Part shown: piece by piece, positions 1 through 64,000 of the stretch
Position numbering within the stretch: the stretch's first letter is position 1
Layout of the letters: every line of letters begins with the position of its first letter
Origin: an uncultured Eubacteriales bacterium
Lineage (GTDB): Bacteria > Bacillota > Clostridia > Oscillospirales > Oscillospiraceae
Assembly (NCBI GenBank): GCA_900319635.1
Contig: ONPF01000003.1
Span: 156,157 to 220,156, forward strand
DNA length: 64,000 nucleotides
Direction: 5' to 3'
Notes under the pieces: generated by a model
Told to the model about the DNA's origin: nothing
The model's input: only the letters and a program-made list of their open reading frames with translations
The model's database searches: none
Position numbers and translations under genes: made by a program

Positions 1-1
1 T

Positions 2-214
2 TTCCTTGGCGGCTCCGGTGACAAGGAGGAGCCCGGTGAGGAGGAAGCAACTGCGCATGTGGAGGACACCCAGCCAACGGAATCTGCGCAGGATGGGGAA
101 AAGGAGCTCACCGAAGAGCCTGAGGAGGAAAGCACCGAATCGGCCCAGCTCATCGAGAGCGAGGGCGACCTGATCATCACCATCCCCGATGACGAGGAAT
201 CCGACGGATTCTGA
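2..214 (+). CDS. C-terminal end of an acidic protein (5' truncated by window)
   Basis: An open frame enters from the left edge and stops with TGA at 212-214. The 70 visible residues are very rich in Glu, Asp, Ser and Thr, with runs such as EEPGEEEAT and EEPEEES, and end in LIITIPDDEESDGF. Such a tail is low-complexity and probably disordered. The function cannot be read from it. It lies directly upstream of the nucleotidyltransferase-like gene with only a few bases between them, so the two are probably co-transcribed. Confidence 0.6.
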   Translation, partial: FLGGSGDKEEPGEEEATAHVEDTQPTESAQDGEKELTEEPEEESTESAQLIESEGDLIITIPDDEESDGF

Positions 215-221
215 TTGCCGG

Positions 222-1430
222 ATGGACAGCACGGAAAGGCTTTTTTTAGAGGCGCTGCGCTGCGGCGTCGCCGGACAGCCAGTCCCCTGGACGGAGGAGC
301 CGGACGGAGCCACGCAAATCGCCCTCGTCCGCCTGGCAAGAGCCCAGGCGCTGCAGCCGGTGATCGCGCATGCGATTTCCGGCTGCCCTGCCATGGAAGG
401 CTCCCGGGCGCTTGCTGCCTTGAAACGCGAGGCGCGGGCGGTTACCATCCGCCAAGCGACCCGCACGGCGGAATTTTTGCTGCTGCTGCGGGAGCTGAAC
501 GCGCGTGGACTGCGCCCCGCGGTGTTCAAAGGCGCCGTATGCCGGAGCCTGTACCCGGAGCCGGAGCAGCGCCCCTCTTCGGACGAGGATATCCTCATCG
601 CGGCGGAGGATTTTCCGGCATATCACAAGGCGCTGCTGGACTGTGGCCTGCAACTCCTGCGCACGGAGGAGCCTTTGACGGATCCTGACGAGGTCACCTA
701 TGTGGATCCGGATCGGGATCTGTATCTGGAGCTGCACCTGCGGCTTTTCCCGTCGGACTCCGCCGCCTATGGGGACTGCAACCGCTTCCTGGAGGGGGCC
801 CTGTCCCGCAGGGTGCGGGTGAGCGTTTACGGGCAGACGCTGGAGACCCTTCATCCCACGGATCATCTGCTGTTTCTGCTCTGCCACGCCTATAAGCACA
901 TTCTGCACGGCGGCGTCGGGATCCGGCAGATCTGCGATCTCTGCCTCTTCGCCCGGCGGTATGCGGCGGAGATCGACTGGAGCCGCGTGCGCCGCGCCGC
1001 AGAGGAGCTGAGGATCGAGACCCTGTCTGCTGCCTTCTTCCGCATTGGAGAGCGGCATCTGGGGATTCCCGGGCCGATGGCCTTTGCGGATCTGTCGCCG
1101 GAGGAGGAGCCGCTTTTGCATGATTGCCTGACCGGCGGCCTTTACGGTGCGGACGATCCCGATCGCCTCCACAGCAGCAATCTGACTCTGGAGGCGATAG
1201 CGGCGGAGAAGCAGGGGAGACGTCAGCTCGGTCTCGCCAAGGCGCTGTTCCCCTCCGCGGCCACGCTGTCCGGGCGCTTTCCCTATCTATATAAGCGCCC
1301 CTGGCTGCTTCCGGTGGCCTGGACGCAGCGCATTTGGGGCTACCTGCGTGAAAGGCGTGCTCCTTCCAAAACCCTGCAGATCGGGCAGGAACGCATCAAG
1401 CTTCTACGGCGGTACCGACTGCTGGACTGA
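222..1430 (+). CDS. Nucleotidyltransferase family protein (NTP_transf_5 type)
   Basis: About 402 residues. Around residues 100-125 it has the signature of the uncharacterised nucleotidyltransferase family PF14907: a VFKGAVCRSLY stretch followed by a conserved Asp/Glu cluster SSDEDILI, the place where the GS/DxD metal-binding motif of the polymerase-beta fold lies. The rest is mostly helical and matches the all-alpha remainder of these proteins. The ATG at 222 is preferred over 189 because it falls just after the stop of the upstream gene; neither has a strong ribosome site. Family members occur near surface-polysaccharide genes and near RiPP (for example lasso peptide) clusters with ABC exporters. 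An exporter and a small gene follow here, so a role in modifying a secreted product is possible but unproven. Confidence 0.65.
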   Translation: MDSTERLFLEALRCGVAGQPVPWTEEPDGATQIALVRLARAQALQPVIAHAISGCPAMEGSRALAALKREARAVTIRQATRTAEFLLLLRELNARGLRPAVFKGAVCRSLYPEPEQRPSSDEDILIAAEDFPAYHKALLDCGLQLLRTEEPLTDPDEVTYVDPDRDLYLELHLRLFPSDSAAYGDCNRFLEGALSRRVRVSVYGQTLETLHPTDHLLFLLCHAYKHILHGGVGIRQICDLCLFARRYAAEIDWSRVRRAAEELRIETLSAAFFRIGERHLGIPGPMAFADLSPEEEPLLHDCLTGGLYGADDPDRLHSSNLTLEAIAAEKQGRRQLGLAKALFPSAATLSGRFPYLYKRPWLLPVAWTQRIWGYLRERRAPSKTLQIGQERIKLLRRYRLLD

Positions 1431-1589
1431 TTGTGGAGTAAGGGTGCAATTCCATTTGAATTGACATTTTCTAGCGCAATGCGCTCATTTTTTGAACGAG
1501 CCGTTGCGCTTGCTTTGCGATGACGAATTGACAGCCCTTGAAGCGTGATATTTTGGATAAAAAGGCGATGCTAACTACGAAAAATACAA

Positions 1590-1617
1590 TTGACATCTTG
1601 AAAAAAGTGTGTAAAAT
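1590..1617 (+). promoter_or_regulatory. Sigma-A type promoter for the InlB-repeat protein
   Basis: A TTGACA box at 1590-1595 and a TAAAAT box at 1612-1617 are separated by 16 bp in an AT-rich stretch. The coding start follows about 110 bp downstream, with an AAGGAGGT ribosome site at 1713-1720. The rest of the 1431-1727 gap shows short inverted GCGCAA/TTGCGC motifs but no gene. Confidence 0.65.
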
Positions 1618-1727
1618 ATAAAGTGTATGAGTATAGGTGGAGTAGTGTGTACTCCGCCCTGTCGACTACATATTGTATTCCGTAATCAAGTGGGTGCACA
1701 AGCGCCCGTTTCAAGGAGGTAGCAAGC

Positions 1728-4700
1728 ATGAGCAAGAGAATGACGAAAGTTCTCTCGATGATCCTCACGCTGGTGATGTTCCTGTCCGTGTCCACCCCGG
1801 CTTTCGCCTGGGGCAATATCGGCATTGGAGAGGGCTGGGATCGTGACATCGGCGAGGACGAAGTGCGTGACTTTGACGTCGACGTCGAAGAAGAGAAAGA
1901 GGAGTATGACTACTTCTCGACCTTTGACGAGGAGACCGGCATCAATGTGACGGTTGAGGCGCCAATGGGCGCGCTGCCTTTGCTGGCAGAGGTTCGCGTG
2001 GAGCCCGTGGATCCGGAAGCTGTCCGCGAAGCGGTCGACAGCGTGACGGAGGGCGAGCGCGAGATCCTGCTGGCCATGGACATTTCCTTCTGGCTGGAGG
2101 ATGACGAGATCGAGCCGGAGGAGCCTGTGCGCGTGCGGATCGCTGCCCCCGAGCTGGAGGGCAGAAGCGACCTGACCGTGGTGCATATTCCCGACGAGGA
2201 AGAGCCCGAGTCCATCGACCTCATCACCGATGAGAACGACCTGAAGTTCGAGCTTGGCACCAACGAGATCTGCTTCGAGTCCGGCGACTTCTCCATCTAC
2301 GCGGTGGTGGGGGACGACGTGATCTCCGATTCTTCCCGTCTTACTGTCAACTTCATCCGCAAGATCGGCGATAAGGAGACCGTCATCACTACGGTCTATG
2401 TCAAGAACAGCGATAAGTATCTGGCGAAAGAGGAAGACAGAGTAGAGGGCGAGTCCTATATCAACGATATCGTGTTCGACCCCGGTCTGGGCGATGGCTA
2501 CCAGCTTGGCACCAACATGTTCCGTGGTTGGACCATCGACGCGGCGGACGCCAACCCCCAGCCTCAGGCGACGGACGAGGATCCGAACCCCGATCCGATC
2601 CCCTATGGCGCCGGCTATAACCGGGACACGAAGGTCTATACGGTTGACGATATCAACAAGTTCCTTTCCGAGAAGCGTCTGGGGCACATTTCCGAGGGTG
2701 ATGTGCTGAATGTCTACGCCATGATCTTCCAGACCTACACGATCTCCTACTTCGGCGCCAGCACGGACGTGTCCATGGGCATGCACACCGTGTTTGCTCC
2801 GCTGAACGAGAACGCCCAGGCTCCGTATACCATCGACATGACCTATACCCCCGAGGATAACCAGCACTTCTTCGAGGGCTGGATGATCATGTCCGGCAAG
2901 GAGAACATCGTCAGCGCGGTGGATCCGGATGGGAATCCCATCAACGGCCCCTATGTTGACATCAACGATGCGGCGGTCGCCAATCCTCCCGTAACGGCGA
3001 CCGTCTTCCCCAACGGCTCCAAGCTGGTTGTCACCGGCAACGTGCAGTTCTCCGTTTCTCAGCCGGCCGGACACTGGCTGATCTTCAAGGAGAACGGCAA
3101 GGGCGCCACCTATAACGCGCCTCAGTTTGTCAAGAACGGGGAGAAGACCTTCCTGCCCACCAATGCGACCACGACGAACATGGTCCGCAACGGCTATGAA
3201 TTCCTGGGCTGGTACGAGGTTGAGACGACCTTCGATGAGAACGGCCGTGCGCAGCCTGTGGTTGATGCAACGACCGGCGAATATGTCTTCAAGAGCAACT
3301 CCAAGTATGTGTTTGATCGCCCCCTGACGGTGGAGACCATCATCGCGGCCAAGTGGCAAGTGTCCAGCAGTGCGCAGTACACTGTCGTGATTTGGCGTCA
3401 GAACGTGGCCTGCACCGGCTATGACTTCGCGGAGAGCATTACCCTCTCCGGCACGCCCAACACGGAGATTCCCACTTCGAAAGTGAACTACAGTGGTACT
3501 CTGGGAGATAAAGACGCCTATCTGCTCATCAACAACAATGGGACGCCTTACAGGGGCACGGACGGTGCTTATGAGAAGAATCCCAGTACGGCTAACCCCT
3601 ACTGTGGCTTCCATCTCCAGAACATTACCTATGGTCCCAACGGCAAAAACATCAACCCCGAGGGAAACACCATTGTCAACGTCTATTACGACCGCAACGA
3701 GTATGAACTGCAATTCCAGATTGTGGGGTATGTATATACTGCTACGACCAGCAACAACGGAACGCAGTACGGCCTGGTTGACGGTGAGTATGTGCAGCTG
3801 ACCCGGCATGGATGGAATAATTATTATTGGACATATGGAGACACGTGGCCAAGTGAGGGAACAAGATATACCGGAACACGGTATACTCGCTCCAACGGCT
3901 GGGTTTCGATCAAGACCATTACCGCTAAGTTTGGCCAGGATATCTCCGGCAATTTCGACATTGTAGGCAGCAACGGCGTAACCTATGACAACGGTGAGCG
4001 CTGGGATCCTCAGACGAATGATGCGGGATGGGAACAGGTAATGGTCTACATCGACACCATGCCTTCCTGCAATGTGGAATTCCATTTGGATGAGGCAAAT
4101 CGCCCGCTCAAAACCATCAACTACTATGTGGAGGCTCTGCCCGACGACGAAAACCAGGTTTCCGCGCCTGCTACTCTGTATAGCACCAGCAACAGTCCTG
4201 TGACCACCGACAAGTCCTTTGTCCTGTATCATAGTGTGAATGCGCGCTACAACGGCGTCACCATTGAGGACATTGTCTCGCTTCCTGGCTTTAGCGTGAT
4301 CGGCATGGACAGCACGTACAGCGCGGTAAGTGGAGTAAATTACTGGATTTGGGATCAAAATGCTAACGGAACGCTGAACGTGTACTATTCCCGTGACCTT
4401 TTTGTCATCAACTATGAGGACGGCATTTATGTTGATGGCAACAATAACCCCATTGATGAGCAGAAGCTGAGCGGCTTCGGTCAAAGCTCGGCGCTGATGT
4501 ACGGCTCTGATATCAGTTCGTATAACAAAGGCGGTGCCAACTACAAACAGCCTACCAGAAACGGATACGTGTTCGAGGGCTGGTATCTGGACGACAGCGG
4601 CACCTCTGCCGCGACCTTCACCACGATGCCCCGGGGCGGTATAACGGTCTATGCCAAGTGGCGCCAGGTCCAGTACCGTGTCTTCCTGCACCCCAATGTG

Positions 4701-6836
4701 CCCAAAGACGACGAGACCCTGTTCTGGGGCTCTGACGACCAGTCCATGAACTTCCGTATCGCCCAGGGCGACTACGTGAGTACGCCCACCGGCACTCGCA
4801 CCGGCTATGTCTTCGTCGGCTGGTATCTTGACGAGGACTTCGATGAAGTCTTTGACGCGGAAAGAGTCCCCCTGACCGACGACAACGTCACCGCCGAGTA
4901 TGACAAGACGGCGACAGAGAACATGACGGATAATGAGCAGACCTGGACCAATCCCAAGACCGGCAAGGTGGAAAACAGACCCATCAACAAATGGGGCCTC
5001 CTGGAGCCGAACGATCCCGGCATCAATAAGGACGTGAACCGTTTCTGGATCACCAACAAGCTGGATCTCTACGCCAAGTGGAAAGCGGTCCTGGACGGCG
5101 CGAAAGGCATCAGCGTCATTTATGACGAAGTTCCCAAGGGAGCCGATACCACGGAAAGCGGCCACGGCGTCGCCGGCTCCGCGCCTGCAGACGGCAACCG
5201 CCTCTATGAGGATAAATCCAAGGCCATCGCCCAGCCTGCATCTACCGCTCTGGCAGAGGATGAGCACTTCCTGTACTGGGTCGTGCAGACGTGGGATAAG
5301 ACGGCAAACAATGGCGAGGGCGCTTATGTTGACGTCAAGGTGGACGGCGATATCATCAAGGTCTATCCCGGCGACAACTTCATGGTGAGAGCCGACTACG
5401 CCAGGATCACGCCCGATCCCGATCACGCGGGTAAGAACTTCTACACGGTGCAGCTCCGCGCGGCCTACGGCAAGAAGGACGGCCCCGAGCCCACGCACAT
5501 CAAATGGTACTCCAATATCTACGATGTTGCCGGCAACAAGTTTATCGACACTGAGACCAAGGGCGACATGAATCACCCCACCAACGCGACCTGGAACGAA
5601 AACGGCGGCTGGTACATCAAGCAGGAGGATGTTCAGATCAACAAAGCGGTTCCCATCCCCGCGCCTCCCTACAGTATGGAAGGCTACACCTTCCTGGGCT
5701 GGGGCCGCGTCTGTGACCCGGACAGCGTTCCCGAGGGCGGCAAGGCTTACGTCACCGATCCCTCCACGCTGACCGAGGAGGATCTGTACATCAAGTGGGT
5801 CCCCGCGGCGAATAACATTCCTGCCCACTACGAGGCCATGCTGCCTGCCGCAGCAGCCTCCGGCAATGTAGTTCCCGGCAATACCAGAGCCGACGGAGAG
5901 GAGCTCACCTGGCAGACGGTTCAGTATGTGGCGGCGGACGAACAGAAGCCTTACCACGACATGTACGCCATCTGGGGCGGCGAGTTCAAGGTTTACCACT
6001 CCGGTATCGAGGGCGGCGCTGTTGAGACCTATTCCCTCAGCAGAGACAACAAGACCTTCGATTTGACTCGCTACTACACCAATACCAGAGCCGGCGGAGA
6101 TGAACATACCGGCGAGTACAAGAATAAAGGCTTCCTCTACGGCGGCTATTATCTGGAAGGTGGCTTCAAGCCTGCGGCTTACACGGAGAAAACGGTTGGT
6201 GAAGGAGATGCCCAGAAGACCATCTATATTCCCACCAGTACCTGCGCGGCTTACGACGGCGCCAACTGGACCTGGACCACGCCTGTGACGGATCAGCCCG
6301 GTAACGCGATCACCCCGAAGGGCGGCGTGACCTACTACATCAAGGAGGTCCCGGCCGACAAGTACCTGCAGCCTTACTTCCACTACACCTACAAGAAGGG
6401 GATTGAGGGCGAGCCCATCGTCACCGCCTGGCTGATCTCCGACCTGGACGACCAGAATTACACCGAGTCCGGCTTCGTGATCGTAGACGCCAAGGGGAAG
6501 GCCAAGATTTGCTCGTCTCTGACAGTGCAGAACGCGGTGGGCGGCAACACCATCAAGCTCACGGCCAAGCGCATCTTCGGTGCTGACGGCTCCGGACTGC
6601 TGACCTATCGTCGTGTCATCGAGAACTATGCCGGAATCAATGGATTTGGCGACGGCGCCAAGATCCTGCAGTATTGGGTTACCCCTGATGGTCTGATCGT
6701 CACCGGCACCACGTCTCGTGTCTATACCGGCACTGCGGGCAAGACGGGCATTTCCTGCACGCCCACTCCCGTCAGCTCCACCATCGCCCTGTTTGGGAAT
6801 AACTCTCTTCCCGTGCCCGACCCGGACAAGTATTGA
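1728..6836 (+). CDS. Giant secreted surface protein with InlB-type (Listeria-Bacteroides) repeats
   Basis: 1702 residues. A classical signal peptide is present (MSKRMTKVLSM, hydrophobic core, cleavage near TPAFA-WG at about residue 27). An acidic N-terminal domain follows, with a TGINVTVEAPMGALP motif resembling the ZU5-like domains of Firmicutes surface proteins. InlB B-repeat type motifs with the F-x-GW hallmark recur at about residues 264, 381, 488, 948, 1028 and 1322, several closing in YAKW. These beta-grasp repeats usually build stalks of adhesins. No LPXTG motif, hydrophobic tail or SLH domain is visible at the C-terminus, which ends in LPVPDPDKY, so it is either freely secreted or held non-covalently. 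A strong promoter and AAGGAGGT site suggest high expression. The ligand is unknown. Confidence 0.8.
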   Translation: MSKRMTKVLSMILTLVMFLSVSTPAFAWGNIGIGEGWDRDIGEDEVRDFDVDVEEEKEEYDYFSTFDEETGINVTVEAPMGALPLLAEVRVEPVDPEAVREAVDSVTEGEREILLAMDISFWLEDDEIEPEEPVRVRIAAPELEGRSDLTVVHIPDEEEPESIDLITDENDLKFELGTNEICFESGDFSIYAVVGDDVISDSSRLTVNFIRKIGDKETVITTVYVKNSDKYLAKEEDRVEGESYINDIVFDPGLGDGYQLGTNMFRGWTIDAADANPQPQATDEDPNPDPIPYGAGYNRDTKVYTVDDINKFLSEKRLGHISEGDVLNVYAMIFQTYTISYFGASTDVSMGMHTVFAPLNENAQAPYTIDMTYTPEDNQHFFEGWMIMSGKENIVSAVDPDGNPINGPYVDINDAAVANPPVTATVFPNGSKLVVTGNVQFSVSQPAGHWLIFKENGKGATYNAPQFVKNGEKTFLPTNATTTNMVRNGYEFLGWYEVETTFDENGRAQPVVDATTGEYVFKSNSKYVFDRPLTVETIIAAKWQVSSSAQYTVVIWRQNVACTGYDFAESITLSGTPNTEIPTSKVNYSGTLGDKDAYLLINNNGTPYRGTDGAYEKNPSTANPYCGFHLQNITYGPNGKNINPEGNTIVNVYYDRNEYELQFQIVGYVYTATTSNNGTQYGLVDGEYVQLTRHGWNNYYWTYGDTWPSEGTRYTGTRYTRSNGWVSIKTITAKFGQDISGNFDIVGSNGVTYDNGERWDPQTNDAGWEQVMVYIDTMPSCNVEFHLDEANRPLKTINYYVEALPDDENQVSAPATLYSTSNSPVTTDKSFVLYHSVNARYNGVTIEDIVSLPGFSVIGMDSTYSAVSGVNYWIWDQNANGTLNVYYSRDLFVINYEDGIYVDGNNNPIDEQKLSGFGQSSALMYGSDISSYNKGGANYKQPTRNGYVFEGWYLDDSGTSAATFTTMPRGGITVYAKWRQVQYRVFLHPNVPKDDETLFWGSDDQSMNFRIAQGDYVSTPTGTRTGYVFVGWYLDEDFDEVFDAERVPLTDDNVTAEYDKTATENMTDNEQTWTNPKTGKVENRPINKWGLLEPNDPGINKDVNRFWITNKLDLYAKWKAVLDGAKGISVIYDEVPKGADTTESGHGVAGSAPADGNRLYEDKSKAIAQPASTALAEDEHFLYWVVQTWDKTANNGEGAYVDVKVDGDIIKVYPGDNFMVRADYARITPDPDHAGKNFYTVQLRAAYGKKDGPEPTHIKWYSNIYDVAGNKFIDTETKGDMNHPTNATWNENGGWYIKQEDVQINKAVPIPAPPYSMEGYTFLGWGRVCDPDSVPEGGKAYVTDPSTLTEEDLYIKWVPAANNIPAHYEAMLPAAAASGNVVPGNTRADGEELTWQTVQYVAADEQKPYHDMYAIWGGEFKVYHSGIEGGAVETYSLSRDNKTFDLTRYYTNTRAGGDEHTGEYKNKGFLYGGYYLEGGFKPAAYTEKTVGEGDAQKTIYIPTSTCAAYDGANWTWTTPVTDQPGNAITPKGGVTYYIKEVPADKYLQPYFHYTYKKGIEGEPIVTAWLISDLDDQNYTESGFVIVDAKGKAKICSSLTVQNAVGGNTIKLTAKRIFGADGSGLLTYRRVIENYAGINGFGDGAKILQYWVTPDGLIVTGTTSRVYTGTAGKTGISCTPTPVSSTIALFGNNSLPVPDPDKY

Positions 6837-6866
6837 TCGGTCAACAAAAGAAAGAGGTGAATGACA

Positions 6867-7160
6867 ATGGCGAAAAGAATAGGATTTAGTCCCCTCATCC
6901 TTTTGGGTGACACGCCCCGCGATGACACCGTGATCGGCGGTGGCACCGGCCAGGGCGGTTTGAATCCGGAAGTAGTGCGGCCGAGCTATGAAAGTTGGCT
7001 AAACTCCGACTTGGCGGATGATTACTATCCCGCCGGAGTAGGCATAAACATTGATGACTATGCTTGTTGGTGGCTGGATCAAGGCTTTACTGCTGAAGAA
7101 TTTGAGGCAGCGAATCCTGGCCGCAGTTGGAACAGTGCGTGGTACACCATGTTTGACTAA
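6867..7160 (+). CDS. Small protein of unknown function (possible secreted peptide precursor)
   Basis: 97 residues starting MAKRIGFSPLILLGD. The ATG at 6867 is chosen over 6861 because AGAGGTGA at 6853-6860 gives it proper spacing. The N-terminal third is mildly hydrophobic and then Gly-rich (VIGGGTGQGG); the rest is acidic and aromatic (DDYACWWLDQGF, SWNSAWYTMFD). I recognise no family. It sits 30 bp after the InlB-repeat gene, ends at a strong terminator, and lies directly upstream of an ABC exporter. The Gly-Gly motif would fit a leader cleavage site, but the neighbouring exporter lacks a C39 peptidase domain, so the peptide-precursor idea remains speculation. Confidence 0.55.
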   Translation: MAKRIGFSPLILLGDTPRDDTVIGGGTGQGGLNPEVVRPSYESWLNSDLADDYYPAGVGINIDDYACWWLDQGFTAEEFEAANPGRSWNSAWYTMFD

Positions 7161-7175
7161 ATCTGCTAAACTGCA

Positions 7176-7209
7176 AAAACAGCGCGGAGAGCGATCTCCG
7201 CGCTGTTTT
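7176..7209 (+). terminator. Rho-independent terminator
   Basis: A perfect 15-bp inverted repeat (arms 7176-7190 and 7195-7209, loop GCGA) begins with AAAA and ends with TTTT, so it could work in both directions. It closes the transcript of the InlB-repeat protein and the small gene. Confidence 0.85.
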
Positions 7210-7311
7210 CCTATCTGTAGGGGAGGAGCTTGCCACTCCCGCGGATCCTCTGAACGCCTTTGTGCATCGTAGGAGTCGGCGCTCTCGACGACTCGTGTTT
7301 TCGCAGCATTT

Positions 7312-7382
7312 CCCGCAGATTTCCCGAAAAGTGCACCCGCAGATTTCCCGAAAAGTGCACCCGCAGATTTCCCGAAAAGTGC
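7312..7382. repeat. Three-copy 24-bp tandem repeat
   Basis: A 24-bp unit starting CCCGCAGATTTCCC and ending AAAAGTGCA is repeated head to tail at 7312-7335, 7336-7359 and 7360-7382 (last copy one base short). A partial match, CATTTCCCGCAG, lies just upstream. The array ends right at the -35 box of the ABC exporter promoter. There are no spacers, so it is not a CRISPR. It may be replication slippage, or a repeated binding site. Confidence 0.9.
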
Positions 7383-7411
7383 TTGTGCTTTTAAACCGAT
7401 AATGCTATAAT
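7383..7411 (+). promoter_or_regulatory. Sigma-A type promoter for the ABC exporter operon
   Basis: TTGTGC at 7383-7388 and a consensus TATAAT at 7406-7411 are spaced by 17 bp. The -35 box overlaps the end of the tandem-repeat array. Confidence 0.7.
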
Positions 7412-7447
7412 CTATAGTTGATGTGGTATGTATTTCAGGGAGGCAGT

Positions 7448-9232
7448 ATGCAGCAATCGGAAGAGGAAAAACGGGCGTTTTTCGGATCGCTCCATACACT
7501 GCGCCAGCGCATCAAAGAGGGCACCTTTGGAGAAATCCTGGACGACTGGCGCTGGATCCTTGGCTACAGCAAGCGCCATAAAATGGCCGTGATCTTTTAC
7601 ACGCTCCTCGGCATTTTCAGCACCAGCTTTGCCCTGGCAGCCAGCGTGGCAGGGAAATACCTGATCGATATTATCACCGGCTATGAGACCAGCAAGCTCG
7701 GCCTTCTGATCGCAATTTTGCTGGGCAGCGCCGCGTTCAGTCTGTTTTTTTCCAATCTGATCAACCGCATCTCCGCAAAGCTCTCTATTGACATCAATAA
7801 TGATATCCAGGCGGACATCTTCGACCAGATCATAGATGTGGACTGGAAGGCCATCAACGGCTATTCCAGCGGTGATCTTCTGAACCGCTTTAACAGCGAT
7901 GTGAACACAGTCAGCAAAAACGCCATCTCCTGGCTGCCCTCTATCATCATCTCCGTTTACAACTTTATCGTCACCTTTGCGCTGATCTGGCACTATAACA
8001 AGGTCATGTCCCTGCTTGCCTTCGCTAGTGCGCCGGTCATGCTGCTCATGTCCCGGTTCCTGATCCGCAAACAGCGGGACTATGCCCGTAAGGTCAAGGA
8101 GACCGGCAGCGAGATGATGGGCTTCGAGGTGGAAACCTTTTATAATTTTGACACCATCAAGTCCTTCGGCGTGATGGAAAACTACGGGAAAAAGCTCCGC
8201 CGCTGGCAGCAAAAGCTGAAAAAAATCAGCCTGGACTATAACATGTTTACCATCAAGACTAACGTGTTTCTTTCTGTTCTGGGCATGATCGTCCAGTATG
8301 CGGCCTTTGGATATTGCCTGTTTCTTCTATGGGGACATCAGATCACTTACGGCACCATGACCCTGTTTCTGGAGCAGCGGGTGCGGCTGGCAAATGCATT
8401 CAACAGCGTGATCGGCATTGTGCCCAGCTTCCTGACCAGCTCTGTCTCCGCCCACCGCATCCGGGAGCTGATCGAGCTGCCGCGGGAGCGTCATCTGCCG
8501 GAGACCCGGGAGCTGGAGCCCCTGGCTGACGGCGGCTTGGAAGTGCGAATGGAAGGCCTGAGCTTCTCCTATGTGGAGGAGAAACGGGTCATTACCGGCT
8601 CCGGCTTTCGTGCCGCTCCGGGAGAGATCGTGGCGCTGGTCGGCCCCTCCGGCGAGGGGAAGACAACCATGATCCGCTTGATCCTTGGCCTTGTTCAGCC
8701 CGATTCGGGCATCGCCGTATTACGCAGCCGCGATGGGACAGAGGTTCCCATGAATGCGGAATCCCGCTGCTTCTTCTCGTATGTCCCTCAAGGCAACGCG
8801 ATACTTTCCGGCACGGTGGCGGAAAACCTGCGCATGGTACGGGAGGACGCCACGGATGAGGATATCATTGAGGCGCTGAAGCTGGCTTGTGCTTGGGATT
8901 TCGTCTCCAAGCTGCCCGATGGCATCAACAGCAAAGTAGGAGAGCGCGGCCGCGGTTTTTCCGAGGGTCAGGCACAGCGCATTGCCATCGCCCGCGCGAT
9001 CCTGCGGGATGCACCGATCCTGCTGCTGGACGAGGCGACCTCCGCACTGGATGTTGCGACGGAACGCCAGGTGCTGCGCAATATCATTCGCCAGCGGCCC
9101 AACAAAACCTGTATTGTTACAACGCATCGCCCTACAGTTCTGAATCTCTGCCAACGGGTCTACCGTGTCATGGATACCCGTGTGACGGAATTAAGCGAGG
9201 AAGAATCCAGCCGCATGTCGATGGATTTCTGA
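7448..9232 (+). CDS. ABC exporter, fused membrane and ATPase domains
   Basis: 594 residues. The N-terminal ~330 residues form a six-helix exporter-type membrane domain; the C-terminal part is a nucleotide-binding domain with Walker A GPSGEGKTT (about residue 398), Q-loop YVPQGN, a variant signature FSEGQ instead of LSGGQ (about 503), Walker B ILLLDEATSALD (about 523) and switch His TTHR (about 558). The start at 7448 is fixed by GGGAGGC just upstream; the longer frame from 7418 lacks a ribosome site. There is no C39 peptidase domain. It has its own promoter, and the phosphatase gene cpsB begins 10 bp after its stop, so it appears to be the first gene of the polysaccharide-control operon. The exported substrate is unknown. 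Confidence 0.85.
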   Translation: MQQSEEEKRAFFGSLHTLRQRIKEGTFGEILDDWRWILGYSKRHKMAVIFYTLLGIFSTSFALAASVAGKYLIDIITGYETSKLGLLIAILLGSAAFSLFFSNLINRISAKLSIDINNDIQADIFDQIIDVDWKAINGYSSGDLLNRFNSDVNTVSKNAISWLPSIIISVYNFIVTFALIWHYNKVMSLLAFASAPVMLLMSRFLIRKQRDYARKVKETGSEMMGFEVETFYNFDTIKSFGVMENYGKKLRRWQQKLKKISLDYNMFTIKTNVFLSVLGMIVQYAAFGYCLFLLWGHQITYGTMTLFLEQRVRLANAFNSVIGIVPSFLTSSVSAHRIRELIELPRERHLPETRELEPLADGGLEVRMEGLSFSYVEEKRVITGSGFRAAPGEIVALVGPSGEGKTTMIRLILGLVQPDSGIAVLRSRDGTEVPMNAESRCFFSYVPQGNAILSGTVAENLRMVREDATDEDIIEALKLACAWDFVSKLPDGINSKVGERGRGFSEGQAQRIAIARAILRDAPILLLDEATSALDVATERQVLRNIIRQRPNKTCIVTTHRPTVLNLCQRVYRVMDTRVTELSEEESSRMSMDF

Positions 9233-9242
9233 GTTTTTGCCT

Positions 9243-9992
9243 ATGATTGATATTCATACCCACGTACTGCCTGGTGTGGATGATGGCTCCCAGAGCATGG
9301 AGGAGTCGCTGGAGATGCTGGCTTTGGCCGCGGACAGCGGCGTGAAGACACTGGTCGCTACGCCACACTGCAATATTCCCGATGAGTTTGATAATTATGC
9401 CGGACCTGAGCTGGAGGCGCTGTTTGTCCGGCTGGATGAGGAACGGAAAAAGGCAGGGATCCCACTTCGCCTTTGTCGGGGAATGGAGGTTTTTGCCACA
9501 GAAGAGCTGCCCGAGCTGCTGCAGAACGGGCGCGTTTGGACGCTGAACGGCACCCGATATTTCCTGATAGAATTTGCTTTTCATGAGGATCCGGACTTTT
9601 GTGACAATGTGCTTCGGCGCTGCCGCGAGCTTGATTATCTGCCGATCATCGCCCACCCGGAGCGCTATTATTTCGTGCAGGATGATCCGGGTATCGCCTA
9701 TGAGTGGTGCCGACAGGGCTATGGCCTGCAGCTGAATAAGGGGAGCATTCTGGGGCGATTTGGGGAACGGCCTTGGCGCACGGCAGAGCTTTTGCTGCAG
9801 CACGGTTTGGCCGCCTGTGTCGCCAGCGACGCCCACAGCCCGTATCAGCGCAGCACGCATATGGGAGAGTTACGGGAATATTTGACCGACGAGCTGGGAG
9901 AGTCCTATATGCGATTGCTCCTGGAGGAAAACCCGGCACGTATCCTCGATGGTCGAGAACTGCTGGGATATGAGCCGATCCCGTTTCGATAA
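9243..9992 (+). CDS. cpsB: PHP-type protein-tyrosine phosphatase CpsB/YwqE
   Basis: 249 residues from the ATG at 9243, opening with the hallmark MIDIHTHVLPGVDDG (metal ligands His5 and His7), with further His/Asp/Glu ligands in VATPHCN, IIAHPERY and VASDAHS. These manganese-dependent enzymes dephosphorylate the tyrosine tail of bacterial BY-kinases and thereby control capsule chain length and export. Two BY-kinase fusions lie two genes downstream in the same direction, which supports this role. The translation start is weak (little Shine-Dalgarno match), so coupling to the upstream ABC gene is likely. Confidence 0.9.
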   Translation: MIDIHTHVLPGVDDGSQSMEESLEMLALAADSGVKTLVATPHCNIPDEFDNYAGPELEALFVRLDEERKKAGIPLRLCRGMEVFATEELPELLQNGRVWTLNGTRYFLIEFAFHEDPDFCDNVLRRCRELDYLPIIAHPERYYFVQDDPGIAYEWCRQGYGLQLNKGSILGRFGERPWRTAELLLQHGLAACVASDAHSPYQRSTHMGELREYLTDELGESYMRLLLEENPARILDGRELLGYEPIPFR

Positions 9993-10018
9993 TCTTGCAA
10001 ACAGGAGGACATTCGCTT

Positions 10019-10909
10019 GTGAGAAGATTAAGGTTATTGCTGCTGGTATTTTTTCTGGCAGTATTTGCTGTCTTTATGGCGTCCAATATCCGGGAGTATT
10101 TGACATCGGACTATGTGGCGCCGGAAATTCATGCGAACGAGGATTCCATGCAGGTCAGTGTGACCGTAAGCGACGAAGAGCTGCTTGCCGGGATGACCGC
10201 AAATGATAATCTTGACGGGGATGTTACGGAAAGCCTTGTGGTGGTGTCCAAGTCTAAGTTTATTGCCAGGAATACCCGAAATGTGAACTATGCGGCCTTT
10301 GACCAGAATAATAATGTTGGTACCTACACCCGGAAAATCGTGTATACAGACTATTATTCCCCACGTTTTTTGATGACGGAACCCCTTCGCTTTGTGGAGG
10401 GCAACTCCAGCTACGATTATCTGAAACACATACGGGCTGAGGATTGCCTGGACGGTAATATCACGACCCAGATCAAGATCACGTTTGGTGAAAAGGAGAT
10501 GGCCGGCGAGGCCTACAGCACCCAAAATATCAATCTGCAGGTCACAAACAGCGCTGGTGATTCTTCCGTGTTGGAGTTAACGGCGACGTTTGAAGACTAT
10601 GACAGTTATTCAAAGGCTTCTCCGGCGCTGAATGATTACATCGTTTATGTGAAAAAAGGGGACAAGCCCAATTATCGCGCGAATCTTACAGGAATCTGGA
10701 CCGCGGGAAATCAGCGCAGGTTCTCTGATTTGGGCTTCGATCCGGATCAGGATGTGAGCATCGACGACAGCGGAGTTGATTATCATACTCCTGGTGTATA
10801 TAGGGTCACATATAAGCTCACCCGAGCCACTCAGAACGCCACAGGCGGCACTTATCGGACTGACTTTGGAACAGCGACGCTGATTGTCGTTGTGGAGGAT
10901 ACGCCATGA
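10019..10909 (+). CDS. Membrane-anchored extracellular Ig-like protein in the polysaccharide operon
   Basis: 296 residues from a GTG at 10019, chosen because AGGAGG lies at 10003-10008; the upstream TTG at 9995 precedes that site. An N-terminal signal anchor (RLRLLLLVFFLAVFAVF) is followed by an extracellular part with two DUF5011/bacterial-Ig-like units, recognisable by NLDGDVT (about residue 62) and CLDGNITT (about residue 143), and a C-terminal beta-rich stretch closing in GVYRVTYKLT. It overlaps the next kinase gene by ATGA. Proteins of this kind sit between the phosphatase and Wzz genes in some Clostridia loci. A structural or anchoring role at the cell surface is inferred; no enzyme motif is visible. 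Confidence 0.65.
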   Translation: MRRLRLLLLVFFLAVFAVFMASNIREYLTSDYVAPEIHANEDSMQVSVTVSDEELLAGMTANDNLDGDVTESLVVVSKSKFIARNTRNVNYAAFDQNNNVGTYTRKIVYTDYYSPRFLMTEPLRFVEGNSSYDYLKHIRAEDCLDGNITTQIKITFGEKEMAGEAYSTQNINLQVTNSAGDSSVLELTATFEDYDSYSKASPALNDYIVYVKKGDKPNYRANLTGIWTAGNQRRFSDLGFDPDQDVSIDDSGVDYHTPGVYRVTYKLTRATQNATGGTYRTDFGTATLIVVVEDTP

Positions 10910-12381
10910 ACGAGAACAGACAGGATTATTCCTCTCTGCTGGAAAAACTTGATCTTTACAGTATTTTGCGGGATATTGTACGGAATCTCTGGGCGATCGT
11001 TTTAGGCGCTATCGCCGTTGCCATGATCGTCAATATGTCTGTCCGGGCGGATTTCCGTAATTCCTATTCTACTTCAGCCACATTTGTGGTGACCTCCAAG
11101 ACCTCCAGCAACTATGCGTACAGCAATCTGTCTGCTGCGTCTACCATGGCCAACAGCTTTACCAATATCCTCAACAGCAATCTAATGAAGAAAAAGGTCT
11201 GTGAGGATCTGGGAACGGATACCTTCCGCGCGACCGCCAGCGCCAGAGTGATTACCGGAACCAATCTGATGACCCTGAACGTGACCTCGGACACGCCGGA
11301 GAATACCTATCGTATCATCCGCTCCATCATGTATAACATGAACGATCTGACACAGTTCGTATCCGAGGACATGGTGATGGATATTCTGCAGGATCCGGCT
11401 GTCCCTACCAAAGCAGATACGGCTTTTTCTGCTCGTTCTCAAACCAAAAAAGCCTTCGTGCTGAGTTTTGCGGTCTTCGCCCTTGCCTTTGTGTACCTCT
11501 CTTATCGGAAGGAGACGGTGAAAGGCGAGAAGGATCTGGAGGACAAGCTGGATGCGAAGTCGCTGGGGATGCTCTATTATGAGGAGAAGTTCAAATCGCC
11601 CGCGGACTGGCTGCGACACAAGAGGAGAAAGTATCTGGTTACGGAGCTCTCTGCGAAATTCGAATTCGTAGAGCGGTATAAGAAGATCGCTGCCCATCTC
11701 TCCGCCCAGGCACATAAAGCCGGCGCTAAGACGATCCTGGTCACCAGCGTACAGGAACATGAAGGAAAGTCCACGGTTGCCGCAAATCTGGCGCTGACGC
11801 TGGTGCATCAGAATTATAAGGTGCTGCTGATCGACGGAGATATGCGGCGCCCTACTCAAAACTCTCTGTTCCTGAAGCCGGATGAAAAGCTGAAGGCAAG
11901 CCTGGGTTCCCTTTTGATGGGACAGGCAAACCTGAGTGACGCCATCGTAAACGATGAGGAACATGGGCTGCATCTGCTGCTCAATAAGCGCAATTACACA
12001 AACTCTACGGACATCGTCTCGTCTGACTATATGACGCGGCTGATTACGGTCGTCCGCAATTACTATGATTTTGTGATCATTGATTCTCCGCCCATGTCTC
12101 TCATGGCGGATGCGGAGGTTCTGGCGGATCTGTCCGATATGAGCTTGCTGGTCGTCAAATATGATACCGTGCTTGCCCGGGATTTGAACGATGCCATCGA
12201 CTCTCTACGGGATGCCCGCGCAGAGTTTGCAGGCTGCATTCTGAACCAGGTTCACACGCTGCCGGGATCCAGGAGAACCGTCGGCGGCTACGGCGGGTAT
12301 GGGCGCTACGGCCGTTACGGCCGGTATGGCTATTATGGCCGCTACGGCGAGTATGGCCATTACGGGAAGACGGAGAAGTGA
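10906..12381 (+). CDS. Wzz/BY-kinase fusion (chain-length regulator with tyrosine kinase), copy 1
   Basis: 491 residues. The N-terminal part is a Wzz-type polysaccharide co-polymerase domain with two membrane helices flanking an extracellular loop. The cytoplasmic kinase has a Walker A ending EGKS (about 287), Walker A' VLLIDGDMRRPT (about 307) and Walker B VIIDSPP (about 390). The C-terminal tail from about residue 460 is built of Gly-Tyr-Gly repeats (YGRYGRYGRYGYYGRYGE), the autophosphorylated cluster. In most Firmicutes the two halves are separate (CpsC/CpsD); here they are one chain, as in proteobacterial Wzc. ATGA overlap with the preceding gene indicates translational coupling. It controls polymer length and export in step with CpsB. 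Confidence 0.88.
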   Translation: MNENRQDYSSLLEKLDLYSILRDIVRNLWAIVLGAIAVAMIVNMSVRADFRNSYSTSATFVVTSKTSSNYAYSNLSAASTMANSFTNILNSNLMKKKVCEDLGTDTFRATASARVITGTNLMTLNVTSDTPENTYRIIRSIMYNMNDLTQFVSEDMVMDILQDPAVPTKADTAFSARSQTKKAFVLSFAVFALAFVYLSYRKETVKGEKDLEDKLDAKSLGMLYYEEKFKSPADWLRHKRRKYLVTELSAKFEFVERYKKIAAHLSAQAHKAGAKTILVTSVQEHEGKSTVAANLALTLVHQNYKVLLIDGDMRRPTQNSLFLKPDEKLKASLGSLLMGQANLSDAIVNDEEHGLHLLLNKRNYTNSTDIVSSDYMTRLITVVRNYYDFVIIDSPPMSLMADAEVLADLSDMSLLVVKYDTVLARDLNDAIDSLRDARAEFAGCILNQVHTLPGSRRTVGGYGGYGRYGRYGRYGYYGRYGEYGHYGKTEK

Positions 12382-12390
12382 GGTGCTGCC

Positions 12391-13953
12391 ATGAGTGAAA
12401 ACGCGACGAAAAACAGCGAAGAATTCGAGAAGATAGACGTTTTTTCCTTTATCAACGATTATTTTCATCGTTTACGCCGTTTTTGGCTGCTTGTGCTGAT
12501 CTTGACAGTGGCGAGTACCGCCCTGTTCTATTACCGCACCAGTACCCACTACTCTGCCACCTTTGTGGCGGAGGCGACGGTTTCTGTTGAGATTGTAAAC
12601 GGCGGAACCTATGCCAATAAAAACACGGCGGAGCAAATGAGCATGATCTTTCCCGTTATCCTGAACAGCGTGCTCTCCGACGTGATTGCAGAGGATCTTG
12701 GTACCTCCAGCGTTCCCGGCACCATCAATGTCACCTGCATCAAAGGCACAAACCTGTTGACCATTACGGTCACTTCCTGGGATGCAAATCTGGCTTACAA
12801 TACGCTTCAGTCGGTCTTGAACAACTATTCTTCTGTCGCACAGTCCGTTGTCGGCCAGACAGAGTTAATGGTGATCGACGACAGTGGAATCCCTGTTGAC
12901 ACGGGAAGAGAGTCGGTCATCCGCGGCTCGATCAAGAGAGGCGCCTTGCTTGGTCTTGCTCTTGGGCTTGGGCTTGTTGCGCTACATGTGTTGACCTTCC
13001 GCACAGTGCGAAATGAGAACGAGCTGCGTAGCCTGCTGAACATCCCCTGTCTCGGCACACTGCCCTTCTACCGCAAAAAGGAACGCCGCAACTCGACCAG
13101 AACGGAGATCAATATTCTTGTAGAAGGGGAGAGCTCCGACTACGTGGAGTCCATCCGTCTGGTGCGCACCCGTCTGGAGCGTCAGATGGAGGGGAAGAAA
13201 GTGCTGATGGTTACCAGCTCCATTTCCGGTGAGGGTAAATCCACTGTTGCAGCGAACCTGGCCATCTCCATGGCGCGCAAGGGAAAACGCGTTGTGTTGG
13301 TAGACTGCGATCTTCGCAATCCCACAGTCAGCAGGATCTTTGGCCTGACAGAGGAGTACCCGGGCCTGGTGTCCGTCCTGCGTGGGCAAAGTCAGATTCA
13401 GGATACTCTGGTTAGCGTTTCGGATCATGGCAACCCCATTGGGCTCACCCTGCTTCCGGGCGGCGAGCGGGAGCCGCGCCTGGTGGAAATCCTCAGTGGG
13501 GACGCGATGAAAAACGTGATCGAAACGCTGCGTAACCATGCTGACGTGGTCATTCTGGACACGCCGCCCTCCGCTATGCTGGTGGATGCCATGATGCTGG
13601 TGCGGTATGTGGACGCGGTGGCCTACGTCGTCATGAGTGATTATGCCCGCCGCCGCTATATCTTCGAGGGCGTGGAGGAATTGACCGCTTCCGGCGCCCC
13701 GATCGTGGGCTGCATCCTCAATGGCGGCAGAACCAGAGGTGGTCGCTACGGCTATTATGGCTATTACAGCTACCGCGGGAAATACGGCTACAACAGCTAT
13801 GGCTACGGTGCAAAGGCGAGCAGCGCCAAAGCCTACGGGGAAGGAAAAAAGAGCTCCCATTCGGAACGCAGCTCTTCCAAATCAGGGCACAAGTCTTCGC
13901 ATAAGACCAGTGCAAAGGAGGAACGAGAGAATCGTTCTGACACGCAGGCCTGA
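12391..13953 (+). CDS. Wzz/BY-kinase fusion, copy 2
   Basis: 520 residues, a diverged paralogue of the preceding gene and 9 bp behind it. It has a Wzz domain with two membrane segments, Walker A SGEGKST (about 280), Walker A' VVLVDCDLRNPT (about 303) and Walker B VILDTPPS (about 387). The tail from about residue 450 begins with a Tyr/Gly cluster (RYGYYGYYSYRGKYGYN) and continues into a Ser/Lys/His-rich extension absent from copy 1. Two such kinases in tandem could form hetero-oligomers or serve different polymers. It is the last gene before a shared terminator. Confidence 0.87.
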   Translation: MSENATKNSEEFEKIDVFSFINDYFHRLRRFWLLVLILTVASTALFYYRTSTHYSATFVAEATVSVEIVNGGTYANKNTAEQMSMIFPVILNSVLSDVIAEDLGTSSVPGTINVTCIKGTNLLTITVTSWDANLAYNTLQSVLNNYSSVAQSVVGQTELMVIDDSGIPVDTGRESVIRGSIKRGALLGLALGLGLVALHVLTFRTVRNENELRSLLNIPCLGTLPFYRKKERRNSTRTEINILVEGESSDYVESIRLVRTRLERQMEGKKVLMVTSSISGEGKSTVAANLAISMARKGKRVVLVDCDLRNPTVSRIFGLTEEYPGLVSVLRGQSQIQDTLVSVSDHGNPIGLTLLPGGEREPRLVEILSGDAMKNVIETLRNHADVVILDTPPSAMLVDAMMLVRYVDAVAYVVMSDYARRRYIFEGVEELTASGAPIVGCILNGGRTRGGRYGYYGYYSYRGKYGYNSYGYGAKASSAKAYGEGKKSSHSERSSSKSGHKSSHKTSAKEERENRSDTQA

Positions 13954-13966
13954 AACTATAAAAGGA

Positions 13967-14024
13967 AACAGCACCCCATTTGTTAGACAGGATAGATGAC
14001 CTGTTTGACAGATGGGGTGCTGTT
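13967..14024. terminator. Bidirectional terminator between convergent operons
   Basis: 13-bp arms AACAGCACCCCAT (13967-13979) and ATGGGGTGCTGTT (14012-14024) enclose an inner ACAGG/CCTGT stem. It separates the rightward kinase operon from the leftward glycosyltransferase operon, whose last stop is at 14053. Confidence 0.75.
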
Positions 14025-14052
14025 CATCTTGCAAGATGATTTTTGCTTGCTC

Positions 14053-15321
14053 CTACTTATGACTGTAGATCGTCTCGTACATATTCAGGAGATTACGCGC
14101 ATTTATATCACGGTTGTAGGTGTGCGCCGCATGGTTGTGGCCCTTTTCTGAAAAGCGTTTTGCTAATTCATCGCTTTCAAAAATTTTGCAAACTGCGGCT
14201 GCTAATAAATAAGGCTCGTTAAACGGATAAAGGAGACCATCCTCTCCATGGTTTATCATCTCAAGCATCGCGCCAACACAAGACGCCACGGCGGGGACGC
14301 CCAAAAGCATTGCTTCACCGAGTGCGGTGGACTGATTTTCAATTGCTGCAGGTGATATGAACACATTGGATCGTAGAAGTAACTCTTTTACCTGGAGTTC
14401 AGTTTGCTGCCCCATAAAGCGAAGACAATGCCCAACACCTAATTCTTCAATTTGCTTTTGGATGATCCAATCATAATCCGGCGCGGCATTAAGGATTCTC
14501 TTCTTCAGGCCGGAATAATTGCGAGTTTGTAATTTGTTAGCAATTACGTTTACTTTCGTATCAGGATATTCATGGAGAATCATAGGCAAGGCTTCCAGAA
14601 ACTTATGAAAACCTTTAATTGGATAGGAATATAAAATGTAAATACTGTGAGGCTCGCATGATGCTAACGACCAGTGTTCGCCATTGTAAAAAGAATCTCG
14701 AAGGATTAGTTTACAATCAAAGGTAACGACATTCGGATTAATAGATTTTGCGACTGCATTCCCCCAATCGCTACCTCCGTTAACATATTTTAGATGGTTA
14801 ATTACAAGCGCTTCATACTGCATGCGCTTAGCAAAAGAAAGACGCTGCAATTCAATGCTTTTCCCGCCCTTGTGTATTTTGCGGAGGAATTTGTGCAGAA
14901 ATGTATCGCGGCAGAGAGATTCTGACAGTCCAGCATAGACAGCGCGCTCATAATACTTCAGTGCCCCCTGAATTGTTACTACGGTACGTTCGACATCCGC
15001 ACATTTTGCCAGCGCCCAGGAGTGTGCAAACTCTGTACCGTAGATATGGACGATGTCCGGCTGTTCTTCTCGTAGGATCACACGGAAATGTGCCTCCATC
15101 GAATCAACAGTACCGTTAGGGACAAGATAGTATCCCACGCTGCCTATTGTTTCGTGAAGAACATCTGCGCGTCGCTCCGTGGTACAGATAATTAGATCAT
15201 GGCCGCTTTCAAGCACGGCATTCATGGCGCCGGTCAGCCAGCCGCCGAACACTGAGGGATTTCGCCCAAGGTGCTCCGCCAGCTCCGGCATCACGATGTT
15301 TACAAGCCAAAGTATTTTCAT
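14053..15321 (-). CDS. Glycosyltransferase family 4 (GT-B)
   Basis: 422 residues. N-terminal Rossmann half with MKILWLVNIVMPELAEHLG and a GGWLTGAMNAV glycine loop; C-terminal half with the retaining GT4 E-x7-E type motif in AIENQSTALGEAMLLGVPAVAS. It presumably adds one sugar of the repeat unit at the cytoplasmic face. It is the last gene of the long leftward operon and overlaps the formyltransferase by ATGA, which suggests that the two act on the same part of the polymer. Composition is visibly more AT-rich than the flanking housekeeping genes. Donor and linkage cannot be told. Confidence 0.85.
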   Translation of the reverse strand: MKILWLVNIVMPELAEHLGRNPSVFGGWLTGAMNAVLESGHDLIICTTERRADVLHETIGSVGYYLVPNGTVDSMEAHFRVILREEQPDIVHIYGTEFAHSWALAKCADVERTVVTIQGALKYYERAVYAGLSESLCRDTFLHKFLRKIHKGGKSIELQRLSFAKRMQYEALVINHLKYVNGGSDWGNAVAKSINPNVVTFDCKLILRDSFYNGEHWSLASCEPHSIYILYSYPIKGFHKFLEALPMILHEYPDTKVNVIANKLQTRNYSGLKKRILNAAPDYDWIIQKQIEELGVGHCLRFMGQQTELQVKELLLRSNVFISPAAIENQSTALGEAMLLGVPAVASCVGAMLEMINHGEDGLLYPFNEPYLLAAAVCKIFESDELAKRFSEKGHNHAAHTYNRDINARNLLNMYETIYSHK

Positions 15322-16043
15322 TGCTCTTTCTCCAACCTGATGCTGACATAGATCCTCTTGCCTTCTGTGTCGAGGAAATAGGCGTTTTTATAAGGCTCGT
15401 GCGTCATCGCGCGCAGAAAGTCAATGACCTCGCCGTAGGTGGCGGGCTTGTCTAAGTCGATTTGCCGCAGCGCCTCAAAGTCTTCCTTGTAGTTGATATT
15501 CCCTTCTCCCGGCATAGGGGTAAGGGTGTAGTTCCCGGTCAGAATATCTTCCAGATGCTCCTCCATGAGCGCCATTTCTGTGGCGAGGATACGCTCATAT
15601 ACCTCCTTGGAGGTCTCCTCCGCGCCGAGCGTCAGTTCCCGCTGATACAGGATCGGTCCATGGTCGAGCTCCGTATCCATCTTGTGAATGGTCACGCCGA
15701 TGGGCATGTGGTTCATGATGCCGAACACCTGCGGGAACCAGCCGCGATTGTACGGATTCAGCCCGGGATGGACATTGATGCAGACGTGCTCGTTGACCAT
15801 TTTGTCAGGGAACAGCTGCTTGCAGTGGAGCGAGATAAAGAGATCGTAGGCATTGAAGAAATCGTCCCCCTGATCGCGTAGCTTGATCGGGCGCATTCCG
15901 CCGTTCTCCCCGAACTTTTCACGGAAGGCGTGGTTCCACGTTGCGTAGTAGAAGTCAAACTCCGCCTCCTGCGGCTTGCGCCGAAGCAGATCGACGAAAT
16001 GTTCATAGATATATAAGTTGTCGGTGATGATGCAAACTTTCAT
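15318..16043 (-). CDS. Sugar N-formyltransferase (dTDP-4-amino-4,6-dideoxyglucose formyltransferase-like)
   Basis: 241 residues from the second ATG (16043), which has GAGGA at suitable spacing; the ATG at 16049 is too close to it. The N10-formyl-THF transferase catalytic triad is visible as Asn90 and His92 in INVHPG and Asp127 in TELDHGPI. The segment NPYNRGWFPQVFGIMN and a C-terminal YGEVIDFLRAMTHEPYKNAYF match the VioF/QdtF-type sugar formyltransferases. It would N-formylate a 4-amino-dideoxy sugar nucleotide. The 4-ketosugar aminotransferase needed to make the usual substrate is not in this window, so the substrate must come from elsewhere or be a different amino sugar. Confidence 0.82.
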   Translation of the reverse strand: MKVCIITDNLYIYEHFVDLLRRKPQEAEFDFYYATWNHAFREKFGENGGMRPIKLRDQGDDFFNAYDLFISLHCKQLFPDKMVNEHVCINVHPGLNPYNRGWFPQVFGIMNHMPIGVTIHKMDTELDHGPILYQRELTLGAEETSKEVYERILATEMALMEEHLEDILTGNYTLTPMPGEGNINYKEDFEALRQIDLDKPATYGEVIDFLRAMTHEPYKNAYFLDTEGKRIYVSIRLEKEQ

Positions 16044-16060
16044 TATCATTCCTCAGTTGC

Positions 16061-16228
16061 CTATTCCGAAACGAGCTGATCAGTGATTTGAGAAGGAAGG
16101 CGAATGCTGCCCCACATGTTATGATTCCACGGGATCTTATTGGTGTGATCCGCCGCGCCAAGCTTGATCTGTCTGTTTTCCGGCACTTCGATCGGAAGTA
16201 TGTTCGGAAAAAAGCACAACGAAATTGA
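16061..16228 (-). pseudogene. Remnant of a second Wzt C-terminal (carbohydrate-binding) domain
   Basis: Reading leftward there are 55 open codons ending in TAG at 16061-16063, with an in-frame TGA just upstream (16229-16231) and no usable start. The product contains ADHTNKIPWNHNMWGSIRL, which aligns without gaps to DHSSMIPWKHSVYGSVRL at the end of the intact Wzt gene at 17145-18458 (8 of 13 identical over IPW..RL). The preceding ILPIEVPENRQIKL also resembles its TISIEKNQQQKAEV. It is the 3' stump of a different Wzt allele, left behind when neighbouring genes were exchanged. The formyltransferase begins 18 bp after its stop, as it would have in the ancestral operon. Confidence 0.72.
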
Positions 16229-16274
16229 TCAATCTCCACGTTGTTTATCTACCGAACAAAATTGCCAATCTACT

Positions 16275-17144
16275 TCAGCTCGAATTCTTCCTTAAAACTC
16301 TTCCTATTTTATGAAAAACACGGTAGAACAGGCGAAACACCACATATGGCAGTCGGCAATCCTTTTGGTAAATTGCTTTGCTAAAAAACTGGCGGTATCG
16401 TATCTGCGTTGGCCCCATTATTCCTAATTCAGAAAAATCGGCAGTTATTCCATTATCGCGAAACAGCTTTTTGTTCTTCCAAAGCCATTTTCCCCAGTTG
16501 ATGCCGTATCCCAAGTCTGTTCCGACAACGTAAGGAACAATCAGTTGGCTGATAAACCGATCTCCATAAGGATTCTGATACCACAGGAACTGATAGGGGG
16601 TATCAACAATACGTTTCGTGCCTTTCGCTTCAAATTCCCACGGAGACTCTGATTCATCAATGTAGCTCAGAAGTACAGTTCGATTCCACAGCGCAAACTG
16701 TGTTTCCAGTCGAAAGTCAACATCAGGACCCGCCAAATAGAAATCGGGAATGACTTCCGCTCCTAATACCTGATCAGGATTTGAACTGTTTTTCAACCGA
16801 CAAACTGCCACTTCAGCATGCTTAAGCATATACTCATAGCATGTTTCAATTCGATCGTGCTTCACTCTCGCCTGTAGGAAAAAGTCCTCCAACGAAAAAA
16901 TAATGTAATCCGTCGAAATCTTTGTCAGGCAATCTTTCAGCCGCTGGCTCCAAGTCCACCCCTTGATACTGTTCACCGTTGTAATGTTCATACCGGGAAA
17001 ACTGTATTTCATCGTTTCCGTGGACAGCACGATTCTCTCAGGATGTTCCGGCCAATACTTGTTCAGAAGCTGAAAATACGGATCCCAGGCTGTATGATAT
17101 TTGTCACAGCTCATGATAAGAAGCGTGCAGTTATCGTTAAGCAT
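16275..17144 (-). CDS. Putative glycosyltransferase, 'SCDKY' family, copy 1
   Basis: 289 residues. It opens with CTLLIMSCDKYHTAWDPYF and has an acidic motif DYIIFSLEDFFL (about residues 79-90), where GT-A type enzymes carry their metal-binding acidic residues. The C-terminal third has YGINWGKWLWKNKKLF. It is clearly paralogous to the gene at 21566-22411. Such proteins are common in Firmicutes capsule loci and are usually annotated only as glycosyltransferase-like. The start abuts the stop of Wzt (TGA-ATG). The gene is AT-rich compared with the core genome. The exact family and sugar are not certain. Confidence 0.6.
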   Translation of the reverse strand: MLNDNCTLLIMSCDKYHTAWDPYFQLLNKYWPEHPERIVLSTETMKYSFPGMNITTVNSIKGWTWSQRLKDCLTKISTDYIIFSLEDFFLQARVKHDRIETCYEYMLKHAEVAVCRLKNSSNPDQVLGAEVIPDFYLAGPDVDFRLETQFALWNRTVLLSYIDESESPWEFEAKGTKRIVDTPYQFLWYQNPYGDRFISQLIVPYVVGTDLGYGINWGKWLWKNKKLFRDNGITADFSELGIMGPTQIRYRQFFSKAIYQKDCRLPYVVFRLFYRVFHKIGRVLRKNSS

Positions 17145-18458
17145 TCAAATCTTCTCTCTTCTTTCTTTAATAATACTGGAATAAAGGCGAACACTTCCAT
17201 AGACAGAATGCTTCCACGGTATCATCGAAGAATGGTCAGAATGAACCTCTGCTTTTTGCTGTTGATTTTTTTCGATACTGATCGTTGTCACCTGTTCGCA
17301 ACTATCATTCCACACATCGCTTCCATCCGCATTGACTTCGTTCATGTCGAAGGTCAAATAATAGCTGCCAGGCACAATGCCGCTTAACGATATTATCACC
17401 TGATTATAATGCTCTTCGTTCGGCCCACTGTTTCCAAGTCCGACCGTTGTAAACGCAGCAACCGCACCACTTTGATGATAAAATGTGCATCGAAGCACCA
17501 GGTCACGAATGACTGCGTCTGCAGAAGTTTTCCAGAACAAATCGAAAATCAAATCTGAATCCTGAAGATAGACGCAATTGTTTTTTCCAACTAAATTCAT
17601 CTGCGTCATTTGGATCGATTTCGTTACCCATTGATTTCTTTCAAACGCAGACATGTCAACACAGTTTCCTTCACCGCCGCCATGTCTCAGATACAGTCCG
17701 ATTGCTTCGTCAACGTTCCCGTCAAAAATAAGTTTTCCATGGTCTAAAACGATACAGCGATCGCAAAGCCGCTGGATCGTTCCCATGTTGTGACTCACAT
17801 ATAGGATCGTTTTTCCAGAATTATGAGCCTCGTCGCTCATCTTGCTGAGGCACTTGCTCTGGAACTTGGCGTCGCCTACGGCGAGCACCTCGTCCATAAT
17901 CATGATCTCGCTGTCCAGATGCGCGGCGACGGAGAAGGCGAGCTTGACATACATGCCGGAGGAATAGCGCTTGACAGGCGTGTCGATAAACTTTTCCATC
18001 TCGGCAAACTCGACGATTTGATCAAACTTCCGGTCGATTTCCGCCTTCGTCATGCCGAGGATTGCGCCGTTCATATAGACATTCTCGCGGCCGGTCAGCT
18101 CCGGGTGGAAGCCGGTGCCGACCTCCAGCATGGACGCCACGCGCCCCCGCAGGCGGATCTCTCCGCTGCTGGGAGCTGTAACGCGGGAAATGAGCTTCAA
18201 AAGCGTGGATTTCCCTGCGCCATTGTGCCCGATAATCCCGACCGCTTCGCCGGGCTGAACAGTAAAGCTCACCCCATCGAGCGCCAAAAAGCGCTCGTTC
18301 TTTTCGTGCTGTCTTGCGCCGATCTTGCTGTTTGGATCCTCTTTGCCCCGCAGCTTGGCTATTTTCGTCTGAAGCTCCGCGGTCAAAGTGGTGCCGCCAA
18401 TGGCGCCGAGACGGTATTCCTTGGAGATGTTGTCTATTTCGATCATAGGGTATGCCAT
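17145..18458 (-). CDS. wzt: Polysaccharide ABC exporter ATPase with carbohydrate-binding C-terminus (Wzt)
   Basis: 437 residues. The ATPase half has Walker A GHNGAGKST (77-84), signature YSSGM (165-169), Walker B IMIMDE (184-190) and switch His in VSHNM (223), all in the TagH/RfbE style. A C-terminal beta-sandwich domain (about 270-437), ending in IPWKHSVYGSVRL, corresponds to the Wzt-C domain that recognises the cap or terminal sugar of the polymer. With the Wzm permease two genes upstream it would export a lipid-linked glycan. AGGAG lies 9 bases before the ATG. The ATPase half has base usage like the core genome while the C-terminal half is AT-richer, consistent with a swapped specificity domain. 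Confidence 0.9.
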   Translation of the reverse strand: MAYPMIEIDNISKEYRLGAIGGTTLTAELQTKIAKLRGKEDPNSKIGARQHEKNERFLALDGVSFTVQPGEAVGIIGHNGAGKSTLLKLISRVTAPSSGEIRLRGRVASMLEVGTGFHPELTGRENVYMNGAILGMTKAEIDRKFDQIVEFAEMEKFIDTPVKRYSSGMYVKLAFSVAAHLDSEIMIMDEVLAVGDAKFQSKCLSKMSDEAHNSGKTILYVSHNMGTIQRLCDRCIVLDHGKLIFDGNVDEAIGLYLRHGGGEGNCVDMSAFERNQWVTKSIQMTQMNLVGKNNCVYLQDSDLIFDLFWKTSADAVIRDLVLRCTFYHQSGAVAAFTTVGLGNSGPNEEHYNQVIISLSGIVPGSYYLTFDMNEVNADGSDVWNDSCEQVTTISIEKNQQQKAEVHSDHSSMIPWKHSVYGSVRLYSSIIKERREKI

Positions 18459-18469
18459 GCTGAAAACTC

Positions 18470-19540
18470 CTATCGTACATAACCGCGAAGCCGCTCATCC
18501 GGGCGGATTCCGGTCAATTTGCTTTTCACGCGCTGGGCGGTGTATGCTGCAAGCAGCGCCATCAGTCCCTTTTTCTCTTCCGGAAGCAAATGCTGCCGCA
18601 GGAAAGATACTTCCACATTTCGCTTGCCTCTCTGTGCAAGGTACAGCACTTCGGCCAGCAGTTCTTTCCGCTGCGCCAACGGGATATCCTCCCGCACGCG
18701 GTTCAGTTCCGCTTCGTCCTGCGCGCTGACAGCTTGCTCCAGCAGGCGAAAGCGATCCCGGCGAATCAGCGGGGAAAGATCATATTTTCCCTGATAAAAC
18801 CGTTCTACCGTCTGAGCAATAGAAATGCTGTCCCGGCGACGCTTGGCCAATGACGTAATGGAATTATAATTCGTTCCTCCTGCAGACGATCTGGAGCGAT
18901 AAACACCGTATACCGCATTCAGCACATACACCGGGCCGAAGTCCTGTGTGATAAACATGTCCTGAAAATCCAGCACATTGCGGGACGCCCAAAATAACGC
19001 GTGATATTTGCTCCCGCACTTTTTGTAATAATTCCGAAAGACGGAACCGAAATCAGAATAATTCTCTCCTGCAAGAAAGTTCTCAATGGTGAAAGACTTG
19101 CCCAGAACGGACTCTGGGATGTCATAGCCTTTGTCAGTGCCGTTTTCATCGATCACCTTACGGCGGTGACTGACACGGGAGTATTCCGGGTGCGCATCCA
19201 GAAAGTCTGCCAGCGTTTGAAGGCGATCCTCGCCCAGCCAGTAGTCGTCGCCCTCCAGATAAGAGAGATACTCGCCGCGAAACAGCCCGGCATCAATGCA
19301 GTTTGTCAGCTTGCGGCAGCCGCCGATGTTTTCAGGCGTGAAATAGGGGATAATCATATCCGGATAGCGCTTTTGGTAATCCAGAATGATCTCCTGCGTC
19401 CGGTCGGTGGAGCAGTCGTCCGCTGCGATGATCTCAAAGGGGAAATCCGTTTTCTGCATCAGGATACTGTCCAGCGCCTGCGCGACATAGGGCTCCTGAT
19501 TATATGTGCTGAGCCAGACGGTTACTTTGACGTTTTCCAT
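18470..19540 (-). CDS. Glycosyltransferase family 2 (GT-A)
   Basis: 356 residues from the ATG at 19540; the longer frame would run back into the permease gene. It begins MENVKVTVWLSTYNQEPYV and has the GT2 nucleotide-binding motif IIAADDCSTDRTQEI and a DxD-type LSYLEGDDYW. The remaining C-terminal part is helical and ends in a basic segment. It sits between the Wzm and Wzt genes, an arrangement seen when a polymerising or capping transferase travels with its exporter. Sugar specificity is unknown. Confidence 0.82.
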   Translation of the reverse strand: MENVKVTVWLSTYNQEPYVAQALDSILMQKTDFPFEIIAADDCSTDRTQEIILDYQKRYPDMIIPYFTPENIGGCRKLTNCIDAGLFRGEYLSYLEGDDYWLGEDRLQTLADFLDAHPEYSRVSHRRKVIDENGTDKGYDIPESVLGKSFTIENFLAGENYSDFGSVFRNYYKKCGSKYHALFWASRNVLDFQDMFITQDFGPVYVLNAVYGVYRSRSSAGGTNYNSITSLAKRRRDSISIAQTVERFYQGKYDLSPLIRRDRFRLLEQAVSAQDEAELNRVREDIPLAQRKELLAEVLYLAQRGKRNVEVSFLRQHLLPEEKKGLMALLAAYTAQRVKSKLTGIRPDERLRGYVR

Positions 19541-19541
19541 A

Positions 19542-20402
19542 TCACACCGTATCCATAAAGGTCTTTTCCACGCGGCTGAACAGAACGATGCCAAGAAAGA
19601 GAACGACTAGCGTCACGATCCAACTGATCCCATAATAGAACCAGTCGATGCTGCCAATTCCAAGATAGGCATAGCGGAACATGTTGACGATCGGCGTCAC
19701 GGGGTTACACATGATGATGCCGTAGTATTTCCCGCCGGGCGCAAAGCCGGCAATGGAGAACATATCATAGGCAACAGGGGTACCGTACATCCAAAGCTGC
19801 ACGCCGAAGGAGACCAGCATCCGCAGGTCGCGGTATTTGGTCGTAGCGGCGGAGATGATCACGCCGACGCCGAGACTCAGCATCGCCAGCTGCAGCAGCA
19901 GAACCGGCGTCATGAGAATAAACCAGTTTGGGTGTACGCCGCTGTCGGTCAGCCAGAAGTAAATGACAAAAATGACCATGAAAGCGTACTGGATCGCAAA
20001 GTCGATCAGCTTGGAGAGCACGGTGGAAATCGGCATTACGAGGCGCGGGAAATACACTTTACCGAGAATGCTGCTGTTGGCTATAAAGGTATTTGACGTT
20101 GTCGTCAGGCAGCTGGAAAAATAAGCCCAAATGACGTTAGCGGTCAGATAGAAGATGAAGGACGGCACACCGTCGGCGGCGAGGCCTGCGATGCTGCCAA
20201 ACACGAGGGAAAACACCACGGTCGTGAGCAAAGGCTGGATCACTGCCCAGGCAGGGCCGAGGATCGTCTGCTTGTACATTGAAACGAAGTTCCGCTTGAC
20301 AAACAGAAAGATCAGGTCTTTATAGCGCACCAGTTCCCTCAAATTCAAGTCAAACCAACCGCTCCGGGGTTTTATAATGGTTAGGTATCTGTTTTCGTCC
20401 AT
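19542..20402 (-). CDS. wzm: Polysaccharide ABC exporter permease (Wzm/ABC-2 type)
   Basis: 286 residues from the ATG at 20402, preceded by GGAGAAA and starting one base after the stop of the upstream gene. It has about six membrane segments and the typical family opening LVRYKDLIFLFVKRNFVSMYKQTILGPAWAVIQPLL, here interrupted for length: key pieces are VKRNFVSMYKQTILGPAW and the C-terminal FYYGISWIVTLVVLF. It pairs with Wzt (17145-18458) for export of the undecaprenyl-linked polymer. Confidence 0.88.
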   Translation of the reverse strand: MDENRYLTIIKPRSGWFDLNLRELVRYKDLIFLFVKRNFVSMYKQTILGPAWAVIQPLLTTVVFSLVFGSIAGLAADGVPSFIFYLTANVIWAYFSSCLTTTSNTFIANSSILGKVYFPRLVMPISTVLSKLIDFAIQYAFMVIFVIYFWLTDSGVHPNWFILMTPVLLLQLAMLSLGVGVIISAATTKYRDLRMLVSFGVQLWMYGTPVAYDMFSIAGFAPGGKYYGIIMCNPVTPIVNMFRYAYLGIGSIDWFYYGISWIVTLVVLFLGIVLFSRVEKTFMDTV

Positions 20403-20403
20403 G

Positions 20404-21555
20404 CTATTTCTCCAGGCATTCCAAGATCTTTTGCGCGATGTATTGAGGGGTGCAGTCGGCATACTCGGACTCAATGTAAGAGCGCTCGACCGTTTTGCCG
20501 TTGTTTTCCTCGCAGAAACGGATAAAGCGCTCAGTAACCGCGTCTAAGTCTTTTTCTTCCTCAAACAGGTTCAGTGCAAGTGGATATCGTTCTGTATAGT
20601 ACAGTGTCGGACAATCTTCCAGCTTGTAGAAGTTGACCATAGGCTTGCCGGTGTTGATGTATTCCAAGGTTTTTGACGGCATATGCACCGGGACGCTGTT
20701 GCCGATGTTGATGAGCACGTCCGCATCCGCCATGGCCTGCAGGGCAACATCATAGGGCTGATTCGGCATGGTAATGAGTTTGGCTTTGGTCTCAATAGGG
20801 AAGCGCTCCTGCAGCAGCTCGCACTCCTTGCCCATGAAGGTCACCTCAAAGCGCTCATCCAGGCGAGAGACGATATCGAGGAAATAGCGCGGCGAGCGAA
20901 TGTCGGAATAAAGCCAGCCGCAGAATAGCAGGCGGATTTTTGCGTCCGCTTTCTGTTTCCTGTTGGGCGCGTTCTCCATGATCATCGGGAAACCGACGGA
21001 AATCATTTTTGAATCAAATCGACGGGAGTAGATTTTGCTTATTTCCTTCGCAACGAACGGCGTCGTCAACACTTGCGTGTAATTATGCAGAATAGTCTTT
21101 AGGTATCTGTTCCGATACCGATATTGATACTTTTTTAATACCAGCGCAGGAGGATCCATTAAGAACACAGTCTTATAAAGCCTGTCGGAAAGTCTGGAAG
21201 CAGCAATTGCCGCGCTGTATGGTTCGCTCGAGGACAGTACAGTGTCGATGGCAAGTTCATGGATCAGTTCTGAAGCTTTCCTAAACAGCGCCTGACTCGT
21301 AACACCGTCGCCAAGACCGCTTCGATCAATTACATGAGCATACACAAAGTTTTGTATTCCTATTTTATTAACTTTAGCCCAAAAAACAGGAATACCAAAT
21401 AGTGTTTTGGGCAAGGCTGTGACGTCTTTTTCTGTGGAAAACGAAAGAATGAAAACCTGATTGTTCTGTGATAAGTGCGGAATCAGCTTACTCAACAAAT
21501 TTGCATTGTTGCCGACCGCTGGATGCAGTGGACCTGTAATGATTAGTATTTTCAT
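20404..21555 (-). CDS. Glycosyltransferase, GT-B fold (GT4-like)
   Basis: 383 residues. N-terminal MKILIITGPLHPAVGNNANLL and a C-terminal half with LLFCGWLYSDIRSPRYFLD, ADADVLINIGNS and PSKTLEYINTGKPMVNF, the donor-binding pattern of GT4 enzymes in which the second Glu of the E-x7-E motif lies in LEYI. Placed directly upstream of wzm. The 5' half is distinctly AT-rich. Confidence 0.75.
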   Translation of the reverse strand: MKILIITGPLHPAVGNNANLLSKLIPHLSQNNQVFILSFSTEKDVTALPKTLFGIPVFWAKVNKIGIQNFVYAHVIDRSGLGDGVTSQALFRKASELIHELAIDTVLSSSEPYSAAIAASRLSDRLYKTVFLMDPPALVLKKYQYRYRNRYLKTILHNYTQVLTTPFVAKEISKIYSRRFDSKMISVGFPMIMENAPNRKQKADAKIRLLFCGWLYSDIRSPRYFLDIVSRLDERFEVTFMGKECELLQERFPIETKAKLITMPNQPYDVALQAMADADVLINIGNSVPVHMPSKTLEYINTGKPMVNFYKLEDCPTLYYTERYPLALNLFEEEKDLDAVTERFIRFCEENNGKTVERSYIESEYADCTPQYIAQKILECLEK

Positions 21556-21565
21556 CTATCAAACC

Positions 21566-22411
21566 TTATTTCAGGGATTTTCTTGCTTTTATCTTATTCT
21601 TGTAATGATAGAGAATTCTCATTGCAAAGCCCCATGGTGTTTTACTGGAATGGTATGGATTGTTATTATTGTCAGGGAGAAATTTCCAGCCCAGGGATTC
21701 ATAGTCTGTCTCTGAATATCCAAGATTATCGAAATTAACAATTATTCCGTATTTCTCGAATAATGCCTTATTCTTTGGCAGCCATTTCCCCTGACTAATT
21801 CCGTAGCCTTCGTTAAGAGCAATTTCATAATCATAGATCCGAGGAAACTTTTCACTGTATTGCATGACTCTTTCTGGATAATGCTTCGCTCTTTTGCCGA
21901 CATACCATTCAAAATCCCAAATACTTTCATGTTTTCTGAGCAACTTCAAGAGATAATCTTTGCGCCAAATTACAGCAGTTACTGTAATATTCAAATCCTC
22001 AAAGGTTCTTTCGAAGAACATCTCATCCGGAATCTCCTTAAACCGGCTGTTCGGCGTGGTATGAATGACTCCAACCTCCGGATGCTTTCGAAAATAGTCC
22101 ATTAGAATATTAAAATATTCAAGGTTAAACGGCGATTGAATAAAAAAATCTTCTAGCAACAGAAAAATATAGTCACTCTCTATTTGTTCCAAAACAGATT
22201 TCATTCGCTCGCTCCAGGTCATTTTACCTGGCGTGTTGATGGTTCGAACCTGCATGAAGTCGCAGGTATACTGTTTGGATTCCGTGTTTAAGATTGCCGG
22301 GTTGGATGTTGCCTGATCGGCTCCCATGATATGGAAGAGGCGGAAGAACGGCTCCCATGCATCTTCATATTTATCGCAGCTGCTTACCAGAAATGTGACA
22401 TCTTCGTTCAA
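21566..22411 (-). CDS. Putative glycosyltransferase, 'SCDKY' family, copy 2
   Basis: 281 residues from a TTG at 22411. This start is set by AGGAG seven bases upstream and lies two bases after the TAA of the preceding gene; the longer reading from 22432 overlaps that gene. It shares VTFLVSSCDKYEDAWEPFF, DYIFLLLEDFFI and YGISQGKWLPKNKALF with copy 1 at 16275-17144, so the two are diverged paralogues 4.4 kb apart in the same operon. The acidic EDFF motif is likely catalytic. Strongly AT-rich, suggesting acquisition from elsewhere. Confidence 0.6.
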   Translation of the reverse strand: MNEDVTFLVSSCDKYEDAWEPFFRLFHIMGADQATSNPAILNTESKQYTCDFMQVRTINTPGKMTWSERMKSVLEQIESDYIFLLLEDFFIQSPFNLEYFNILMDYFRKHPEVGVIHTTPNSRFKEIPDEMFFERTFEDLNITVTAVIWRKDYLLKLLRKHESIWDFEWYVGKRAKHYPERVMQYSEKFPRIYDYEIALNEGYGISQGKWLPKNKALFEKYGIIVNFDNLGYSETDYESLGWKFLPDNNNNPYHSSKTPWGFAMRILYHYKNKIKARKSLK

Positions 22412-22413
22412 GC

Positions 22414-23520
22414 TTATTCTCCTCTCAGCCAATCCGCCACAGGCTTCATGGTCATACTCATATCGCTACGCGCTTCCGCATAAGCGCGGATCTCCTTCGC
22501 GACTGCGTTGCAGTCTTTTCCGTCGTAGACGGAGTGATAAAACCGCACAACCGCTTCTATATCCACAGGGCTGTCATCATACGGCGCGAGAAACTGATAT
22601 GGGGAATCCTTCGGCAAAAAATCGATCGGCGAGGACGTGATCATCGGGATGCCGTAAGCGCAGTATTCTCTGGACTTCAGCGAGCTGCTGACGGGGTAAT
22701 CCTTGCGGTGCCCGCCAAGAACGTCGATGCCAAGGAAACTCTGCTGCAAAAGCGCTTTCAGCGGCTCGCCGGACTGCATACCATGAAATATCACGTGATC
22801 TTCCAGATGGTGATCCTGCACAAACTTCTTGTGCTCCGGAATGACGCTGCCCACATAGTGGTAGACGATGTTCTCCGTCCCGCCGTTCTCGTAATACGCG
22901 GCAAGCCCAGCAAGAAAACGGTCATAGCCATGCCAAAACGCTGTAAGGGCAACGGAAATCACATGGATAGCGTCCGTCCTCTCGCGCCGCGGCAGTTCAA
23001 CTGCAGAAAAAGCATATCCGTTGATCAGATCAATGCACGGTATACCCCAGATCTCTTTTTGACCATAGAACGTAACGATCTTGTCTATATATTTCGATGC
23101 GGCTTTGCGAGCCGTGCGCTCCTTGAGGACAAACGCAGCATTGGACGCAGAAAGATGCGTCTCTGTGTCATAGGGATAGGTCGGGATTTCATATAGGATT
23201 TTGATTTTTGGGTTCTGCTTTTTTATCGCGTGAAGATAACGTACAAAGGAATAGTCATGGTAGACCTGCCGGATATACAGGAAATCGGCATCGTTGAATT
23301 CGCCCTTATACTCCCACTTGCGCCAGGCTGCGGTAAACGGGAGGCGGCGGATGATTTTCTCCGCCACGCTGCCGGTATATTCCGCAGGGGGGAGAATGAC
23401 AAGCTCACAGTCCAAATACTGGCACAGCGCTTTATGCTGGGCGCGCACCTTGCGCTCAACGCCCGAATCCGGGCCAACATTTCCCGGCTCTACCGGCGCA
23501 AACAGATAGTAGCCTTTCAT
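22414..23520 (-). CDS. Glycosyltransferase, GT-B fold
   Basis: 368 residues. The ATG at 23520 overlaps the stop of the dehydrogenase gene (TGATG) and has GGAGA upstream, so the longer frame from 23532 is rejected. It begins MKGYYLFAPVEPGNVG, with SGVERKVRAQHKAL in the acceptor half and HGYDRFLAGLAAYY, VIFHGMQSGEPLKALLQQS and SSLKSREYCAYGIPMITSS in the C-terminal donor half, a GT4-like pattern. The direct coupling to the UDP-sugar dehydrogenase suggests that it may use the uronate donor made by that enzyme; this is inference from position only. Confidence 0.75.
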   Translation of the reverse strand: MKGYYLFAPVEPGNVGPDSGVERKVRAQHKALCQYLDCELVILPPAEYTGSVAEKIIRRLPFTAAWRKWEYKGEFNDADFLYIRQVYHDYSFVRYLHAIKKQNPKIKILYEIPTYPYDTETHLSASNAAFVLKERTARKAASKYIDKIVTFYGQKEIWGIPCIDLINGYAFSAVELPRRERTDAIHVISVALTAFWHGYDRFLAGLAAYYENGGTENIVYHYVGSVIPEHKKFVQDHHLEDHVIFHGMQSGEPLKALLQQSFLGIDVLGGHRKDYPVSSSLKSREYCAYGIPMITSSPIDFLPKDSPYQFLAPYDDSPVDIEAVVRFYHSVYDGKDCNAVAKEIRAYAEARSDMSMTMKPVADWLRGE

Positions 23521-24842
23521 CACAGTCTCCAATAGCGGTAGCCCGCAGCTTCGATTTCTGCTTTGTTCAGAACGCTCTTCACGTCGATCAGAACCTTTTC
23601 GCTGTTTACCATGGGAGCATACATAGCGTCGATTTCCTCAAGCGTCAGAGCCTTAAACTCCCGATGCGCTACGGCCAGGATCACGCAGTCGGCGCCGGAT
23701 ACAGACTCCAAAGGCACCAGAGCGGTTGGGCATTCTTTCTTTGCCCCTTCGGGATCGGCCTGGGGATCGACCAGCAGGGGAGTGATACCGTACTCGTTCA
23801 GGCGGCGGATGATGTCATGCACCTTGCTGTTGCGGGTGTCCGGGCAGTCCTCTTTAAAGGTGACGCCCAAAATGACAACCTTGGCGTCCCGGACGCGCTT
23901 TCCGGCCAGAATCATCTGTTTGATCGTAGCATCCGCCACAAACTGCCCCATACCGTCGTTGACTTTGCGGCCGGAGAGGATGATCTGACTGTGGTAGCCC
24001 AGCTTCTCCGCCTCATAGGTGAAGTAGTAGGGATCAACGCCTATGCAGTGGCCGCCCACGAGACCGGGGTAGAAGTTCAGGGCGTTCCACTTGGTCTTCA
24101 TGCCCTGGATGACTTCGACGGTGTCGATGCCCATACGATCAAAGACCATGGCCAGCTCGTTCATGAAGGCGATGTTAATGTCGCGCTGGCTGTTCTCCAC
24201 CACCTTGATCGCCTCCGCTGTCTTGATGTTGGAGACGGGATAGGTGCCCACTTCAATGACAATGTTGTAGATATTCTGAATCTCTTCCAACGACTCCGGA
24301 TCCATGCCGGAGACGATTTTTTTGATGTTCTCCAGGCGGTGCACCTTGTCGCCGGGATTGATGCGCTCGGGAGAGTAGCCCACCTTAAAGTCTACGCCGC
24401 ATTTGAGCCCGGACTCCCGCTCCAGAATGGGCACGCACACATCCTCCGTCACCCCGGGGTAGACGGTAGACTCGTACACAACGATGGAGCCTTTGGTAAG
24501 ATTGCGGCCAACGATGCGGCTGGCGTTTTCGACCGGCTCCAGATCGGGGGTGTGATCCTGGTTGATCGGCGTCGGCACGGCGACAATGTGAAAGCTTGCC
24601 TCGCGCAGGCGGGTCTCGTCCGCCGTGAAATCCACGGTCGTTTTTGCAATTACCTCATTACCGACCTCGTGGGTAGGGTCGATGCCCGCCTGATAGAGAT
24701 CGATTCGATGCTGATTGCGATTGAAGCCGATGACCTTTACGCCTTTGGCGGCGAAGGCGACGGCAAGAGGCATACCGACATAGCCGAGCCCTACCAGGGA
24801 GATCGCAGCCTTCCCGGATTTGATTCTTTCATATAGAGACAT
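23520..24842 (-). CDS. UDP-N-acetyl-hexosamine 6-dehydrogenase (WbpO/TviB type)
   Basis: 440 residues. NAD-binding GLGYVGMPLA near the N-terminus, PTPINQDHTPDL, and the catalytic cysteine in GGHCIGVDPYYFTY (about residue 266), followed by HSQIILSGRKVNDGMG. This last segment is characteristic of the TviB/WbpO branch that oxidises UDP-GlcNAc or UDP-GalNAc at C6 to the uronate, rather than of UDP-glucose dehydrogenase. A C-terminal UDP-binding domain carries VILGVTFKEDCPDTRNS. The polymer therefore probably contains an acidic amino sugar. No partner C4-epimerase is adjacent. Confidence 0.88.
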   Translation of the reverse strand: MSLYERIKSGKAAISLVGLGYVGMPLAVAFAAKGVKVIGFNRNQHRIDLYQAGIDPTHEVGNEVIAKTTVDFTADETRLREASFHIVAVPTPINQDHTPDLEPVENASRIVGRNLTKGSIVVYESTVYPGVTEDVCVPILERESGLKCGVDFKVGYSPERINPGDKVHRLENIKKIVSGMDPESLEEIQNIYNIVIEVGTYPVSNIKTAEAIKVVENSQRDINIAFMNELAMVFDRMGIDTVEVIQGMKTKWNALNFYPGLVGGHCIGVDPYYFTYEAEKLGYHSQIILSGRKVNDGMGQFVADATIKQMILAGKRVRDAKVVILGVTFKEDCPDTRNSKVHDIIRRLNEYGITPLLVDPQADPEGAKKECPTALVPLESVSGADCVILAVAHREFKALTLEEIDAMYAPMVNSEKVLIDVKSVLNKAEIEAAGYRYWRL

Positions 24843-24860
24843 TTCTGTAATCCCACTCCA

Positions 24861-26033
24861 TTATCTCATAAAACTTTGTATGATCGACAGAGAGTCCTCA
24901 GGCTTCTCGACCTGAAAATAAAAATGATATGGATAAATCGTTGCATCATTCATTGTGCTATTTAGGAATCTCCAGATCGCGAAGGCACAAAACAGATAAG
25001 GCCCATAGTTTCGGATCAAATACAAGGTTTGGGTTTCCAAATACTGGCGCTTTGCCTGCACGTTCTCGAATACCAGAGGGATAAACACGATGGAGAACTG
25101 AAAGTAATAATCCGCAAGCCGCTCGAAAATGTTTCCGTATGCCGCAAAGGTCTGCAGCACCGTTGCGATACCCATCAAAGCCAGCAACGAGCAGTATACC
25201 CGATCGGAGGGGTGGGGCGGACGGATGACCAGCGCGGCTACAATAATTACCAGCATCACGATAACTTTGTTCATAAAGAACCGTGTATCTGTTGTTACCG
25301 CGTGGCCGGAATCCTCGCCATAGTACGCATCGGCCATAAATTCCACAATGCGGTCGCGGAACAGAAAGACCAGCGCCAATAACAAGGACAGCAGGAAGAT
25401 ATAGTTTCGGCCCAGCTTCATATTGCCGATCCAGTACGCCGGAAGAAAAACCAAAGAAGGATAATGGAAAATGGATGCAAGGACGAGCAAGATCAGAAAT
25501 TTTACGGGTCTCCGGTCAACGATGGCGTCGAAGGAATACAGAATAAAAGTCATGGCAACGCTCTGCTTCAGAGCGTTGAAATGGAACGTAAAGTACAACA
25601 GCCCCAAAAAATACAGGACAGATTGCAGAGGAGCCGGCGAGTATTTTTTGACTAAATGGGCGTTGGCAAGGATCACGAAAAAGGAGATCAGCGTGATAAA
25701 TACTTGATAGTCTCCATCGGTCAGATCATAGACGAGCTTCATCACATATGGTAATCCGGCGTTCTTATCATCTCTTCCCGTCTGCGCTTCCAGATCCTGA
25801 ACCCAGTCAAAAGGCCCGCCCAGATCGCTCCATTCCTTGCCCTCCATGCGCTGAAACTGATGCAAATACGAGGATGAAGAGTCGTTCCCAATGCTATACG
25901 CGTCTCGCAAACCGAGCACACAGAACAGGAGTATGGCGGAGATCAATATGAATTTGTAGTTTCCGTTTCGCTGGCCACGCATAAACAGACCGCATAGCAA
26001 AATCAGCACAACCAGCCAATGATAGACGCTCAA
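24861..26033 (-). CDS. EpsG-family membrane protein (putative polysaccharide polymerase)
   Basis: 390 residues with about ten predicted membrane segments. It begins MSVYHWLVVLILLCGLF from a TTG at 26033 that shares TTGA with the stop of the upstream gene and has AGGAG eight bases before it. The motif GLRDAYSIGNDSSSSYLHQF is the EpsG-family hallmark (GxRxxxxGxDxxxY), and FHFNALKQSVAMTFILYSF is also typical. EpsG proteins act as Wzy-like polymerases at the outer membrane face. Its presence with a Wzm/Wzt exporter and no visible Wzx flippase is unusual. Confidence 0.82.
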   Translation of the reverse strand: MSVYHWLVVLILLCGLFMRGQRNGNYKFILISAILLFCVLGLRDAYSIGNDSSSSYLHQFQRMEGKEWSDLGGPFDWVQDLEAQTGRDDKNAGLPYVMKLVYDLTDGDYQVFITLISFFVILANAHLVKKYSPAPLQSVLYFLGLLYFTFHFNALKQSVAMTFILYSFDAIVDRRPVKFLILLVLASIFHYPSLVFLPAYWIGNMKLGRNYIFLLSLLLALVFLFRDRIVEFMADAYYGEDSGHAVTTDTRFFMNKVIVMLVIIVAALVIRPPHPSDRVYCSLLALMGIATVLQTFAAYGNIFERLADYYFQFSIVFIPLVFENVQAKRQYLETQTLYLIRNYGPYLFCAFAIWRFLNSTMNDATIYPYHFYFQVEKPEDSLSIIQSFMR

Positions 26034-27145
26034 TGTGATTCTCCTGTCAATTCTTCAAAGAAATCTTCCGTTTTCCTAGTAAGCTGTTCCGCAGAGAAAT
26101 CCCGTCCTCGGGTGATTGCGTTCTCTGAAAACTTATTCCGGAGTTCGCGCTCAGTCAGCATACGCTTCATGCCCTGATAAAACGCTTCATCGTCATTCTC
26201 AACGATCAACCCATATTCTGAGTCTCCAAGCAGCTCGCGCATACCGGAGACGTCAGTTGTCACGATGGGCTTTCCGAGGATAAGGCCCTCGGTCATGAAG
26301 GTACTGTAGCCCTCATAGATTGAGGAACATGCCAGCAGATCCGCTTCGCGCATGAAAGGGTAGGGGTTTTCGATATAGCCCGGCATCCAGACGGAATCCT
26401 GCAGGCCATTTTCTGCTACATACTGTTCCAGCATCGGACGTTCTGAACCCTCGCCGAGGATCCACAGATCATGCTGTAGCCCTTCATCCAGCAGACGCTT
26501 GTGTGCCTGCAACAGACGCATGAAATTTTTGGGGGCGGAAAACCGGCCAGCGGTAAGCACGGTGAATCTCCGCTTTTTTACACCGTCCGGGAGCGGCAAT
26601 GTTGCCTTCTCGCGGATTGCCGCATCGTCTATGACATTGTACAAAACCGTGGAGTTAAAGCGGCCTTCAAACAGTTCGTCAAAGCTCTCCTTTACATTCT
26701 GCGAAACACAGACGATCCGGTCGAATTTTGCGTACCAGGCTGCGGTCTTGGCGGCGAATGCCTGCGGATCACCGACCGCTTTTGTAAGATCGCAATGAAC
26801 CCAAGCGAGCTTTTTCGCCTTTTTGTTCGTGGAGGCGGACAGCACCTTCGTCGGCCCCATCTCCAGATAGGCGCACTCAATATCATAGTCGTCCTTGATG
26901 TGCAGCCGGTAGGCCAGGCCACTCTCTGCTTCTACCCGATAGCGCAGGTGATTGGCCTTGCTCTCGGTGGAGTACATGGACTTGTAGCGGATACCGGATA
27001 CCAGATATTTGGAGGCGTCGCAGGGCCAGACCGTCTGCACCGTGACGTCAAACTTCGTCTGATCCATATGGTTGACGAGGTCGATCATTACCTTCTCAGC
27101 GCCGCCGGCTTTTAGAGTCTCGATAAAAAACAGGATTTTGATCAT
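26030..27145 (-). CDS. Glycosyltransferase family 4
   Basis: 371 residues. N-terminal MIKILFFIETLKAGGAEKVM, the GGAE loop typical of GT4 enzymes; C-terminal LTAGRFSAPKNFMRLLQAH and an E-x7-E type motif in SIYEGYSTFMTEGLILGKPIV. Overlaps the previous gene by ATGA. It adds one residue to the repeat unit; donor unknown. Confidence 0.87.
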   Translation of the reverse strand: MIKILFFIETLKAGGAEKVMIDLVNHMDQTKFDVTVQTVWPCDASKYLVSGIRYKSMYSTESKANHLRYRVEAESGLAYRLHIKDDYDIECAYLEMGPTKVLSASTNKKAKKLAWVHCDLTKAVGDPQAFAAKTAAWYAKFDRIVCVSQNVKESFDELFEGRFNSTVLYNVIDDAAIREKATLPLPDGVKKRRFTVLTAGRFSAPKNFMRLLQAHKRLLDEGLQHDLWILGEGSERPMLEQYVAENGLQDSVWMPGYIENPYPFMREADLLACSSIYEGYSTFMTEGLILGKPIVTTDVSGMRELLGDSEYGLIVENDDEAFYQGMKRMLTERELRNKFSENAITRGRDFSAEQLTRKTEDFFEELTGESH

Positions 27146-28299
27146 TTGCTCATGCTCTCTAAGTATAGATTACAGATCTTGTTTGCAAAAACTTTGGAAT
27201 CAAAGCCGTATTTCTCAATGGCGTCCACAACAACGGATTTCTTTGCCCTACCTTTTTTTACGGCTCTTTCGATTGCGTCTGCCCATGCGGAAGCGCCGTC
27301 ATTAAGATTCAGCCAGTCCACTGTTCCAAGACCAAAATCCACCTCGTGTGAATAGGTATCCGCCGTCACGCAGGGAAGACCGGACGCCTGCGCCTCGATG
27401 AGCACAAGGGGCATGCCCTCATAGAGCGAGGGCAGCAGAAACGCGGCAGATTTGCGCATGAGGACGTCGATATCCTTGCGGACGCCGAGCAGCAGCATGT
27501 GCTCTCCCAACCCGTATTCCTTGATCTTCGCTGCAACGGCATTTTCATAATCGCCGCCCATATTTCCGGCGCAAAGGATTCGTATCCGTTTCCCGCGTGC
27601 CTTCAGTTCTTTGGCGATCTCCACCGTAAACAGCTGATTCTTCACCGGCGTGAACCGGCCGACTTGCAGAACGTTGATCCAGCCGTCATCACAGAATTCA
27701 CCGGACTCCTGCTGATCATATTTCTCAATGAACTTGGAAGTATCAACCGAATTGAACACCAAGTGATAGTTGGGCTTTTTCGTGACTTTTTCGCCGTAGA
27801 GGAACTTTCCGGCCAGCGTGGAGCAGGCAATAAAGTTTGTGGCGTTCCACTGGATCAGCCGCTGCATCACATGGTTATATACCCGTCGCTTCAAACCTTT
27901 TTTCGCCTTGGGATTATCGCCCTCCATCCAGTTGTGCGCATGGACGAAACGGTGATGCACCCCGGCAAGGCGCGCGGTCAGCAACACCATCCCGCTGTGA
28001 AAAAGCTCATGAGAATGGACAATGTCATATTGTCCCTCCCGCATAACGCGATAGATCTCCCGACAATATCTTAGAAAATGCTTGCCACCCGTCCCGCGGA
28101 TGTGAATACAGCGGGAATTGAGACTTTCTATCTCGTCCTGATAAAACGGATGCTCTGCCGTTGTCGTAAAGTCAAACTGAAACGTACTTTTATCTGCTTG
28201 ACGAAGAAGGTGCATCAATTGGTTCTCAATGCCCCCGACGTTCATAGCGCCTGTCAGAATCAGGACTTTTATTTTTGGCTCTTCATGTCTCGTTTGCAT
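27142..28299 (-). CDS. Glycosyltransferase family 4, EpsF-like
   Basis: 385 residues. MNVGGIENQLMHLLRQ in the N-terminal half, HSHELFHSGMVLLTARLAG, then VGRFTPVKNQLF and LPSLYEGMPLVLIEAQASGLP in the donor half. The combination of GGIEN and FDFTTTAEHPFYQDEI resembles EpsF of exopolysaccharide operons. The start has GAGGG about nine bases upstream. A gap of about 90 bases separates it from the next upstream gene; no promoter is evident there. Confidence 0.87.
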   Translation of the reverse strand: MQTRHEEPKIKVLILTGAMNVGGIENQLMHLLRQADKSTFQFDFTTTAEHPFYQDEIESLNSRCIHIRGTGGKHFLRYCREIYRVMREGQYDIVHSHELFHSGMVLLTARLAGVHHRFVHAHNWMEGDNPKAKKGLKRRVYNHVMQRLIQWNATNFIACSTLAGKFLYGEKVTKKPNYHLVFNSVDTSKFIEKYDQQESGEFCDDGWINVLQVGRFTPVKNQLFTVEIAKELKARGKRIRILCAGNMGGDYENAVAAKIKEYGLGEHMLLLGVRKDIDVLMRKSAAFLLPSLYEGMPLVLIEAQASGLPCVTADTYSHEVDFGLGTVDWLNLNDGASAWADAIERAVKKGRAKKSVVVDAIEKYGFDSKVFANKICNLYLESMSK

Positions 28300-28391
28300 G
28301 AGAAAACCCTCAATTCCGGTTATGTACCATATTCCTTTTCCGTGTTGCCGATCAAAAGCGCTGATTGATAACCGGTAACATCAATATGACA

Positions 28392-29270
28392 TCAACAATC
28401 TTTCTTGCTCCAGTAGCGGAGAAGAAGTCTTCCGGCTGGTGCGCAAAGGAGTGCCAGCCAGGGAGATCGGCATTCTCGAATCAAGTCTTTGAATGGGATA
28501 CCGGCACATTTCCCGTAACAATTATACAACAATCCGTTTTTTATACGATCCTTTGCGAAGTTGCTTCGATCCATACGAAGATCGGAGGTAAACATGCCGC
28601 CGTGGGGATTCTGAAGGCGGAGCTTCCTTCCGGATTTTGTTAAGCCGCCCTCCAGATATTCGCAGATATAGATCACAGAGTTGATATACACACATTTGTG
28701 CGTAAAGCTGACGCGATCCCAAAGAGCGCTTTCCGCAAGAAAGCGTTCTCGCTCAAACACGGGAAACGGGTATTTCTTGAAAAGCTCCGTACGGATCACT
28801 TCGCAGCAATCGGAGCTTGCGTATCGAATCCGCCGATAGTGCATGATTTCCACAGGAACCTGATAATCAGCAACGCCGCAGAGGGGGTGTGTTACATCAG
28901 TGCCTTTCAGGAACGTGACGATTCCAACCTGCGGATCCTTTTCATATTTCTCCCAAGCGAATGAAACCTCTTTTACAGCGGTTTCAGTCAAATAATCGTC
29001 GCTGTCCAAGATCAAGACATATTTCCCGTGGATAAATTCATGCGCTGCGTTGAGAGCGGTATGCTTCCCGCCGTTGGTTTTCTTTTTATAAATAATGGGA
29101 AAATGATCGGATGAAAAGGTTGAAACAACTTCAGTGGTGCTGTCTGTGCTGCCGTCATCCACAATGATCCATTCAAAATCGAAGCTCGTCTGTTTTTGGA
29201 GGGATTTATAGCAGCGAGAAAGGCATGCTGCACGATTAAACGTGGGAGTAATGATCGATAGCATAATCAT
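28392..29270 (-). CDS. Glycosyltransferase family 2
   Basis: 292 residues from the ATG at 29270, chosen because AAGGAG lies nine bases upstream; the ATG at 29294 overlaps the preceding stop (TAATG) but has a weaker site. Begins MIMLSIITPTFNRAACLSRC, with WIIVDDGSTDSTTEV and the DxD-type metal site LILDSDDYLTETA. The C-terminal third resembles other capsule GT2 enzymes. AT-rich relative to the flanks. Confidence 0.84.
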   Translation of the reverse strand: MIMLSIITPTFNRAACLSRCYKSLQKQTSFDFEWIIVDDGSTDSTTEVVSTFSSDHFPIIYKKKTNGGKHTALNAAHEFIHGKYVLILDSDDYLTETAVKEVSFAWEKYEKDPQVGIVTFLKGTDVTHPLCGVADYQVPVEIMHYRRIRYASSDCCEVIRTELFKKYPFPVFERERFLAESALWDRVSFTHKCVYINSVIYICEYLEGGLTKSGRKLRLQNPHGGMFTSDLRMDRSNFAKDRIKNGLLYNCYGKCAGIPFKDLIRECRSPWLALLCAPAGRLLLRYWSKKDC

Positions 29271-29293
29271 ACCGGTACACTCCTTGCGAGTCA

Positions 29294-30400
29294 TTACTTC
29301 TGCCAGTGATTCAAATAGAATTCCTGCAGCTCGGTGGCGTTTTCCCAGATATCAAATCCGTTTGACTTTATTTGAAAAGAAGTGTCGTACCTTTCGATTT
29401 GGGCAACGCTCAGAATTTGCTCTGCCCAGCGCTCAACGCCAGCTTCCAATGGGAGAAAGGTCACCAAGCCCTGCGTTTTCTCACATTCCCGAGGAATACG
29501 GTCGGAGACGACGCACGGAAGACCGGCGGCTTGCGCCTCTACCGCGACAATCCCAAGCCCCTCAAAGAGCGAAGGAAAGGCAAATACATCCATAGCCTGC
29601 ATCAGGGCGTTAACATCAGAACGAATCCCCACGAAAATAATGCGATCAGACAAGTCAAGAGCCTCTACCTTGTCACGGATTGCTTGCTCCAGATCGCCCT
29701 GCCCCACCAATAGTAACTTGCTTTCAGGACGCAGTTTCACCAGCTCGGAAAAGATGTCTACCAGAAAAACATGGTTTTTGATGGGATGAAATCGACCAAC
29801 ATGCCCAAGTAACAGGGTGCTTTGATCTACGCCGAGCGCATCACGATACTTTTCTCTGATTACCGGATTGAATGCAAAGGCGTTCGTATCTATGGCATTG
29901 TTCAGAACAGCATAATCATGCCCTCCAAACATCCAACGCCCGGCATCTTCTCCGCATGCGTAAAGATGAGTTGCATATTTTGGAATACACCGTTTGTAAA
30001 GCAGTTTTATCGGGTATTTTGCGCTTTTGGCCTCATTGCTGCTATGTGCATGAGCAATGCGGACAGGGACACCGTTCTTTTTTGCATATTGAAGAGGGAT
30101 ACCGGACATGCAGTCTAAATGAACATGTACGATCCGATACTCCGGGTGTTCTGCGAAAAAACGATCCAGAGCCTTGCGATATCCGGGACTCAAAGGATTC
30201 AACCGGGGCAAACGGTGGATCTTCCCGCCTAATTCCATAATCTCTCGGTCATAATCCGTCACAGCGTCCCGATGCTCCAAAAAATCAAACTGAACCAAGC
30301 TGCGGTCAATGTGGCGGTCATAGTTCATCAGCATGGTTTCGAGCCCGCCGCGAGTCATTTGCGTGACAACCTGAAGAACACGAATCGGCTTTTCAGACAT
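29294..30400 (-). CDS. Glycosyltransferase family 4, EpsF-like
   Basis: 368 residues from the ATG at 30400 (AAGGGG upstream); it overlaps the end of the preceding gene by eight bases. Motifs VVTQMTRGGLETMLMNYDRH, AHAHSSNEAKSAKYPIK, GHVGRFHPIKNHVFLV and FPSLFEGLGIVAVEAQAAGLP. It is a paralogue of the gene at 27142-28299, sharing the QFDF segment and EAQA(A/S)GLP, and probably makes another linkage of the same repeat unit. Confidence 0.86.
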   Translation of the reverse strand: MSEKPIRVLQVVTQMTRGGLETMLMNYDRHIDRSLVQFDFLEHRDAVTDYDREIMELGGKIHRLPRLNPLSPGYRKALDRFFAEHPEYRIVHVHLDCMSGIPLQYAKKNGVPVRIAHAHSSNEAKSAKYPIKLLYKRCIPKYATHLYACGEDAGRWMFGGHDYAVLNNAIDTNAFAFNPVIREKYRDALGVDQSTLLLGHVGRFHPIKNHVFLVDIFSELVKLRPESKLLLVGQGDLEQAIRDKVEALDLSDRIIFVGIRSDVNALMQAMDVFAFPSLFEGLGIVAVEAQAAGLPCVVSDRIPRECEKTQGLVTFLPLEAGVERWAEQILSVAQIERYDTSFQIKSNGFDIWENATELQEFYLNHWQK

Positions 30401-31529
30401 TTTCGTCATGCCCCTTTTGTGTTGATGTACTATATAGTTCTAAAATCTGCCGCACGATCTTTGCCTCATCAAATTCCTGGAGTGCTTCAGCATCGTTTCG
30501 TTCCGGTTTTTTTTCGACTGCTTTTCGGATCCCCTCCGCCATGGCTTCGTCATCATTCAGCTTTACAAGCGCGCCGAAGCCGCTCTGCTTTACCACGTCA
30601 GCATTTCCGCGGACGTCGGTGGCGATGATGTATCGTCCGCTGGCGGCGGCCTCGATCAAATTCATGGGCAGACCCTCCTGGCGGCTGGAGGAAATCACAC
30701 AGTCGCACGCGGCCAGGAGCCTGTCAATATCCCGCCGGTAACCCATGAGCTGCACCATGCCGGAGATCCCAAGTTGATCGCACAGCTTTTCGTATTCCTC
30801 TTTCAGGATCGGCTGCCCGGGCAGCAGCGCAAGCAGGTTCGGGCATTCGTCCTTGATGCGGGCCATAGCACGGAAAATCATCGGCTGATTCTTGCGGTAG
30901 GAGAGATCAGCCGCGCAGAGCATTACAAACTGCTCCGGCTTGATGCCCAGCGCTTCGCGCGCCGCCCGCTTCTCTTCTTCCGACGCCACATGGAACTTGG
31001 TCAGATCCACGCCCACGCCGTTGACCTTGACCACCTTGCCGGCTTTGAAATGCTTCCTGGCCAGGTCATAGTCCTCCTGGTTGATCGTGATGAGTACGTC
31101 CGTGTCCTTCGCAAGGAGCTTCTCCACCGGGTAGAACATCGCCCAATACTTTTTCGGCGCGCCCTTGTAGAAGTGGAAACCGTGGGCGGTGTAGAACACC
31201 TTGGTTCCGCGCTTGCGGGCGTCTCGGGCGGCGATCCGCGTCATGACGCCCCCGACAGGGGTATGACAGTGAATGATGACATAGTTGCCTTCGTCGATGA
31301 TCTTTTTGAGGATCTTGCAGGCCTTGATGTTTTGCGGACTGTAGGGACTGCGCTCAAATGGCACCTCAAACACCTTGTCCAGCATCGAAAGGTCAAGCCC
31401 CGGCTTATCGTCCGAATTGTCATGATAGGCCGCATGGACTTCGTGCCCCGCCGCCTTCAAGGCATTGATCACCGGAACATGAAATTGCCCGATATGAGAA
31501 CGCACCGTTGCGCAGTACAGAATCTTCAT
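30393..31529 (-). CDS. Glycosyltransferase family 4, EpsD/CapM-like
   Basis: 378 residues. MKILYCATVRSHIGQFHVP, HCHTPVGGVMTRIAAR and YTAHGFHFYKGAPKKYW are characteristic of EpsD-type enzymes, which usually add the second sugar onto the lipid-linked first one. The donor half has SSSRQEGLPMNLIEAAASGR. It is the first gene of the leftward operon, behind a good promoter, which fits an early step in repeat-unit assembly. Confidence 0.87.
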   Translation of the reverse strand: MKILYCATVRSHIGQFHVPVINALKAAGHEVHAAYHDNSDDKPGLDLSMLDKVFEVPFERSPYSPQNIKACKILKKIIDEGNYVIIHCHTPVGGVMTRIAARDARKRGTKVFYTAHGFHFYKGAPKKYWAMFYPVEKLLAKDTDVLITINQEDYDLARKHFKAGKVVKVNGVGVDLTKFHVASEEEKRAAREALGIKPEQFVMLCAADLSYRKNQPMIFRAMARIKDECPNLLALLPGQPILKEEYEKLCDQLGISGMVQLMGYRRDIDRLLAACDCVISSSRQEGLPMNLIEAAASGRYIIATDVRGNADVVKQSGFGALVKLNDDEAMAEGIRKAVEKKPERNDAEALQEFDEAKIVRQILELYSTSTQKGHDENV

Positions 31530-31612
31530 TTCACTCGTTTCCGTTTCTATGTAGTAGAGCCCGCTTGCGGCTGAAAGAAGTCAATTGATCGATTCGCAAA
31601 TTCAATCAGTTT

Positions 31613-31641
31613 ATTTTACTACAAAACAACTCTTAAAACAA
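31613..31641 (-). promoter_or_regulatory. Promoter of the leftward glycosyltransferase operon
   Basis: On the minus strand TTGTTT (31641-31636) and TAAAAT (31618-31613) are 17 bp apart, in an AT-rich intergenic region shared with the divergent capE promoter. The first coding start lies about 85 bases downstream. Confidence 0.6.
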
Positions 31642-31698
31642 TAGCTGTTTTCATAAAAAGGCTATTTATCTTCTATGCACATGGCGCTGCCTTTTCCC

Positions 31699-31727
31699 TT
31701 GCGAAAAGCGACGTCCTGTGCTATCAT
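31699..31727 (+). promoter_or_regulatory. Promoter of the capE-capF-capG operon
   Basis: TTGCGA at 31699-31704 and TATCAT at 31722-31727, 17 bp apart, about 40 bases before the capE start. It is divergent from the glycosyltransferase promoter about 60 bp to the left, so both operons may be controlled together. Confidence 0.65.
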
Positions 31728-31765
31728 TTACTATAGACAATTATGAATTGAGAAAGGCGATTATC

Positions 31766-32809
31766 ATGTCAGAAGCATCTTTTTCCGGCAAAACACTCCT
31801 TATCACCGGGGGAACGGGCTCTTTCGGCAACGCGGTGCTGAACCGCTTCCTGGAGACGGACATCGGCGAGATCCGCATTTTCTCCCGCGATGAAAAAAAG
31901 CAGGACGACATGCGCCATGAATACCAGGCGCTGTATCCCGCTGTTTCGGACAAGATCAAGTTTTACATCGGCGACGTGCGCGATCTGCAGTCGCTGAAAA
32001 ACGCCATGTACGGCGTGGACTACATCTTCCACGCGGCGGCGCTGAAACAGGTGCCGTCCTGCGAATTCTTCCCGCTGGAGGCCGTAAAAACCAATGTCTT
32101 CGGCACAGATAACATGCTCACCGCCGCCATCGAAGCGGGCGTGCGCAGCGTGATCTGCCTCTCCACCGACAAGGCCGCCTATCCCGTGAACGCCATGGGA
32201 ACCAGCAAGGCTATGATGGAGAAGGTCGCCGTGGCGAAGGCGCGCACGACGAAGCACACCAAGATCTGCTGCACCCGCTACGGCAACGTCCTCTGCTCCC
32301 GGGGCAGCGTGGTACCGTTGTGGATCGACCAGATCCGCAAGGGCGAGCCCATCACCATCACGGAGCCTGCCATGACCCGCTTTGTGATGAGCCTGGAGGA
32401 GGCCGTTGATCTGGTACTGTTTGCCTTTGACCACGGCGAGAGCGGGGATGTTCTGGTGCAGAAGGCTCCCGCCTGCACCATTGAGACCCTGGCGCGGGCG
32501 ACGAAAGCACTCTTTGATCGGTCGGACAAGATCCCCGTGAAGGTCATCGGCATCCGACACGGTGAAAAGATGTACGAGACCCTGCTCACCAACGAGGAGT
32601 GCGCACACGCCATTGACCTGGGCAATTTCTACCGCGTTCCTGCGGATCAGCGTGATTTGAACTATGACAAATATTTCAAGACCGGCGACGCCCAGCGCAA
32701 CCCGCTGAAGGAGTTTACCAGCTCGAACACCCGCTTGATGACGGTGGACGAGGTGAAGGACAAGCTTCTGACGCTGTCCTATATCCGGGACGAGCTTGCG
32801 AAGGAGTAA
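31766..32809 (+). CDS. capE: UDP-GlcNAc 4,6-dehydratase/5-epimerase (CapE/FnlA)
   Basis: 347 residues from the ATG at 31766; the longer frame from 31718 would run through the promoter. Short-chain dehydrogenase fold with ITGGTGSFGN (13-22), IFSRDEKKQDDMRHEY and a substrate region CLSTDKAAYPVNAMGTSKAMMEK in pieces, where a Met-x3-Lys replaces the usual Tyr-x3-Lys, as in CapE/FlaA1-type inverting dehydratases. It performs the first step from UDP-GlcNAc toward UDP-L-FucNAc. The following two genes complete the pathway. NAD(P) is bound at the N-terminal glycine loop. Confidence 0.9.
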   Translation: MSEASFSGKTLLITGGTGSFGNAVLNRFLETDIGEIRIFSRDEKKQDDMRHEYQALYPAVSDKIKFYIGDVRDLQSLKNAMYGVDYIFHAAALKQVPSCEFFPLEAVKTNVFGTDNMLTAAIEAGVRSVICLSTDKAAYPVNAMGTSKAMMEKVAVAKARTTKHTKICCTRYGNVLCSRGSVVPLWIDQIRKGEPITITEPAMTRFVMSLEEAVDLVLFAFDHGESGDVLVQKAPACTIETLARATKALFDRSDKIPVKVIGIRHGEKMYETLLTNEECAHAIDLGNFYRVPADQRDLNYDKYFKTGDAQRNPLKEFTSSNTRLMTVDEVKDKLLTLSYIRDELAKE

Positions 32810-32812
32810 GAC

Positions 32813-33961
32813 ATGAACATACTCATCACCGGCGCAGGCGGATTCATCGGCAAAAACTTGATCTGCGCCCTGGAAAACATCCGGGACGGCAAGGATCGCA
32901 GCCACCCGGAGCTCTCGATCGGAGAGATCTTCCGCTGCACCCGGCAGACGACGGAGGCGGAGCTGAAGGGGTTCTGCGCGCAGGCCGATTTTGTCTTTCA
33001 TCTTGCGGGGGTGAACCGGCCAAAGGAGCAGGCGGAATTCATGGCGGGCAACCGCGACTTTACCGGCTCGCTATTAAAGCGGCTTGAAGAGGCGGAAAAT
33101 CCTTGCCCTGTGATGCTGTCCAGCTCCACCCAGGCCGCGCTGGATAACCCCTACGGGGAGAGCAAGCGGGCAGGGGAGCGGCTCCTGAGGGATTACGGCG
33201 AGCGTACCGGGGCGAAAACGCTCATCTATCGCTTTCCCAACGTGTTCGGGAAGTGGTGTCGCCCCAATTATAACAGCGCGGTGGCGACCTTCTGTTATAA
33301 TCGCGCCAACGATCTGCCGATTCAGGTCAACGACCGCAGCACCCGGCTCACCCTGGTCTACATTGACGATGTGGTGCAGGAGCTGCTGGCCGCCCTCGCC
33401 GGCAGGGAACATCGGGACGGTGATTTCTGCTGCGTGCCCGTGACCCACAGCGCGACCCTCGGGGAGATCGTGGATCTGATCGAGCGCTTTCGCACGCAGC
33501 CGGAGACGCTTGTAATGCCGGAGATCCCCAACGGCAGCTTTGCAAAGAAGCTCTATTCCACCTACCTGTCCTACCTGCCGAAAGAGAAGGTCGCGTTTCC
33601 GCTGAAAATGAATGTGGATGCCCGGGGGAGCTTCACGGAACTGCTGAAAACAGCGAGCAACGGGCAGTTCTCCGTGAACATCTCCAAGCCCGGCATAACC
33701 AAGGGGCAGCACTGGCACAACACGAAATGGGAGTTCTTCATCGTTGTCTCCGGCCACGGGCTCATCCAGGAGCGCAGGATCGGCAGCGAGGAAGTGATCG
33801 AGTTTGAGGTCAGCGGGGAGCGGATCGAGGCGGTGCACATGCTGCCGGGCTACACCCACAACATCATCAACCTGTCGGATACGGAAAACCTGGTGACCCT
33901 CATGTGGGCAAACGAGCTGTTTGACCCCGGCAGGCCGGACACATTCTATTTGGAGGTGTGA
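32813..33961 (+). CDS. capF: UDP-2-acetamido-hexosulose reductase with cupin domain (CapF/FnlB)
   Basis: 382 residues in two domains: an N-terminal SDR fold (MNILITGAGGFIGKNL; VFHLAGVNRPKEQAEFM; SSTQAALDNPYGESKRAGE with Tyr-x3-Lys) and a C-terminal cupin from about residue 260 with SKPGITKGQHWHNTKWEFF, whose His residues bind metal. The bifunctional enzyme epimerises at C3 and reduces the 4-keto group to give UDP-L-6-deoxy-talosamine derivatives. It begins four bases after capE, with no separate promoter. Confidence 0.9.
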   Translation: MNILITGAGGFIGKNLICALENIRDGKDRSHPELSIGEIFRCTRQTTEAELKGFCAQADFVFHLAGVNRPKEQAEFMAGNRDFTGSLLKRLEEAENPCPVMLSSSTQAALDNPYGESKRAGERLLRDYGERTGAKTLIYRFPNVFGKWCRPNYNSAVATFCYNRANDLPIQVNDRSTRLTLVYIDDVVQELLAALAGREHRDGDFCCVPVTHSATLGEIVDLIERFRTQPETLVMPEIPNGSFAKKLYSTYLSYLPKEKVAFPLKMNVDARGSFTELLKTASNGQFSVNISKPGITKGQHWHNTKWEFFIVVSGHGLIQERRIGSEEVIEFEVSGERIEAVHMLPGYTHNIINLSDTENLVTLMWANELFDPGRPDTFYLEV

Positions 33962-33963
33962 GC

Positions 33964-35109
33964 ATGGCGAAGCTGAAACTCATGACCATCATCGGCACGC
34001 GGCCGGAGATCATTCGGCTGAGTGAGACGATCAAGGCCTGCGACAAATATTTTGACCAAATCCTTGTCCACACCGGGCAGAACTATGACTATACGCTCAA
34101 CCAGGTCTTTTTTGAGGATCTGGGTCTGCGTGCGCCGGATTTCTATTTGAACGCCGTCGGCGCGGATCTGGGCGAGACCATCGGCAACATCATCGCTTCG
34201 TCCTATAAGCTCATGGCGGAGCAGAGGCCGGACGCGGTGCTGGTGCTGGGGGACACCAATTCCTGCCTCTCCGTGATCGCGGCGAAGCGGCTGCATATCC
34301 CGATCTTCCACATGGAGGCGGGCAACCGCTGCTTTGACGAGTGCCTGCCGGAGGAGACGAATCGCCGGATCGTGGATGTGACCGCGGACGTGAATCTCTG
34401 CTACTCCGAGCACGCACGGCGCTATCTGAACGCTTCGGGCGTGCCGAAGGAGCGCACCTATGTGACCGGCTCGCCGATGGCCGAGGTGCTGCACCGGAAC
34501 CTGGAGCAGATCGAAGCCTCCGATATTCTGACGCGGCTGGGGCTGGAGCCCGGCAAGTACATCCTGCTCTCTGCCCACCGGGAGGAGAATATTGACACCG
34601 AGGCCAACTTCTTCTCTCTCATGAACGCGGTGAACGCCATGGCGGAGAAGTATGACATGCCGATCCTCTATTCCTGCCACCCGCGCAGCAGGAAGTTTAT
34701 CGAGGCGCGTCATTTTGTGTTTGATCCGCGCGTGATTCGGCATGAGCCTCTGGGCTTCCACGACTACAACAAGCTGCAGATGAACGCCTTCGCGGTGGTT
34801 TCCGACTCCGGCACCCTGCCGGAGGAGTCGAGTTACTTCCTTTCTGTCGGCCACCCCTTCCCGGCAGTCTGCATCCGTACCAGCACGGAGCGGCCGGAGG
34901 CGCTGGATCGCGGCAACTTCATTCTGGCCGGCATTACCACCGAGCAGGTGCTGCAGGCGGTGGACACCGCAGTGGAGATGAACCGCAACGGCGACTACGG
35001 TCTTCCCGTCCGTGACTACACGGATGAAAACGTCAGTGTTAAGGTCGTTAAGCTCATCCAGAGCTACACCGGCATCGTGGATCGCTTCGTGTGGAGAAAA
35101 CCGCAATGA
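33964..35109 (+). CDS. capG: UDP-GlcNAc 2-epimerase family, UDP-L-FucNAc-forming (CapG/FnlC)
   Basis: 381 residues from the ATG at 33964, set by GGAGGTG at 33952-33958 inside the end of capF. Non-hydrolysing 2-epimerase motifs: IIGTRPEIIRLSE, HTGQNYD, FHMEAGNRCFDECLPEETNR, SAHREEN and SDSGTLPEESS. As the third gene of a capE-capF set it should convert UDP-L-PneNAc/TalNAc to UDP-L-FucNAc by inversion at C2. L-FucNAc is therefore a probable constituent of the surface polymer. Confidence 0.9.
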   Translation: MAKLKLMTIIGTRPEIIRLSETIKACDKYFDQILVHTGQNYDYTLNQVFFEDLGLRAPDFYLNAVGADLGETIGNIIASSYKLMAEQRPDAVLVLGDTNSCLSVIAAKRLHIPIFHMEAGNRCFDECLPEETNRRIVDVTADVNLCYSEHARRYLNASGVPKERTYVTGSPMAEVLHRNLEQIEASDILTRLGLEPGKYILLSAHREENIDTEANFFSLMNAVNAMAEKYDMPILYSCHPRSRKFIEARHFVFDPRVIRHEPLGFHDYNKLQMNAFAVVSDSGTLPEESSYFLSVGHPFPAVCIRTSTERPEALDRGNFILAGITTEQVLQAVDTAVEMNRNGDYGLPVRDYTDENVSVKVVKLIQSYTGIVDRFVWRKPQ

Positions 35110-35993
35110 CTTTTGCCAAAGGCAAAAAAATAGCAGCCAGAAGCACCGAAATCCTTGCGGCGCTTCTGGCTTTGCTGCTGATCGCGGCCGGGATCTCCGC
35201 TTTCGTGTGCAGCCGTGTGATCAAAGTTACGCAGTATGATGTAGAGCTTGACGGGATCACCAATCCCGTCAAGCTCGTTGTCGTCTCCGACATACACGGA
35301 AAGGTTTTCGGAGACGACAACGAGCCGCTCTGTGAGCTTGTTGCGGCGCAGGAGCCGGACGCCATCGTGCTGCTGGGCGATCTGTTTCCCTCCGACTTTC
35401 AGGAAGCTGACGCCGCCTATGTCCTGCATTTGACGGAACAGATGCAGAGCATCGCGCCGGTCTATTTTGCCATGGGAAACCACGAGAAAAGTTATACCGC
35501 GCGCTACGGTGACACCTGGATCGATGCGATCAAGGACACCGGGGCAACCGTGTTTGACGAGACCTGTTTAGACCTGGAGCTGCGCGGCAATACCATCCGC
35601 TTTGGCGGCAGTATGGGGCACGGGTATCTCTTTGGACGGACGGAGGAGCAGTTTGAAGCGTCCTCAGACTATAAGATCCTGACGGAAATGCAGGAGAGCC
35701 CCTATCCCGCGATCCTGCTGGCACACTGGCCGGACACGGTGGCGCTCAGCGACGGGCCGCAGCGCTGGAAAATTGACCTGGTCCTCTGCGGGCACACCCA
35801 CGGCGGGGTGGTGCGCGTGCCCGGAATCGGCGGCGTCTATGCTCCGCTGCAGGGCTGGTGGCCCAAATATGACTACGGAGAATTCCGGCTCAACGCACAG
35901 ATGCGCATGATCATCACCTCCGGACTCTCCGGACACGGTCAAGTGCCGCGGATTTTCAACTTACCAGAAATCTGCGTGATAAACCTGCATTGA
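35106..35993 (+). CDS. Membrane-anchored calcineurin-like metallophosphoesterase (YkuE/YaeI-like)
   Basis: 295 residues from the ATG at 35106 that overlaps the capG stop (ATGA). One N-terminal membrane helix (about 15-35) is followed by the phosphoesterase core: SDIHG (61-65), LLGDLFPSD, MGNHE and CGHTHGG, all metal ligands present. YkuE-like members have been linked to lipid-linked or wall substrates, for example undecaprenyl-pyrophosphate-type or UDP-diacylglucosamine-type hydrolysis. Coupling to the UDP-L-FucNAc genes is notable but does not reveal the substrate. Confidence 0.82.
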   Translation: MTFAKGKKIAARSTEILAALLALLLIAAGISAFVCSRVIKVTQYDVELDGITNPVKLVVVSDIHGKVFGDDNEPLCELVAAQEPDAIVLLGDLFPSDFQEADAAYVLHLTEQMQSIAPVYFAMGNHEKSYTARYGDTWIDAIKDTGATVFDETCLDLELRGNTIRFGGSMGHGYLFGRTEEQFEASSDYKILTEMQESPYPAILLAHWPDTVALSDGPQRWKIDLVLCGHTHGGVVRVPGIGGVYAPLQGWWPKYDYGEFRLNAQMRMIITSGLSGHGQVPRIFNLPEICVINLH

Positions 35994-36125
35994 TGCAAAA
36001 TGCTGGAAAGATCCGGGCCAATCTGTACTTGCGTTCTGATGCCACGGTGTGATAAAGTAACATATATAGAAAACAGATTCGGACGCACTTAAGCGATAGC
36101 GATCAACAAATGAGAGGTGAAGCCC

Positions 36126-37208
36126 ATGTACGGACAGGAGCGAAAACGATATGCAGCGCTGGACATTGCCAAAGGGATCGGTATCCTGTTGGTGGTGCTG
36201 GGGCATTGCCCGCAGATCTGGACGCCGGCGAAGCAGTGGATCTTCTCCTTCCATGTGCCGCTGTTTTTCCTCATCGCCGGAATGGTTTGGGACAGGACGA
36301 CTCATGAAGAAAACGGCTTTCTGAACGGCGCCTTTCTGGCAAAGAAGGCGATCCGGCTTCTGGTGCCCTGTTTCCTGTGGGGAGCAGCCTATATGCTGGC
36401 ACGGATGCTGGTGTCCCGCTCCTTTAAGCCGGAGAGCGTTCTGTGGCTTCTCTACAACAGCCAGAGGAGCCTTTCCGTTCCCAGGGCCGGCAGCCTGACT
36501 GCGCTGTGGTTTTTGAGCTGCATGTTCGTGACGGTGTGCCTGTTTGAAGGAATTCAGCACCTCCTTCGCAAAACGAAACAGCGCGAGTGGATCCTGCTTG
36601 GCCTGAGCCTGGTATTTGCAGCATTGGGCCTTTTTCTGCCGCGGCTTGCAATCGGATACCCCTGGAATGTGGATATTGCCATGCTGGGACTTGCGCTGAT
36701 GATATGGGGGAGCCTTTTGAAGCAGATCATGGAAAAGCTGGAGGAGAAACAGGGGCTCTGTCTGCTGATCAGCCTGGTGTCTCTTGCCATCCTGACCCTG
36801 ACCTACCGACTGAATCTGCAGGGCCTGCCCGATCATTATGTGGACGTCTCCAACAGACAATTCGGGAATCCTGCGCTTTTCCTTCTGGACGCCCTGTGCG
36901 GAAGCGTCTTTGTCCTCTCGCTCTCGGTGTTTTTGAGCGGCTTTTCTCTGCTTCAGCTGCCGCTCTGCAGAATGGGCAGAGATACGATCCCGCTTCTGCT
37001 GATCCACAAGCCGGTGGTTTTGGCGATGGGTGTGGTGTTCGGAAAGATGGCCGTTTCCGTGTCGGCGGCGCTTGCGATCGAGTTCGTGCTGGCGATCGTG
37101 ATCAGCGAGGGGATCTATGTCCTGACTTCCCCCTTCTTCCCGTTCCTGTATGGAGAGAGCAGATGCTTCGGCATCGAGTCGGGCAGAACCATATCACGCT
37201 ACAGATAA
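36126..37208 (+). CDS. Membrane acyltransferase (acyltransferase-3 family, sugar O-acetylation)
   Basis: 360 residues from the ATG at 36126, with GAGAGGTG six bases upstream. About ten membrane segments. The family's catalytic His is in VVLGHCPQIW (about residue 27), followed by FSFHVPLFFLIAGM; near the C-terminus is GRDTIPLLLIHKP. These are the marks of OafA/NolL/WecH-like transmembrane acyltransferases that O-acetylate surface sugars. It lies between the FucNAc operon and the convergent hydroxyacid dehydrogenase, and probably decorates the same polymer. A weak promoter (TTGCGT ... GATAAA) may lie at about 36030-36056. Confidence 0.82.
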   Translation: MYGQERKRYAALDIAKGIGILLVVLGHCPQIWTPAKQWIFSFHVPLFFLIAGMVWDRTTHEENGFLNGAFLAKKAIRLLVPCFLWGAAYMLARMLVSRSFKPESVLWLLYNSQRSLSVPRAGSLTALWFLSCMFVTVCLFEGIQHLLRKTKQREWILLGLSLVFAALGLFLPRLAIGYPWNVDIAMLGLALMIWGSLLKQIMEKLEEKQGLCLLISLVSLAILTLTYRLNLQGLPDHYVDVSNRQFGNPALFLLDALCGSVFVLSLSVFLSGFSLLQLPLCRMGRDTIPLLLIHKPVVLAMGVVFGKMAVSVSAALAIEFVLAIVISEGIYVLTSPFFPFLYGESRCFGIESGRTISRYR

Positions 37209-37240
37209 TCCATAATATTTTCTTGTTTCAGACAGAAAGA

Positions 37241-37282
37241 AAAACACAGCTGCTTTGGCCTTGGCCGAAGCAGCTGTGTTTT
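37241..37282. terminator. Bidirectional terminator
   Basis: 20-bp arms (37241-37260 and 37263-37282) with a single mismatch form a strong GC-rich stem flanked by AAAA and TTTT. It ends the acyltransferase transcript rightward and the dehydrogenase transcript leftward. Confidence 0.85.
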
Positions 37283-37283
37283 G

Positions 37284-38147
37284 TCATTTATCAAGATTTT
37301 TTAGAATAAGTTCGCTTAGCCTGTGGGCGTTCCCTTCTCCCACGAAGCTGTTGTGGGGCGTGATCAGAACCTTTTCCGCGTCCCAGAGGGGGCTCTGCGG
37401 ATCCAGCGGCTCCTCTGCGAACACGTCCAGAACGGCGGCGCAGCACAGGTCTTCCAGCTCCACAACCGGGCCGCGGGAAATGTTGACAAGAACGGCGTCC
37501 GGCTTCAGCTGACAGGCCTTGACCAGGCCGCGGGTTTCCGCTGTCAGCGCGAGGGTAACGATCAAAACGTCCGCCGTTTCGATCTCCCGGGAAAGCGCGT
37601 CGAGGCTGACGATGCAGTCAAAATACCGCAGTTCTTTCACCGTGCGGTTTACACCCACTACCTGACAGCCGAAGGCCTGGAAGCGTTTTGCGCATTCCGT
37701 GCCCACATCACCGCAGCCGACGATGACGACCCGTTTCCCGGCAAGCTCCCGCAGCTCCCGGTTTTTCTGCCAGACATGGGCGTCCTGCTGCAGCTGAAAA
37801 CGGGGAAGATCCTTATAGATCGAAAGCACCCCGGCTATGGCGAACTCCGCCATGGGAACGGAGTACACGCCCCGTGCGTTATGGATCTCGATCCCTTTCT
37901 CGCGGACATAGTCCAGGGGCACGCGGTCAAAGCCGACGCTGGTGAGCTGAATAAAGCGCAGGTTGGGGAAGACTTCGATGGAGTGATGCAGAAACAGACC
38001 GTTGCAGATGGTCCCCTCGACCCAAGCCGGGTCGCAGGGGAGGGGATCGGCCTCCTGCTGCAGAAAAACGATCTCGTGTCCGAGCTTTTGAAGCTGAGGA
38101 ATGTGCGCTTCGGCTTCATTCCACGCCCCGGTAAGTAATAGATGCAT
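37284..38147 (-). CDS. NAD-dependent D-2-hydroxyacid dehydrogenase family protein
   Basis: 287 residues, somewhat shorter than the usual 310-330. The Rossmann motif VVIVGCGDVGTECAKRF is present, with the catalytic set: Arg in NISRGPVVE, Glu in DVFAEEPLD and His in TPHNSFVGEG. It reduces a 2-keto acid or oxidises a 2-hydroxy acid. It follows an HpcH-type aldolase by 11 bases, in a transcript that starts with the priming sugar transferase. Aldolase plus dehydrogenase could produce a hydroxyacid building block or ether-linked acid substituent for the polymer; this is inference from context. Confidence 0.82.
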   Translation of the reverse strand: MHLLLTGAWNEAEAHIPQLQKLGHEIVFLQQEADPLPCDPAWVEGTICNGLFLHHSIEVFPNLRFIQLTSVGFDRVPLDYVREKGIEIHNARGVYSVPMAEFAIAGVLSIYKDLPRFQLQQDAHVWQKNRELRELAGKRVVIVGCGDVGTECAKRFQAFGCQVVGVNRTVKELRYFDCIVSLDALSREIETADVLIVTLALTAETRGLVKACQLKPDAVLVNISRGPVVELEDLCCAAVLDVFAEEPLDPQSPLWDAEKVLITPHNSFVGEGNAHRLSELILKNLDK

Positions 38148-38158
38148 ATTATTCTGAC

Positions 38159-39010
38159 TTAGCGATTTTGCTTAGCTTCCAATTCTTCCACGGCGTTGCG
38201 CACCGCGGCCTCCAGCTCCTTGCGATTTTCTGTGAAATAGCGCGCATGCCGGGCACATTCTTCTTCCAGGGTGCGGATCTCGCGGACACCGCGGAAGAAA
38301 ATCTCCTCCACCGCGTCCATATCAACGTAACGGTCTACGTTGCAAAACGACCGGGACAAAATGGCCATTTGAGAGCCGAGCCAATAGTGCTCCTTGATGA
38401 TCATCTCTGCCGGGACAAGACCCCGGCCAAGGGATGCGATCCCGCCGAAGCCGTAAAAAATCCCTTTCTGCCGGATCTTTCGGCAAAGCCGCTCAACGGT
38501 TCCGTCGGTGAGAAGCTCAAACATAAAGCGCTTCCCGTACCCGATGCTGAGATCATTGATCCCAATGTGGATCTCGTCGATCCCGGGGATGAGAAGAATC
38601 TCGTTCAGAGCATCAACGGCCTCGGGCGTCTCCAGCAGGAGCATGGTCTTGACCCGCCCGTTTACGATCCGCAGAAAACGCTTCACTTCCGCAACGGTCT
38701 TAAAGTACGGGAGCATAACGATGTCTGCGCCGGCCTGGATGGCTGCCTCGATCTCCTCCTCAGAGGAGGTATACTCGCTGGTCTTCTCGTGGATGGGATT
38801 CACCCGCACAAGCAGCTCGGACTGGGTCAGAACGCTGCGGAGAACAGAAATGTCACGAATCGTGTGATGGTTTTGAACCGTGTCAAGATTGCCCTGCCTT
38901 TCGGCTTTTCCGATATACTCCATGTCGACAAAGATGCGGTCAACGCCGTTTTTCTCGGCAATCAGGGCGATCTCCGGCCGATTTGTGATATACATCAGCT
39001 TGAGCGGCAT
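38159..39010 (-). CDS. HpcH/HpaI aldolase (citrate lyase beta-like) family protein
   Basis: 283 residues with the TIM-barrel metal site of class II pyruvate aldolases: FVDMEYIGKAERQG near the N-terminus, MLLLETPEAVDALNEI with the metal-binding Glu, and IHIGINDLSIGYG with the metal-binding Asp. The family performs retro-aldol cleavage or aldol condensation with pyruvate or acetyl-CoA. AAGGAG precedes the start. The C-terminal tail is long, helical and charged. Within a capsule locus it may prepare a carbon fragment for the adjacent hydroxyacid dehydrogenase. Confidence 0.78.
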   Translation of the reverse strand: MPLKLMYITNRPEIALIAEKNGVDRIFVDMEYIGKAERQGNLDTVQNHHTIRDISVLRSVLTQSELLVRVNPIHEKTSEYTSSEEEIEAAIQAGADIVMLPYFKTVAEVKRFLRIVNGRVKTMLLLETPEAVDALNEILLIPGIDEIHIGINDLSIGYGKRFMFELLTDGTVERLCRKIRQKGIFYGFGGIASLGRGLVPAEMIIKEHYWLGSQMAILSRSFCNVDRYVDMDAVEEIFFRGVREIRTLEEECARHARYFTENRKELEAAVRNAVEELEAKQNR

Positions 39011-39049
39011 GGCAGTCCAACTCCTTTTCTATTTTTCAAACAAAGGAAT

Positions 39050-39682
39050 TCAGTCAGATTTGGAGTCTACAGTGGCTCCGTTGTTGACATTATCTGCACG
39101 GGAAAAAACCTTGAAAACGGTGATGAAGAAGATTTTGCAATCCAGCAGGAAGGAAACATGATCGACATACCAGCAGTTCAGCTCGATTCGCTTGTGCCAT
39201 TCCACGGCCTTGCGCCCGTTGATCTGCGCCCAGCCGGTGATGCCGGGACGGACGTCGAACATATGGAGCTGCTCTTTGGTGTATTTGTCAACCGTCCAGG
39301 GGTGGTAGGTCAAAGGCGGTCTGGGCCCGATGAGAGACATGTCGCCCTTGAGGATATTGAAAAGCTGGGGAAGCTCATCCAGGGAGAGGGCGCGCAGAAT
39401 ACGCCCTGTACGCGTGACGCGCTCGTCGCCGGCTTCGGAATAAACGCCGGAGCCGGTATGCTCGGCGTTGTGTACCATGGACCGAAACTTGTACATGGAG
39501 AACACTTTGCCTTTTAGCCCAAGGCGATCCTGGCGGAAGAGCACAGGCTTCCCGGCGTCAAGAAGGACGGCCAGCGCGCACAGGAGCATCAGAGGCGACG
39601 ATATGATCAGCGCAAGAAAGGAGATCAGCAGATCCAAAGCGCGCTTTGTGAAAAGAGAATAAAGGCTTCTTTTCGATCTCAA
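39050..39682 (-). CDS. Undecaprenyl-phosphate sugar phosphotransferase (priming enzyme)
   Basis: About 210 residues if the TTG at 39682 is used; this start has AGGTGG eight bases upstream, while the longer frame from 39703 (also TTG) has no ribosome site. Monotopic sugar-transferase family: KRALDLLISFLALIISSPLM as the membrane re-entrant helix, LFRQDRLGLKGK, MYKFRSMV, LRALSLDELPQLFNI, DMSLIGPRPPL and VRPGITGWAQINGR. It transfers the first sugar-phosphate onto undecaprenyl phosphate and starts repeat-unit synthesis. It is the first gene of a leftward transcript with the aldolase and dehydrogenase. Confidence 0.88.
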   Translation of the reverse strand: MRSKRSLYSLFTKRALDLLISFLALIISSPLMLLCALAVLLDAGKPVLFRQDRLGLKGKVFSMYKFRSMVHNAEHTGSGVYSEAGDERVTRTGRILRALSLDELPQLFNILKGDMSLIGPRPPLTYHPWTVDKYTKEQLHMFDVRPGITGWAQINGRKAVEWHKRIELNCWYVDHVSFLLDCKIFFITVFKVFSRADNVNNGATVDSKSD

Positions 39683-39703
39683 GACAAGTTCCACCTGTTC
39701 CAA

Positions 39704-39965
39704 TAAAATAATACAATACGAGGCTTATCCCAAATTAAAACCCGGAAAGCAACAACAAATGGATGGGTTATCATAACGCAAAACAACCCACCTTAATGGA
39801 ATTTCATCTCATTATAACAAACCTGAACACAAAAAGCAAATCATTCTTATCGATTATGCAAAAAGTATGCACTTGAATGTGATTATAGTTTCCTGCGAAG
39901 ACCTTTATAAAAGATCGAATACTGTCAAGCCCTGAGGAAATAGAATAGCTTTGGGGTGAAAGTGA
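39704..39965. other. AT-rich intergenic region between divergent genes
   Basis: It must hold the promoters of the priming transferase (leftward) and sigK (rightward). A short hairpin (GGATGGGTT with AACAACCCACC) lies at about 39760-39790. I could not assign boxes confidently; a sigma-E type promoter for sigK would be expected but the match is not clear by eye. Confidence 0.4.
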
Positions 39966-40661
39966 ATGGAAACGGCATTGTTTTTGCTGCTGCAGAGCAT
40001 GTTCTGGATGCTGCGGATCGCGCCGGGAGGGTCTTTCCCGCGGCCGCTGAGCAAAAGTGAAGAGAGTGATTGCCTCGCACGCTGGGCAGAGGGAGATGTG
40101 GAGGCGCGCAACAAGCTGGTGGAGCACAATCTGCGCCTGGTGGCCCACATCGTCAAAAAATACTATGCGCAGACGGACGATGCAGAGGATCTGATCTCCA
40201 TCGGAACCATCGGCCTCATCAAGGGCATCAACACCTACAGAGCGGAGAAGGGGGTAAAGCTCTCCTCTTATGTGAGCCGCTGCATCGAAAACGAGATTCT
40301 GATGGCCTTTCGCGGGGCGCGCAAGAGCGCGGGGGACGTGAGCCTGTCAGAGGCGCTGGATGTGGAAGAAGACGGGGGCAGCCTGTCCATCCTGGATGTA
40401 CTGGCACAGGAGGACGATCTCTGCGAGCAGGTGGGAAGGGCGGAGATCCACAGCAAACTCCAGCGTGCGATCCAGACCGCGCTTACCGATCGGGAGGCGG
40501 AGATTATCCGTCTGCGCTACGGATTGAGCGGCGGGGAGCCGCAGACCCAGCGACAGCTTGCGGAACGCTTTTCCATCAGCCGCAGCTATGTCTCCCGCAT
40601 CGAAAAGCGCGCCCTGGAAAAGCTGCGGGATGCGCTGGGAGATGGGATCGAATTGCCGTAG
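39966..40661 (+). CDS. sigK: Sporulation sigma factor SigK (with pro-sequence)
   Basis: 231 residues. Region 2 contains EHNLRLVAHIVKKYY and DLISIGTIGLIKGI, region 4 a helix-turn-helix with RQLAERFSISRSYVSRIEKRAL in pieces. The opening hydrophobic segment METALFLLLQSMFWMLRIAP before SFPRPLS corresponds to the inhibitory pro-sequence of pro-sigma-K, so membrane-linked processing by a SpoIVFB-like protease is likely. The gene is continuous, with no skin-type insertion. SigK drives late mother-cell genes during sporulation; the host is therefore probably a spore former. Confidence 0.92.
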   Translation: METALFLLLQSMFWMLRIAPGGSFPRPLSKSEESDCLARWAEGDVEARNKLVEHNLRLVAHIVKKYYAQTDDAEDLISIGTIGLIKGINTYRAEKGVKLSSYVSRCIENEILMAFRGARKSAGDVSLSEALDVEEDGGSLSILDVLAQEDDLCEQVGRAEIHSKLQRAIQTALTDREAEIIRLRYGLSGGEPQTQRQLAERFSISRSYVSRIEKRALEKLRDALGDGIELP

Positions 40662-40699
40662 AAGGAAGCCGGAGTGGGGGACATAGCCGGAAAAAGCTC

Positions 40700-40728
40700 T
40701 TGTATTTCGGATAAAATGGTGCTATAAT
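40700..40728 (+). promoter_or_regulatory. Sigma-A promoter of the carboxypeptidase gene
   Basis: TTGTAT (40700-40705) and consensus TATAAT (40723-40728), 17 bp apart, about 40 bases before the start. Confidence 0.7.
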
Positions 40729-40770
40729 AACCTAACTCATGGGGTGTAAAGCCATGGGAAAACAAAGGAA

Positions 40771-41592
40771 GTGAGGTGGGCGATTCTGGACTGGAAAAAG
40801 ATTGCGTGGCTGGTTTCCATGGGCTTGTTGTGCCTGGCGCTGATCGCGTGCGTCTCCGCGCGTATCGATGCCGCCGTGAATCATCCGGACAATGTGGATC
40901 CCGACGCCACCAAAGCTCCCGTCATCTCGCTGTCAACGCCGACGCCGGAACCTATCCAGGACGAATGGCCGGATATTGATATTACGCTCCCTCAGTATGC
41001 CATGGTCAACAGCTCCAAGCTTCTGGCTTCCTCTTATGTGCCAGACGTCTCCCAGATCAACGGCAGCTATATGATGTTTGATACGGCTGCGCTTCCCTAT
41101 CTGGAGGCCATGCTGCAGGATCTGCGGGATAACGGCTTTGGGGTGTATGTGGGCGGCGCTTACCGCTCCTATTCCTACCAGAAGGAGCGCTTTGACGGCA
41201 AATGCTACAACATTGCGCTGGAGATGGGTATCGAGGGCAAGGAGATTTGGCTGCTGCCGGAGTATCAGCTTGCAGTAGAAGAGGCAAAGAAGTACACCAT
41301 GGAGCCGGGCGCCAGCGAGCATCAGCTGGGGCTCGCCGTGGATTTGTACGACCGGCAGTATGTCGCTACCGACTACGACCATATGAACCAGCGCTTTTAT
41401 GAGTATCTGGACTCCATCTGCGCAAACTACGGTTTTATCAAGCGTTACCCCACCCGCAAGCTTCTGCTGACCGGCTGGGATGAACCCTGGCATTACCGCT
41501 ATGTGGGAGTGGAGGCTGCCACCTTCATCATGAACAACAACCTCTGCTATGAGGAGTTCTACGCGCACTACGTTCCCGATTTTGAATACTGA
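40771..41592 (+). CDS. D-Ala-D-Ala carboxypeptidase, VanY/DdcY-like (peptidase M15)
   Basis: 273 residues if the GTG at 40771 is used; the start is uncertain because the purine-rich GGAAGTGAGGTGG overlaps it. An N-terminal membrane anchor (WLVSMGLLCLALIACV, possibly a lipoprotein-like Cys) is followed by a Thr/Pro linker and the M15 catalytic domain: YVGGAYRSYSYQ, the zinc ligands in EHQLGLAVDLYD and EPWHYRYVG, with the catalytic Glu in the latter. It trims terminal D-Ala from wall peptides. No vancomycin-resistance genes are nearby, so a housekeeping wall-remodelling role is the simplest view. Confidence 0.88.
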   Translation: MRWAILDWKKIAWLVSMGLLCLALIACVSARIDAAVNHPDNVDPDATKAPVISLSTPTPEPIQDEWPDIDITLPQYAMVNSSKLLASSYVPDVSQINGSYMMFDTAALPYLEAMLQDLRDNGFGVYVGGAYRSYSYQKERFDGKCYNIALEMGIEGKEIWLLPEYQLAVEEAKKYTMEPGASEHQLGLAVDLYDRQYVATDYDHMNQRFYEYLDSICANYGFIKRYPTRKLLLTGWDEPWHYRYVGVEAATFIMNNNLCYEEFYAHYVPDFEY

Positions 41593-41597
41593 GGATC

Positions 41598-41626
41598 CGC
41601 AGCGGAGGCGAAGGGCTTCCGCTGCG
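41598..41626 (+). terminator. Probable terminator of the carboxypeptidase gene
   Basis: Nine-bp arms CGCAGCGGA (41598-41606) and TCCGCTGCG (41618-41626) followed by a short TTT. Moderate strength. Confidence 0.5.
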
Positions 41627-41654
41627 TTTCCATCCAATATCTTGCAAAAAAGGC

Positions 41655-41683
41655 TTGCATTCAACGCAAGATGGTGGTATACT
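41655..41683 (+). promoter_or_regulatory. Promoter of the rimP-nusA-infB operon
   Basis: TTGCAT (41655-41660) and TATACT (41678-41683), 17 bp apart, placed in front of a leader hairpin. Confidence 0.7.
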
Positions 41684-41710
41684 CACACAGTAAGGATTAT
41701 GGTTTATGGA

Positions 41711-41736
41711 GAGTGGGTTGTGACCCACTCTTTTTT
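41711..41736 (+). terminator. Leader terminator/attenuator upstream of rimP
   Basis: A perfect 8-bp stem GAGTGGGT / ACCCACTC with a TGTG loop is followed by six T residues, between the promoter and rimP. It has the form of an intrinsic terminator, so transcription of the operon would have to pass it. NusA, encoded downstream, is known to influence such hairpins and to autoregulate its operon; a feedback leader is the likely reading. Confidence 0.65.
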
Positions 41737-41768
41737 CAAGACTATTTCATGGATAGAGGGGGATGCGG

Positions 41769-42224
41769 ATGAGCAAAATCACCGAGAAGGTTTTTGCCCT
41801 TGCCAAACCGGTAGTGGAGGAGGAGGGCTGCTCCCTCTGGGACGTGGAGTACCTGCGGGAGGCCGGCACCTGGTATCTGCGGATTTATATTGATAAGGAA
41901 GGCGGCGTCTCCATCGACGACTGCGAGCACATCAGCCGGCGGCTGGATCCCATCCTGGATGAGGCGGACCCCATTCCGGAGAGCTATGTGTTTGAGGTTG
42001 GCTCCGCCGGAGCGGAACGGGAACTCAAGCGCCCCTCGGATTTTGAGCAGTTCATGGGGCATGAGGTGGAGCTGAAGCTCTATAAGCCGCTGAAGGGGAG
42101 AAAATCCTTTGTCGGCGTCCTGTCCGGCTATGAGGACGGCACTGTGACGATCACCGTGGGGGACGAAGAGCTGCCTTTCACCGCGGCGGAGACCGCGCAG
42201 GTTCGCCTTCACGTTTCTTTTTAA
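41769..42224 (+). CDS. rimP: Ribosome maturation factor RimP
   Basis: 151 residues from the ATG at 41769, which has AGAGGGGG at good spacing; the ATG at 41763 is too near to it. Family motifs WDVEYLREAGTWYLRIYID, CEHISRRLDPILDE and YVFEVGSAGAERELKRP are present, the last being the conserved LEVSSPGxxRxL region. It assists maturation of the 30S subunit. First gene of the classical translation/transcription operon. Confidence 0.93.
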   Translation: MSKITEKVFALAKPVVEEEGCSLWDVEYLREAGTWYLRIYIDKEGGVSIDDCEHISRRLDPILDEADPIPESYVFEVGSAGAERELKRPSDFEQFMGHEVELKLYKPLKGRKSFVGVLSGYEDGTVTITVGDEELPFTAAETAQVRLHVSF

Positions 42225-42264
42225 CAGAAAATACAAGTTGCAAGAATAGAATGGAGAGTTACAA

Positions 42265-43317
42265 ATGAACGCTGAATTCTTTGAGGCCATTGAAGCCATC
42301 GAAAAGGAAAAGGGGATTCCCCGCGGCTATATGTACGACAAGATCAAGCAGGCCATGCTGGCCGCTTTCCGCAAGGATAACCCCGAATGCGAGGATAACG
42401 TGGCCATCGACCTGGACGAGGAGAAGAGCCGGATCGAGATGTATGTCACCAAGACCGTGGTGGACGAGGTGGAGGATCCCAGCCATGAGATCAATCTGGA
42501 GGCTGCCAAGAAGCTCAGCCGCCGCGCGAAGCTGGGCGATACGGTGAACATCCCCGTCGAGACCAAGAAGTTCGGCCGCATCGCCGCCCAGCAGGCCAAG
42601 CAGATCATTACCCAGGGCATCCGGGAAGCGGAGCGCGGCATTATCTATGAGGAGTTTACTTCCAAGGAGCATGAGATCCTGACGGGCGTGGTGTCCCATA
42701 TCGAGCCCCGCAACGGCAGCGTCTCCATCCGCATCTCCTCCAACAGCGAGTTTACCGAGGCCATGCTTTCCGCCGGCGAGCGCATCAAGAACGAGGTGCT
42801 CAAGGAAGGCGACCGCATCAAGGTCTATGTGGTGGAGGTTCGCAACTCCGGCCGCGGCCCCCAGGTGCTTATCAGCCGCACCCACCCCGGCCTTGTGAAA
42901 CGCCTGTTCGAGCTGGAAGTGCCTGAGATCTTTGACGGCACCGTGGAGATCAAGTCCATTGCCCGTGAGGCCGGCAGCCGCACCAAGATGGCCGTCTGGT
43001 CTGCCGATCCCAATGTGGATCCCATCGGCTCCTGCGTCGGCCCCAAGGGCGGTCGTGTCGCCAGCATCGTGAACGAGCTGGGCGGCGAGAAGATCGACAT
43101 CGTGAAGTACAGCGAGGTGCCGGAGGAGTATATTGCCGCGGCGCTCTCTCCGTCCGAGGTGGTCAGCGTGACCATGCAGGAGGACGGGAAGAGCTGCCGG
43201 GTCATCGTGCCGGACAATCAGCTGTCCCTGGCCATCGGTAAGGAAGGGCAGAACGCCCGCCTGGCCGCCAAGCTCACCGGCTATAAGATCGACATCAAGC
43301 CCGCCAGCGAGGCGTGA
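42265..43317 (+). CDS. nusA: Transcription termination/antitermination factor NusA
   Basis: 350 residues. N-terminal RNA-polymerase-binding domain (FFEAIEAIEKEKGIPRGYM), S1 domain (about 130-200, ending VLISRTHPG), and two KH domains with DPIGSCVGPKGGRV and LAIGKEGQNARLAAKLTG. No C-terminal acidic repeats, as normal for Firmicutes. Forty bases after rimP. Confidence 0.95.
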   Translation: MNAEFFEAIEAIEKEKGIPRGYMYDKIKQAMLAAFRKDNPECEDNVAIDLDEEKSRIEMYVTKTVVDEVEDPSHEINLEAAKKLSRRAKLGDTVNIPVETKKFGRIAAQQAKQIITQGIREAERGIIYEEFTSKEHEILTGVVSHIEPRNGSVSIRISSNSEFTEAMLSAGERIKNEVLKEGDRIKVYVVEVRNSGRGPQVLISRTHPGLVKRLFELEVPEIFDGTVEIKSIAREAGSRTKMAVWSADPNVDPIGSCVGPKGGRVASIVNELGGEKIDIVKYSEVPEEYIAAALSPSEVVSVTMQEDGKSCRVIVPDNQLSLAIGKEGQNARLAAKLTGYKIDIKPASEA

Positions 43318-43390
43318 GTGAAAGTTTTGAGTTTTGAGATTTGAGTTTTGAGAAGAAGCGAGCTTCTTCAGACGAAAGGAGGCGGCAGGG

Positions 43391-43663
43391 ATGCCTGCGC
43401 AGAAGAAAATACCCATGCGGCAGTGTCTCGGCTGCCGGGAAATGAAGCCCAAGCGGGAGCTGATCCGTGTGGTTCGCTCGCCGGAGGGGGAAATCAGCCT
43501 GGATTTTCGGGGGAAAGCCAACGGACGGGGCGCGTATCTGTGCCCGAACGGGGATTGCCTCAAGAAAGCGGTGAAGAGCAGGGCGCTGGAGCGCGCGTTC
43601 AGCGCCGCGATCCCGAGCGAAATTTATGATCGCCTGCGCGAGGAAATGGAGCGGGGCGAGTGA
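43391..43663 (+). CDS. rnpM: RNase P modulator RnpM (YlxR)
   Basis: 90 residues with the family signature MRQCLGCREMKPKRELIRVV, FRGKANGRGAYLCPN and CLKKAVKSRALERAF. YlxR/RnpM binds the RNase P RNA and modulates its activity. AAAGGAGG precedes the start. The 70-base gap before it holds an imperfect GTTTTGAG/ATTTGAG micro-repeat (43324-43351), which also appears to replace the usual tight spacing. Confidence 0.92.
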   Translation: MPAQKKIPMRQCLGCREMKPKRELIRVVRSPEGEISLDFRGKANGRGAYLCPNGDCLKKAVKSRALERAFSAAIPSEIYDRLREEMERGE

Positions 43664-44082
43664 CAGAGAAGGTTTTCGGAATGTTGGGGCTGATGCGCCG
43701 CGCAAGCGCCATCGTTCCCGGGGAGGATAAAGCGGCGGAAGCCGTCCGTGCCGGGAAGGGAAAGCTCCTGCTGCTGGCGGAGGACGTGGCGGACAACGCC
43801 CGGCGTAAGGCGGAAAATCTGGCCGCCGGACGCAGCGTTGCGCTGGTACCGCTGCCCTTTGACAGAGCGGCGCTGGGCGACGCGCTGGGACTGGGAAGCT
43901 GCTCTGTAGCGGCGGTGACGGATCTGGGCTTTGCTCAGGCCTTTGCCGATCTGCTTGCGGCTCAGTGGCCGGAACGATACACAGAGCTTGCGGAAAGCGT
44001 CCGCCGGAGGAAAGAGAAAGCGGACAGGAGAAAGCTCCAAAAAGGAAGTAAACGAGTTGGAACAAGGAGGACTAAGGTATGA
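43660..44082 (+). CDS. ylxQ: L7Ae/L30e/S12e family RNA-binding protein YlxQ
   Basis: 140 residues starting with a GTG that shares GTGA with the rnpM stop. The L7Ae fold is recognisable from [37 protein letters not shown] and the conserved C-terminal [11 protein letters not shown] basic C-terminal extension (about 115-140) is longer than in many homologues. It probably binds kink-turn RNA in the ribosome or RNase P context. Confidence 0.88.
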
Positions 44083-46448
44083 GCATGGTGAAGTATCGCG
44101 TACATGAGGTGGCGAAGGATTTTGGCGTCGCATCCAAGGTGATTTCGCAGATCCTTACGGATTATATCGCGCCGCCGAAAAATCACATGCAGGTCCTGGA
44201 AACGCCCGAACTGGACGTGATTTTCGAATATATGACCCAGCATAACCAGGTTGCAAGCCTGGAGGACATCTTTAAGGTGACGCCGCCTGCGCCGCCTGCT
44301 GAGAAGCCTGCTGCCGCAAAGCCCGCCGCAAAGCCCGCTTCCGCCCAAGGACAGGGGAAGAGCGCGCCGAAGCCCGCTCCCGCGGTGCAGCCCGCAGCGG
44401 CTCCCGCGCCTCAGCCCAAGCAGGAGAAGAAGGAAAAGCCCCATGTGCCCCGTCAGGTGGCGGAGAAGCGCGTGGTGGATACCAGAGGCGGCGCTGCGGT
44501 CAATATCGAGAAGTACAACGAGAAGTTCGAGGATATGGGCGACGCCAAGGTTGGCAATAACAACAACATGCGCCGCGGCAATAAGGAGAAGATCCAGCAG
44601 AAATCCAAGCAGCGCGGCGGGCAGCAGCCCTCCAATAAGCGCCGCCAGGAAGAGCGGGACAAGATGCAGAAGCTCCAGCTGGAGATCGCCCGCAAGCAGC
44701 AGCTCAAGGTGCAGATCCCCGAAGAGATCTCTGTGGGCGAACTGGCTACCCGCATGAAGAAGTCTGCCGCCGAGGTCATAAAGCAGCTGATGAAGCTGGG
44801 CGTCTTCGCCTCCGTGTCCGAGATCATCGACTACGATACCGCAGCTCTTGTCGCCATGGAGCTGGGCTGCAAGGTGGAGAAGGAAGTCATCGTCACCGTG
44901 GAAGAGCGGCTGATCGACGACCATGAGGATAAGCCCGAGGATCTGGTGCCCCGCGCCCCCGTGGTGGTGGTCATGGGTCACGTGGACCACGGCAAGACCT
45001 CTCTGCTGGACTATATCCGCCATGCAAACGTCGTCTCCGGCGAGGCCGGCGGCATCACCCAGCATATCGGCGCCTACACCGTGGAAATCAACGGCAGCCC
45101 CATCACCTTCCTGGACACCCCGGGACACGAGGCTTTTACCTCCATGCGCGCCCGCGGCGCCATGGTGACGGATATCGCAATTCTGGTTGTGGCCGCGGAC
45201 GACGGCATTATGCCCCAGACCGTGGAGAGCATCAACCACGCCAAGGCCGCCGGCATCCCGGTGGTGGTGGCGATCAACAAGATGGATACCGTCGGTGCCA
45301 ACCCCGAGCGCATCAAGCAGCAGCTCACCGAGTACGATCTGGTCAGCGAGGAGTGGGGCGGCGATACGATTATCGTGCCTATCTCCGCCAAGACCGGTAT
45401 GGGTATTGAGGAGCTGCTGGAGAACCTGGTCATTCTGGCCGAGGTACAGGAGTTGAAGGCCAATCCCAACCGCGCCGCCAAGGGCACTGTTATTGAGGCA
45501 AGGCTCGACAAGGGCCGCGGCCCCATCATGACCGTCCTGGTACAAAACGGTACCCTGAAGCTGGGCGACATCATCATCGCCGGCACCGCAGTGGGCCGCG
45601 TGCGCACCATGATCAACGACAAGGGCCAGCGGGTCACCGAAGCCGGCCCCTCCACCCCTGTGGAGATCTCCGGCCTCAGCGAAGTGCCCAGCGCCGGCGA
45701 CATCTTCAACGCGGTGGGCGATGAGCGCATGGCCAGAGAGCTGGCCGAGGAGCGCCGCATCAGCCAGGCGAACAACGCCATGCCCGGTACCAAGAAGGTC
45801 AGCCTGGAGGATCTGTTCAGCCAGATCCAGGCCGGCGAGATGAAGACCCTGAACCTGATCGTGAAGGCCGACGTGCAGGGCTCTGCCGAGGCGGTGAAGA
45901 CCTCCCTGGAGAAGATCTCCAACGACGAGGTGCGCGTGAAGGTCATCCACAGCGCCGTGGGCGCCATCAACGAGTCGGACGTCATGCTGGCCGCCACCTC
46001 CGGCGCCATCATCGTGGGCTTCAATGTGCGCCCGGACAACGCTGCCCGGGACAGCGCCGCCCGTAGCAACGTGGACATGCGGATGTACCGCGTCATTTAC
46101 GACTGCATCAACGAGATCGAGGCCGCCATGAAGGGTATGCTGGCGCCCAAGTTCAAGGAAGCTGTTATTGGCCACGCCGAGGTGCGGGAGACCTACAAGG
46201 TCTCCAAGGTGGGCACCGTCTGCGGCTGCTACTGCACCGACGGCAAGATCCAGCGCGGCTGCGATGTGCGCGTCCTGCGGGACAACATCGTCATCCACGA
46301 GGGCAGCCTGGCCTCCCTCCGCCGCTTCAAGGACGACGTCAAGGAGGTCGCCAGCGGTTACGAGTGCGGTATGCAGATCGAGAAATTCAATGACGTCAAG
46401 GTCGGCGACGTGATAGAGTGTTTTGTCATGGAACAAATCAAGGACTAA
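44079..46448 (+). CDS. infB: Translation initiation factor IF-2
   Basis: 789 residues. IF2_N helix-turn-helix ([19 protein letters not shown]), an Ala/Pro/Lys-rich linker (about 65-200), a second IF2_N region, then the G domain with GHVDHGKTS (about 300), [12 protein letters not shown] and SAKTG, and domains II-IV ending in [15 protein letters not shown]. It positions initiator tRNA on the 30S subunit. Starts with ATGA overlap to ylxQ. The usual follower rbfA is missing; a palindrome and terminator come next. Confidence 0.95.
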
Positions 46449-46468
46449 TGCAATGAAAAAGTTCGTGC

Positions 46469-46501
46469 TTTATGCAAATATTATGAAATATTTTGCATAA
46501 A
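46469..46501. repeat. AT-rich palindrome downstream of infB
   Basis: Arms TTTATGCAAATATT (46469-46482) and AATATTTTGCATAAA (46487-46501) pair with a one-base bulge. It may serve as RNA 3' end protection or a protein-binding site. Confidence 0.6.
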
Positions 46502-46591
46502 GAACGGGATAATGTTGAAATGCGATTTTGCGTTCCTACACAATACACATGGCGGGATAACGGAGTTCGGCACACAGAATATACCGTTACA

Positions 46592-46630
46592 AAAAACAAT
46601 CCTGACGCATCAGCGGTCAGGATTGTTTTT
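46592..46630 (+). terminator. Rho-independent terminator of the infB operon
   Basis: Perfect 15-bp arms AAAAACAATCCTGAC (46592-46606) and GTCAGGATTGTTTTT (46616-46630). Works in both directions by sequence. Confidence 0.85.
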
Positions 46631-46839
46631 GCGTTACAGGATGAAAAATGCTGTGGTCTGCTTCTTGAGAACGGAATGATTTGAGCAAAGATGCGATGCT
46701 TCTTCTCTGCAGTCTGATCGGAGAGGAGAGCTGCTGCAATATATTGATAGAACCGATACGATTGACGGTATTTGCCCCTGGCCTGCTTTTGACAGACCAG
46801 GGGCTTTGCGTGGACTTGAGGAAGAAAAGGAGTGAAAAT
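46631..46839. other. Non-coding stretch between infB and the OYE-type reductase
   Basis: I see no convincing gene in the 390-base gap 46449-46839. Besides the palindrome and terminator it holds a hairpin with arms GCCCCTGG (46774-46781) and CCAGGGGC (46797-46804), which could end the leftward reductase transcript although it lacks a T run on that strand. Small open frames here have no ribosome sites. Confidence 0.5.
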
Positions 46840-48789
46840 TTACAACACGACGCCGGCTTCGTAGCCCTGTCGGACAGCCTCCAGAGTGTTTCCTGCGCCA
46901 TTGCAGCTGCCAAGACTCACACAGGGGATCCCGGCGGCCACAAGCGAGGCATAAAGATCTTTATCGGGCGCAATACCGACAGCCTGCACCACCAGCGCCA
47001 GATCAGCCAATGCCCAGGGTTCCTGCCCCACCGTGGAGAGAATTACCTTCCCATCCTGCAGATCGGTGACCTGCGTGGATGTGTGGATCTGCACCCCGAG
47101 GCGATCCAGATCAGCCTTCATGGCTGCCCAGGCCGTGGGGACAAAGCCGTTGCCTACCGTTCCTGCCAGCTCGACCACATGGACCTGTACGCCCTCGTCA
47201 GCCAGCATATGGGCTGTCTCCAGCCCTACGGCGCCGCCGCCGATCACAAGGGCGGTTTGGCCGGGCGCGGGATGGGAACGCTCCCGGCGTAAGATATCGT
47301 AGGCCGGGGCAACGATGGGCTGCTGAACCCAGGGGAAGGGGAGAGAACGCTGCTCGCCGCCGGTGCAGACAGCCACGAAGTCATAGCCTGCAGCGGTATC
47401 CGCCGTAACGGCGGCGCCGCATTGCACACATACCCCAAGGCGCTCCAGCTTGTGAAGGCGAGAGTCAACCAGGCGCTGGAAGTCTCCCTTCTGCGGAGGC
47501 AGAGCCGCCAGGGAACACTGCCCGCCGGGCTGTGCGTCCTTTTCCATCACGTCCACATGATGTCCGCGCAGGGCAGCCTGTACGGCAAACTCCAGGCCAG
47601 CCAGACCGGCGCCGGCTACCAGCACTTTTTTCTTGCGCTCTACCGGCACGACCGGCGTGCACTCATGTCCCAGGAAGGGGTTCTGCACGCAGGTGATGGA
47701 ATGCTGCAGACACAGCTCTTCGATGCAGCCTCTGTTGCAGGAAATGCAGCGGACAATGTCCTCTTCCCGTCCGGTGCGCACTTTCTCGGGCCATTCCGGG
47801 TCGGCCAGAAGCTGGCGACCCATGCAGATCATGTCTGCTTTGCCTTGCGCGACTACCTCCGCCGCCAGATCCGGATCACCCAGACGGCCTACGACGATCA
47901 CCGGCACGGAGACCTCACGCTTCAAGCGCTCCGCGTAGGGGACAAAATAACCTTCGGGAGTGTAATTGGTGGCAATGGAACGGCACATGTCCGCCGGAGT
48001 CTCGTTGATGCCGCCGGAAACGTGGAAGGCGGAGACGCCCAGCTTCTCCAGCTCCCGCGCCAGAGCCATGGCGTCGTCCTCGGTCATGCCCCCGGGCAGC
48101 TGCTCGCTGCCGGCCATGCGGTAGATCACGGGATAGTCGGGCCCCACCGCGTCCAGGATCCGTTTTGTTACATCCAGGGGGAAGCGCATCCGGTTTTCCA
48201 AGCTGCCGCCGTAGGCGTCCTCCCGTCGATTCCACAGAGGAGACATGAACTGCATCAGCAGGTAACCGTGGGTACCGTGAATCTCGACTGCGTCAAAACC
48301 GCCTTTTTTGGCGCGGATCGCGGCCTGACCGAAGGCTTCGATCACCTCCTGGATTTCCTCCAGAGTCATGGCGTGGGACAGCTCGCCTGTTTTGCGGTGT
48401 ACCAGCGCGGAGGGACCCCAGGACTGCTCATAGCCCTTGGGGCGGATGGCGCCGCCCACCACGCGGCCTGCGTGGGTCAACTGGGAGGCGATCTTGCCGC
48501 CGGCTTCGTGAACAGAATAGGTCAGCGCGCGAATGCCCTCCAGCTTGTCGTCAGAATCAATCGCCATGGCGCCGGGGCGATGCGCACCGCTGGGGTGGAC
48601 ATACATGGCCTCAGTCATAATGAGACCGACGCCGCCTTTGGCTCTTCTTGTATAGTAGCGAACGGCTTCCTGCCGGACAAGGCCGTCGGTTTTTCCGAAA
48701 TTAGTGCCCATGGGAGCCATGACAAGCCGGTTTTTTACTGTCATGGTGCCGATCTGAATGGGATTGAACAAAATGCTGTGATCTTTCAT
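46840..48789 (-). CDS. Old-Yellow-Enzyme/2,4-dienoyl-CoA reductase-like flavo-iron-sulfur oxidoreductase (BaiCD-like)
   Basis: 649 residues. FMN-binding TIM barrel (1-370) with NRLVMAPMGTNFG, QLTHAGR and IHGTHGYLLMQFMSP; a [4Fe-4S] cysteine set in CISCNRGCIEELC and ITCVQNP (about 345-372); then FAD and NAD(P)H domains starting KVLVAGAGLAGLEFA (about 388) and ALVIGGGAVGLETA. This is the architecture of FadH, BaiCD and enoate reductase, which reduce activated C=C bonds with electrons from NAD(P)H. The bile-acid genes that go with BaiCD are absent; an unsaturated carboxylate linked to the neighbouring pathway is a more likely substrate. It lies downstream of the symporter, past a hairpin. Confidence 0.85.
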   Translation of the reverse strand: MKDHSILFNPIQIGTMTVKNRLVMAPMGTNFGKTDGLVRQEAVRYYTRRAKGGVGLIMTEAMYVHPSGAHRPGAMAIDSDDKLEGIRALTYSVHEAGGKIASQLTHAGRVVGGAIRPKGYEQSWGPSALVHRKTGELSHAMTLEEIQEVIEAFGQAAIRAKKGGFDAVEIHGTHGYLLMQFMSPLWNRREDAYGGSLENRMRFPLDVTKRILDAVGPDYPVIYRMAGSEQLPGGMTEDDAMALARELEKLGVSAFHVSGGINETPADMCRSIATNYTPEGYFVPYAERLKREVSVPVIVVGRLGDPDLAAEVVAQGKADMICMGRQLLADPEWPEKVRTGREEDIVRCISCNRGCIEELCLQHSITCVQNPFLGHECTPVVPVERKKKVLVAGAGLAGLEFAVQAALRGHHVDVMEKDAQPGGQCSLAALPPQKGDFQRLVDSRLHKLERLGVCVQCGAAVTADTAAGYDFVAVCTGGEQRSLPFPWVQQPIVAPAYDILRRERSHPAPGQTALVIGGGAVGLETAHMLADEGVQVHVVELAGTVGNGFVPTAWAAMKADLDRLGVQIHTSTQVTDLQDGKVILSTVGQEPWALADLALVVQAVGIAPDKDLYASLVAAGIPCVSLGSCNGAGNTLEAVRQGYEAGVVL

Positions 48790-48830
48790 CCTATGTCAAC
48801 TCCTCTGGAAAAGTATTTATTATTTTATAG

Positions 48831-48864
48831 AAAACATCCGTCCGGTGGGAGGGCCGGACGGATG
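48831..48864 (-). terminator. Terminator after the symporter gene
   Basis: Eleven-bp arms CATCCGTCCGG (48835-48845) and CCGGACGGATG (48854-48864); read leftward the stem is followed by TTTTC. Readthrough would reach the OYE-type reductase gene. Confidence 0.7.
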
Positions 48865-48909
48865 CTCCAGCGTGGGATACAGAATGGAGATAGGGCTTGA
48901 ACAGGTTAA

Positions 48910-49677
48910 TCAGGTTCTGTTCTGGACGGAGTGCTTGCGAAGCGGGGCAAAGAATTCGTCCGCGTGCGCCTTGTCCACGGGCTTGGTGCAGAGGGAGACC
49001 ACGAAGAACACGAGACCGTTGAAGACCAGACCCCAGAAGCCGGGGGCGAAGCCCAGCAGGTTCTTGCTCATGGCGGTCAGCACGAGGGTGACAGCCAGAC
49101 CCACGACCAGGCCGGCAGTCGCGCCCTCCTTGGTGGCACGCTTGCGCCAGACAAACATACCGAACAGGGGCCAGAAGCTCTGCGCAAAGCCTGCGAGGGC
49201 GGTGTTGATGAGGATGGCGATGCTGCTGTAGCCGACAATCGAGAGGATAACGGCAAGAACCAGCATGACCAGGATGGCGATCTTGGAGATTTTCCGGATC
49301 TTCTCATCGGAGATGTTCTTGTTGATGGTGCGGCCGTAGTCCACCGAGACGATGGAGGTGGCGGACACCAGGATGGAGGAGACGGTGGACATACCGGCGC
49401 AGAGGATACCGACAACCACGAAGATCGCCCAGTAAGGAGCGTACTTGTTCATGGCGACGACCATGATGTTGTCGGCGTTGGCGGTCTCAATGCCCAGAAT
49501 GTGCCCGCCGAAGCCGATGAGCATAACGGCGGCCATCAGGATGAACACGTAGTAGGCGCCCAGAAGACCGGCGATGCGGCGCACGGTTTTGCCGTTCTTG
49601 GCTGCGTAGCTGCGCTGGAACACGTAGGGGGCGCAGAAGCCGCCGAGAGCCTGGATGACCCAGAAGGACAGGTACAT
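48910..49677 (-). CDS. Na+/solute symporter (SSS family), C-terminal half, downstream of in-frame TGA
   Basis: 255 residues from the first ATG after the interruption. It carries the later membrane helices of an SSS-family carrier: LGGFCAPYVFQRSYAAKN, VGILCAGMSTVSSILVSATSI (the helix 8 region with Na+-ligating Ser/Thr residues) and ALAGFAQSFWPLFGMFVWRKRAT. It is in exactly the same reading frame as the upstream half (49687-50421) and separated by a single TGA, so the two are pieces of one ~500-residue gene. There is no convincing ribosome site in front of this ATG. Whether a functional carrier is made depends on readthrough or on the TGA being an error. Confidence 0.75.
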   Translation of the reverse strand: MYLSFWVIQALGGFCAPYVFQRSYAAKNGKTVRRIAGLLGAYYVFILMAAVMLIGFGGHILGIETANADNIMVVAMNKYAPYWAIFVVVGILCAGMSTVSSILVSATSIVSVDYGRTINKNISDEKIRKISKIAILVMLVLAVILSIVGYSSIAILINTALAGFAQSFWPLFGMFVWRKRATKEGATAGLVVGLAVTLVLTAMSKNLLGFAPGFWGLVFNGLVFFVVSLCTKPVDKAHADEFFAPLRKHSVQNRT

Positions 49678-49689
49678 CTTCCAGGTTCA
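49658..49689 (-). other. In-frame TGA in the symporter gene with an adjacent hairpin
   Basis: Reading leftward the codons are NNGY-TGA-TWKMYLSFW with the frame unchanged on both sides. The nine bases after TGA (49686-49678) pair with 49666-49658 (two G-U pairs), giving a stem with an 11-base loop. A stem directly after TGA recalls a bacterial SECIS, but the loop starts only about nine bases after the TGA, closer than known examples, and no selenoprotein symporter is known to me. A one-base nonsense change (for example TGG to TGA) or a sequencing error is the simplest explanation. Confidence 0.7.
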
Positions 49690-50421
49690 GTAGCCGTTGT
49701 TCAGACCGTCGGGTTTGGTGACATAGCGCAGCAGATCAGAGCCGGTGCGCTCCAGCTCCGCAAAGAAGCCGGTAAGACCGGGCTGGCCGGAGTTCTTGAT
49801 CATGATGATAACGGTGACCCACATGATGACGGAGAAGAGGATGCCCTGCATGGTATCCACCCAAGCCTGGGACTTGAAGCCGCCGAAGTAAACGTAGATG
49901 CCCACGACAGTGGCGGCATAGATGCAGCCGGCCCACATGGGGATCACGCCCTGGGTCAGCGCGTCCAGCGCCACGCCGCAGCCGGCGATCTGCGCCATCA
50001 GGGTGGGGAAGCAGAAGATCAGCTCGCCGGTGGCATGTACGGGACGGATCGCCTTGCCGCCGTAGTAACCCTCCAGCATGTCAGAGGGGGTAATGAGCTG
50101 GTGATCCTTGCCGAGACGCCAAACCTTGGGACCCCAGTTGCCCATCAGGAAGACGATCATCAGCTGCCAGGCTGCGCCTGCGATCCAGCCGATACCGTTT
50201 TTGTAGAAGGAGCCGGGGGCGCCCATATACAGCCAGGTGGAGAACCAGGTTGCGGCGGTGGTGAAGAACAGGATAAAGAAGCCGGTACCGCCTCCGATGA
50301 AGAAGCCGCGGGAGGAGGAGACGACCTTCTTGTCGTAGCCGATGCCAAGGCCGACGTAGAGCTCGAAGGCCGTGAACAGGGCGAGGACGACAAACACAAC
50401 AATGCCGTAAGTAGAAGTCAT
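49687..50421 (-). CDS. Na+/solute symporter (SSS family), N-terminal half, ends at in-frame TGA
   Basis: 244 residues beginning MTSTYGIVVFVVLALFTAFE, with GGGAGGA before the ATG. Typical SSS elements follow: SRGFFIGGGTGFF, TTAATWFSTWLYMGAPGSFYKNG (family motif around helix 1-2), PSDMLEGYYGG, and YVYFGGFKSQAWVDTMQG. The carrier family imports organic acids, amino acids or pantothenate with Na+. Preceded by a small membrane gene as in YhdT/PanF pairs, and behind a sigma-54 promoter; it is the likely uptake system for the substrate of the island. Confidence 0.85.
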   Translation of the reverse strand: MTSTYGIVVFVVLALFTAFELYVGLGIGYDKKVVSSSRGFFIGGGTGFFILFFTTAATWFSTWLYMGAPGSFYKNGIGWIAGAAWQLMIVFLMGNWGPKVWRLGKDHQLITPSDMLEGYYGGKAIRPVHATGELIFCFPTLMAQIAGCGVALDALTQGVIPMWAGCIYAATVVGIYVYFGGFKSQAWVDTMQGILFSVIMWVTVIIMIKNSGQPGLTGFFAELERTGSDLLRYVTKPDGLNNGY

Positions 50422-50436
50422 TTTTGTTTCCTCCCT

Positions 50437-50670
50437 TTACTTTTTCTGAAGCTCTTCATTTTCTTCATAATCATAAGTGTCCCAGATGGAATCACTCTTG
50501 GAGAAAATGTAGATCATTACGGAACATCCGGTCATGACCAGGAACACATACCAGACAGTGAACGGAATAAAGCCGATGTGCGGTTCAAGCTGGTTGAGTG
50601 CCGGGATGAAATAGGGCAGCATACAGAGAACCCAATACACCGCGAACAGCCATTGAACAATTTTTTTCAA
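50437..50670 (-). CDS. Small membrane subunit accompanying the symporter (YhdT/DUF3311-like)
   Basis: 77 residues from a TTG at 50670 with AGGAG about ten bases upstream. Two membrane helices (WLFAVYWVLCMLPYFIPAL and VWYVFLVMTGCSVMIYIF) around IGFIPFT, then an acidic cytoplasmic tail. Small two-helix proteins of this kind precede SSS carriers such as PanF. It lies 15 bases before the symporter gene and is the first gene after the leftward -24/-12 promoter. Confidence 0.72.
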   Translation of the reverse strand: MKKIVQWLFAVYWVLCMLPYFIPALNQLEPHIGFIPFTVWYVFLVMTGCSVMIYIFSKSDSIWDTYDYEENEELQKK

Positions 50671-50744
50671 AGCCTTTTCACTCCTATCTTTTAGTTTTTA
50701 TACGGAATACTATATCCTCCCTATATAGCTCTGCCCCTCGTACA

Positions 50745-50760
50745 AGCAAGTTTTATGCCA
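50745..50760 (-). promoter_or_regulatory. Sigma-54 promoter for the symporter operon
   Basis: On the minus strand TTGGCATA-AAAC-TTGCT, with GG (50759-50758) and GC (50747-50746) spaced exactly 12 bases, as required for a -24/-12 element. The symporter-subunit start lies about 75 bases downstream. Divergent from the promoter at 50817-50833. Confidence 0.8.
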
Positions 50761-50816
50761 AGTTCTGCGGATTTGGAGCTTCTTTTCGCTTTTTGGAAAA
50801 GAACGGAAACAGAAAA

Positions 50817-50833
50817 CTGGCGCGGAATTTGCT
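50817..50833 (+). promoter_or_regulatory. Sigma-54 promoter for the hydro-lyase genes
   Basis: CTGGCGCG-GAAT-TTGCT with GG and GC 12 bases apart (50819 and 50831). The large-subunit start is about 55 bases downstream, behind GAGGAGG. Confidence 0.82.
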
Positions 50834-50887
50834 TGTATGGCGGGCGGAAGGCTTTGATCCCATCTTCATGCAGAGGAGGAAACGTCA

Positions 50888-52147
50888 ATGTCAATGACGA
50901 TCAGCGAAAAGCTCCTGGCCAGAGCGGCAGGGAAGAAGGAGGTCCACGCAGGCGAGATCATCCAGGCCCGGGTGGACAAGGCCATGATGGATGATATCCT
51001 GGGACCGCGGATCCAGATCGCGGAGCAGCTGGAAAAACTGGGCTGCAGCGTCTGGGATCCGGAACGAGTGACCGTGATCTCGGATCATTATACACCGCCC
51101 GCCAACGCGACCCAGGCGGAGATCGTGAAATTCACACGGGAGTGGTCGGCGGCAAACGGCGTGGAACACTATTATGAATTTGCCGGTCCCTGCCATCAGG
51201 TCATGGTGGAGAAGGGACGGGTGCTGCCGGGAGAGCTTGTGGTGGGCACCGATTCCCACACCTGTACTTACGGCGCCTTGGGCGCTTTTTCCACCGGTAT
51301 CGGTTCCACGGAAATGCTGGGCGTGCTGGTGACGGGAGAAATCTGGCTGAAGGTGCCTCAAAGCATCCGCGTCCGCTTCGAAGGGGCGCTGCCCCGGGGC
51401 GTGATGGCCAAGGACATGGCCCTCTGCAGTATTGGCCGAATCGGGCACAACGGAGCCACATACCGGGCGCTGGAATATTGCGGCAGCACGGTGGAGAGCC
51501 TGCCCATGGATGAAAGACTTTGTATCGCCAACATGGCGGTGGAAGCGGGTGCAAAAAACGGCGTGATTGCCTGCGATGAGGTCACCCTTGCTTACCTCAG
51601 GGAAAAAGGTATTCCCAGGGGGGAGATATTCCAGAGTGACCCGGATGCGGATTATTACGCGGACTACTGCTTCAGTGCCGGGGATCTCAAGCCCTTGGCG
51701 GCATGCCCCCATGAGGTGGACAACGTTCATCCCCTGGAGGAGCTGGAGCCCACGCCCATTCATCAGGCTTACATCGGCTCCTGCACCGGCGGCCGTTTCC
51801 ATGATCTGAAAGCGGCAGCGGAACTGCTGAAAGGGAAAAAGGTGGCAAAGGGCGTGCGGCTGCTGGTGTCCCCGGCTTCCCGAGAGGTCTGGGCGGCCTG
51901 TGACAAGGCGGGCATTCTCTCTGCGCTGTCCGACGCCGGAGCCGTCATTCTCGGCTCGAGCTGCGGCGCCTGCCTGGGCGTCCATTCCGGCGCCATCGGC
52001 GCAGGGGAGGTCTGCGTCTCTTCTACGAACCGAAACTTTATCGGACGCATGGGCAGCAAGCGCGGGCAGGTCTATCTGGCTTCCCCTATCTCGGTGGCGG
52101 CGTCGGCCGTGACCGGGCGGCTCACGGATCCCAGAGAATTCTTATAA
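50888..52147 (+). CDS. Aconitase-family hydro-lyase, large subunit (LeuC/DmdA-like)
   Basis: 419 residues, the length of the bacterial/archaeal LeuC-HacA type. The [4Fe-4S]-binding cysteines are in GSCTGGR (about 298) and SSCGACLG (about 358 and 361); GTDSHTCTYGALGAFSTGIG is the other family signature. With the small subunit 12 bases downstream it hydrates a C=C in a di- or tricarboxylate. It is not likely to serve leucine synthesis: leuA and leuB are absent and the gene sits behind a sigma-54 promoter with a PrpF/methylitaconate-isomerase-type enzyme, an arrangement recalling dimethylmaleate hydratase DmdAB of nicotinate-fermenting Clostridia. Citraconate/mesaconate or dimethylmaleate are the candidate substrates. 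Confidence 0.85.
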   Translation: MSMTISEKLLARAAGKKEVHAGEIIQARVDKAMMDDILGPRIQIAEQLEKLGCSVWDPERVTVISDHYTPPANATQAEIVKFTREWSAANGVEHYYEFAGPCHQVMVEKGRVLPGELVVGTDSHTCTYGALGAFSTGIGSTEMLGVLVTGEIWLKVPQSIRVRFEGALPRGVMAKDMALCSIGRIGHNGATYRALEYCGSTVESLPMDERLCIANMAVEAGAKNGVIACDEVTLAYLREKGIPRGEIFQSDPDADYYADYCFSAGDLKPLAACPHEVDNVHPLEELEPTPIHQAYIGSCTGGRFHDLKAAAELLKGKKVAKGVRLLVSPASREVWAACDKAGILSALSDAGAVILGSSCGACLGVHSGAIGAGEVCVSSTNRNFIGRMGSKRGQVYLASPISVAASAVTGRLTDPREFL

Positions 52148-52159
52148 GGAGGAACAGCC

Positions 52160-52654
52160 ATGTCTTTGATCGAAGGAAGAGCCCTGAAATACGGGGATAA
52201 TATCAATACCGACATTATCTCACCCCCGGCCTATATGGAGCTGCCCATTGAGCAGGCGGCGAAGATGGCCATGAGTCCTGTGGACGAGACCTTTGCCTCC
52301 ACGGTACGTCCGGGAGATATCTTCGTGGCGGAGAATAACCTGGGTTCGGGCTCCAGCCGGGAGACCGCGCCGCTTACACTGAAAGCGCTTGGCATCCGCA
52401 CCATCATTGCCCGCTCCTACGCCAGGATCTTTTACCGCAACTGCATCAATCTGGGGATCCTGGCGGTGGAGTGCCCGGAGACGAATCGCATCTCCCGCTT
52501 TGATCAGCTTTCTCTGGACACGGAGGCGGGACTGCTCCGGAATCTGAGCACCGGGGAGACCTACCGCTGCGACAAGATCCCGCCCCACATTCTGGAGCTT
52601 GTGAGCTGCGGCGGCCTGGTGGAATCTCTTAAGAAAAAACTGGGGAAAGGCTGA
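52160..52654 (+). CDS. Aconitase-family hydro-lyase, small subunit (LeuD/DmdB-like)
   Basis: 164 residues with the swivel-domain signatures GDNINTDIISPPAYM, NLGSGSSRETAPL (the substrate-recognition loop follows) and IIARSYARIFYRNCINLG. GGAGG precedes the ATG. The specificity loop of LeuD-type proteins (between beta strands near residue 30) reads SPPAYMELPIEQAAK here. Forms the active hetero-oligomer with the large subunit. Confidence 0.87.
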   Translation: MSLIEGRALKYGDNINTDIISPPAYMELPIEQAAKMAMSPVDETFASTVRPGDIFVAENNLGSGSSRETAPLTLKALGIRTIIARSYARIFYRNCINLGILAVECPETNRISRFDQLSLDTEAGLLRNLSTGETYRCDKIPPHILELVSCGGLVESLKKKLGKG

Positions 52655-52750
52655 AAGCGGAACTGTTTCATGCTGAAATACAAGCGAAACACATAGCGCT
52701 GCCCTCCCTGCGTATACTTTAGCCGATTTGACAAATCGCATCAAGTGATA

Positions 52751-52794
52751 AGAAACACCACCTGCTTCATCGCATTGAACCAGGCGGTGTTTCT
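52751..52794. terminator. Bidirectional terminator between convergent genes
   Basis: Arms AGAAACACCACCTG (52751-52764) and CAGGCGGTGTTTCT (52781-52794) with one mismatch. It separates the rightward hydro-lyase unit from the leftward lyase/CoA-transferase operon. Confidence 0.75.
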
Positions 52795-52813
52795 GTTATG
52801 GACGTGAAACGGT

Positions 52814-53719
52814 TTAAAACTGGCAGGGCGTTTCCTTTTCCACGCAGATGTGGTGGCCGCTGTAGTTGCCGGGAATGGCCTCCTTCTGGGCCTTGGCGGC
52901 AGCCAGCAGGGGAGCGAAGCGGATACCGGTATCATAGCCCATCTCGTTGAGCATCCAGACTGTATCCTCGGTGGACAGGTTCCCGGAGGCGCCGGGGGCG
53001 AAGGGGCAGCCGCCCAAACCGCCCAGAGCAGTCTGCACACCGTCCACGCCCAGCTCCAGGGCGGTCAGGGTATTCACCATGCCCAGACCCCGGGTGTCGT
53101 GAAAATGAACCTGCACCGCAAGCTCCGGATAGGCCTCCTTCACGGCACAGAGCACCCGGCGCACCTGGGCGGGATCCGCGATGCCGATGGTGTCGCAGAG
53201 CGTTACGGAGCGCATTCCCGCCTCCCAGTAGGGACGCAGAAAAGCCGCCGGCTCCCGGGGATCCGTGTATTTTCCCTCAAAGGGGCAGCCGAAGGTAGTG
53301 GCAAGATCCACGTCCAGCTGCAGGTCGGGATAGCTTTCCCGGATCTCCCTGTATGCGGACAGAGACTGTTCGTGGGTGCGGTTGATGTTTGCCCTGTTGT
53401 GGCTGGTGCTGAGGGACACTACATAGCACAGCTTCCGCAGCCCCAGCGCATAGGCGTTGGCCGCCCCGCGGAGGTTGGGTACAAGGGCAAAGTAATCCCG
53501 ATCCGGATACTTTTTCAGGGCATATTCCGCGACCGCGGCGGCGTCTGCCATCTGAGGAATGGCCTTGGGGCTGACGAAGGAGGTGATCTCCATGTGCTGC
53601 ACGCCGGCCTCGGCCAGCCGGTCGATGATGGCGATCTTTTCCTCCGTCGGGATCTGCATGCAGCTCACGCTCTGGAACCCGTCCCGGGGCCCAACCTCTA
53701 CGATGGTCACGTTTTTCAT
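52814..53719 (-). CDS. HMG-CoA lyase-family enzyme (retro-Claisen acyl-CoA lyase)
   Basis: 301 residues, DRE-TIM barrel. The catalytic pair is in VGPRDGFQ (Arg12, Asp13), metal-binding His residues in VHFHDTRGLG, and the flexible-loop cysteine in GGLGGCPFAPGASGN (about 237). All key residues of HMG-CoA lyase are present. True HMG-CoA cleavage is improbable here, because there is no leucine-degradation gene; next to a class III CoA-transferase and a hydro-lyase the more natural substrate is a citramalyl-CoA-like thioester, giving pyruvate plus an acyl-CoA. GGAGGA precedes the start, 12 bases after the transferase stop. Confidence 0.82.
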   Translation of the reverse strand: MKNVTIVEVGPRDGFQSVSCMQIPTEEKIAIIDRLAEAGVQHMEITSFVSPKAIPQMADAAAVAEYALKKYPDRDYFALVPNLRGAANAYALGLRKLCYVVSLSTSHNRANINRTHEQSLSAYREIRESYPDLQLDVDLATTFGCPFEGKYTDPREPAAFLRPYWEAGMRSVTLCDTIGIADPAQVRRVLCAVKEAYPELAVQVHFHDTRGLGMVNTLTALELGVDGVQTALGGLGGCPFAPGASGNLSTEDTVWMLNEMGYDTGIRFAPLLAAAKAQKEAIPGNYSGHHICVEKETPCQF

Positions 53720-53731
53720 GTCTTTTCCTCC

Positions 53732-54925
53732 TTAAATGGCGCCGCAGGCCTTCAGCTCCTGCAGTTCCTCTGCAGTCCGGCCCAGCCATTCTCCGTAGAT
53801 TTTTGCATTGTCCTCGCCAAGGCCGGGGGCGGCCTTCCGGGGGCAGGACTTGGTGCGCGTCAGCTTCTGGGCGGTGGCGGTGACGGCCAGCTTCCCGATG
53901 CCGGGCTGGTCGATCTCCGGGAACATGCCCCGCGCGCCGGCGATCTGCGGATCCTTTACCAGCCGGTCGATGGTGTTCACGGGGCTTGCCGGGCAGCCCG
54001 CGTCATTGAGCAGCCGATCCACCTCTTCGATAGTGTGCTGGCTCGTCCAGGCGGAGACAAGCTCCCGTACCTGTTCGTGGTTTTCCACACGATCCTTGAC
54101 CTCCGCAAAGCGGGGATCGGTTTTCAGCTCGGGCTGGCCCATCACATCGCAGAGAATTCCAAAGAGCTTGTTGTTGCCGGCCGCCACGATCACATCGCCG
54201 TCCAGCGCGGGGAAGGAGTCGTAAGGATAGGTGGACTCATAGCGGTTGCCGATCCGCTGGGGGATGCGGCCCGTGGCCTGATAGATCATGGTGATGTTCT
54301 CCATGGCGGAGGCCACGGAGTCAACCAGGGCCACGTCCACCTTCTCGCCGAGTCCGGTGCGCTGCTTGTTGACCAGCGCGGCCAGAACGCCTACCGCCAG
54401 GTTCAGACCGCCCAGCACATCTCCGAGGGGGGTGCCGGAGCGGGTGGCGGGCCCACCGGGCCAGCCGGTGGTGCTCATGAGGCCGCCCATGGCCTGGCCC
54501 ACGATGTCATAACCCGCCCGGCGGCTCAGAGGACCTGTGTGACCAAAGCCGGACACCGCGCCGTAGATGATGCCGGGGTTGACCTCCCGGAGCACCTCAT
54601 AGCCCAGGCCCAGCTTCTCCATGGTGCCGGGGCGGTAGTTCTCGATGACCACATCCGCCTTCTTTACCATGTCCAGGAACAGTTCCTTGGCCTTGGGATC
54701 CTTCAAATTCAGTCTGACGCCCAGCTTGCTCCGGTTGAAGTTTGCAAAGTACACGCTGTTGTCGTTGATAAAGGGACCCATTTTCCGGGTGTCGTCGCCG
54801 CCTTTGGGGTTTTCCACCTTGATGACGGTGGCTCCCATATCCGCCAGAATCATCCCACAGTAGGGGCATGCCAGAACTCTGCCCAGATCCAGGACGATCA
54901 CGCCCTCCAGCAATCCTTTTTCCAT
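53732..54925 (-). CDS. Class III CoA-transferase (CaiB/BaiF family)
   Basis: 397 residues. Family motifs: VIVLDLGRVLACPYCGMILAD near the N-terminus, VIENYRPGTMEKLGLGYE, and the catalytic aspartate in TPLGDVLGG at about residue 169, the same position as in formyl-CoA transferase. It moves CoA between carboxylic acids through an aspartyl anhydride. Together with the adjacent lyase it would activate the hydroxylated dicarboxylate and recycle CoA from the acyl-CoA product. Confidence 0.87.
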   Translation of the reverse strand: MEKGLLEGVIVLDLGRVLACPYCGMILADMGATVIKVENPKGGDDTRKMGPFINDNSVYFANFNRSKLGVRLNLKDPKAKELFLDMVKKADVVIENYRPGTMEKLGLGYEVLREVNPGIIYGAVSGFGHTGPLSRRAGYDIVGQAMGGLMSTTGWPGGPATRSGTPLGDVLGGLNLAVGVLAALVNKQRTGLGEKVDVALVDSVASAMENITMIYQATGRIPQRIGNRYESTYPYDSFPALDGDVIVAAGNNKLFGILCDVMGQPELKTDPRFAEVKDRVENHEQVRELVSAWTSQHTIEEVDRLLNDAGCPASPVNTIDRLVKDPQIAGARGMFPEIDQPGIGKLAVTATAQKLTRTKSCPRKAAPGLGEDNAKIYGEWLGRTAEELQELKACGAI

Positions 54926-54946
54926 GTTTCTCTCCTCTTTTTCAAA

Positions 54947-55960
54947 TCATTTTGCGGCATTCTTCAATGCCTGGGACAGCTGCACCGCCACCGCTACCGT
55001 GGCGCCCACCATGGGATTGTTGCCCATGCCGATAAAGCCCATCATCTCCACGTGGGCCGGAACGCTGGAGGAACCGGCAAAGGTGGCGTCAGCGTACATG
55101 CGGCTCATCATGTCGGTATAGCCATAGCTGGCAGGACCGGCGGAGATGTCATCCACGTTCAGCGTGCGGCCGATTCCGCCGCCGGAGGCGCAGGCAAAAT
55201 AGCGTCGATTGTGGTCGTTGCAGTATTTCTTGTAGGCGCCGGAGACGGGGTGCTGGAATTTGATCATGTTGGTGGCGTTGCCGGTGATAGACACGTCTAC
55301 CTGCTCGTGGATCATGATGGCCACGCCTTCCCGCATCTCGTTTGCGCCGTAGCAGCGGATCTCTCCCCGTGGGCCGGCAGAATAGCGGCGTTCCTCCAGA
55401 ACGTCCATCCGATCTGCGGCAAAATCAAAACGAGTCTTCACATAGGTAAAGCCGTTGATGCGGGCAATAATGTCTGCCGCGTCCTTGCCAAGGCCGTTCA
55501 GAACCACCCGCATGGGGGTCTTGCGCACCCGGTTGGCATTAAGCGCGATGCCGACGGCACCCTCGGCGGCGGCAAAGCTCTCGTGTCCGGCCAGAAAACA
55601 GAAGCAGCGGGTGTCCTCGTGGAGGACGCGAGCCGCCAGCGCTCCGTGACCCAGACCGATCTGCCGCTGCTGGGCTACGCTGCCGTCCAGACAAAAGGAT
55701 TGAAGGGCCTCGCCCAGGGTGTTCGCGATGATGCTGGGGTCGCTGTCGCCACGGCGGATGGCCGCCGCTGCGCCTACGATATAGGCCCAGGGGGCGTCCT
55801 CAAAGCAGATGGGCTGGATGCCCTTGACAGTGGCGTAAACGTCCAGGCCGGCGTCACGGCAGAGCTGTTCCGCCTCCTCCAGAGAGGCGATTCCGTTGGC
55901 CTGCAGGAAGCTAAGGATCTTGCCGATCTTCAGATCGTAGTTTTCAAATTGGATCTTCAT
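54947..55960 (-). CDS. GGGtGRT family protein (conserved, function unknown)
   Basis: 337 residues. It carries the eponymous motif as SGGGIGRTLNVDDISAGPASY in two parts around residues 258-275, and the conserved KFQHPVSGAYKKYCNDHNRR before it. The family is common in anaerobic Firmicutes and is almost always next to a NifU-N-like protein, as here; its activity is not established. The start has GAGGAGGA. It is co-oriented with the lyase and CoA-transferase behind one sigma-54 promoter, so its expression is tied to this catabolism. Confidence 0.82.
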   Translation of the reverse strand: MKIQFENYDLKIGKILSFLQANGIASLEEAEQLCRDAGLDVYATVKGIQPICFEDAPWAYIVGAAAAIRRGDSDPSIIANTLGEALQSFCLDGSVAQQRQIGLGHGALAARVLHEDTRCFCFLAGHESFAAAEGAVGIALNANRVRKTPMRVVLNGLGKDAADIIARINGFTYVKTRFDFAADRMDVLEERRYSAGPRGEIRCYGANEMREGVAIMIHEQVDVSITGNATNMIKFQHPVSGAYKKYCNDHNRRYFACASGGGIGRTLNVDDISAGPASYGYTDMMSRMYADATFAGSSSVPAHVEMMGFIGMGNNPMVGATVAVAVQLSQALKNAAK

Positions 55961-55975
55961 GCTGCGTCCTCCTCC

Positions 55976-56668
55976 TCATTCTCTGCGGGGGTCGATGAGC
56001 CTGACCGCCTCCTGGTACCGCCCATAGGTGCCGCTGGCCTTGTCCAGAGCCTCCTGGGCGCTCATACCGTCGGCGATATACCGCATCATTTTACCCAGGT
56101 GCACGAAGCTGTAGCCAATGATGCGGTCTTCCTCGTCCAGGGCCAGCTTCTGTACATATCCCTCGGTGAGGGAGAGGTAACGGGGGCCTTTGTCCACGGA
56201 GCCGTAGGCTGTGCCCACCTGGCTGCAGGTACCAGCGCCCAGGTCTTCAATGCCGGAGCCCACGGCGAGACCGCCCTTTGTAAAGGCGGATTGGGAGCGG
56301 CCGTAGCACAGATTCAGGAAGATCTCCCGCATGGCAACATTGATGGCGTCACAGACAAGGTCGGTGTTGATGGCCTCCAGAATGGTCTTGCCCGGAAGGA
56401 TCTCGCTGGCCATGGAGGCAGAATGAGTCATGCCGGAGCAGCCCACGGTCTCAACCAGTGCTTCCTGGATGATCCCGTTTTTTACATTCAGGGTCAGCTT
56501 GCAGCCGCCCTGCTTCATGGCACAGGTGGCTACGCCGTGGCTGAAGCCGGAAACCTGGGTGATTTCCTTGACTTCGTCGTATGTGCCCTCCTGGGGAATG
56601 GGCGACATTCCGTTGGGGCAACAGGCGCGCACGGGGTACATGTCCTCCAAAGAACGCGTTTTCTCCAT
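55976..56668 (-). CDS. Fe-S cluster assembly scaffold-like protein (NifU-N/IscU-like), partner of GGGtGRT
   Basis: 230 residues. Conserved cysteines appear in CAMKQGGCKLTLNVKNGI, ETVGCSGMTHSASMASEIL and NLCYGRSQSAF, a distribution like the NifU N-terminal fold but in a longer protein. A C-terminal segment (YVQKLALDEEDRIIGYSFVHLG) is specific to the variant found beside GGGtGRT genes. First gene behind the -24/-12 promoter at 56758-56744. It might assemble or repair the labile [4Fe-4S] cluster of the hydro-lyase; that is inference. Confidence 0.78.
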   Translation of the reverse strand: MEKTRSLEDMYPVRACCPNGMSPIPQEGTYDEVKEITQVSGFSHGVATCAMKQGGCKLTLNVKNGIIQEALVETVGCSGMTHSASMASEILPGKTILEAINTDLVCDAINVAMREIFLNLCYGRSQSAFTKGGLAVGSGIEDLGAGTCSQVGTAYGSVDKGPRYLSLTEGYVQKLALDEEDRIIGYSFVHLGKMMRYIADGMSAQEALDKASGTYGRYQEAVRLIDPRRE

Positions 56669-56743
56669 ACTATTTCTCCTTTAACGAATATGGTGGGCGG
56701 GTGCCGGTGGGACTGCGGCCGCGCTTCTGTTCTAATAAGGTAA

Positions 56744-56758
56744 GCAAAAAAGATGCCA
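56744..56758 (-). promoter_or_regulatory. Sigma-54 promoter for the scaffold/GGGtGRT/CoA-transferase/lyase operon
   Basis: Minus strand TGGCATC-TTTT-TTGC with correct 12-base GG-GC spacing. The first coding start is about 75 bases downstream. Confidence 0.82.
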
Positions 56759-56793
56759 AGTTAAGGGAAATATTCTTTCTTTCCCTTCTCAAC

Positions 56794-56810
56794 TGGCATC
56801 TTTTTTGCTT
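56794..56810 (+). promoter_or_regulatory. Sigma-54 promoter for the metallo-hydrolase gene
   Basis: TGGCATC-TTTT-TTGCTT with GG at 56795 and GC at 56807. The start codon is about 47 bases beyond the -12 element. Confidence 0.82.
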
Positions 56811-56856
56811 AAATAGAGATTGAAAACCGGCATACTATCAAATAGGAGGTACAGCG

Positions 56857-57627
56857 ATGAAAACCTATACCATCACGCCTGTCTGCGCCGGGGTGTTCCA
56901 GGGCGCGGAAAAATCGAATTTCGCCTATCAGAAGGATCCCGGGGAAAAGCTGAAAGCGCCTATCCTCATGTACCTGGTGCAGGGGAACGGCCTGTGCATG
57001 CTGGTTGACACCGGATGCAGCGACGGTGAATGGGCGGCCCGTTATCACCATCCCCTGGTGCAGACGGAGGAGATGAAGCCGGTGAATGCTCTGCGCAAGC
57101 TCGGAGTAGAACCGGAGGATGTGCAGATCATTGTCAACACCCATCTCCATTGGGATCACTGCTTCCATAACGACAAATTCCCAAATGCAAAGATCTATGT
57201 ACAGAAACGGGAGATCCAGTTTGCTGTGTGTCCGATCCCGACCCAGTATGTCTATTATGAATCCCCTCAGATCCACCTGACGCCCTCTTGGGTTCGGGCC
57301 ATGGATCGGATGGAGATCATCGACGGGGATCTGCAGCTCTGCGAGGGCATCGACATCCTGCTCTGCCCCGGCCATACCCCCGGCTTCCAGTGTGTCCTGG
57401 TCAACACGACAGACGGGCCTTTCCTCATCACCAGCGACAGCACCGGTGTGAAGGAAGCCTGGCAGGATCGGCAGACCGCCGGCTTGCCCACTCCTTCCGG
57501 GATCCATGTGAACCTGGAGGAGTATTACGAAACCATCCGGCGCATCTATCCTTTGGCGGATCAGGAGCATATCCTGCCCGGCCATGATCCCGCGGTACTG
57601 GAGCACAGTGTATATCCCTATAAGTAA
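56857..57627 (+). CDS. Metallo-beta-lactamase-fold hydrolase, N-acyl-homoserine-lactonase-like
   Basis: 256 residues. The dinuclear zinc motif is NTHLHWDHC (HxHxDH, about residues 94-101), with further ligands in LCPGHTPGF, SDS and LPGHDP. The N-terminal MYLVQGNGLCMLVDTGCSDG and the spacing match AHL-lactonase-like proteins, a family that includes many lactonases and esterases unrelated to quorum sensing. In this setting it may open a lactone or thioester intermediate. AGGAGGT sits before the ATG. Monocistronic, between a sigma-54 promoter and a terminator. Confidence 0.8.
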   Translation: MKTYTITPVCAGVFQGAEKSNFAYQKDPGEKLKAPILMYLVQGNGLCMLVDTGCSDGEWAARYHHPLVQTEEMKPVNALRKLGVEPEDVQIIVNTHLHWDHCFHNDKFPNAKIYVQKREIQFAVCPIPTQYVYYESPQIHLTPSWVRAMDRMEIIDGDLQLCEGIDILLCPGHTPGFQCVLVNTTDGPFLITSDSTGVKEAWQDRQTAGLPTPSGIHVNLEEYYETIRRIYPLADQEHILPGHDPAVLEHSVYPYK

Positions 57628-57641
57628 GATGAAAAGCTCAA

Positions 57642-57678
57642 AAAAACCACCGTCCGGCCCAGCCGAACGGTGGTTTTT
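57642..57678. terminator. Bidirectional terminator
   Basis: 16-bp arms (57642-57657 and 57663-57678) with one mismatch, AAAAACCACCGT ... ACGGTGGTTTTT, between the convergent hydrolase and activator genes. Confidence 0.85.
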
Positions 57679-57691
57679 CCATTCCTGTGAT

Positions 57692-59647
57692 TTACGCTTC
57701 CTTGTCTTCCTTTCGCTCCTCCAGCCTTCGCCATAGAGTCGTGCGGCCGATCCCCAGCTGCCGTGCGGCAGCGCTGTGGTTGTTGCCGCAGCGAGCCAGC
57801 ACTTCGTCTATATACTTTGCTTCCGCCTGCTCGTGCAGCTGCCGCAGACTCAGATCCGCGGGCAGACAGAGCCGGATTTCCTCATTTGCACGGTCGGGGA
57901 AGCCATCCGTCCGCAGCAGCTCGGGGGAAAGCTCCTCCTCCTGCAGACTAAAGATCAGGGAGAGCCGGTCGCAGTAGCTTTTGAGCTCCCGAATATTCCC
58001 CGGCCAGTCGTGCAAGACCGTCCGCTGCAGCTCCTGCTGCAGATCCTCCAACCGTTCGGGGGACAGGGCTTTCTCAAAATCGACCCCCAGGAAATGACGG
58101 CACAGCAGGTTCAGATCCTCGCCGCGCTCCCGCAGGGGAGGAATGACCACCGTAAAGACGCTGAGCCGGTAATACAGATCCTGCCGGAATTCGTCCTGCT
58201 GAACCATGTGCAGGAGATCCTTGTTGGTGGCGCTGATGATGCGGCAGTTCACGGAGGTGATCTTGTTATCGCCCACCCGCATGATTTCCTTCTCCTGCAG
58301 CACGCGCAGCAGCCGGGATTGCAGGTATTTTGGCATTTCGCCGATCTCGTCCAGGAAAATGGTGCCGTTATGGGCAAGCTCAAAGAGGCCGGGTTTCCCT
58401 TCCTTCCTGGCGCCGGTAAAGGCCCCGGGAGCATAGCCGAACAGCTCGCTTTCCAGCAATTGTTCGGGGATGGCGGCGCAGTTTACGGTGACAAAGGGGC
58501 CGGAGGCAAATATGCTGGCGTTGTGGATGCTGTGAGCAAAAAGCTCCTTGCCGGTGCCGGATTCACCCTCCAGCAGCACCGGCGCCGCAGTACGGGAGTA
58601 GAGCGCCGCCAGCGTCTTGGCACGCAGCAGACCGGGGGAAGTACCCAGAATATCGTCAAAGGTATACTTGGCCACAAAGCCCTTCTGACTCAGCTGGCGC
58701 CGGATCTGCCCCTCCAGCAGCTGAATCCGGCTCACGTCCTGATAAGTGCTGACGGTGCCGATAAATTCCCGGTTCAGATAGATGGGGATGTGATTGGTAT
58801 TCACCGTGATGTCCCGTACCTGCTCCAGCTGATCGGTGTGCTTGTCAAAGCGGTCGAAGGAGCGGATGGCGGAATTGCCCACAGGGGTGTCATAGATGCT
58901 TTGCCCCACCAGACTGCGCCGACTCATGCCGAACATGCGCGCCAGCGCCGGATTGAATACGGAGATCTTGCCTTCCTCGTCAGCCACACAGATCCCTTCC
59001 GCAAGGGCGTCGAAGGCTCGGCGCAGGCGCAGGGCACGCTTTTTCTCTTTTCGGGCGTTCTGGATCACATCCACCGCCTCCTGCATGACGCGGTAGGCGC
59101 TCTCCTCGCCGATCTCGATCTCAACAGCCGGAAGATCCACCAGAGCGGCGTTTTTCACGCCCTCCGCACCGCCCACATATACGGTGCAGCCGTCGGCTTT
59201 TACTTGGGCTGCCAGCTGTTCCAGATCCCTGTGATTGTGAAACTGGTACTGCACGATCTCCCGCTGGCAGATGGCGGCAACCTGCTCCGTCTCAAAAATG
59301 GGCCGCTGGTAATTGATAAAAGCCACCTTGCCGGTCTTCTCCGGCAAAGTGCGGATCGTTGAGAGCAGGTCAAAAGGGGAGATGGGCACCAGAACCACGG
59401 GAACGGGAACGTTATCCTTGATATACTGACCGGTGCCGCCCTTGCTGATGATGATGTCCACCTTGTCTGCGATGCGGCGTGCCTCCTGCACAGCGTCGTC
59501 AAAAGAGGCGTAAATGTTGATGAGGGTGATATTCGTCCCCTTCACCAGGTTCTTCAGCATACTGGAGAGCTTGGGATAGGTGGCAATAATGGCGACAGTC
59601 ATGGGCTCGCTGACGGACAGGGTGTTTCTTGTGTTGAGAGTCTGCAT
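57692..59647 (-). CDS. Sigma-54-dependent transcriptional activator with PrpR-type sensor and PAS domain
   Basis: 651 residues from the ATG at 59647 (GGGAGGT at good spacing; the GTG at 59653 is too near). Order: PrpR_N-like sensor domain (about 15-190, with [19 protein letters not shown]), PAS domain (about 205-320), AAA+ domain with Walker A GESGTGKE (about 362), the sigma-54 contact loop GAFTGA (about 406) and Walker [10 protein letters not shown], and a Fis-type helix-turn-helix at the C-terminus ([20 protein letters not shown]). PrpR_N domains bind small organic acids such as 2-methylcitrate. It is the obvious activator of the five -24/-12 promoters around it. Confidence 0.92.
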
Positions 59648-59678
59648 GGACACTACCTCCCGAGCTGTGTTTCAATTC

Positions 59679-59707
59679 AGTATAACATGAAACAGTAATG
59701 AAGAACA
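59679..59707 (-). promoter_or_regulatory. Putative sigma-A promoter of the activator gene
   Basis: Minus strand TGTTCT (59707-59702) and TATACT (59684-59679), 17 bp apart; the -10 is good, the -35 weak. It suggests constitutive low-level activator synthesis, unlike the sigma-54 targets. Confidence 0.45.
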
Positions 59708-59736
59708 GACGCTTTCGCCCTTTCAAAAAATATAGT

Positions 59737-59752
59737 TGGCATGAATTTTGCT
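59737..59752 (+). promoter_or_regulatory. Sigma-54 promoter for the PrpF-family gene
   Basis: TTGGCATG-AATT-TTGCT with GG at 59738 and GC at 59750, exactly 12 bases apart; about 80 bases before the coding start and divergent from the activator gene. Confidence 0.82.
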
Positions 59753-59830
59753 TAAAAATATGATAGCCGCTTGCTGCGGCTGCAATCAGGAGGGGAGCGG
59801 GCCTTCCCTCGTCACAGAAAGGATGATCTC

Positions 59831-60988
59831 ATGTATACAGATATGACGCCCTATCGCGTAGTCATTCAGCGCGGCGGTACCAGCAAGGGCATATTTATCA
59901 AGGAAAACGAGCTCCCGAAGGATCCCGAGGCCCGCAACCGGGTGATACGGGGCATTTTTGGCACCCCTGACCGCCGGGAGATTGACGGACTTGGCGGCGC
60001 CGACGTGCTCACCAGCAAGCTTGCCATCATCGGCCCGCCCAGCTGCGAAGGAGCAGATGTAGACTATACCTTCGCACAGGTCAGCTTCGACACGGAGCTT
60101 ATCGACTATGGCGGCAACTGCGGCAATATTTCTGCCGGAGTAGGTCCCTTTGCCATTGACGAGGGGCTTGTGGCTGCGGTGGAGCCGGTGACCCGTGTGC
60201 GCATCCATCAGGTGAATACCGATTGCATCCTCTATGCGGACGTGCCGGTGAAGGACGGCAAGGCCGCCGCGATCGGGGACTGCCGCATTGCCGGGGTTCC
60301 CGGCACCGGCGCCCGGATCCTTCTGGACTTTCACAACACCGTGGGCTCCACCACCGGCAAGCTCCTTCCCACCGGTAACCCGGTGGATCGGGTGCAGGTG
60401 GAGAACTACGGCGAATTTGAGGTCTCTATCGTGGACGCGGGCAATGTGCTTGTATTCATCGAGGCTCGGAGCCTGGGCTTGAAGGGAACAGAGACCTGCG
60501 CTGAGATTGAGGCCGATAAGGCCCTGACAGATAAGATCGAAGCAATACGCGCGACCTGCACGGTGAAGATCGGTATGGCAGCCTCCATAAAGGAAGCGAC
60601 GGAAAAGAGCGCCTACGTGCCCTTCTTCGCGATCGTGAGCCCCAGTGCAGATTATACGGTGGCAAACGACGGCAGCGTCGTTCGGGCAGATGAGGTAGAT
60701 CTGGTGAGCCGCCTCAGCTTTATGCTGCATATGCATAAGACCTATCCCGGCACAGGGACTGTCTGTACAGGCGCCGCGGCCCGGATCCCCGGGACTCTGG
60801 TGCACCGCCTTCTCTCTCCCGAGGCCCGTGAGCGGAGCGAGCTGCGCATCGGCCATCCGGGTGGGATCATCACCGTGGAGGCCCGTGCCGAGAATCCGGA
60901 AGGGACGAAATTTGCCGCCCTGGCTTATGAACGCACCTCCCGTCGGATCCTGGACGGCATCTGCTATGTGAAAAACGATCGGCTATAA
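59831..60988 (+). CDS. PrpF/methylitaconate-isomerase family protein
   Basis: 385 residues from the ATG at 59831 (AAAGGATGA upstream; the frame could be extended to 59771 but without a site). Diaminopimelate-epimerase-like fold with the PrpF signatures VVIQRGGTSKGIF, GGADVLTSKLAII (catalytic Lys about 62) and DYGGNCGNISAGVGPFAIDE (Cys about 97). Family members move double bonds or interconvert cis/trans isomers of aconitate-like acids (2-methylaconitate, 3-methylitaconate to dimethylmaleate, oxalomesaconate). With the LeuCD-type hydro-lyase in the same regulon, an itaconate- or methylitaconate-type delta-isomerase is the best guess. Confidence 0.87.
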   Translation: MYTDMTPYRVVIQRGGTSKGIFIKENELPKDPEARNRVIRGIFGTPDRREIDGLGGADVLTSKLAIIGPPSCEGADVDYTFAQVSFDTELIDYGGNCGNISAGVGPFAIDEGLVAAVEPVTRVRIHQVNTDCILYADVPVKDGKAAAIGDCRIAGVPGTGARILLDFHNTVGSTTGKLLPTGNPVDRVQVENYGEFEVSIVDAGNVLVFIEARSLGLKGTETCAEIEADKALTDKIEAIRATCTVKIGMAASIKEATEKSAYVPFFAIVSPSADYTVANDGSVVRADEVDLVSRLSFMLHMHKTYPGTGTVCTGAAARIPGTLVHRLLSPEARERSELRIGHPGGIITVEARAENPEGTKFAALAYERTSRRILDGICYVKNDRL

Positions 60989-61072
60989 CGAGAGAAAACT
61001 GTTTTTTTGAGCTTATTTGTGTAAAATAGATTATAGAAACAGACGCGATCTTTGGGAAAGGACGGTGAGCGA

Positions 61073-62440
61073 ATGGATTTTTTGCATCTGGAACAGCAGC
61101 TCCGGCAAGAGCTGCACCTGACGCCGGAGATGCTGCAGTCGCTCTCCGTCCTGCAGATGAACGCGGAGGAACTGCAGGATTTCTTAAACCGCAGCCTGGA
61201 GGAGAACCCAGTGCTGGAGGCGGAGGATTCCGCCCGGCGGGAACGAGAGGCAGCGGAACTGCTGCAGCGTTTCCGCTGGCTGGACAGCCGGGCCGTGAGT
61301 CCCGGAGCATCTCTGGCCACGATGGATCCCGCCCAGGAGCCGGGAGCTCCGGCAAGGGAACTGGAAAGCCTGTTCTTCTTCCTGCGGGATCAATTGCAGC
61401 GGCTTCGCCTTCCCCGTCCGCTGGAAGCGCTGACGGAATATCTGGCACGGCTCCTGGACGAGAACGGATACCTGGATCCGGAGGATCTGGAGGATCTGCT
61501 GGACCGAAGGATCCCCGAGGAACTGTTGAAGCAGGCGGTGGAGACCCTGCAGAGCCTGGAACCGGCGGGTGTGGGCGCACGGAGCCTTGGAGAATGCCTG
61601 CTGCTGCAATTGCGCCGCAGGCAGCCGCCCCAGCCTCTGGCAGAGAAGATCTGCCTGGAGCATCTGAGCGCCCTTGGCGAACGTCGCTATCGCGCCATAG
61701 CGCACAGCCTCCGGGTATCTGAGGCTGAGGTGGAGCAGGCCGCCCGGCTGATCGCAGGTCTGGATCCCAAGCCCGGCCGCTCTTTTTCCGGAAGCGAGCT
61801 GAACCTGTACGTTCGACCGGACGTACTCGTGCTGCGGGAGGGGGACAGCCTGCAGGTACTGATCAACGATTATTATCTGCCCAGACTCAGCCTGAGCAAA
61901 ACCTATGCACAGCTCTATGAGAGCAGCGAGGATGAAGAGGTTCACGCCTATCTGCAGAAGAAGATCCAGCAAGCCAAATGGCTGATGGACAGTCTGGCGC
62001 GTCGGGGGAATACGCTTCGGCGCTGCGTTGAAACCATCCTGGAGCTGCAGCGTCCTTTTTTTCTCGGCACGCAGGAGGAGCTTGCACCCATGACCCTCTC
62101 TCTGCTGGCCGATCGACTGGATCTTCACGTGTCAACGGTTTCCCGTGCCCTGCGAGGGAAGGTGCTGCAGTGTTGGCGGGGCAGCTATCCCATTCAGAAG
62201 CTTTTCAGCCGATCCCCGGGGGATCAGGACATCTCAAGCCAGGCTATCCGCCGCCGGATCTGTCAGCTTGTGTCAGGCGAGGACAAGACCCGGCCCTACA
62301 GCGATGAAAAATTGCGGGAGCGCCTGTTGGCGGAAGGCATATATATCGCACGACGTACCGTGGCGCAATACCGGGTCTCCTGCGGGATCCCTGCCTCAAC
62401 GGCACGGCGAGAAAGGGACAGCGACGGGAAACGGAAATAA
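61073..62440 (+). CDS. rpoN: RNA polymerase sigma-54 factor RpoN
   Basis: 455 residues from the ATG at 61073 with GGTGAG upstream. Region I (LEQQLRQELHLTPEMLQSLSVLQM, in parts), acidic region II shortened to ARREREAAELLQRF, core-binding domain (LARLLDENGYLDPEDLE, LEPAGVGARSLGECLLLQL), and the RpoN box ARRTVAQYR (about 425) that reads the -24 element. The final residues are charged. Its position inside the island, next to its activator and target genes rather than at a housekeeping place, is unusual. Confidence 0.93.
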   Translation: MDFLHLEQQLRQELHLTPEMLQSLSVLQMNAEELQDFLNRSLEENPVLEAEDSARREREAAELLQRFRWLDSRAVSPGASLATMDPAQEPGAPARELESLFFFLRDQLQRLRLPRPLEALTEYLARLLDENGYLDPEDLEDLLDRRIPEELLKQAVETLQSLEPAGVGARSLGECLLLQLRRRQPPQPLAEKICLEHLSALGERRYRAIAHSLRVSEAEVEQAARLIAGLDPKPGRSFSGSELNLYVRPDVLVLREGDSLQVLINDYYLPRLSLSKTYAQLYESSEDEEVHAYLQKKIQQAKWLMDSLARRGNTLRRCVETILELQRPFFLGTQEELAPMTLSLLADRLDLHVSTVSRALRGKVLQCWRGSYPIQKLFSRSPGDQDISSQAIRRRICQLVSGEDKTRPYSDEKLRERLLAEGIYIARRTVAQYRVSCGIPASTARRERDSDGKRK

Positions 62441-62455
62441 AGAGGAGCAAAGAAC

Positions 62456-63709
62456 ATGAAACTGGACTTCGGCTTCGGCGCCGGTACCCAGTCCGTCCTG
62501 GTGCCGGATAGCAACCTGGTGGGCGTGCTGCAGGCTGCGCCTGTGCAGCGCATGGGAAGCGAAGAGGACGAACTGAAACGTGCGCTGCGCAACCCGGTTG
62601 GCACTCCGACCATTCGGGAGCTGTTCCGTCCCGGGGATACTGTGGCTATCATAACGAGCGACGCAACCCGGCCCATGCCTACCGCAAAGGTCATGCCCCT
62701 GCTGTTGGATGAGCTGTACGCCGCAGGGATCAGACGGGAGGACATCACGCTGGTGTTTGCGCGGGCGACCCATCGCCCCCAGACAGAGACGGAACGCCGC
62801 CGCCTGGCGGGGGAGCGGGCCTGGGCGGAGATCTGCTGTGTGGACAGCGACCCGGATGACTGCCTTTACCTGGGACGTACTGCGGCAGGTACGCCTGTGA
62901 CCATCACCCGCAAAGTGGCGGAGGCAAGGCGACGGATCTGCCTCGGCAACGTGGAGTATCACTATTTCGCCGGCTATTCCGGGGGCGCCAAGGCCATCAT
63001 GCCCGGGTGCTCCACCCTTTCCGCCATTGAGAAAAATCACGGCAGGATGCTGCTGCCGGGCGCCTGCGCCGGGGAACTGAAGGCCAATCCCGTCCGGCAG
63101 GACTTGGAGGAGGCCGCAGCGATCTGCGGGGTGGATTTCATTCTCAACCTTGTGCTGGATGAGCATAAGGAGATCCTGCGGGCTGAGGCGGGACACCTTG
63201 TGGCCGCCCATCGGCGTCTCTGTGCTTTCCTGGATCAAGTGTACCGCAGGGAGCTGAAAAAGCCTGCCGATATCGTCCTGGCCAGCCAGGGTGGGGCGCC
63301 GAAGGATCTGAACCTCTATCAGACCCAGAAGGCCTTGGACAACGCAGCCCGCGCGGTTCGGGAGGGGGGCGTCATCATTCTCATCGGCTCCTGCCGGGAG
63401 GGACTTGGCGGGGAGGTTTTTCGGGATTGGATGACCGGTGCCGACTCTCCGGAGGAGATCCTTTCCCGTTATGCCCGAGAGGGCTTTCGTCTTGGCGCAC
63501 ATAAAGCGGCGGCCATTGCCGCGGTGCTGCGCAAGGCGCAGGTTTTTCTGGTGTCTGAGCTGGAGGAGGAACTGGTGCGCTCTGTACACCTTGTTCCGCA
63601 GCCATCCGCGCAGGCCGCCCTGGACGCGGCCTTCTCCCGCCTGGGCCCGCGGGCCCGGGTGCTCGCCATGCCCAGCGCCGGCTCAACACTTCCGTGCCTG
63701 ACTCCGTGA
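62456..63709 (+). CDS. larA: LarA-type nickel-pincer racemase family protein
   Basis: 417 residues. The family's key residues are visible: THRPQT (His, about 104), NVEYHYFAGYSGGAKAIMPG (His about 168 and the cofactor-binding Lys about 179), and NHGRML. LarA racemises lactate; many homologues racemise or epimerise other 2-hydroxy acids, such as malate-like acids. The cofactor genes larB, larC and larE are not in this window. Fifteen bases after rpoN, so probably co-transcribed. It may adjust the stereochemistry of the hydroxyacid formed by the hydro-lyase; this is inference. The symbol denotes the family, not a proven lactate racemase. Confidence 0.8.
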   Translation: MKLDFGFGAGTQSVLVPDSNLVGVLQAAPVQRMGSEEDELKRALRNPVGTPTIRELFRPGDTVAIITSDATRPMPTAKVMPLLLDELYAAGIRREDITLVFARATHRPQTETERRRLAGERAWAEICCVDSDPDDCLYLGRTAAGTPVTITRKVAEARRRICLGNVEYHYFAGYSGGAKAIMPGCSTLSAIEKNHGRMLLPGACAGELKANPVRQDLEEAAAICGVDFILNLVLDEHKEILRAEAGHLVAAHRRLCAFLDQVYRRELKKPADIVLASQGGAPKDLNLYQTQKALDNAARAVREGGVIILIGSCREGLGGEVFRDWMTGADSPEEILSRYAREGFRLGAHKAAAIAAVLRKAQVFLVSELEEELVRSVHLVPQPSAQAALDAAFSRLGPRARVLAMPSAGSTLPCLTP

Positions 63710-64000
63710 AAACGGCAGCCGGGCACCTTCTGTATTACGCAATAATACTAACACCTAATAGAAATCTTTGAATCTTTCCGGTCAGAATTGCGCCATGCTT
63801 CGTTGCTTCCCTTGACCACGTCAAACGAAACTCGCTTCATTCCGCTTCCACGGTTGCGAAGAGCCGTGAAAGCTGCATATCCGCTCCTTCCGTTTTCCTT
63901 TCAAATTCAAAGCATATGGCTTTGAATTTGAGAGGACGAGCAGCGGAGTGAATGAGCTTTCGGCACCCTTGACGGAAGCGAATGAATCGGAGCTTGCGAG
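63710..64000. other. Non-coding right edge, repeat-like sequence
   Basis: No gene is seen after the racemase stop. The sequence is full of imperfect inverted segments (GAAGCGAATGAATCGG, CTCGCTTCATTCCGCTTCC, CCGCTCCTTCC, GAGCAGCGGAGTGAATGAG) and looks like part of a dispersed repeat or mobile-element edge that continues beyond the window. Confidence 0.5.
63901..63931. repeat. 13-bp perfect inverted repeat at the centre of the edge element
   Basis: TCAAATTCAAAGC (63901-63913) and GCTTTGAATTTGA (63919-63931) form a hairpin with a five-base spacer. Weaker complementarity continues outward on both sides (TCCGCT ... AGCGGA), giving a longer imperfect palindrome. Confidence 0.8.

Follow-up and report, generated by a model that had tools for sequence, protein, structure and literature searches.

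Gene content of the locus

The window, i.e. the whole stretch of DNA analysed here, comprises 64,000 nt of an uncultured Eubacteriales bacterium (contig ONPF01000003.1, assembly GCA_900319635.1), and all locus positions are counted within it. A Pfam scan of the ORFs recovered a PrpF/Mii-type isomerase, a LeuCD-type hydro-lyase, a class III CoA-transferase, an HMGL-type lyase, a Na+ symporter, LarA and a lactonase-like hydrolase (Table 1). All of the families named in the original prediction are thus present, although the symporter lies to the left of the span given there (50437-63709) and not inside it. The span begins, at 50437, with the stop codon of a 77-aa ORF that precedes the symporter gene; the Pfam scan gave no match for this ORF. 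The transferase and lyase genes are adjacent on the same strand, with 12 bp between them, and directly ahead of them, again on that strand, are the genes of a GGGtGRT protein and a NifU-like protein (54947-56668, minus strand), which the earlier list lacked and which are added here.

Table 1. Genes and sigma-54 promoter matches at the locus (positions within the window)
Feature	Position	Strand	Match or remark
Old-yellow-type reductase	46840..48789		
Na+:solute symporter (SSF)	48910..50421	-	both halves match PF00474
77-aa ORF (TTG start), upstream of symporter	50437..50670	-	same-place homologue in G269, 50%
Sigma-54 (-24/-12) match before small ORF/symporter	50745..50761	-	score 21.5
Sigma-54 match before leuC-type gene	50817..50833	+	score 22.0 of 23.5
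LeuC-type hydro-lyase large subunit	50888..52147	+	PF00330
LeuD-type hydro-lyase small subunit	52160..52654	+	PF00694; substrate loop YMEL
HMGL-type lyase, proposed (R)-citramalyl-CoA lyase	52814..53719	-	PF00682; PRK05692
Class III CoA-transferase, proposed citramalate CoA-transferase	53732..54925	-	PF02515, 423 bits
GGGtGRT protein	54947..55960	-	PF14057, 531 bits
NifU-like protein, first gene of transferase/lyase run	55976..56668	-	weak PF01592
Sigma-54 match before NifU-like/GGGtGRT/CoA-transferase/HMGL run	56743..56759	-	score 21.0
Sigma-54 match before lactonase-like gene	56793..56809	+	score 21.0
Metallo-beta-lactamase-fold, lactonase-like hydrolase	56857..57627	+	PF00753
PrpR-type sigma-54 activator	57692..59653	-	PF06506, PAS, PF00158, Fis-type HTH
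Sigma-54 match before prpF-type gene	59736..59752	+	score 22.5, highest in 64 kb
PrpF/Mii-type isomerase	59771..60988	+	PF04303, 385 bits
RpoN (sigma-54), directly 3' of prpF-type gene	61052..62440	+	three sigma-54 Pfam domains
LarA	62456..63709	+	

The symporter frame contains an in-frame TGA (49687-49689), so that its product may not be functional, a point against the explanation preferred below; its counterpart in genome G269 (494 aa, 62% identity) has no such interruption. The old-yellow-type reductase was considered as a member of the symporter operon and rejected, as the two are separated by a strong hairpin followed by a T-rich tail, which the terminator scan did not list, and no sigma-54 site is found ahead of the reductase gene. 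For prpF, the ATG at 59831 is a likelier start than the first TTG at 59771. Four relatives have NifU-like proteins with 61–77% identity to this one, among which the cysteines do not vary, and the GGGtGRT gene adjoins the module in five other loci (L011, L033, L038, L100 and L189). The fold predictions of both proteins were weak (mean pLDDT 60.6 for GGGtGRT and 39.7 for the NifU-like protein), and a Foldseek search with the GGGtGRT model gave no match at E ≤ 0.001. The lactonase-like hydrolase, which has its own sigma-54 site and a 69% homologue in the G269 locus, matched AiiA lactonase best among the NCBIfam models, far under the cut-off.

Promoters and control

Only five sigma-54 sites scoring at least 21 occur in the 64 kb, and all of them are at this locus, where five genes or operons start 47, 54, 74, 74 and 78 nt further downstream; the distance of 78 nt is that of prpF and would be 18 nt if the first TTG were the start. 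The five best matches of the window therefore precede locus genes, in agreement with the promoter type that the original prediction had proposed as shared. A PrpR-type activator and rpoN are both encoded within the locus. In 21 of the 35 related loci a sigma-54 site lies ahead of a gene of the module or of a transporter gene, whereas the other 14 have none at the threshold used, which weighs against the proposal. This arrangement suggests a jointly switched catabolic module under sigma-54/PrpR-type control, which we regard as probable, by a modest measure, as part of the whole explanation given below.

Conservation of the gene set

Failure of these neighbours to recur elsewhere had been named in advance as a possible refutation; they were found to be conserved. 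The genes for PrpF, LeuC, LeuD, the transferase and the HMGL-type lyase occur close together in 11 genomes other than that of the window, and a twelfth (L036) has the same set with a succinate-CoA-ligase-like pair replacing the transferase. One carrier that can be cultured is Anaerospora hongkongensis DSM 15969 (L029). Among 300 genomes of the family, 14 carry PrpF, seven carry HMGL and four carry both, against 0.33 expected; without the window's own genome the figures are 13, six and three, against 0.26. The module is not uniform, which counts against the preferred explanation: an MmgE/PrpD gene stands between prpF and leuC in G264, HMGL is 1.1 Mb away in G269, and no prpF is near L046 and L120. 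A PEP-mutase/ICL-type lyase was found in 12 of the 15 PrpF loci of other clades, but in none of the 19 module loci (the right end of the window's contig, L115, and 18 other module stretches), and neither a MaoC-type hydratase nor a CitE-type lyase was found among the scanned locus proteins.

LeuC and LeuD belong to widespread families, and the only other aconitase-family gene in the genome encodes a full aconitase (62% identical to that of L011), so LeuCD might serve leucine or isoleucine synthesis beside genes for something else. However, both subunits score under the NCBIfam equivalog cut-offs, the linkage is conserved and the promoter type shared, and the genome showed no match to PF00180 (the isopropylmalate/isocitrate dehydrogenase or LeuB/IDH family) and no LeuA/CimA-type gene; its PF00682 proteins are the HMGL of the locus and one pyruvate carboxylase B/oxaloacetate decarboxylase-like protein. 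Because the genome is 91.7% complete, such absences are provisional. With no LeuA or LeuB partner found, a role of LeuCD in leucine synthesis was rejected, and unrelated neighbours are scarcely credible as an explanation of the locus.

Isomerase and hydro-lyase

The nicotinate-fermentation tail of Eubacterium barkeri runs through Mgm, Mii, DmdAB and dimethylmalate lyase, and the present locus resembles it in having a PrpF/Mii-type isomerase followed by a LeuCD-type hydro-lyase. The best solved relative of the window's PrpF is 3-methylitaconate isomerase (Mii; 3g7k) with 414 bits, and the next, 2-methylaconitate isomerase, is far more distant (232 bits). The known C6 enzymes of this kind being Mii and DmdAB, a nicotinate-type substrate with a CoA-dependent end is conceivable, in which 3-methylitaconate would pass through 2,3-dimethylmaleate, dimethylmalate and dimethylmalyl-CoA to pyruvate and propionyl-CoA. 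The trees speak against it. The PrpF tree splits by gene context, and authentic Mii groups with the B12-mutase (nicotinate-type) loci (support 98/93), whereas the window falls in a context-pure transferase/HMGL clade (98/85); the LeuC tree likewise has context-pure clades (100/99), with the window in the transferase/HMGL one. LeuC and LeuD of L103, L106 and L107 are only 33–36% identical to those of the window, and their LeuD loop is YAMA instead of YMEL.

When the 622-aa protein of L103 (genome G200) was used as a query, no 2-methyleneglutarate-mutase-like gene was found in the window's genome (G000). Besides its own genome the query found G746 and G214. Of the 13 full- or partial-module genomes G214 alone has a full-length gene, located at another PrpF-LeuCD locus apart from the first, and five of the others gave short B12-domain matches only. 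We thus consider the C6 route unlikely.

The best solved relatives of LeuC (4nqy/4kp1, 390.6 bits) and LeuD (3vba, loop YLVY) are isopropylmalate/citramalate isomerases. For LeuD the next solved relative is homoaconitase (2pkp, loop YLRT), and the window's loop has Glu at the position of the functional Arg of homoaconitase. Mii is reported to act on itaconate as well, in favour of the C5 route proposed below, and the PrpF family to contain an aconitate isomerase (PMC4720413). An aconitate- or methylaconitate-like acid might accordingly be isomerised and hydrated, and a citryl-CoA-like ester cut by the HMGL-type enzyme. AcnX is added to the operon in L011 and G269 and full aconitase in L011, additions that are superfluous for a plain C5 route and count against the explanation we prefer; moreover, a TctA (tricarboxylate transporter family) gene lies near L036, and the window's genome has an aconitase yet no PF00180 dehydrogenase. 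However, among the module loci compared, full aconitase occurs only in L011 and AcnX only in L011 and L100, and neither the LeuD loop nor the distance of PrpF from 2-methylaconitate isomerase fits, so that a tricarboxylate substrate seems rather improbable.

CoA-transferase and lyase

The lyase scores 264.9 bits with the HMG-CoA lyase subfamily model PRK05692, above its cut-off of 246, which weighs against the preferred explanation, and in alignments with 1ydo, 6nds and 2cw6 it keeps RD, E, HxH, GGCP and GN, the catalytic residues of HMGL. Unlike the solved HMG-CoA lyases, however, it has RDGFQSV instead of RDGLQNE and is linked to a CoA-transferase. Among the HMGL sequences examined, the acid of RDGLQNE is missing in 38 of the 40 whose genes lie near a transferase or ligase of the window's type and present in 59 of the remaining 66. 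The transferase reached no NCBIfam equivalog cut-off, and human-type succinate-HMG CoA-transferase is among its closer solved relatives (262 bits). On these grounds, and since many relatives have just transferase, lyase and transporter, the pair might use 3-hydroxy-3-methylglutarate, with the transferase making HMG-CoA and the lyase being an ordinary HMG-CoA lyase. But HMG is not a suitable substrate for the aconitase-type chemistry of LeuCD, the Mii-like isomerase would be left without an evident role, and the transferase-linked lyases mostly lack the acid, which makes this use highly unlikely.

Succinyl-CoA:(R)-citramalate CoA-transferase (EC 2.8.3.20) and (R)-citramalyl-CoA lyase (EC 4.1.3.46) are known, with their enzyme families, from Chloroflexus, and we know of no linkage of that pair to PrpF and LeuCD. 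The last two reactions proposed here would be identical to theirs. Both are named activities in the literature (PMC8307300), and the transferase/lyase pair alone is not new. A search of Chloroflexota with the transferase gave matches in 186 of 301 genomes, with no HMGL in nine fetched regions or 20 short loci. With the lyase, two of 20 fetched regions (L158 and L167) had both genes close together, 36–41% identical, as mere candidates for the proven Chloroflexus enzymes.

Proposed pathway

On balance, the locus is probably a module under sigma-54/PrpR-type control that breaks down a branched C5 dicarboxylate, the likeliest course being from itaconate via (R)-citramalyl-CoA to pyruvate and acetyl-CoA. 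The PrpF-type enzyme would isomerise itaconate to citraconate, which LeuCD would hydrate, as the free acid, to (R)-citramalate; the class III CoA-transferase would then form (R)-citramalyl-CoA, and the HMGL-type lyase would split it to pyruvate and acetyl-CoA. The NifU-like and GGGtGRT proteins may supply Fe-S clusters or catalyse a further step, and the lactonase-like enzyme may open a lactone belonging to this family of acids. Because citramalate has no alpha hydrogen, LarA was excluded as a pathway racemase. Judged by gene context, the CoA-dependent end of the pathway is well supported, and the substrates, stereochemistry, direction and auxiliary roles are what we infer from sequence.

The joining of a Mii-like isomerase and LeuCD to a CoA-transferase and an HMGL-type lyase, where other PrpF-LeuCD loci, the nicotinate-type ones included, have the CoA-independent PEP-mutase/ICL-type lyase, is borne out. 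The original prediction had left the product as citramalyl- or dimethylmalyl-CoA; citramalyl-CoA with acetyl-CoA is now favoured, and dimethylmalyl-CoA with propionyl-CoA appears less likely because in the trees authentic Mii falls among the B12-mutase loci, away from the clade of the window's enzymes, and the search of the genome turned up no methyleneglutarate-mutase-like gene.

Bacterial itaconate breakdown is known as the Ict-Ich-Ccl route, whose hydratase and lyase are of the MaoC and CitE families. This route of Pseudomonas and Yersinia starts with the attachment of CoA; hydration of itaconyl-CoA follows, and the compound finally cleaved is (S)-citramalyl-CoA. The window's route would probably have the same net outcome, and both use a CoA-transferase; however, it would first isomerise and hydrate the free acid, and the (R)-form would undergo an HMGL-type cleavage.

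Significance

A literature search, with most subscription journals outside its coverage, found no title or abstract describing this gene set. Quite possibly, it represents a widespread, undescribed route in Bacillota related to gut anaerobes, in which itaconate or citraconate would be isomerised, hydrated and CoA-activated, and (R)-citramalyl-CoA cut by a separate subfamily of HMGL. Control would be of the sigma-54/PrpR type, and the lactonase and the NifU-like/GGGtGRT proteins would be new helpers. The route would assign functions to the HMGL subfamily without the RDGLQNE acid, to LeuD with YMEL and to the GGGtGRT/NifU-like pair, and proteins now annotated as HMG-CoA lyase or leucine enzymes would have to be renamed. 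Immune cells make itaconate, which is antimicrobial, and both itaconate and citraconate are immunometabolites. If the proposal is true, such bacteria could consume two host immunometabolites, and a second itaconate route in relatives from the Oscillospiraceae, Lachnospiraceae, Anaerovoracaceae, Eubacteriaceae and Sporomusaceae, differing in its enzymes and in the order of its steps, could explain the loss of itaconate by bacteria without the known genes.

The locus and its promoters

The window forms the end of contig C12 in a draft genome of 2.16 Mb (completeness 91.7%). Ten proteins from the locus were scanned against Pfam and NCBIfam; later scans took in RpoN, the old-yellow-type enzyme and both symporter pieces. 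The gene list of the original prediction is correct: the ten proteins comprise LeuC, LeuD, HMGL-like, class III CoA-transferase, GGGtGRT, metallo-beta-lactamase-fold, PrpR-type activator, PrpF and LarA families and a weak NifU_N match. The GGGtGRT and NifU-like genes, absent from that list, travel with the module (PrpF, LeuCD, CoA-transferase and HMGL) in loci L011, L033, L038 and L189 and in genome G269, and may, at a guess, serve the Fe-S hydro-lyase. The Na+ symporter is 62% identical to its G269 relative apart from one TGA/Trp site, where the stop may be genuine or an error. A hairpin stands between its gene and the old-yellow-type gene; genes resembling the latter also neighbour the module in L036, L038 and L120, and the one in L120 forms a single run with genes for a permease, LeuCD, HMGL and CoA-transferase. 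In L014, LarA (35%) adjoins transferase-lyase genes.

Coordinates of features in the window, its genome and related loci
Stretch	Positions	Strand	Feature
Window	46840-48789	-	Two-domain old-yellow/BaiCD-like flavoenzyme, under every NCBIfam cut-off
Window	49687-49689	-	In-frame TGA in Na+ symporter gene, at position of Trp in G269 relative
Window	62456-63709	+	LarA homologue 3' of rpoN, above NCBIfam cut-off for nickel-dependent malate racemase LarAH6
C26 of window's genome G000 (L116)	119-2071		Full aconitase, 62% identical to that of L011 operon
L011	2191-6968		AcnX small and large subunits inside module operon
L100	10231-11902		AcnX small and large subunits inside module operon
L036	7459-9972		Succinate-CoA-ligase-like alpha and beta genes, both under equivalog cut-offs, replacing CoA-transferase beside LeuCD, HMGL and PrpF
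L102 (G264)	9033-17796		MmgE/PrpD-family gene and 195-aa unknown separating prpF from leuC

Sigma-54 sites were scored with a -24/-12 weighted consensus devised for this analysis, neither its consensus nor its weights being fitted to data. Five sites score at least 21 in the 64 kb (both strands), a number that alone is modest because 200 first-order Markov sequences gave a mean of 1.9 and a maximum of 7. Their placing, unlike their number, is not modest: all five lie upstream of genes of the locus, at a distance from the site end of 47 nt for the lactonase-like gene, 54 nt for leuC, 74 nt for both the small ORF/symporter pair and the NifU-like/GGGtGRT/transferase/lyase run and, for the prpF-type gene, 78 nt to its ATG or 18 nt to its first TTG. 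Of 35 related loci, 21 have a site scoring at least 20.5 in the range from -40 to 200 nt relative to the point where a module or transporter gene is estimated to start, and 14 have none at threshold; these loci are not independent, because L030 and L187 share one contig and L100/L114 and L102/L117 each share one genome.

Recurrence of the module

The HMGL query gave at least 80 named loci, which were annotated with the window proteins, as were stretches of further genomes. All five genes lie near one another in at least 11 genomes, namely at L011 (Mogibacterium), L022 (Mediterraneibacter), L029 (Anaerospora hongkongensis), L030/L187 (Family XIII), L033 (Oscillospiraceae), L038 (Eubacteriaceae), L101 (G214), L186, L188 and L189, and in G264, of the same genus as the window's genome, as two blocks of a single contig, about 16 kb in total. 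Gene order varies, from prpF-leuC-leuD-CoAT-HMGL (L029, L186-L189) to CoAT-permease-leuC-leuD-prpF-HMGL (L101). Four of the five genes occur in G269, whose HMGL is 1.1 Mb distant, and also in L120 and the Synergistaceae locus L046, where no prpF lies close by. Around many other HMGL relatives the set is reduced to transferase, lyase, a permease and a PrpR-like gene. Among 300 sampled genomes of the family (E <= 1e-60), which are not independent, PrpF was found in 14, HMGL in seven and both in four, with 0.33 expected (13, six, three and 0.26 without the window's own genome). In the family of L038, 13 of 247 genomes have a Mii-like gene, with the module in six of the nine whose context was examined. 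The L011 operon additionally holds a full aconitase, and 3' of leuD in L102 are dihydroorotate-dehydrogenase-, amidohydrolase- and carbamoyltransferase-family genes.

A leucine role of LeuCD was rejected: the window's genome has no PF00180 match, and its two PF00682 matches are this HMGL and a pyruvate carboxylase B/oxaloacetate decarboxylase-like protein, absences that are provisional because the genome is 91.7% complete. The same genome carries a full aconitase, yet without any PF00180 match.

Two kinds of PrpF-LeuCD loci

In L103 and L185, nicotinate-type loci, a protein of 621-622 aa has a B12-binding domain at its C terminus; L103 also encodes a molybdenum-hydroxylase-type protein, and L185 a MutL/GlmL protein and a lyase of the PEP-mutase/ICL family. 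With these accessory proteins as queries (60% coverage), mutase-like, molybdenum-hydroxylase-like and PEP-mutase/ICL-type genes were found together in all four such loci (L103, L106, L107, L185). Of the 15 PrpF loci that do not belong to the module group, 12 have the PEP-mutase/ICL-type lyase, which was not found in L111, L112 and L191 (a stretch of only 4.4 kb); at the same coverage, neither it nor the mutase was found in any of 19 stretches, from 16 genomes, that hold the module in full or in part. Among 15 genomes, the L103 mutase-like protein had full-length matches only in G200 (its source), G746 and G214, short B12-domain matches only in five more, and no match in the window's genome; G214 has both locus kinds, on separate contigs. 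Another PrpF-LeuCD type (L105, L190) has a PEP-mutase/ICL-family lyase and MmgE/PrpD, in L190 also an aldehyde ferredoxin oxidoreductase, and its LeuD reads SSRP in place of SSRE.

In the PrpF tree (31 rows; a duplicate and a fragment, L086 and L113, L183 and short loci duplicating longer ones excluded), L104 and the four B12-mutase loci share a group with authentic Mii (3g7k; 98/93), another four loci, of the PEP-mutase-lyase kind, form a group of their own (100/100), and a single clade holds all 15 rows from CoA-transferase/HMGL-bearing loci (98/85). The LeuC tree (26 rows; the full aconitase of L011, aconitase-like L079 and short duplicating loci excluded) has the same pattern, with 16 such rows together (100/99) and L120 outside. 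The LeuD loop of these rows is YMEL, or FMEL, YMEM or YMDA, except in L120 (YLTN) and aconitase-like L079; elsewhere it is YAMA (L103, L106, L107), YLVY (3vba) or YLRT (2pkp).

The HMGL-type lyase

In alignments, the window's lyase keeps the catalytic residues of HMG-CoA lyase. The aligned solved enzymes have the motif RDGLQNE (1ydo, 2cw6) or RDGLQIE (6nds). Among 106 HMGL rows, counted as linked if a CoA-transferase or ligase of the window type lies no more than 2.5 kb away, the RDGLQNE-motif acid is lost in 38 of 40 linked rows and kept in 59 of 66 unlinked ones. These counts overstate independence, because the rows that keep the acid include many actinobacterial or Chloroflexia sequences that differ little from one another. 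Linked rows L074 and L079 keep the acid; unlinked by the rule but without it are L118, L015, L017, L101 (transferase in the same run beyond 2.5 kb), L025 (an acetyl-CoA hydrolase/transferase-family gene adjoins), and L032 and L071 (one flank shorter than 520 bp).

Proposed route

Enzymes of the LeuCD type add water to cis-unsaturated acids, giving malate-type hydroxy acids, and the C4 thioester of a 2-hydroxy-2-alkylsuccinate would suit an HMGL-type lyase. Given a Mii-like isomerase in front, the shortest chain consistent with the genes would convert itaconate to citraconate, hydrate this by LeuCD to (R)-citramalate, and form (R)-citramalyl-CoA, which would be split to pyruvate and acetyl-CoA. 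The (R)-citramalate CoA-transferase (EC 2.8.3.20) and (R)-citramalyl-CoA lyase (EC 4.1.3.46) are of Chloroflexus origin, the lyase being of the HMGL family. Both are known activities (passages of PMC8307300), and Mii is reported active on itaconate too (passage of PMC4720413). In the known bacterial itaconate route CoA is attached first (passages of PMC12290011 and PMC13307414). The Pseudomonas itaconate cluster includes the 2-hydroxyparaconate lactonase PA0880, which the window's lactonase-like enzyme would resemble only in role; PA0880, at 127 aa, belongs to a different family (passages of PMC9875883). No description of the proposed route was found in searches of open-licence papers. The presence of AcnX and aconitase in some operons suggests that the substrate may be a different one or its range wider, and the window's old-yellow-type enzyme could provide an electron sink by reducing citraconate or itaconate.
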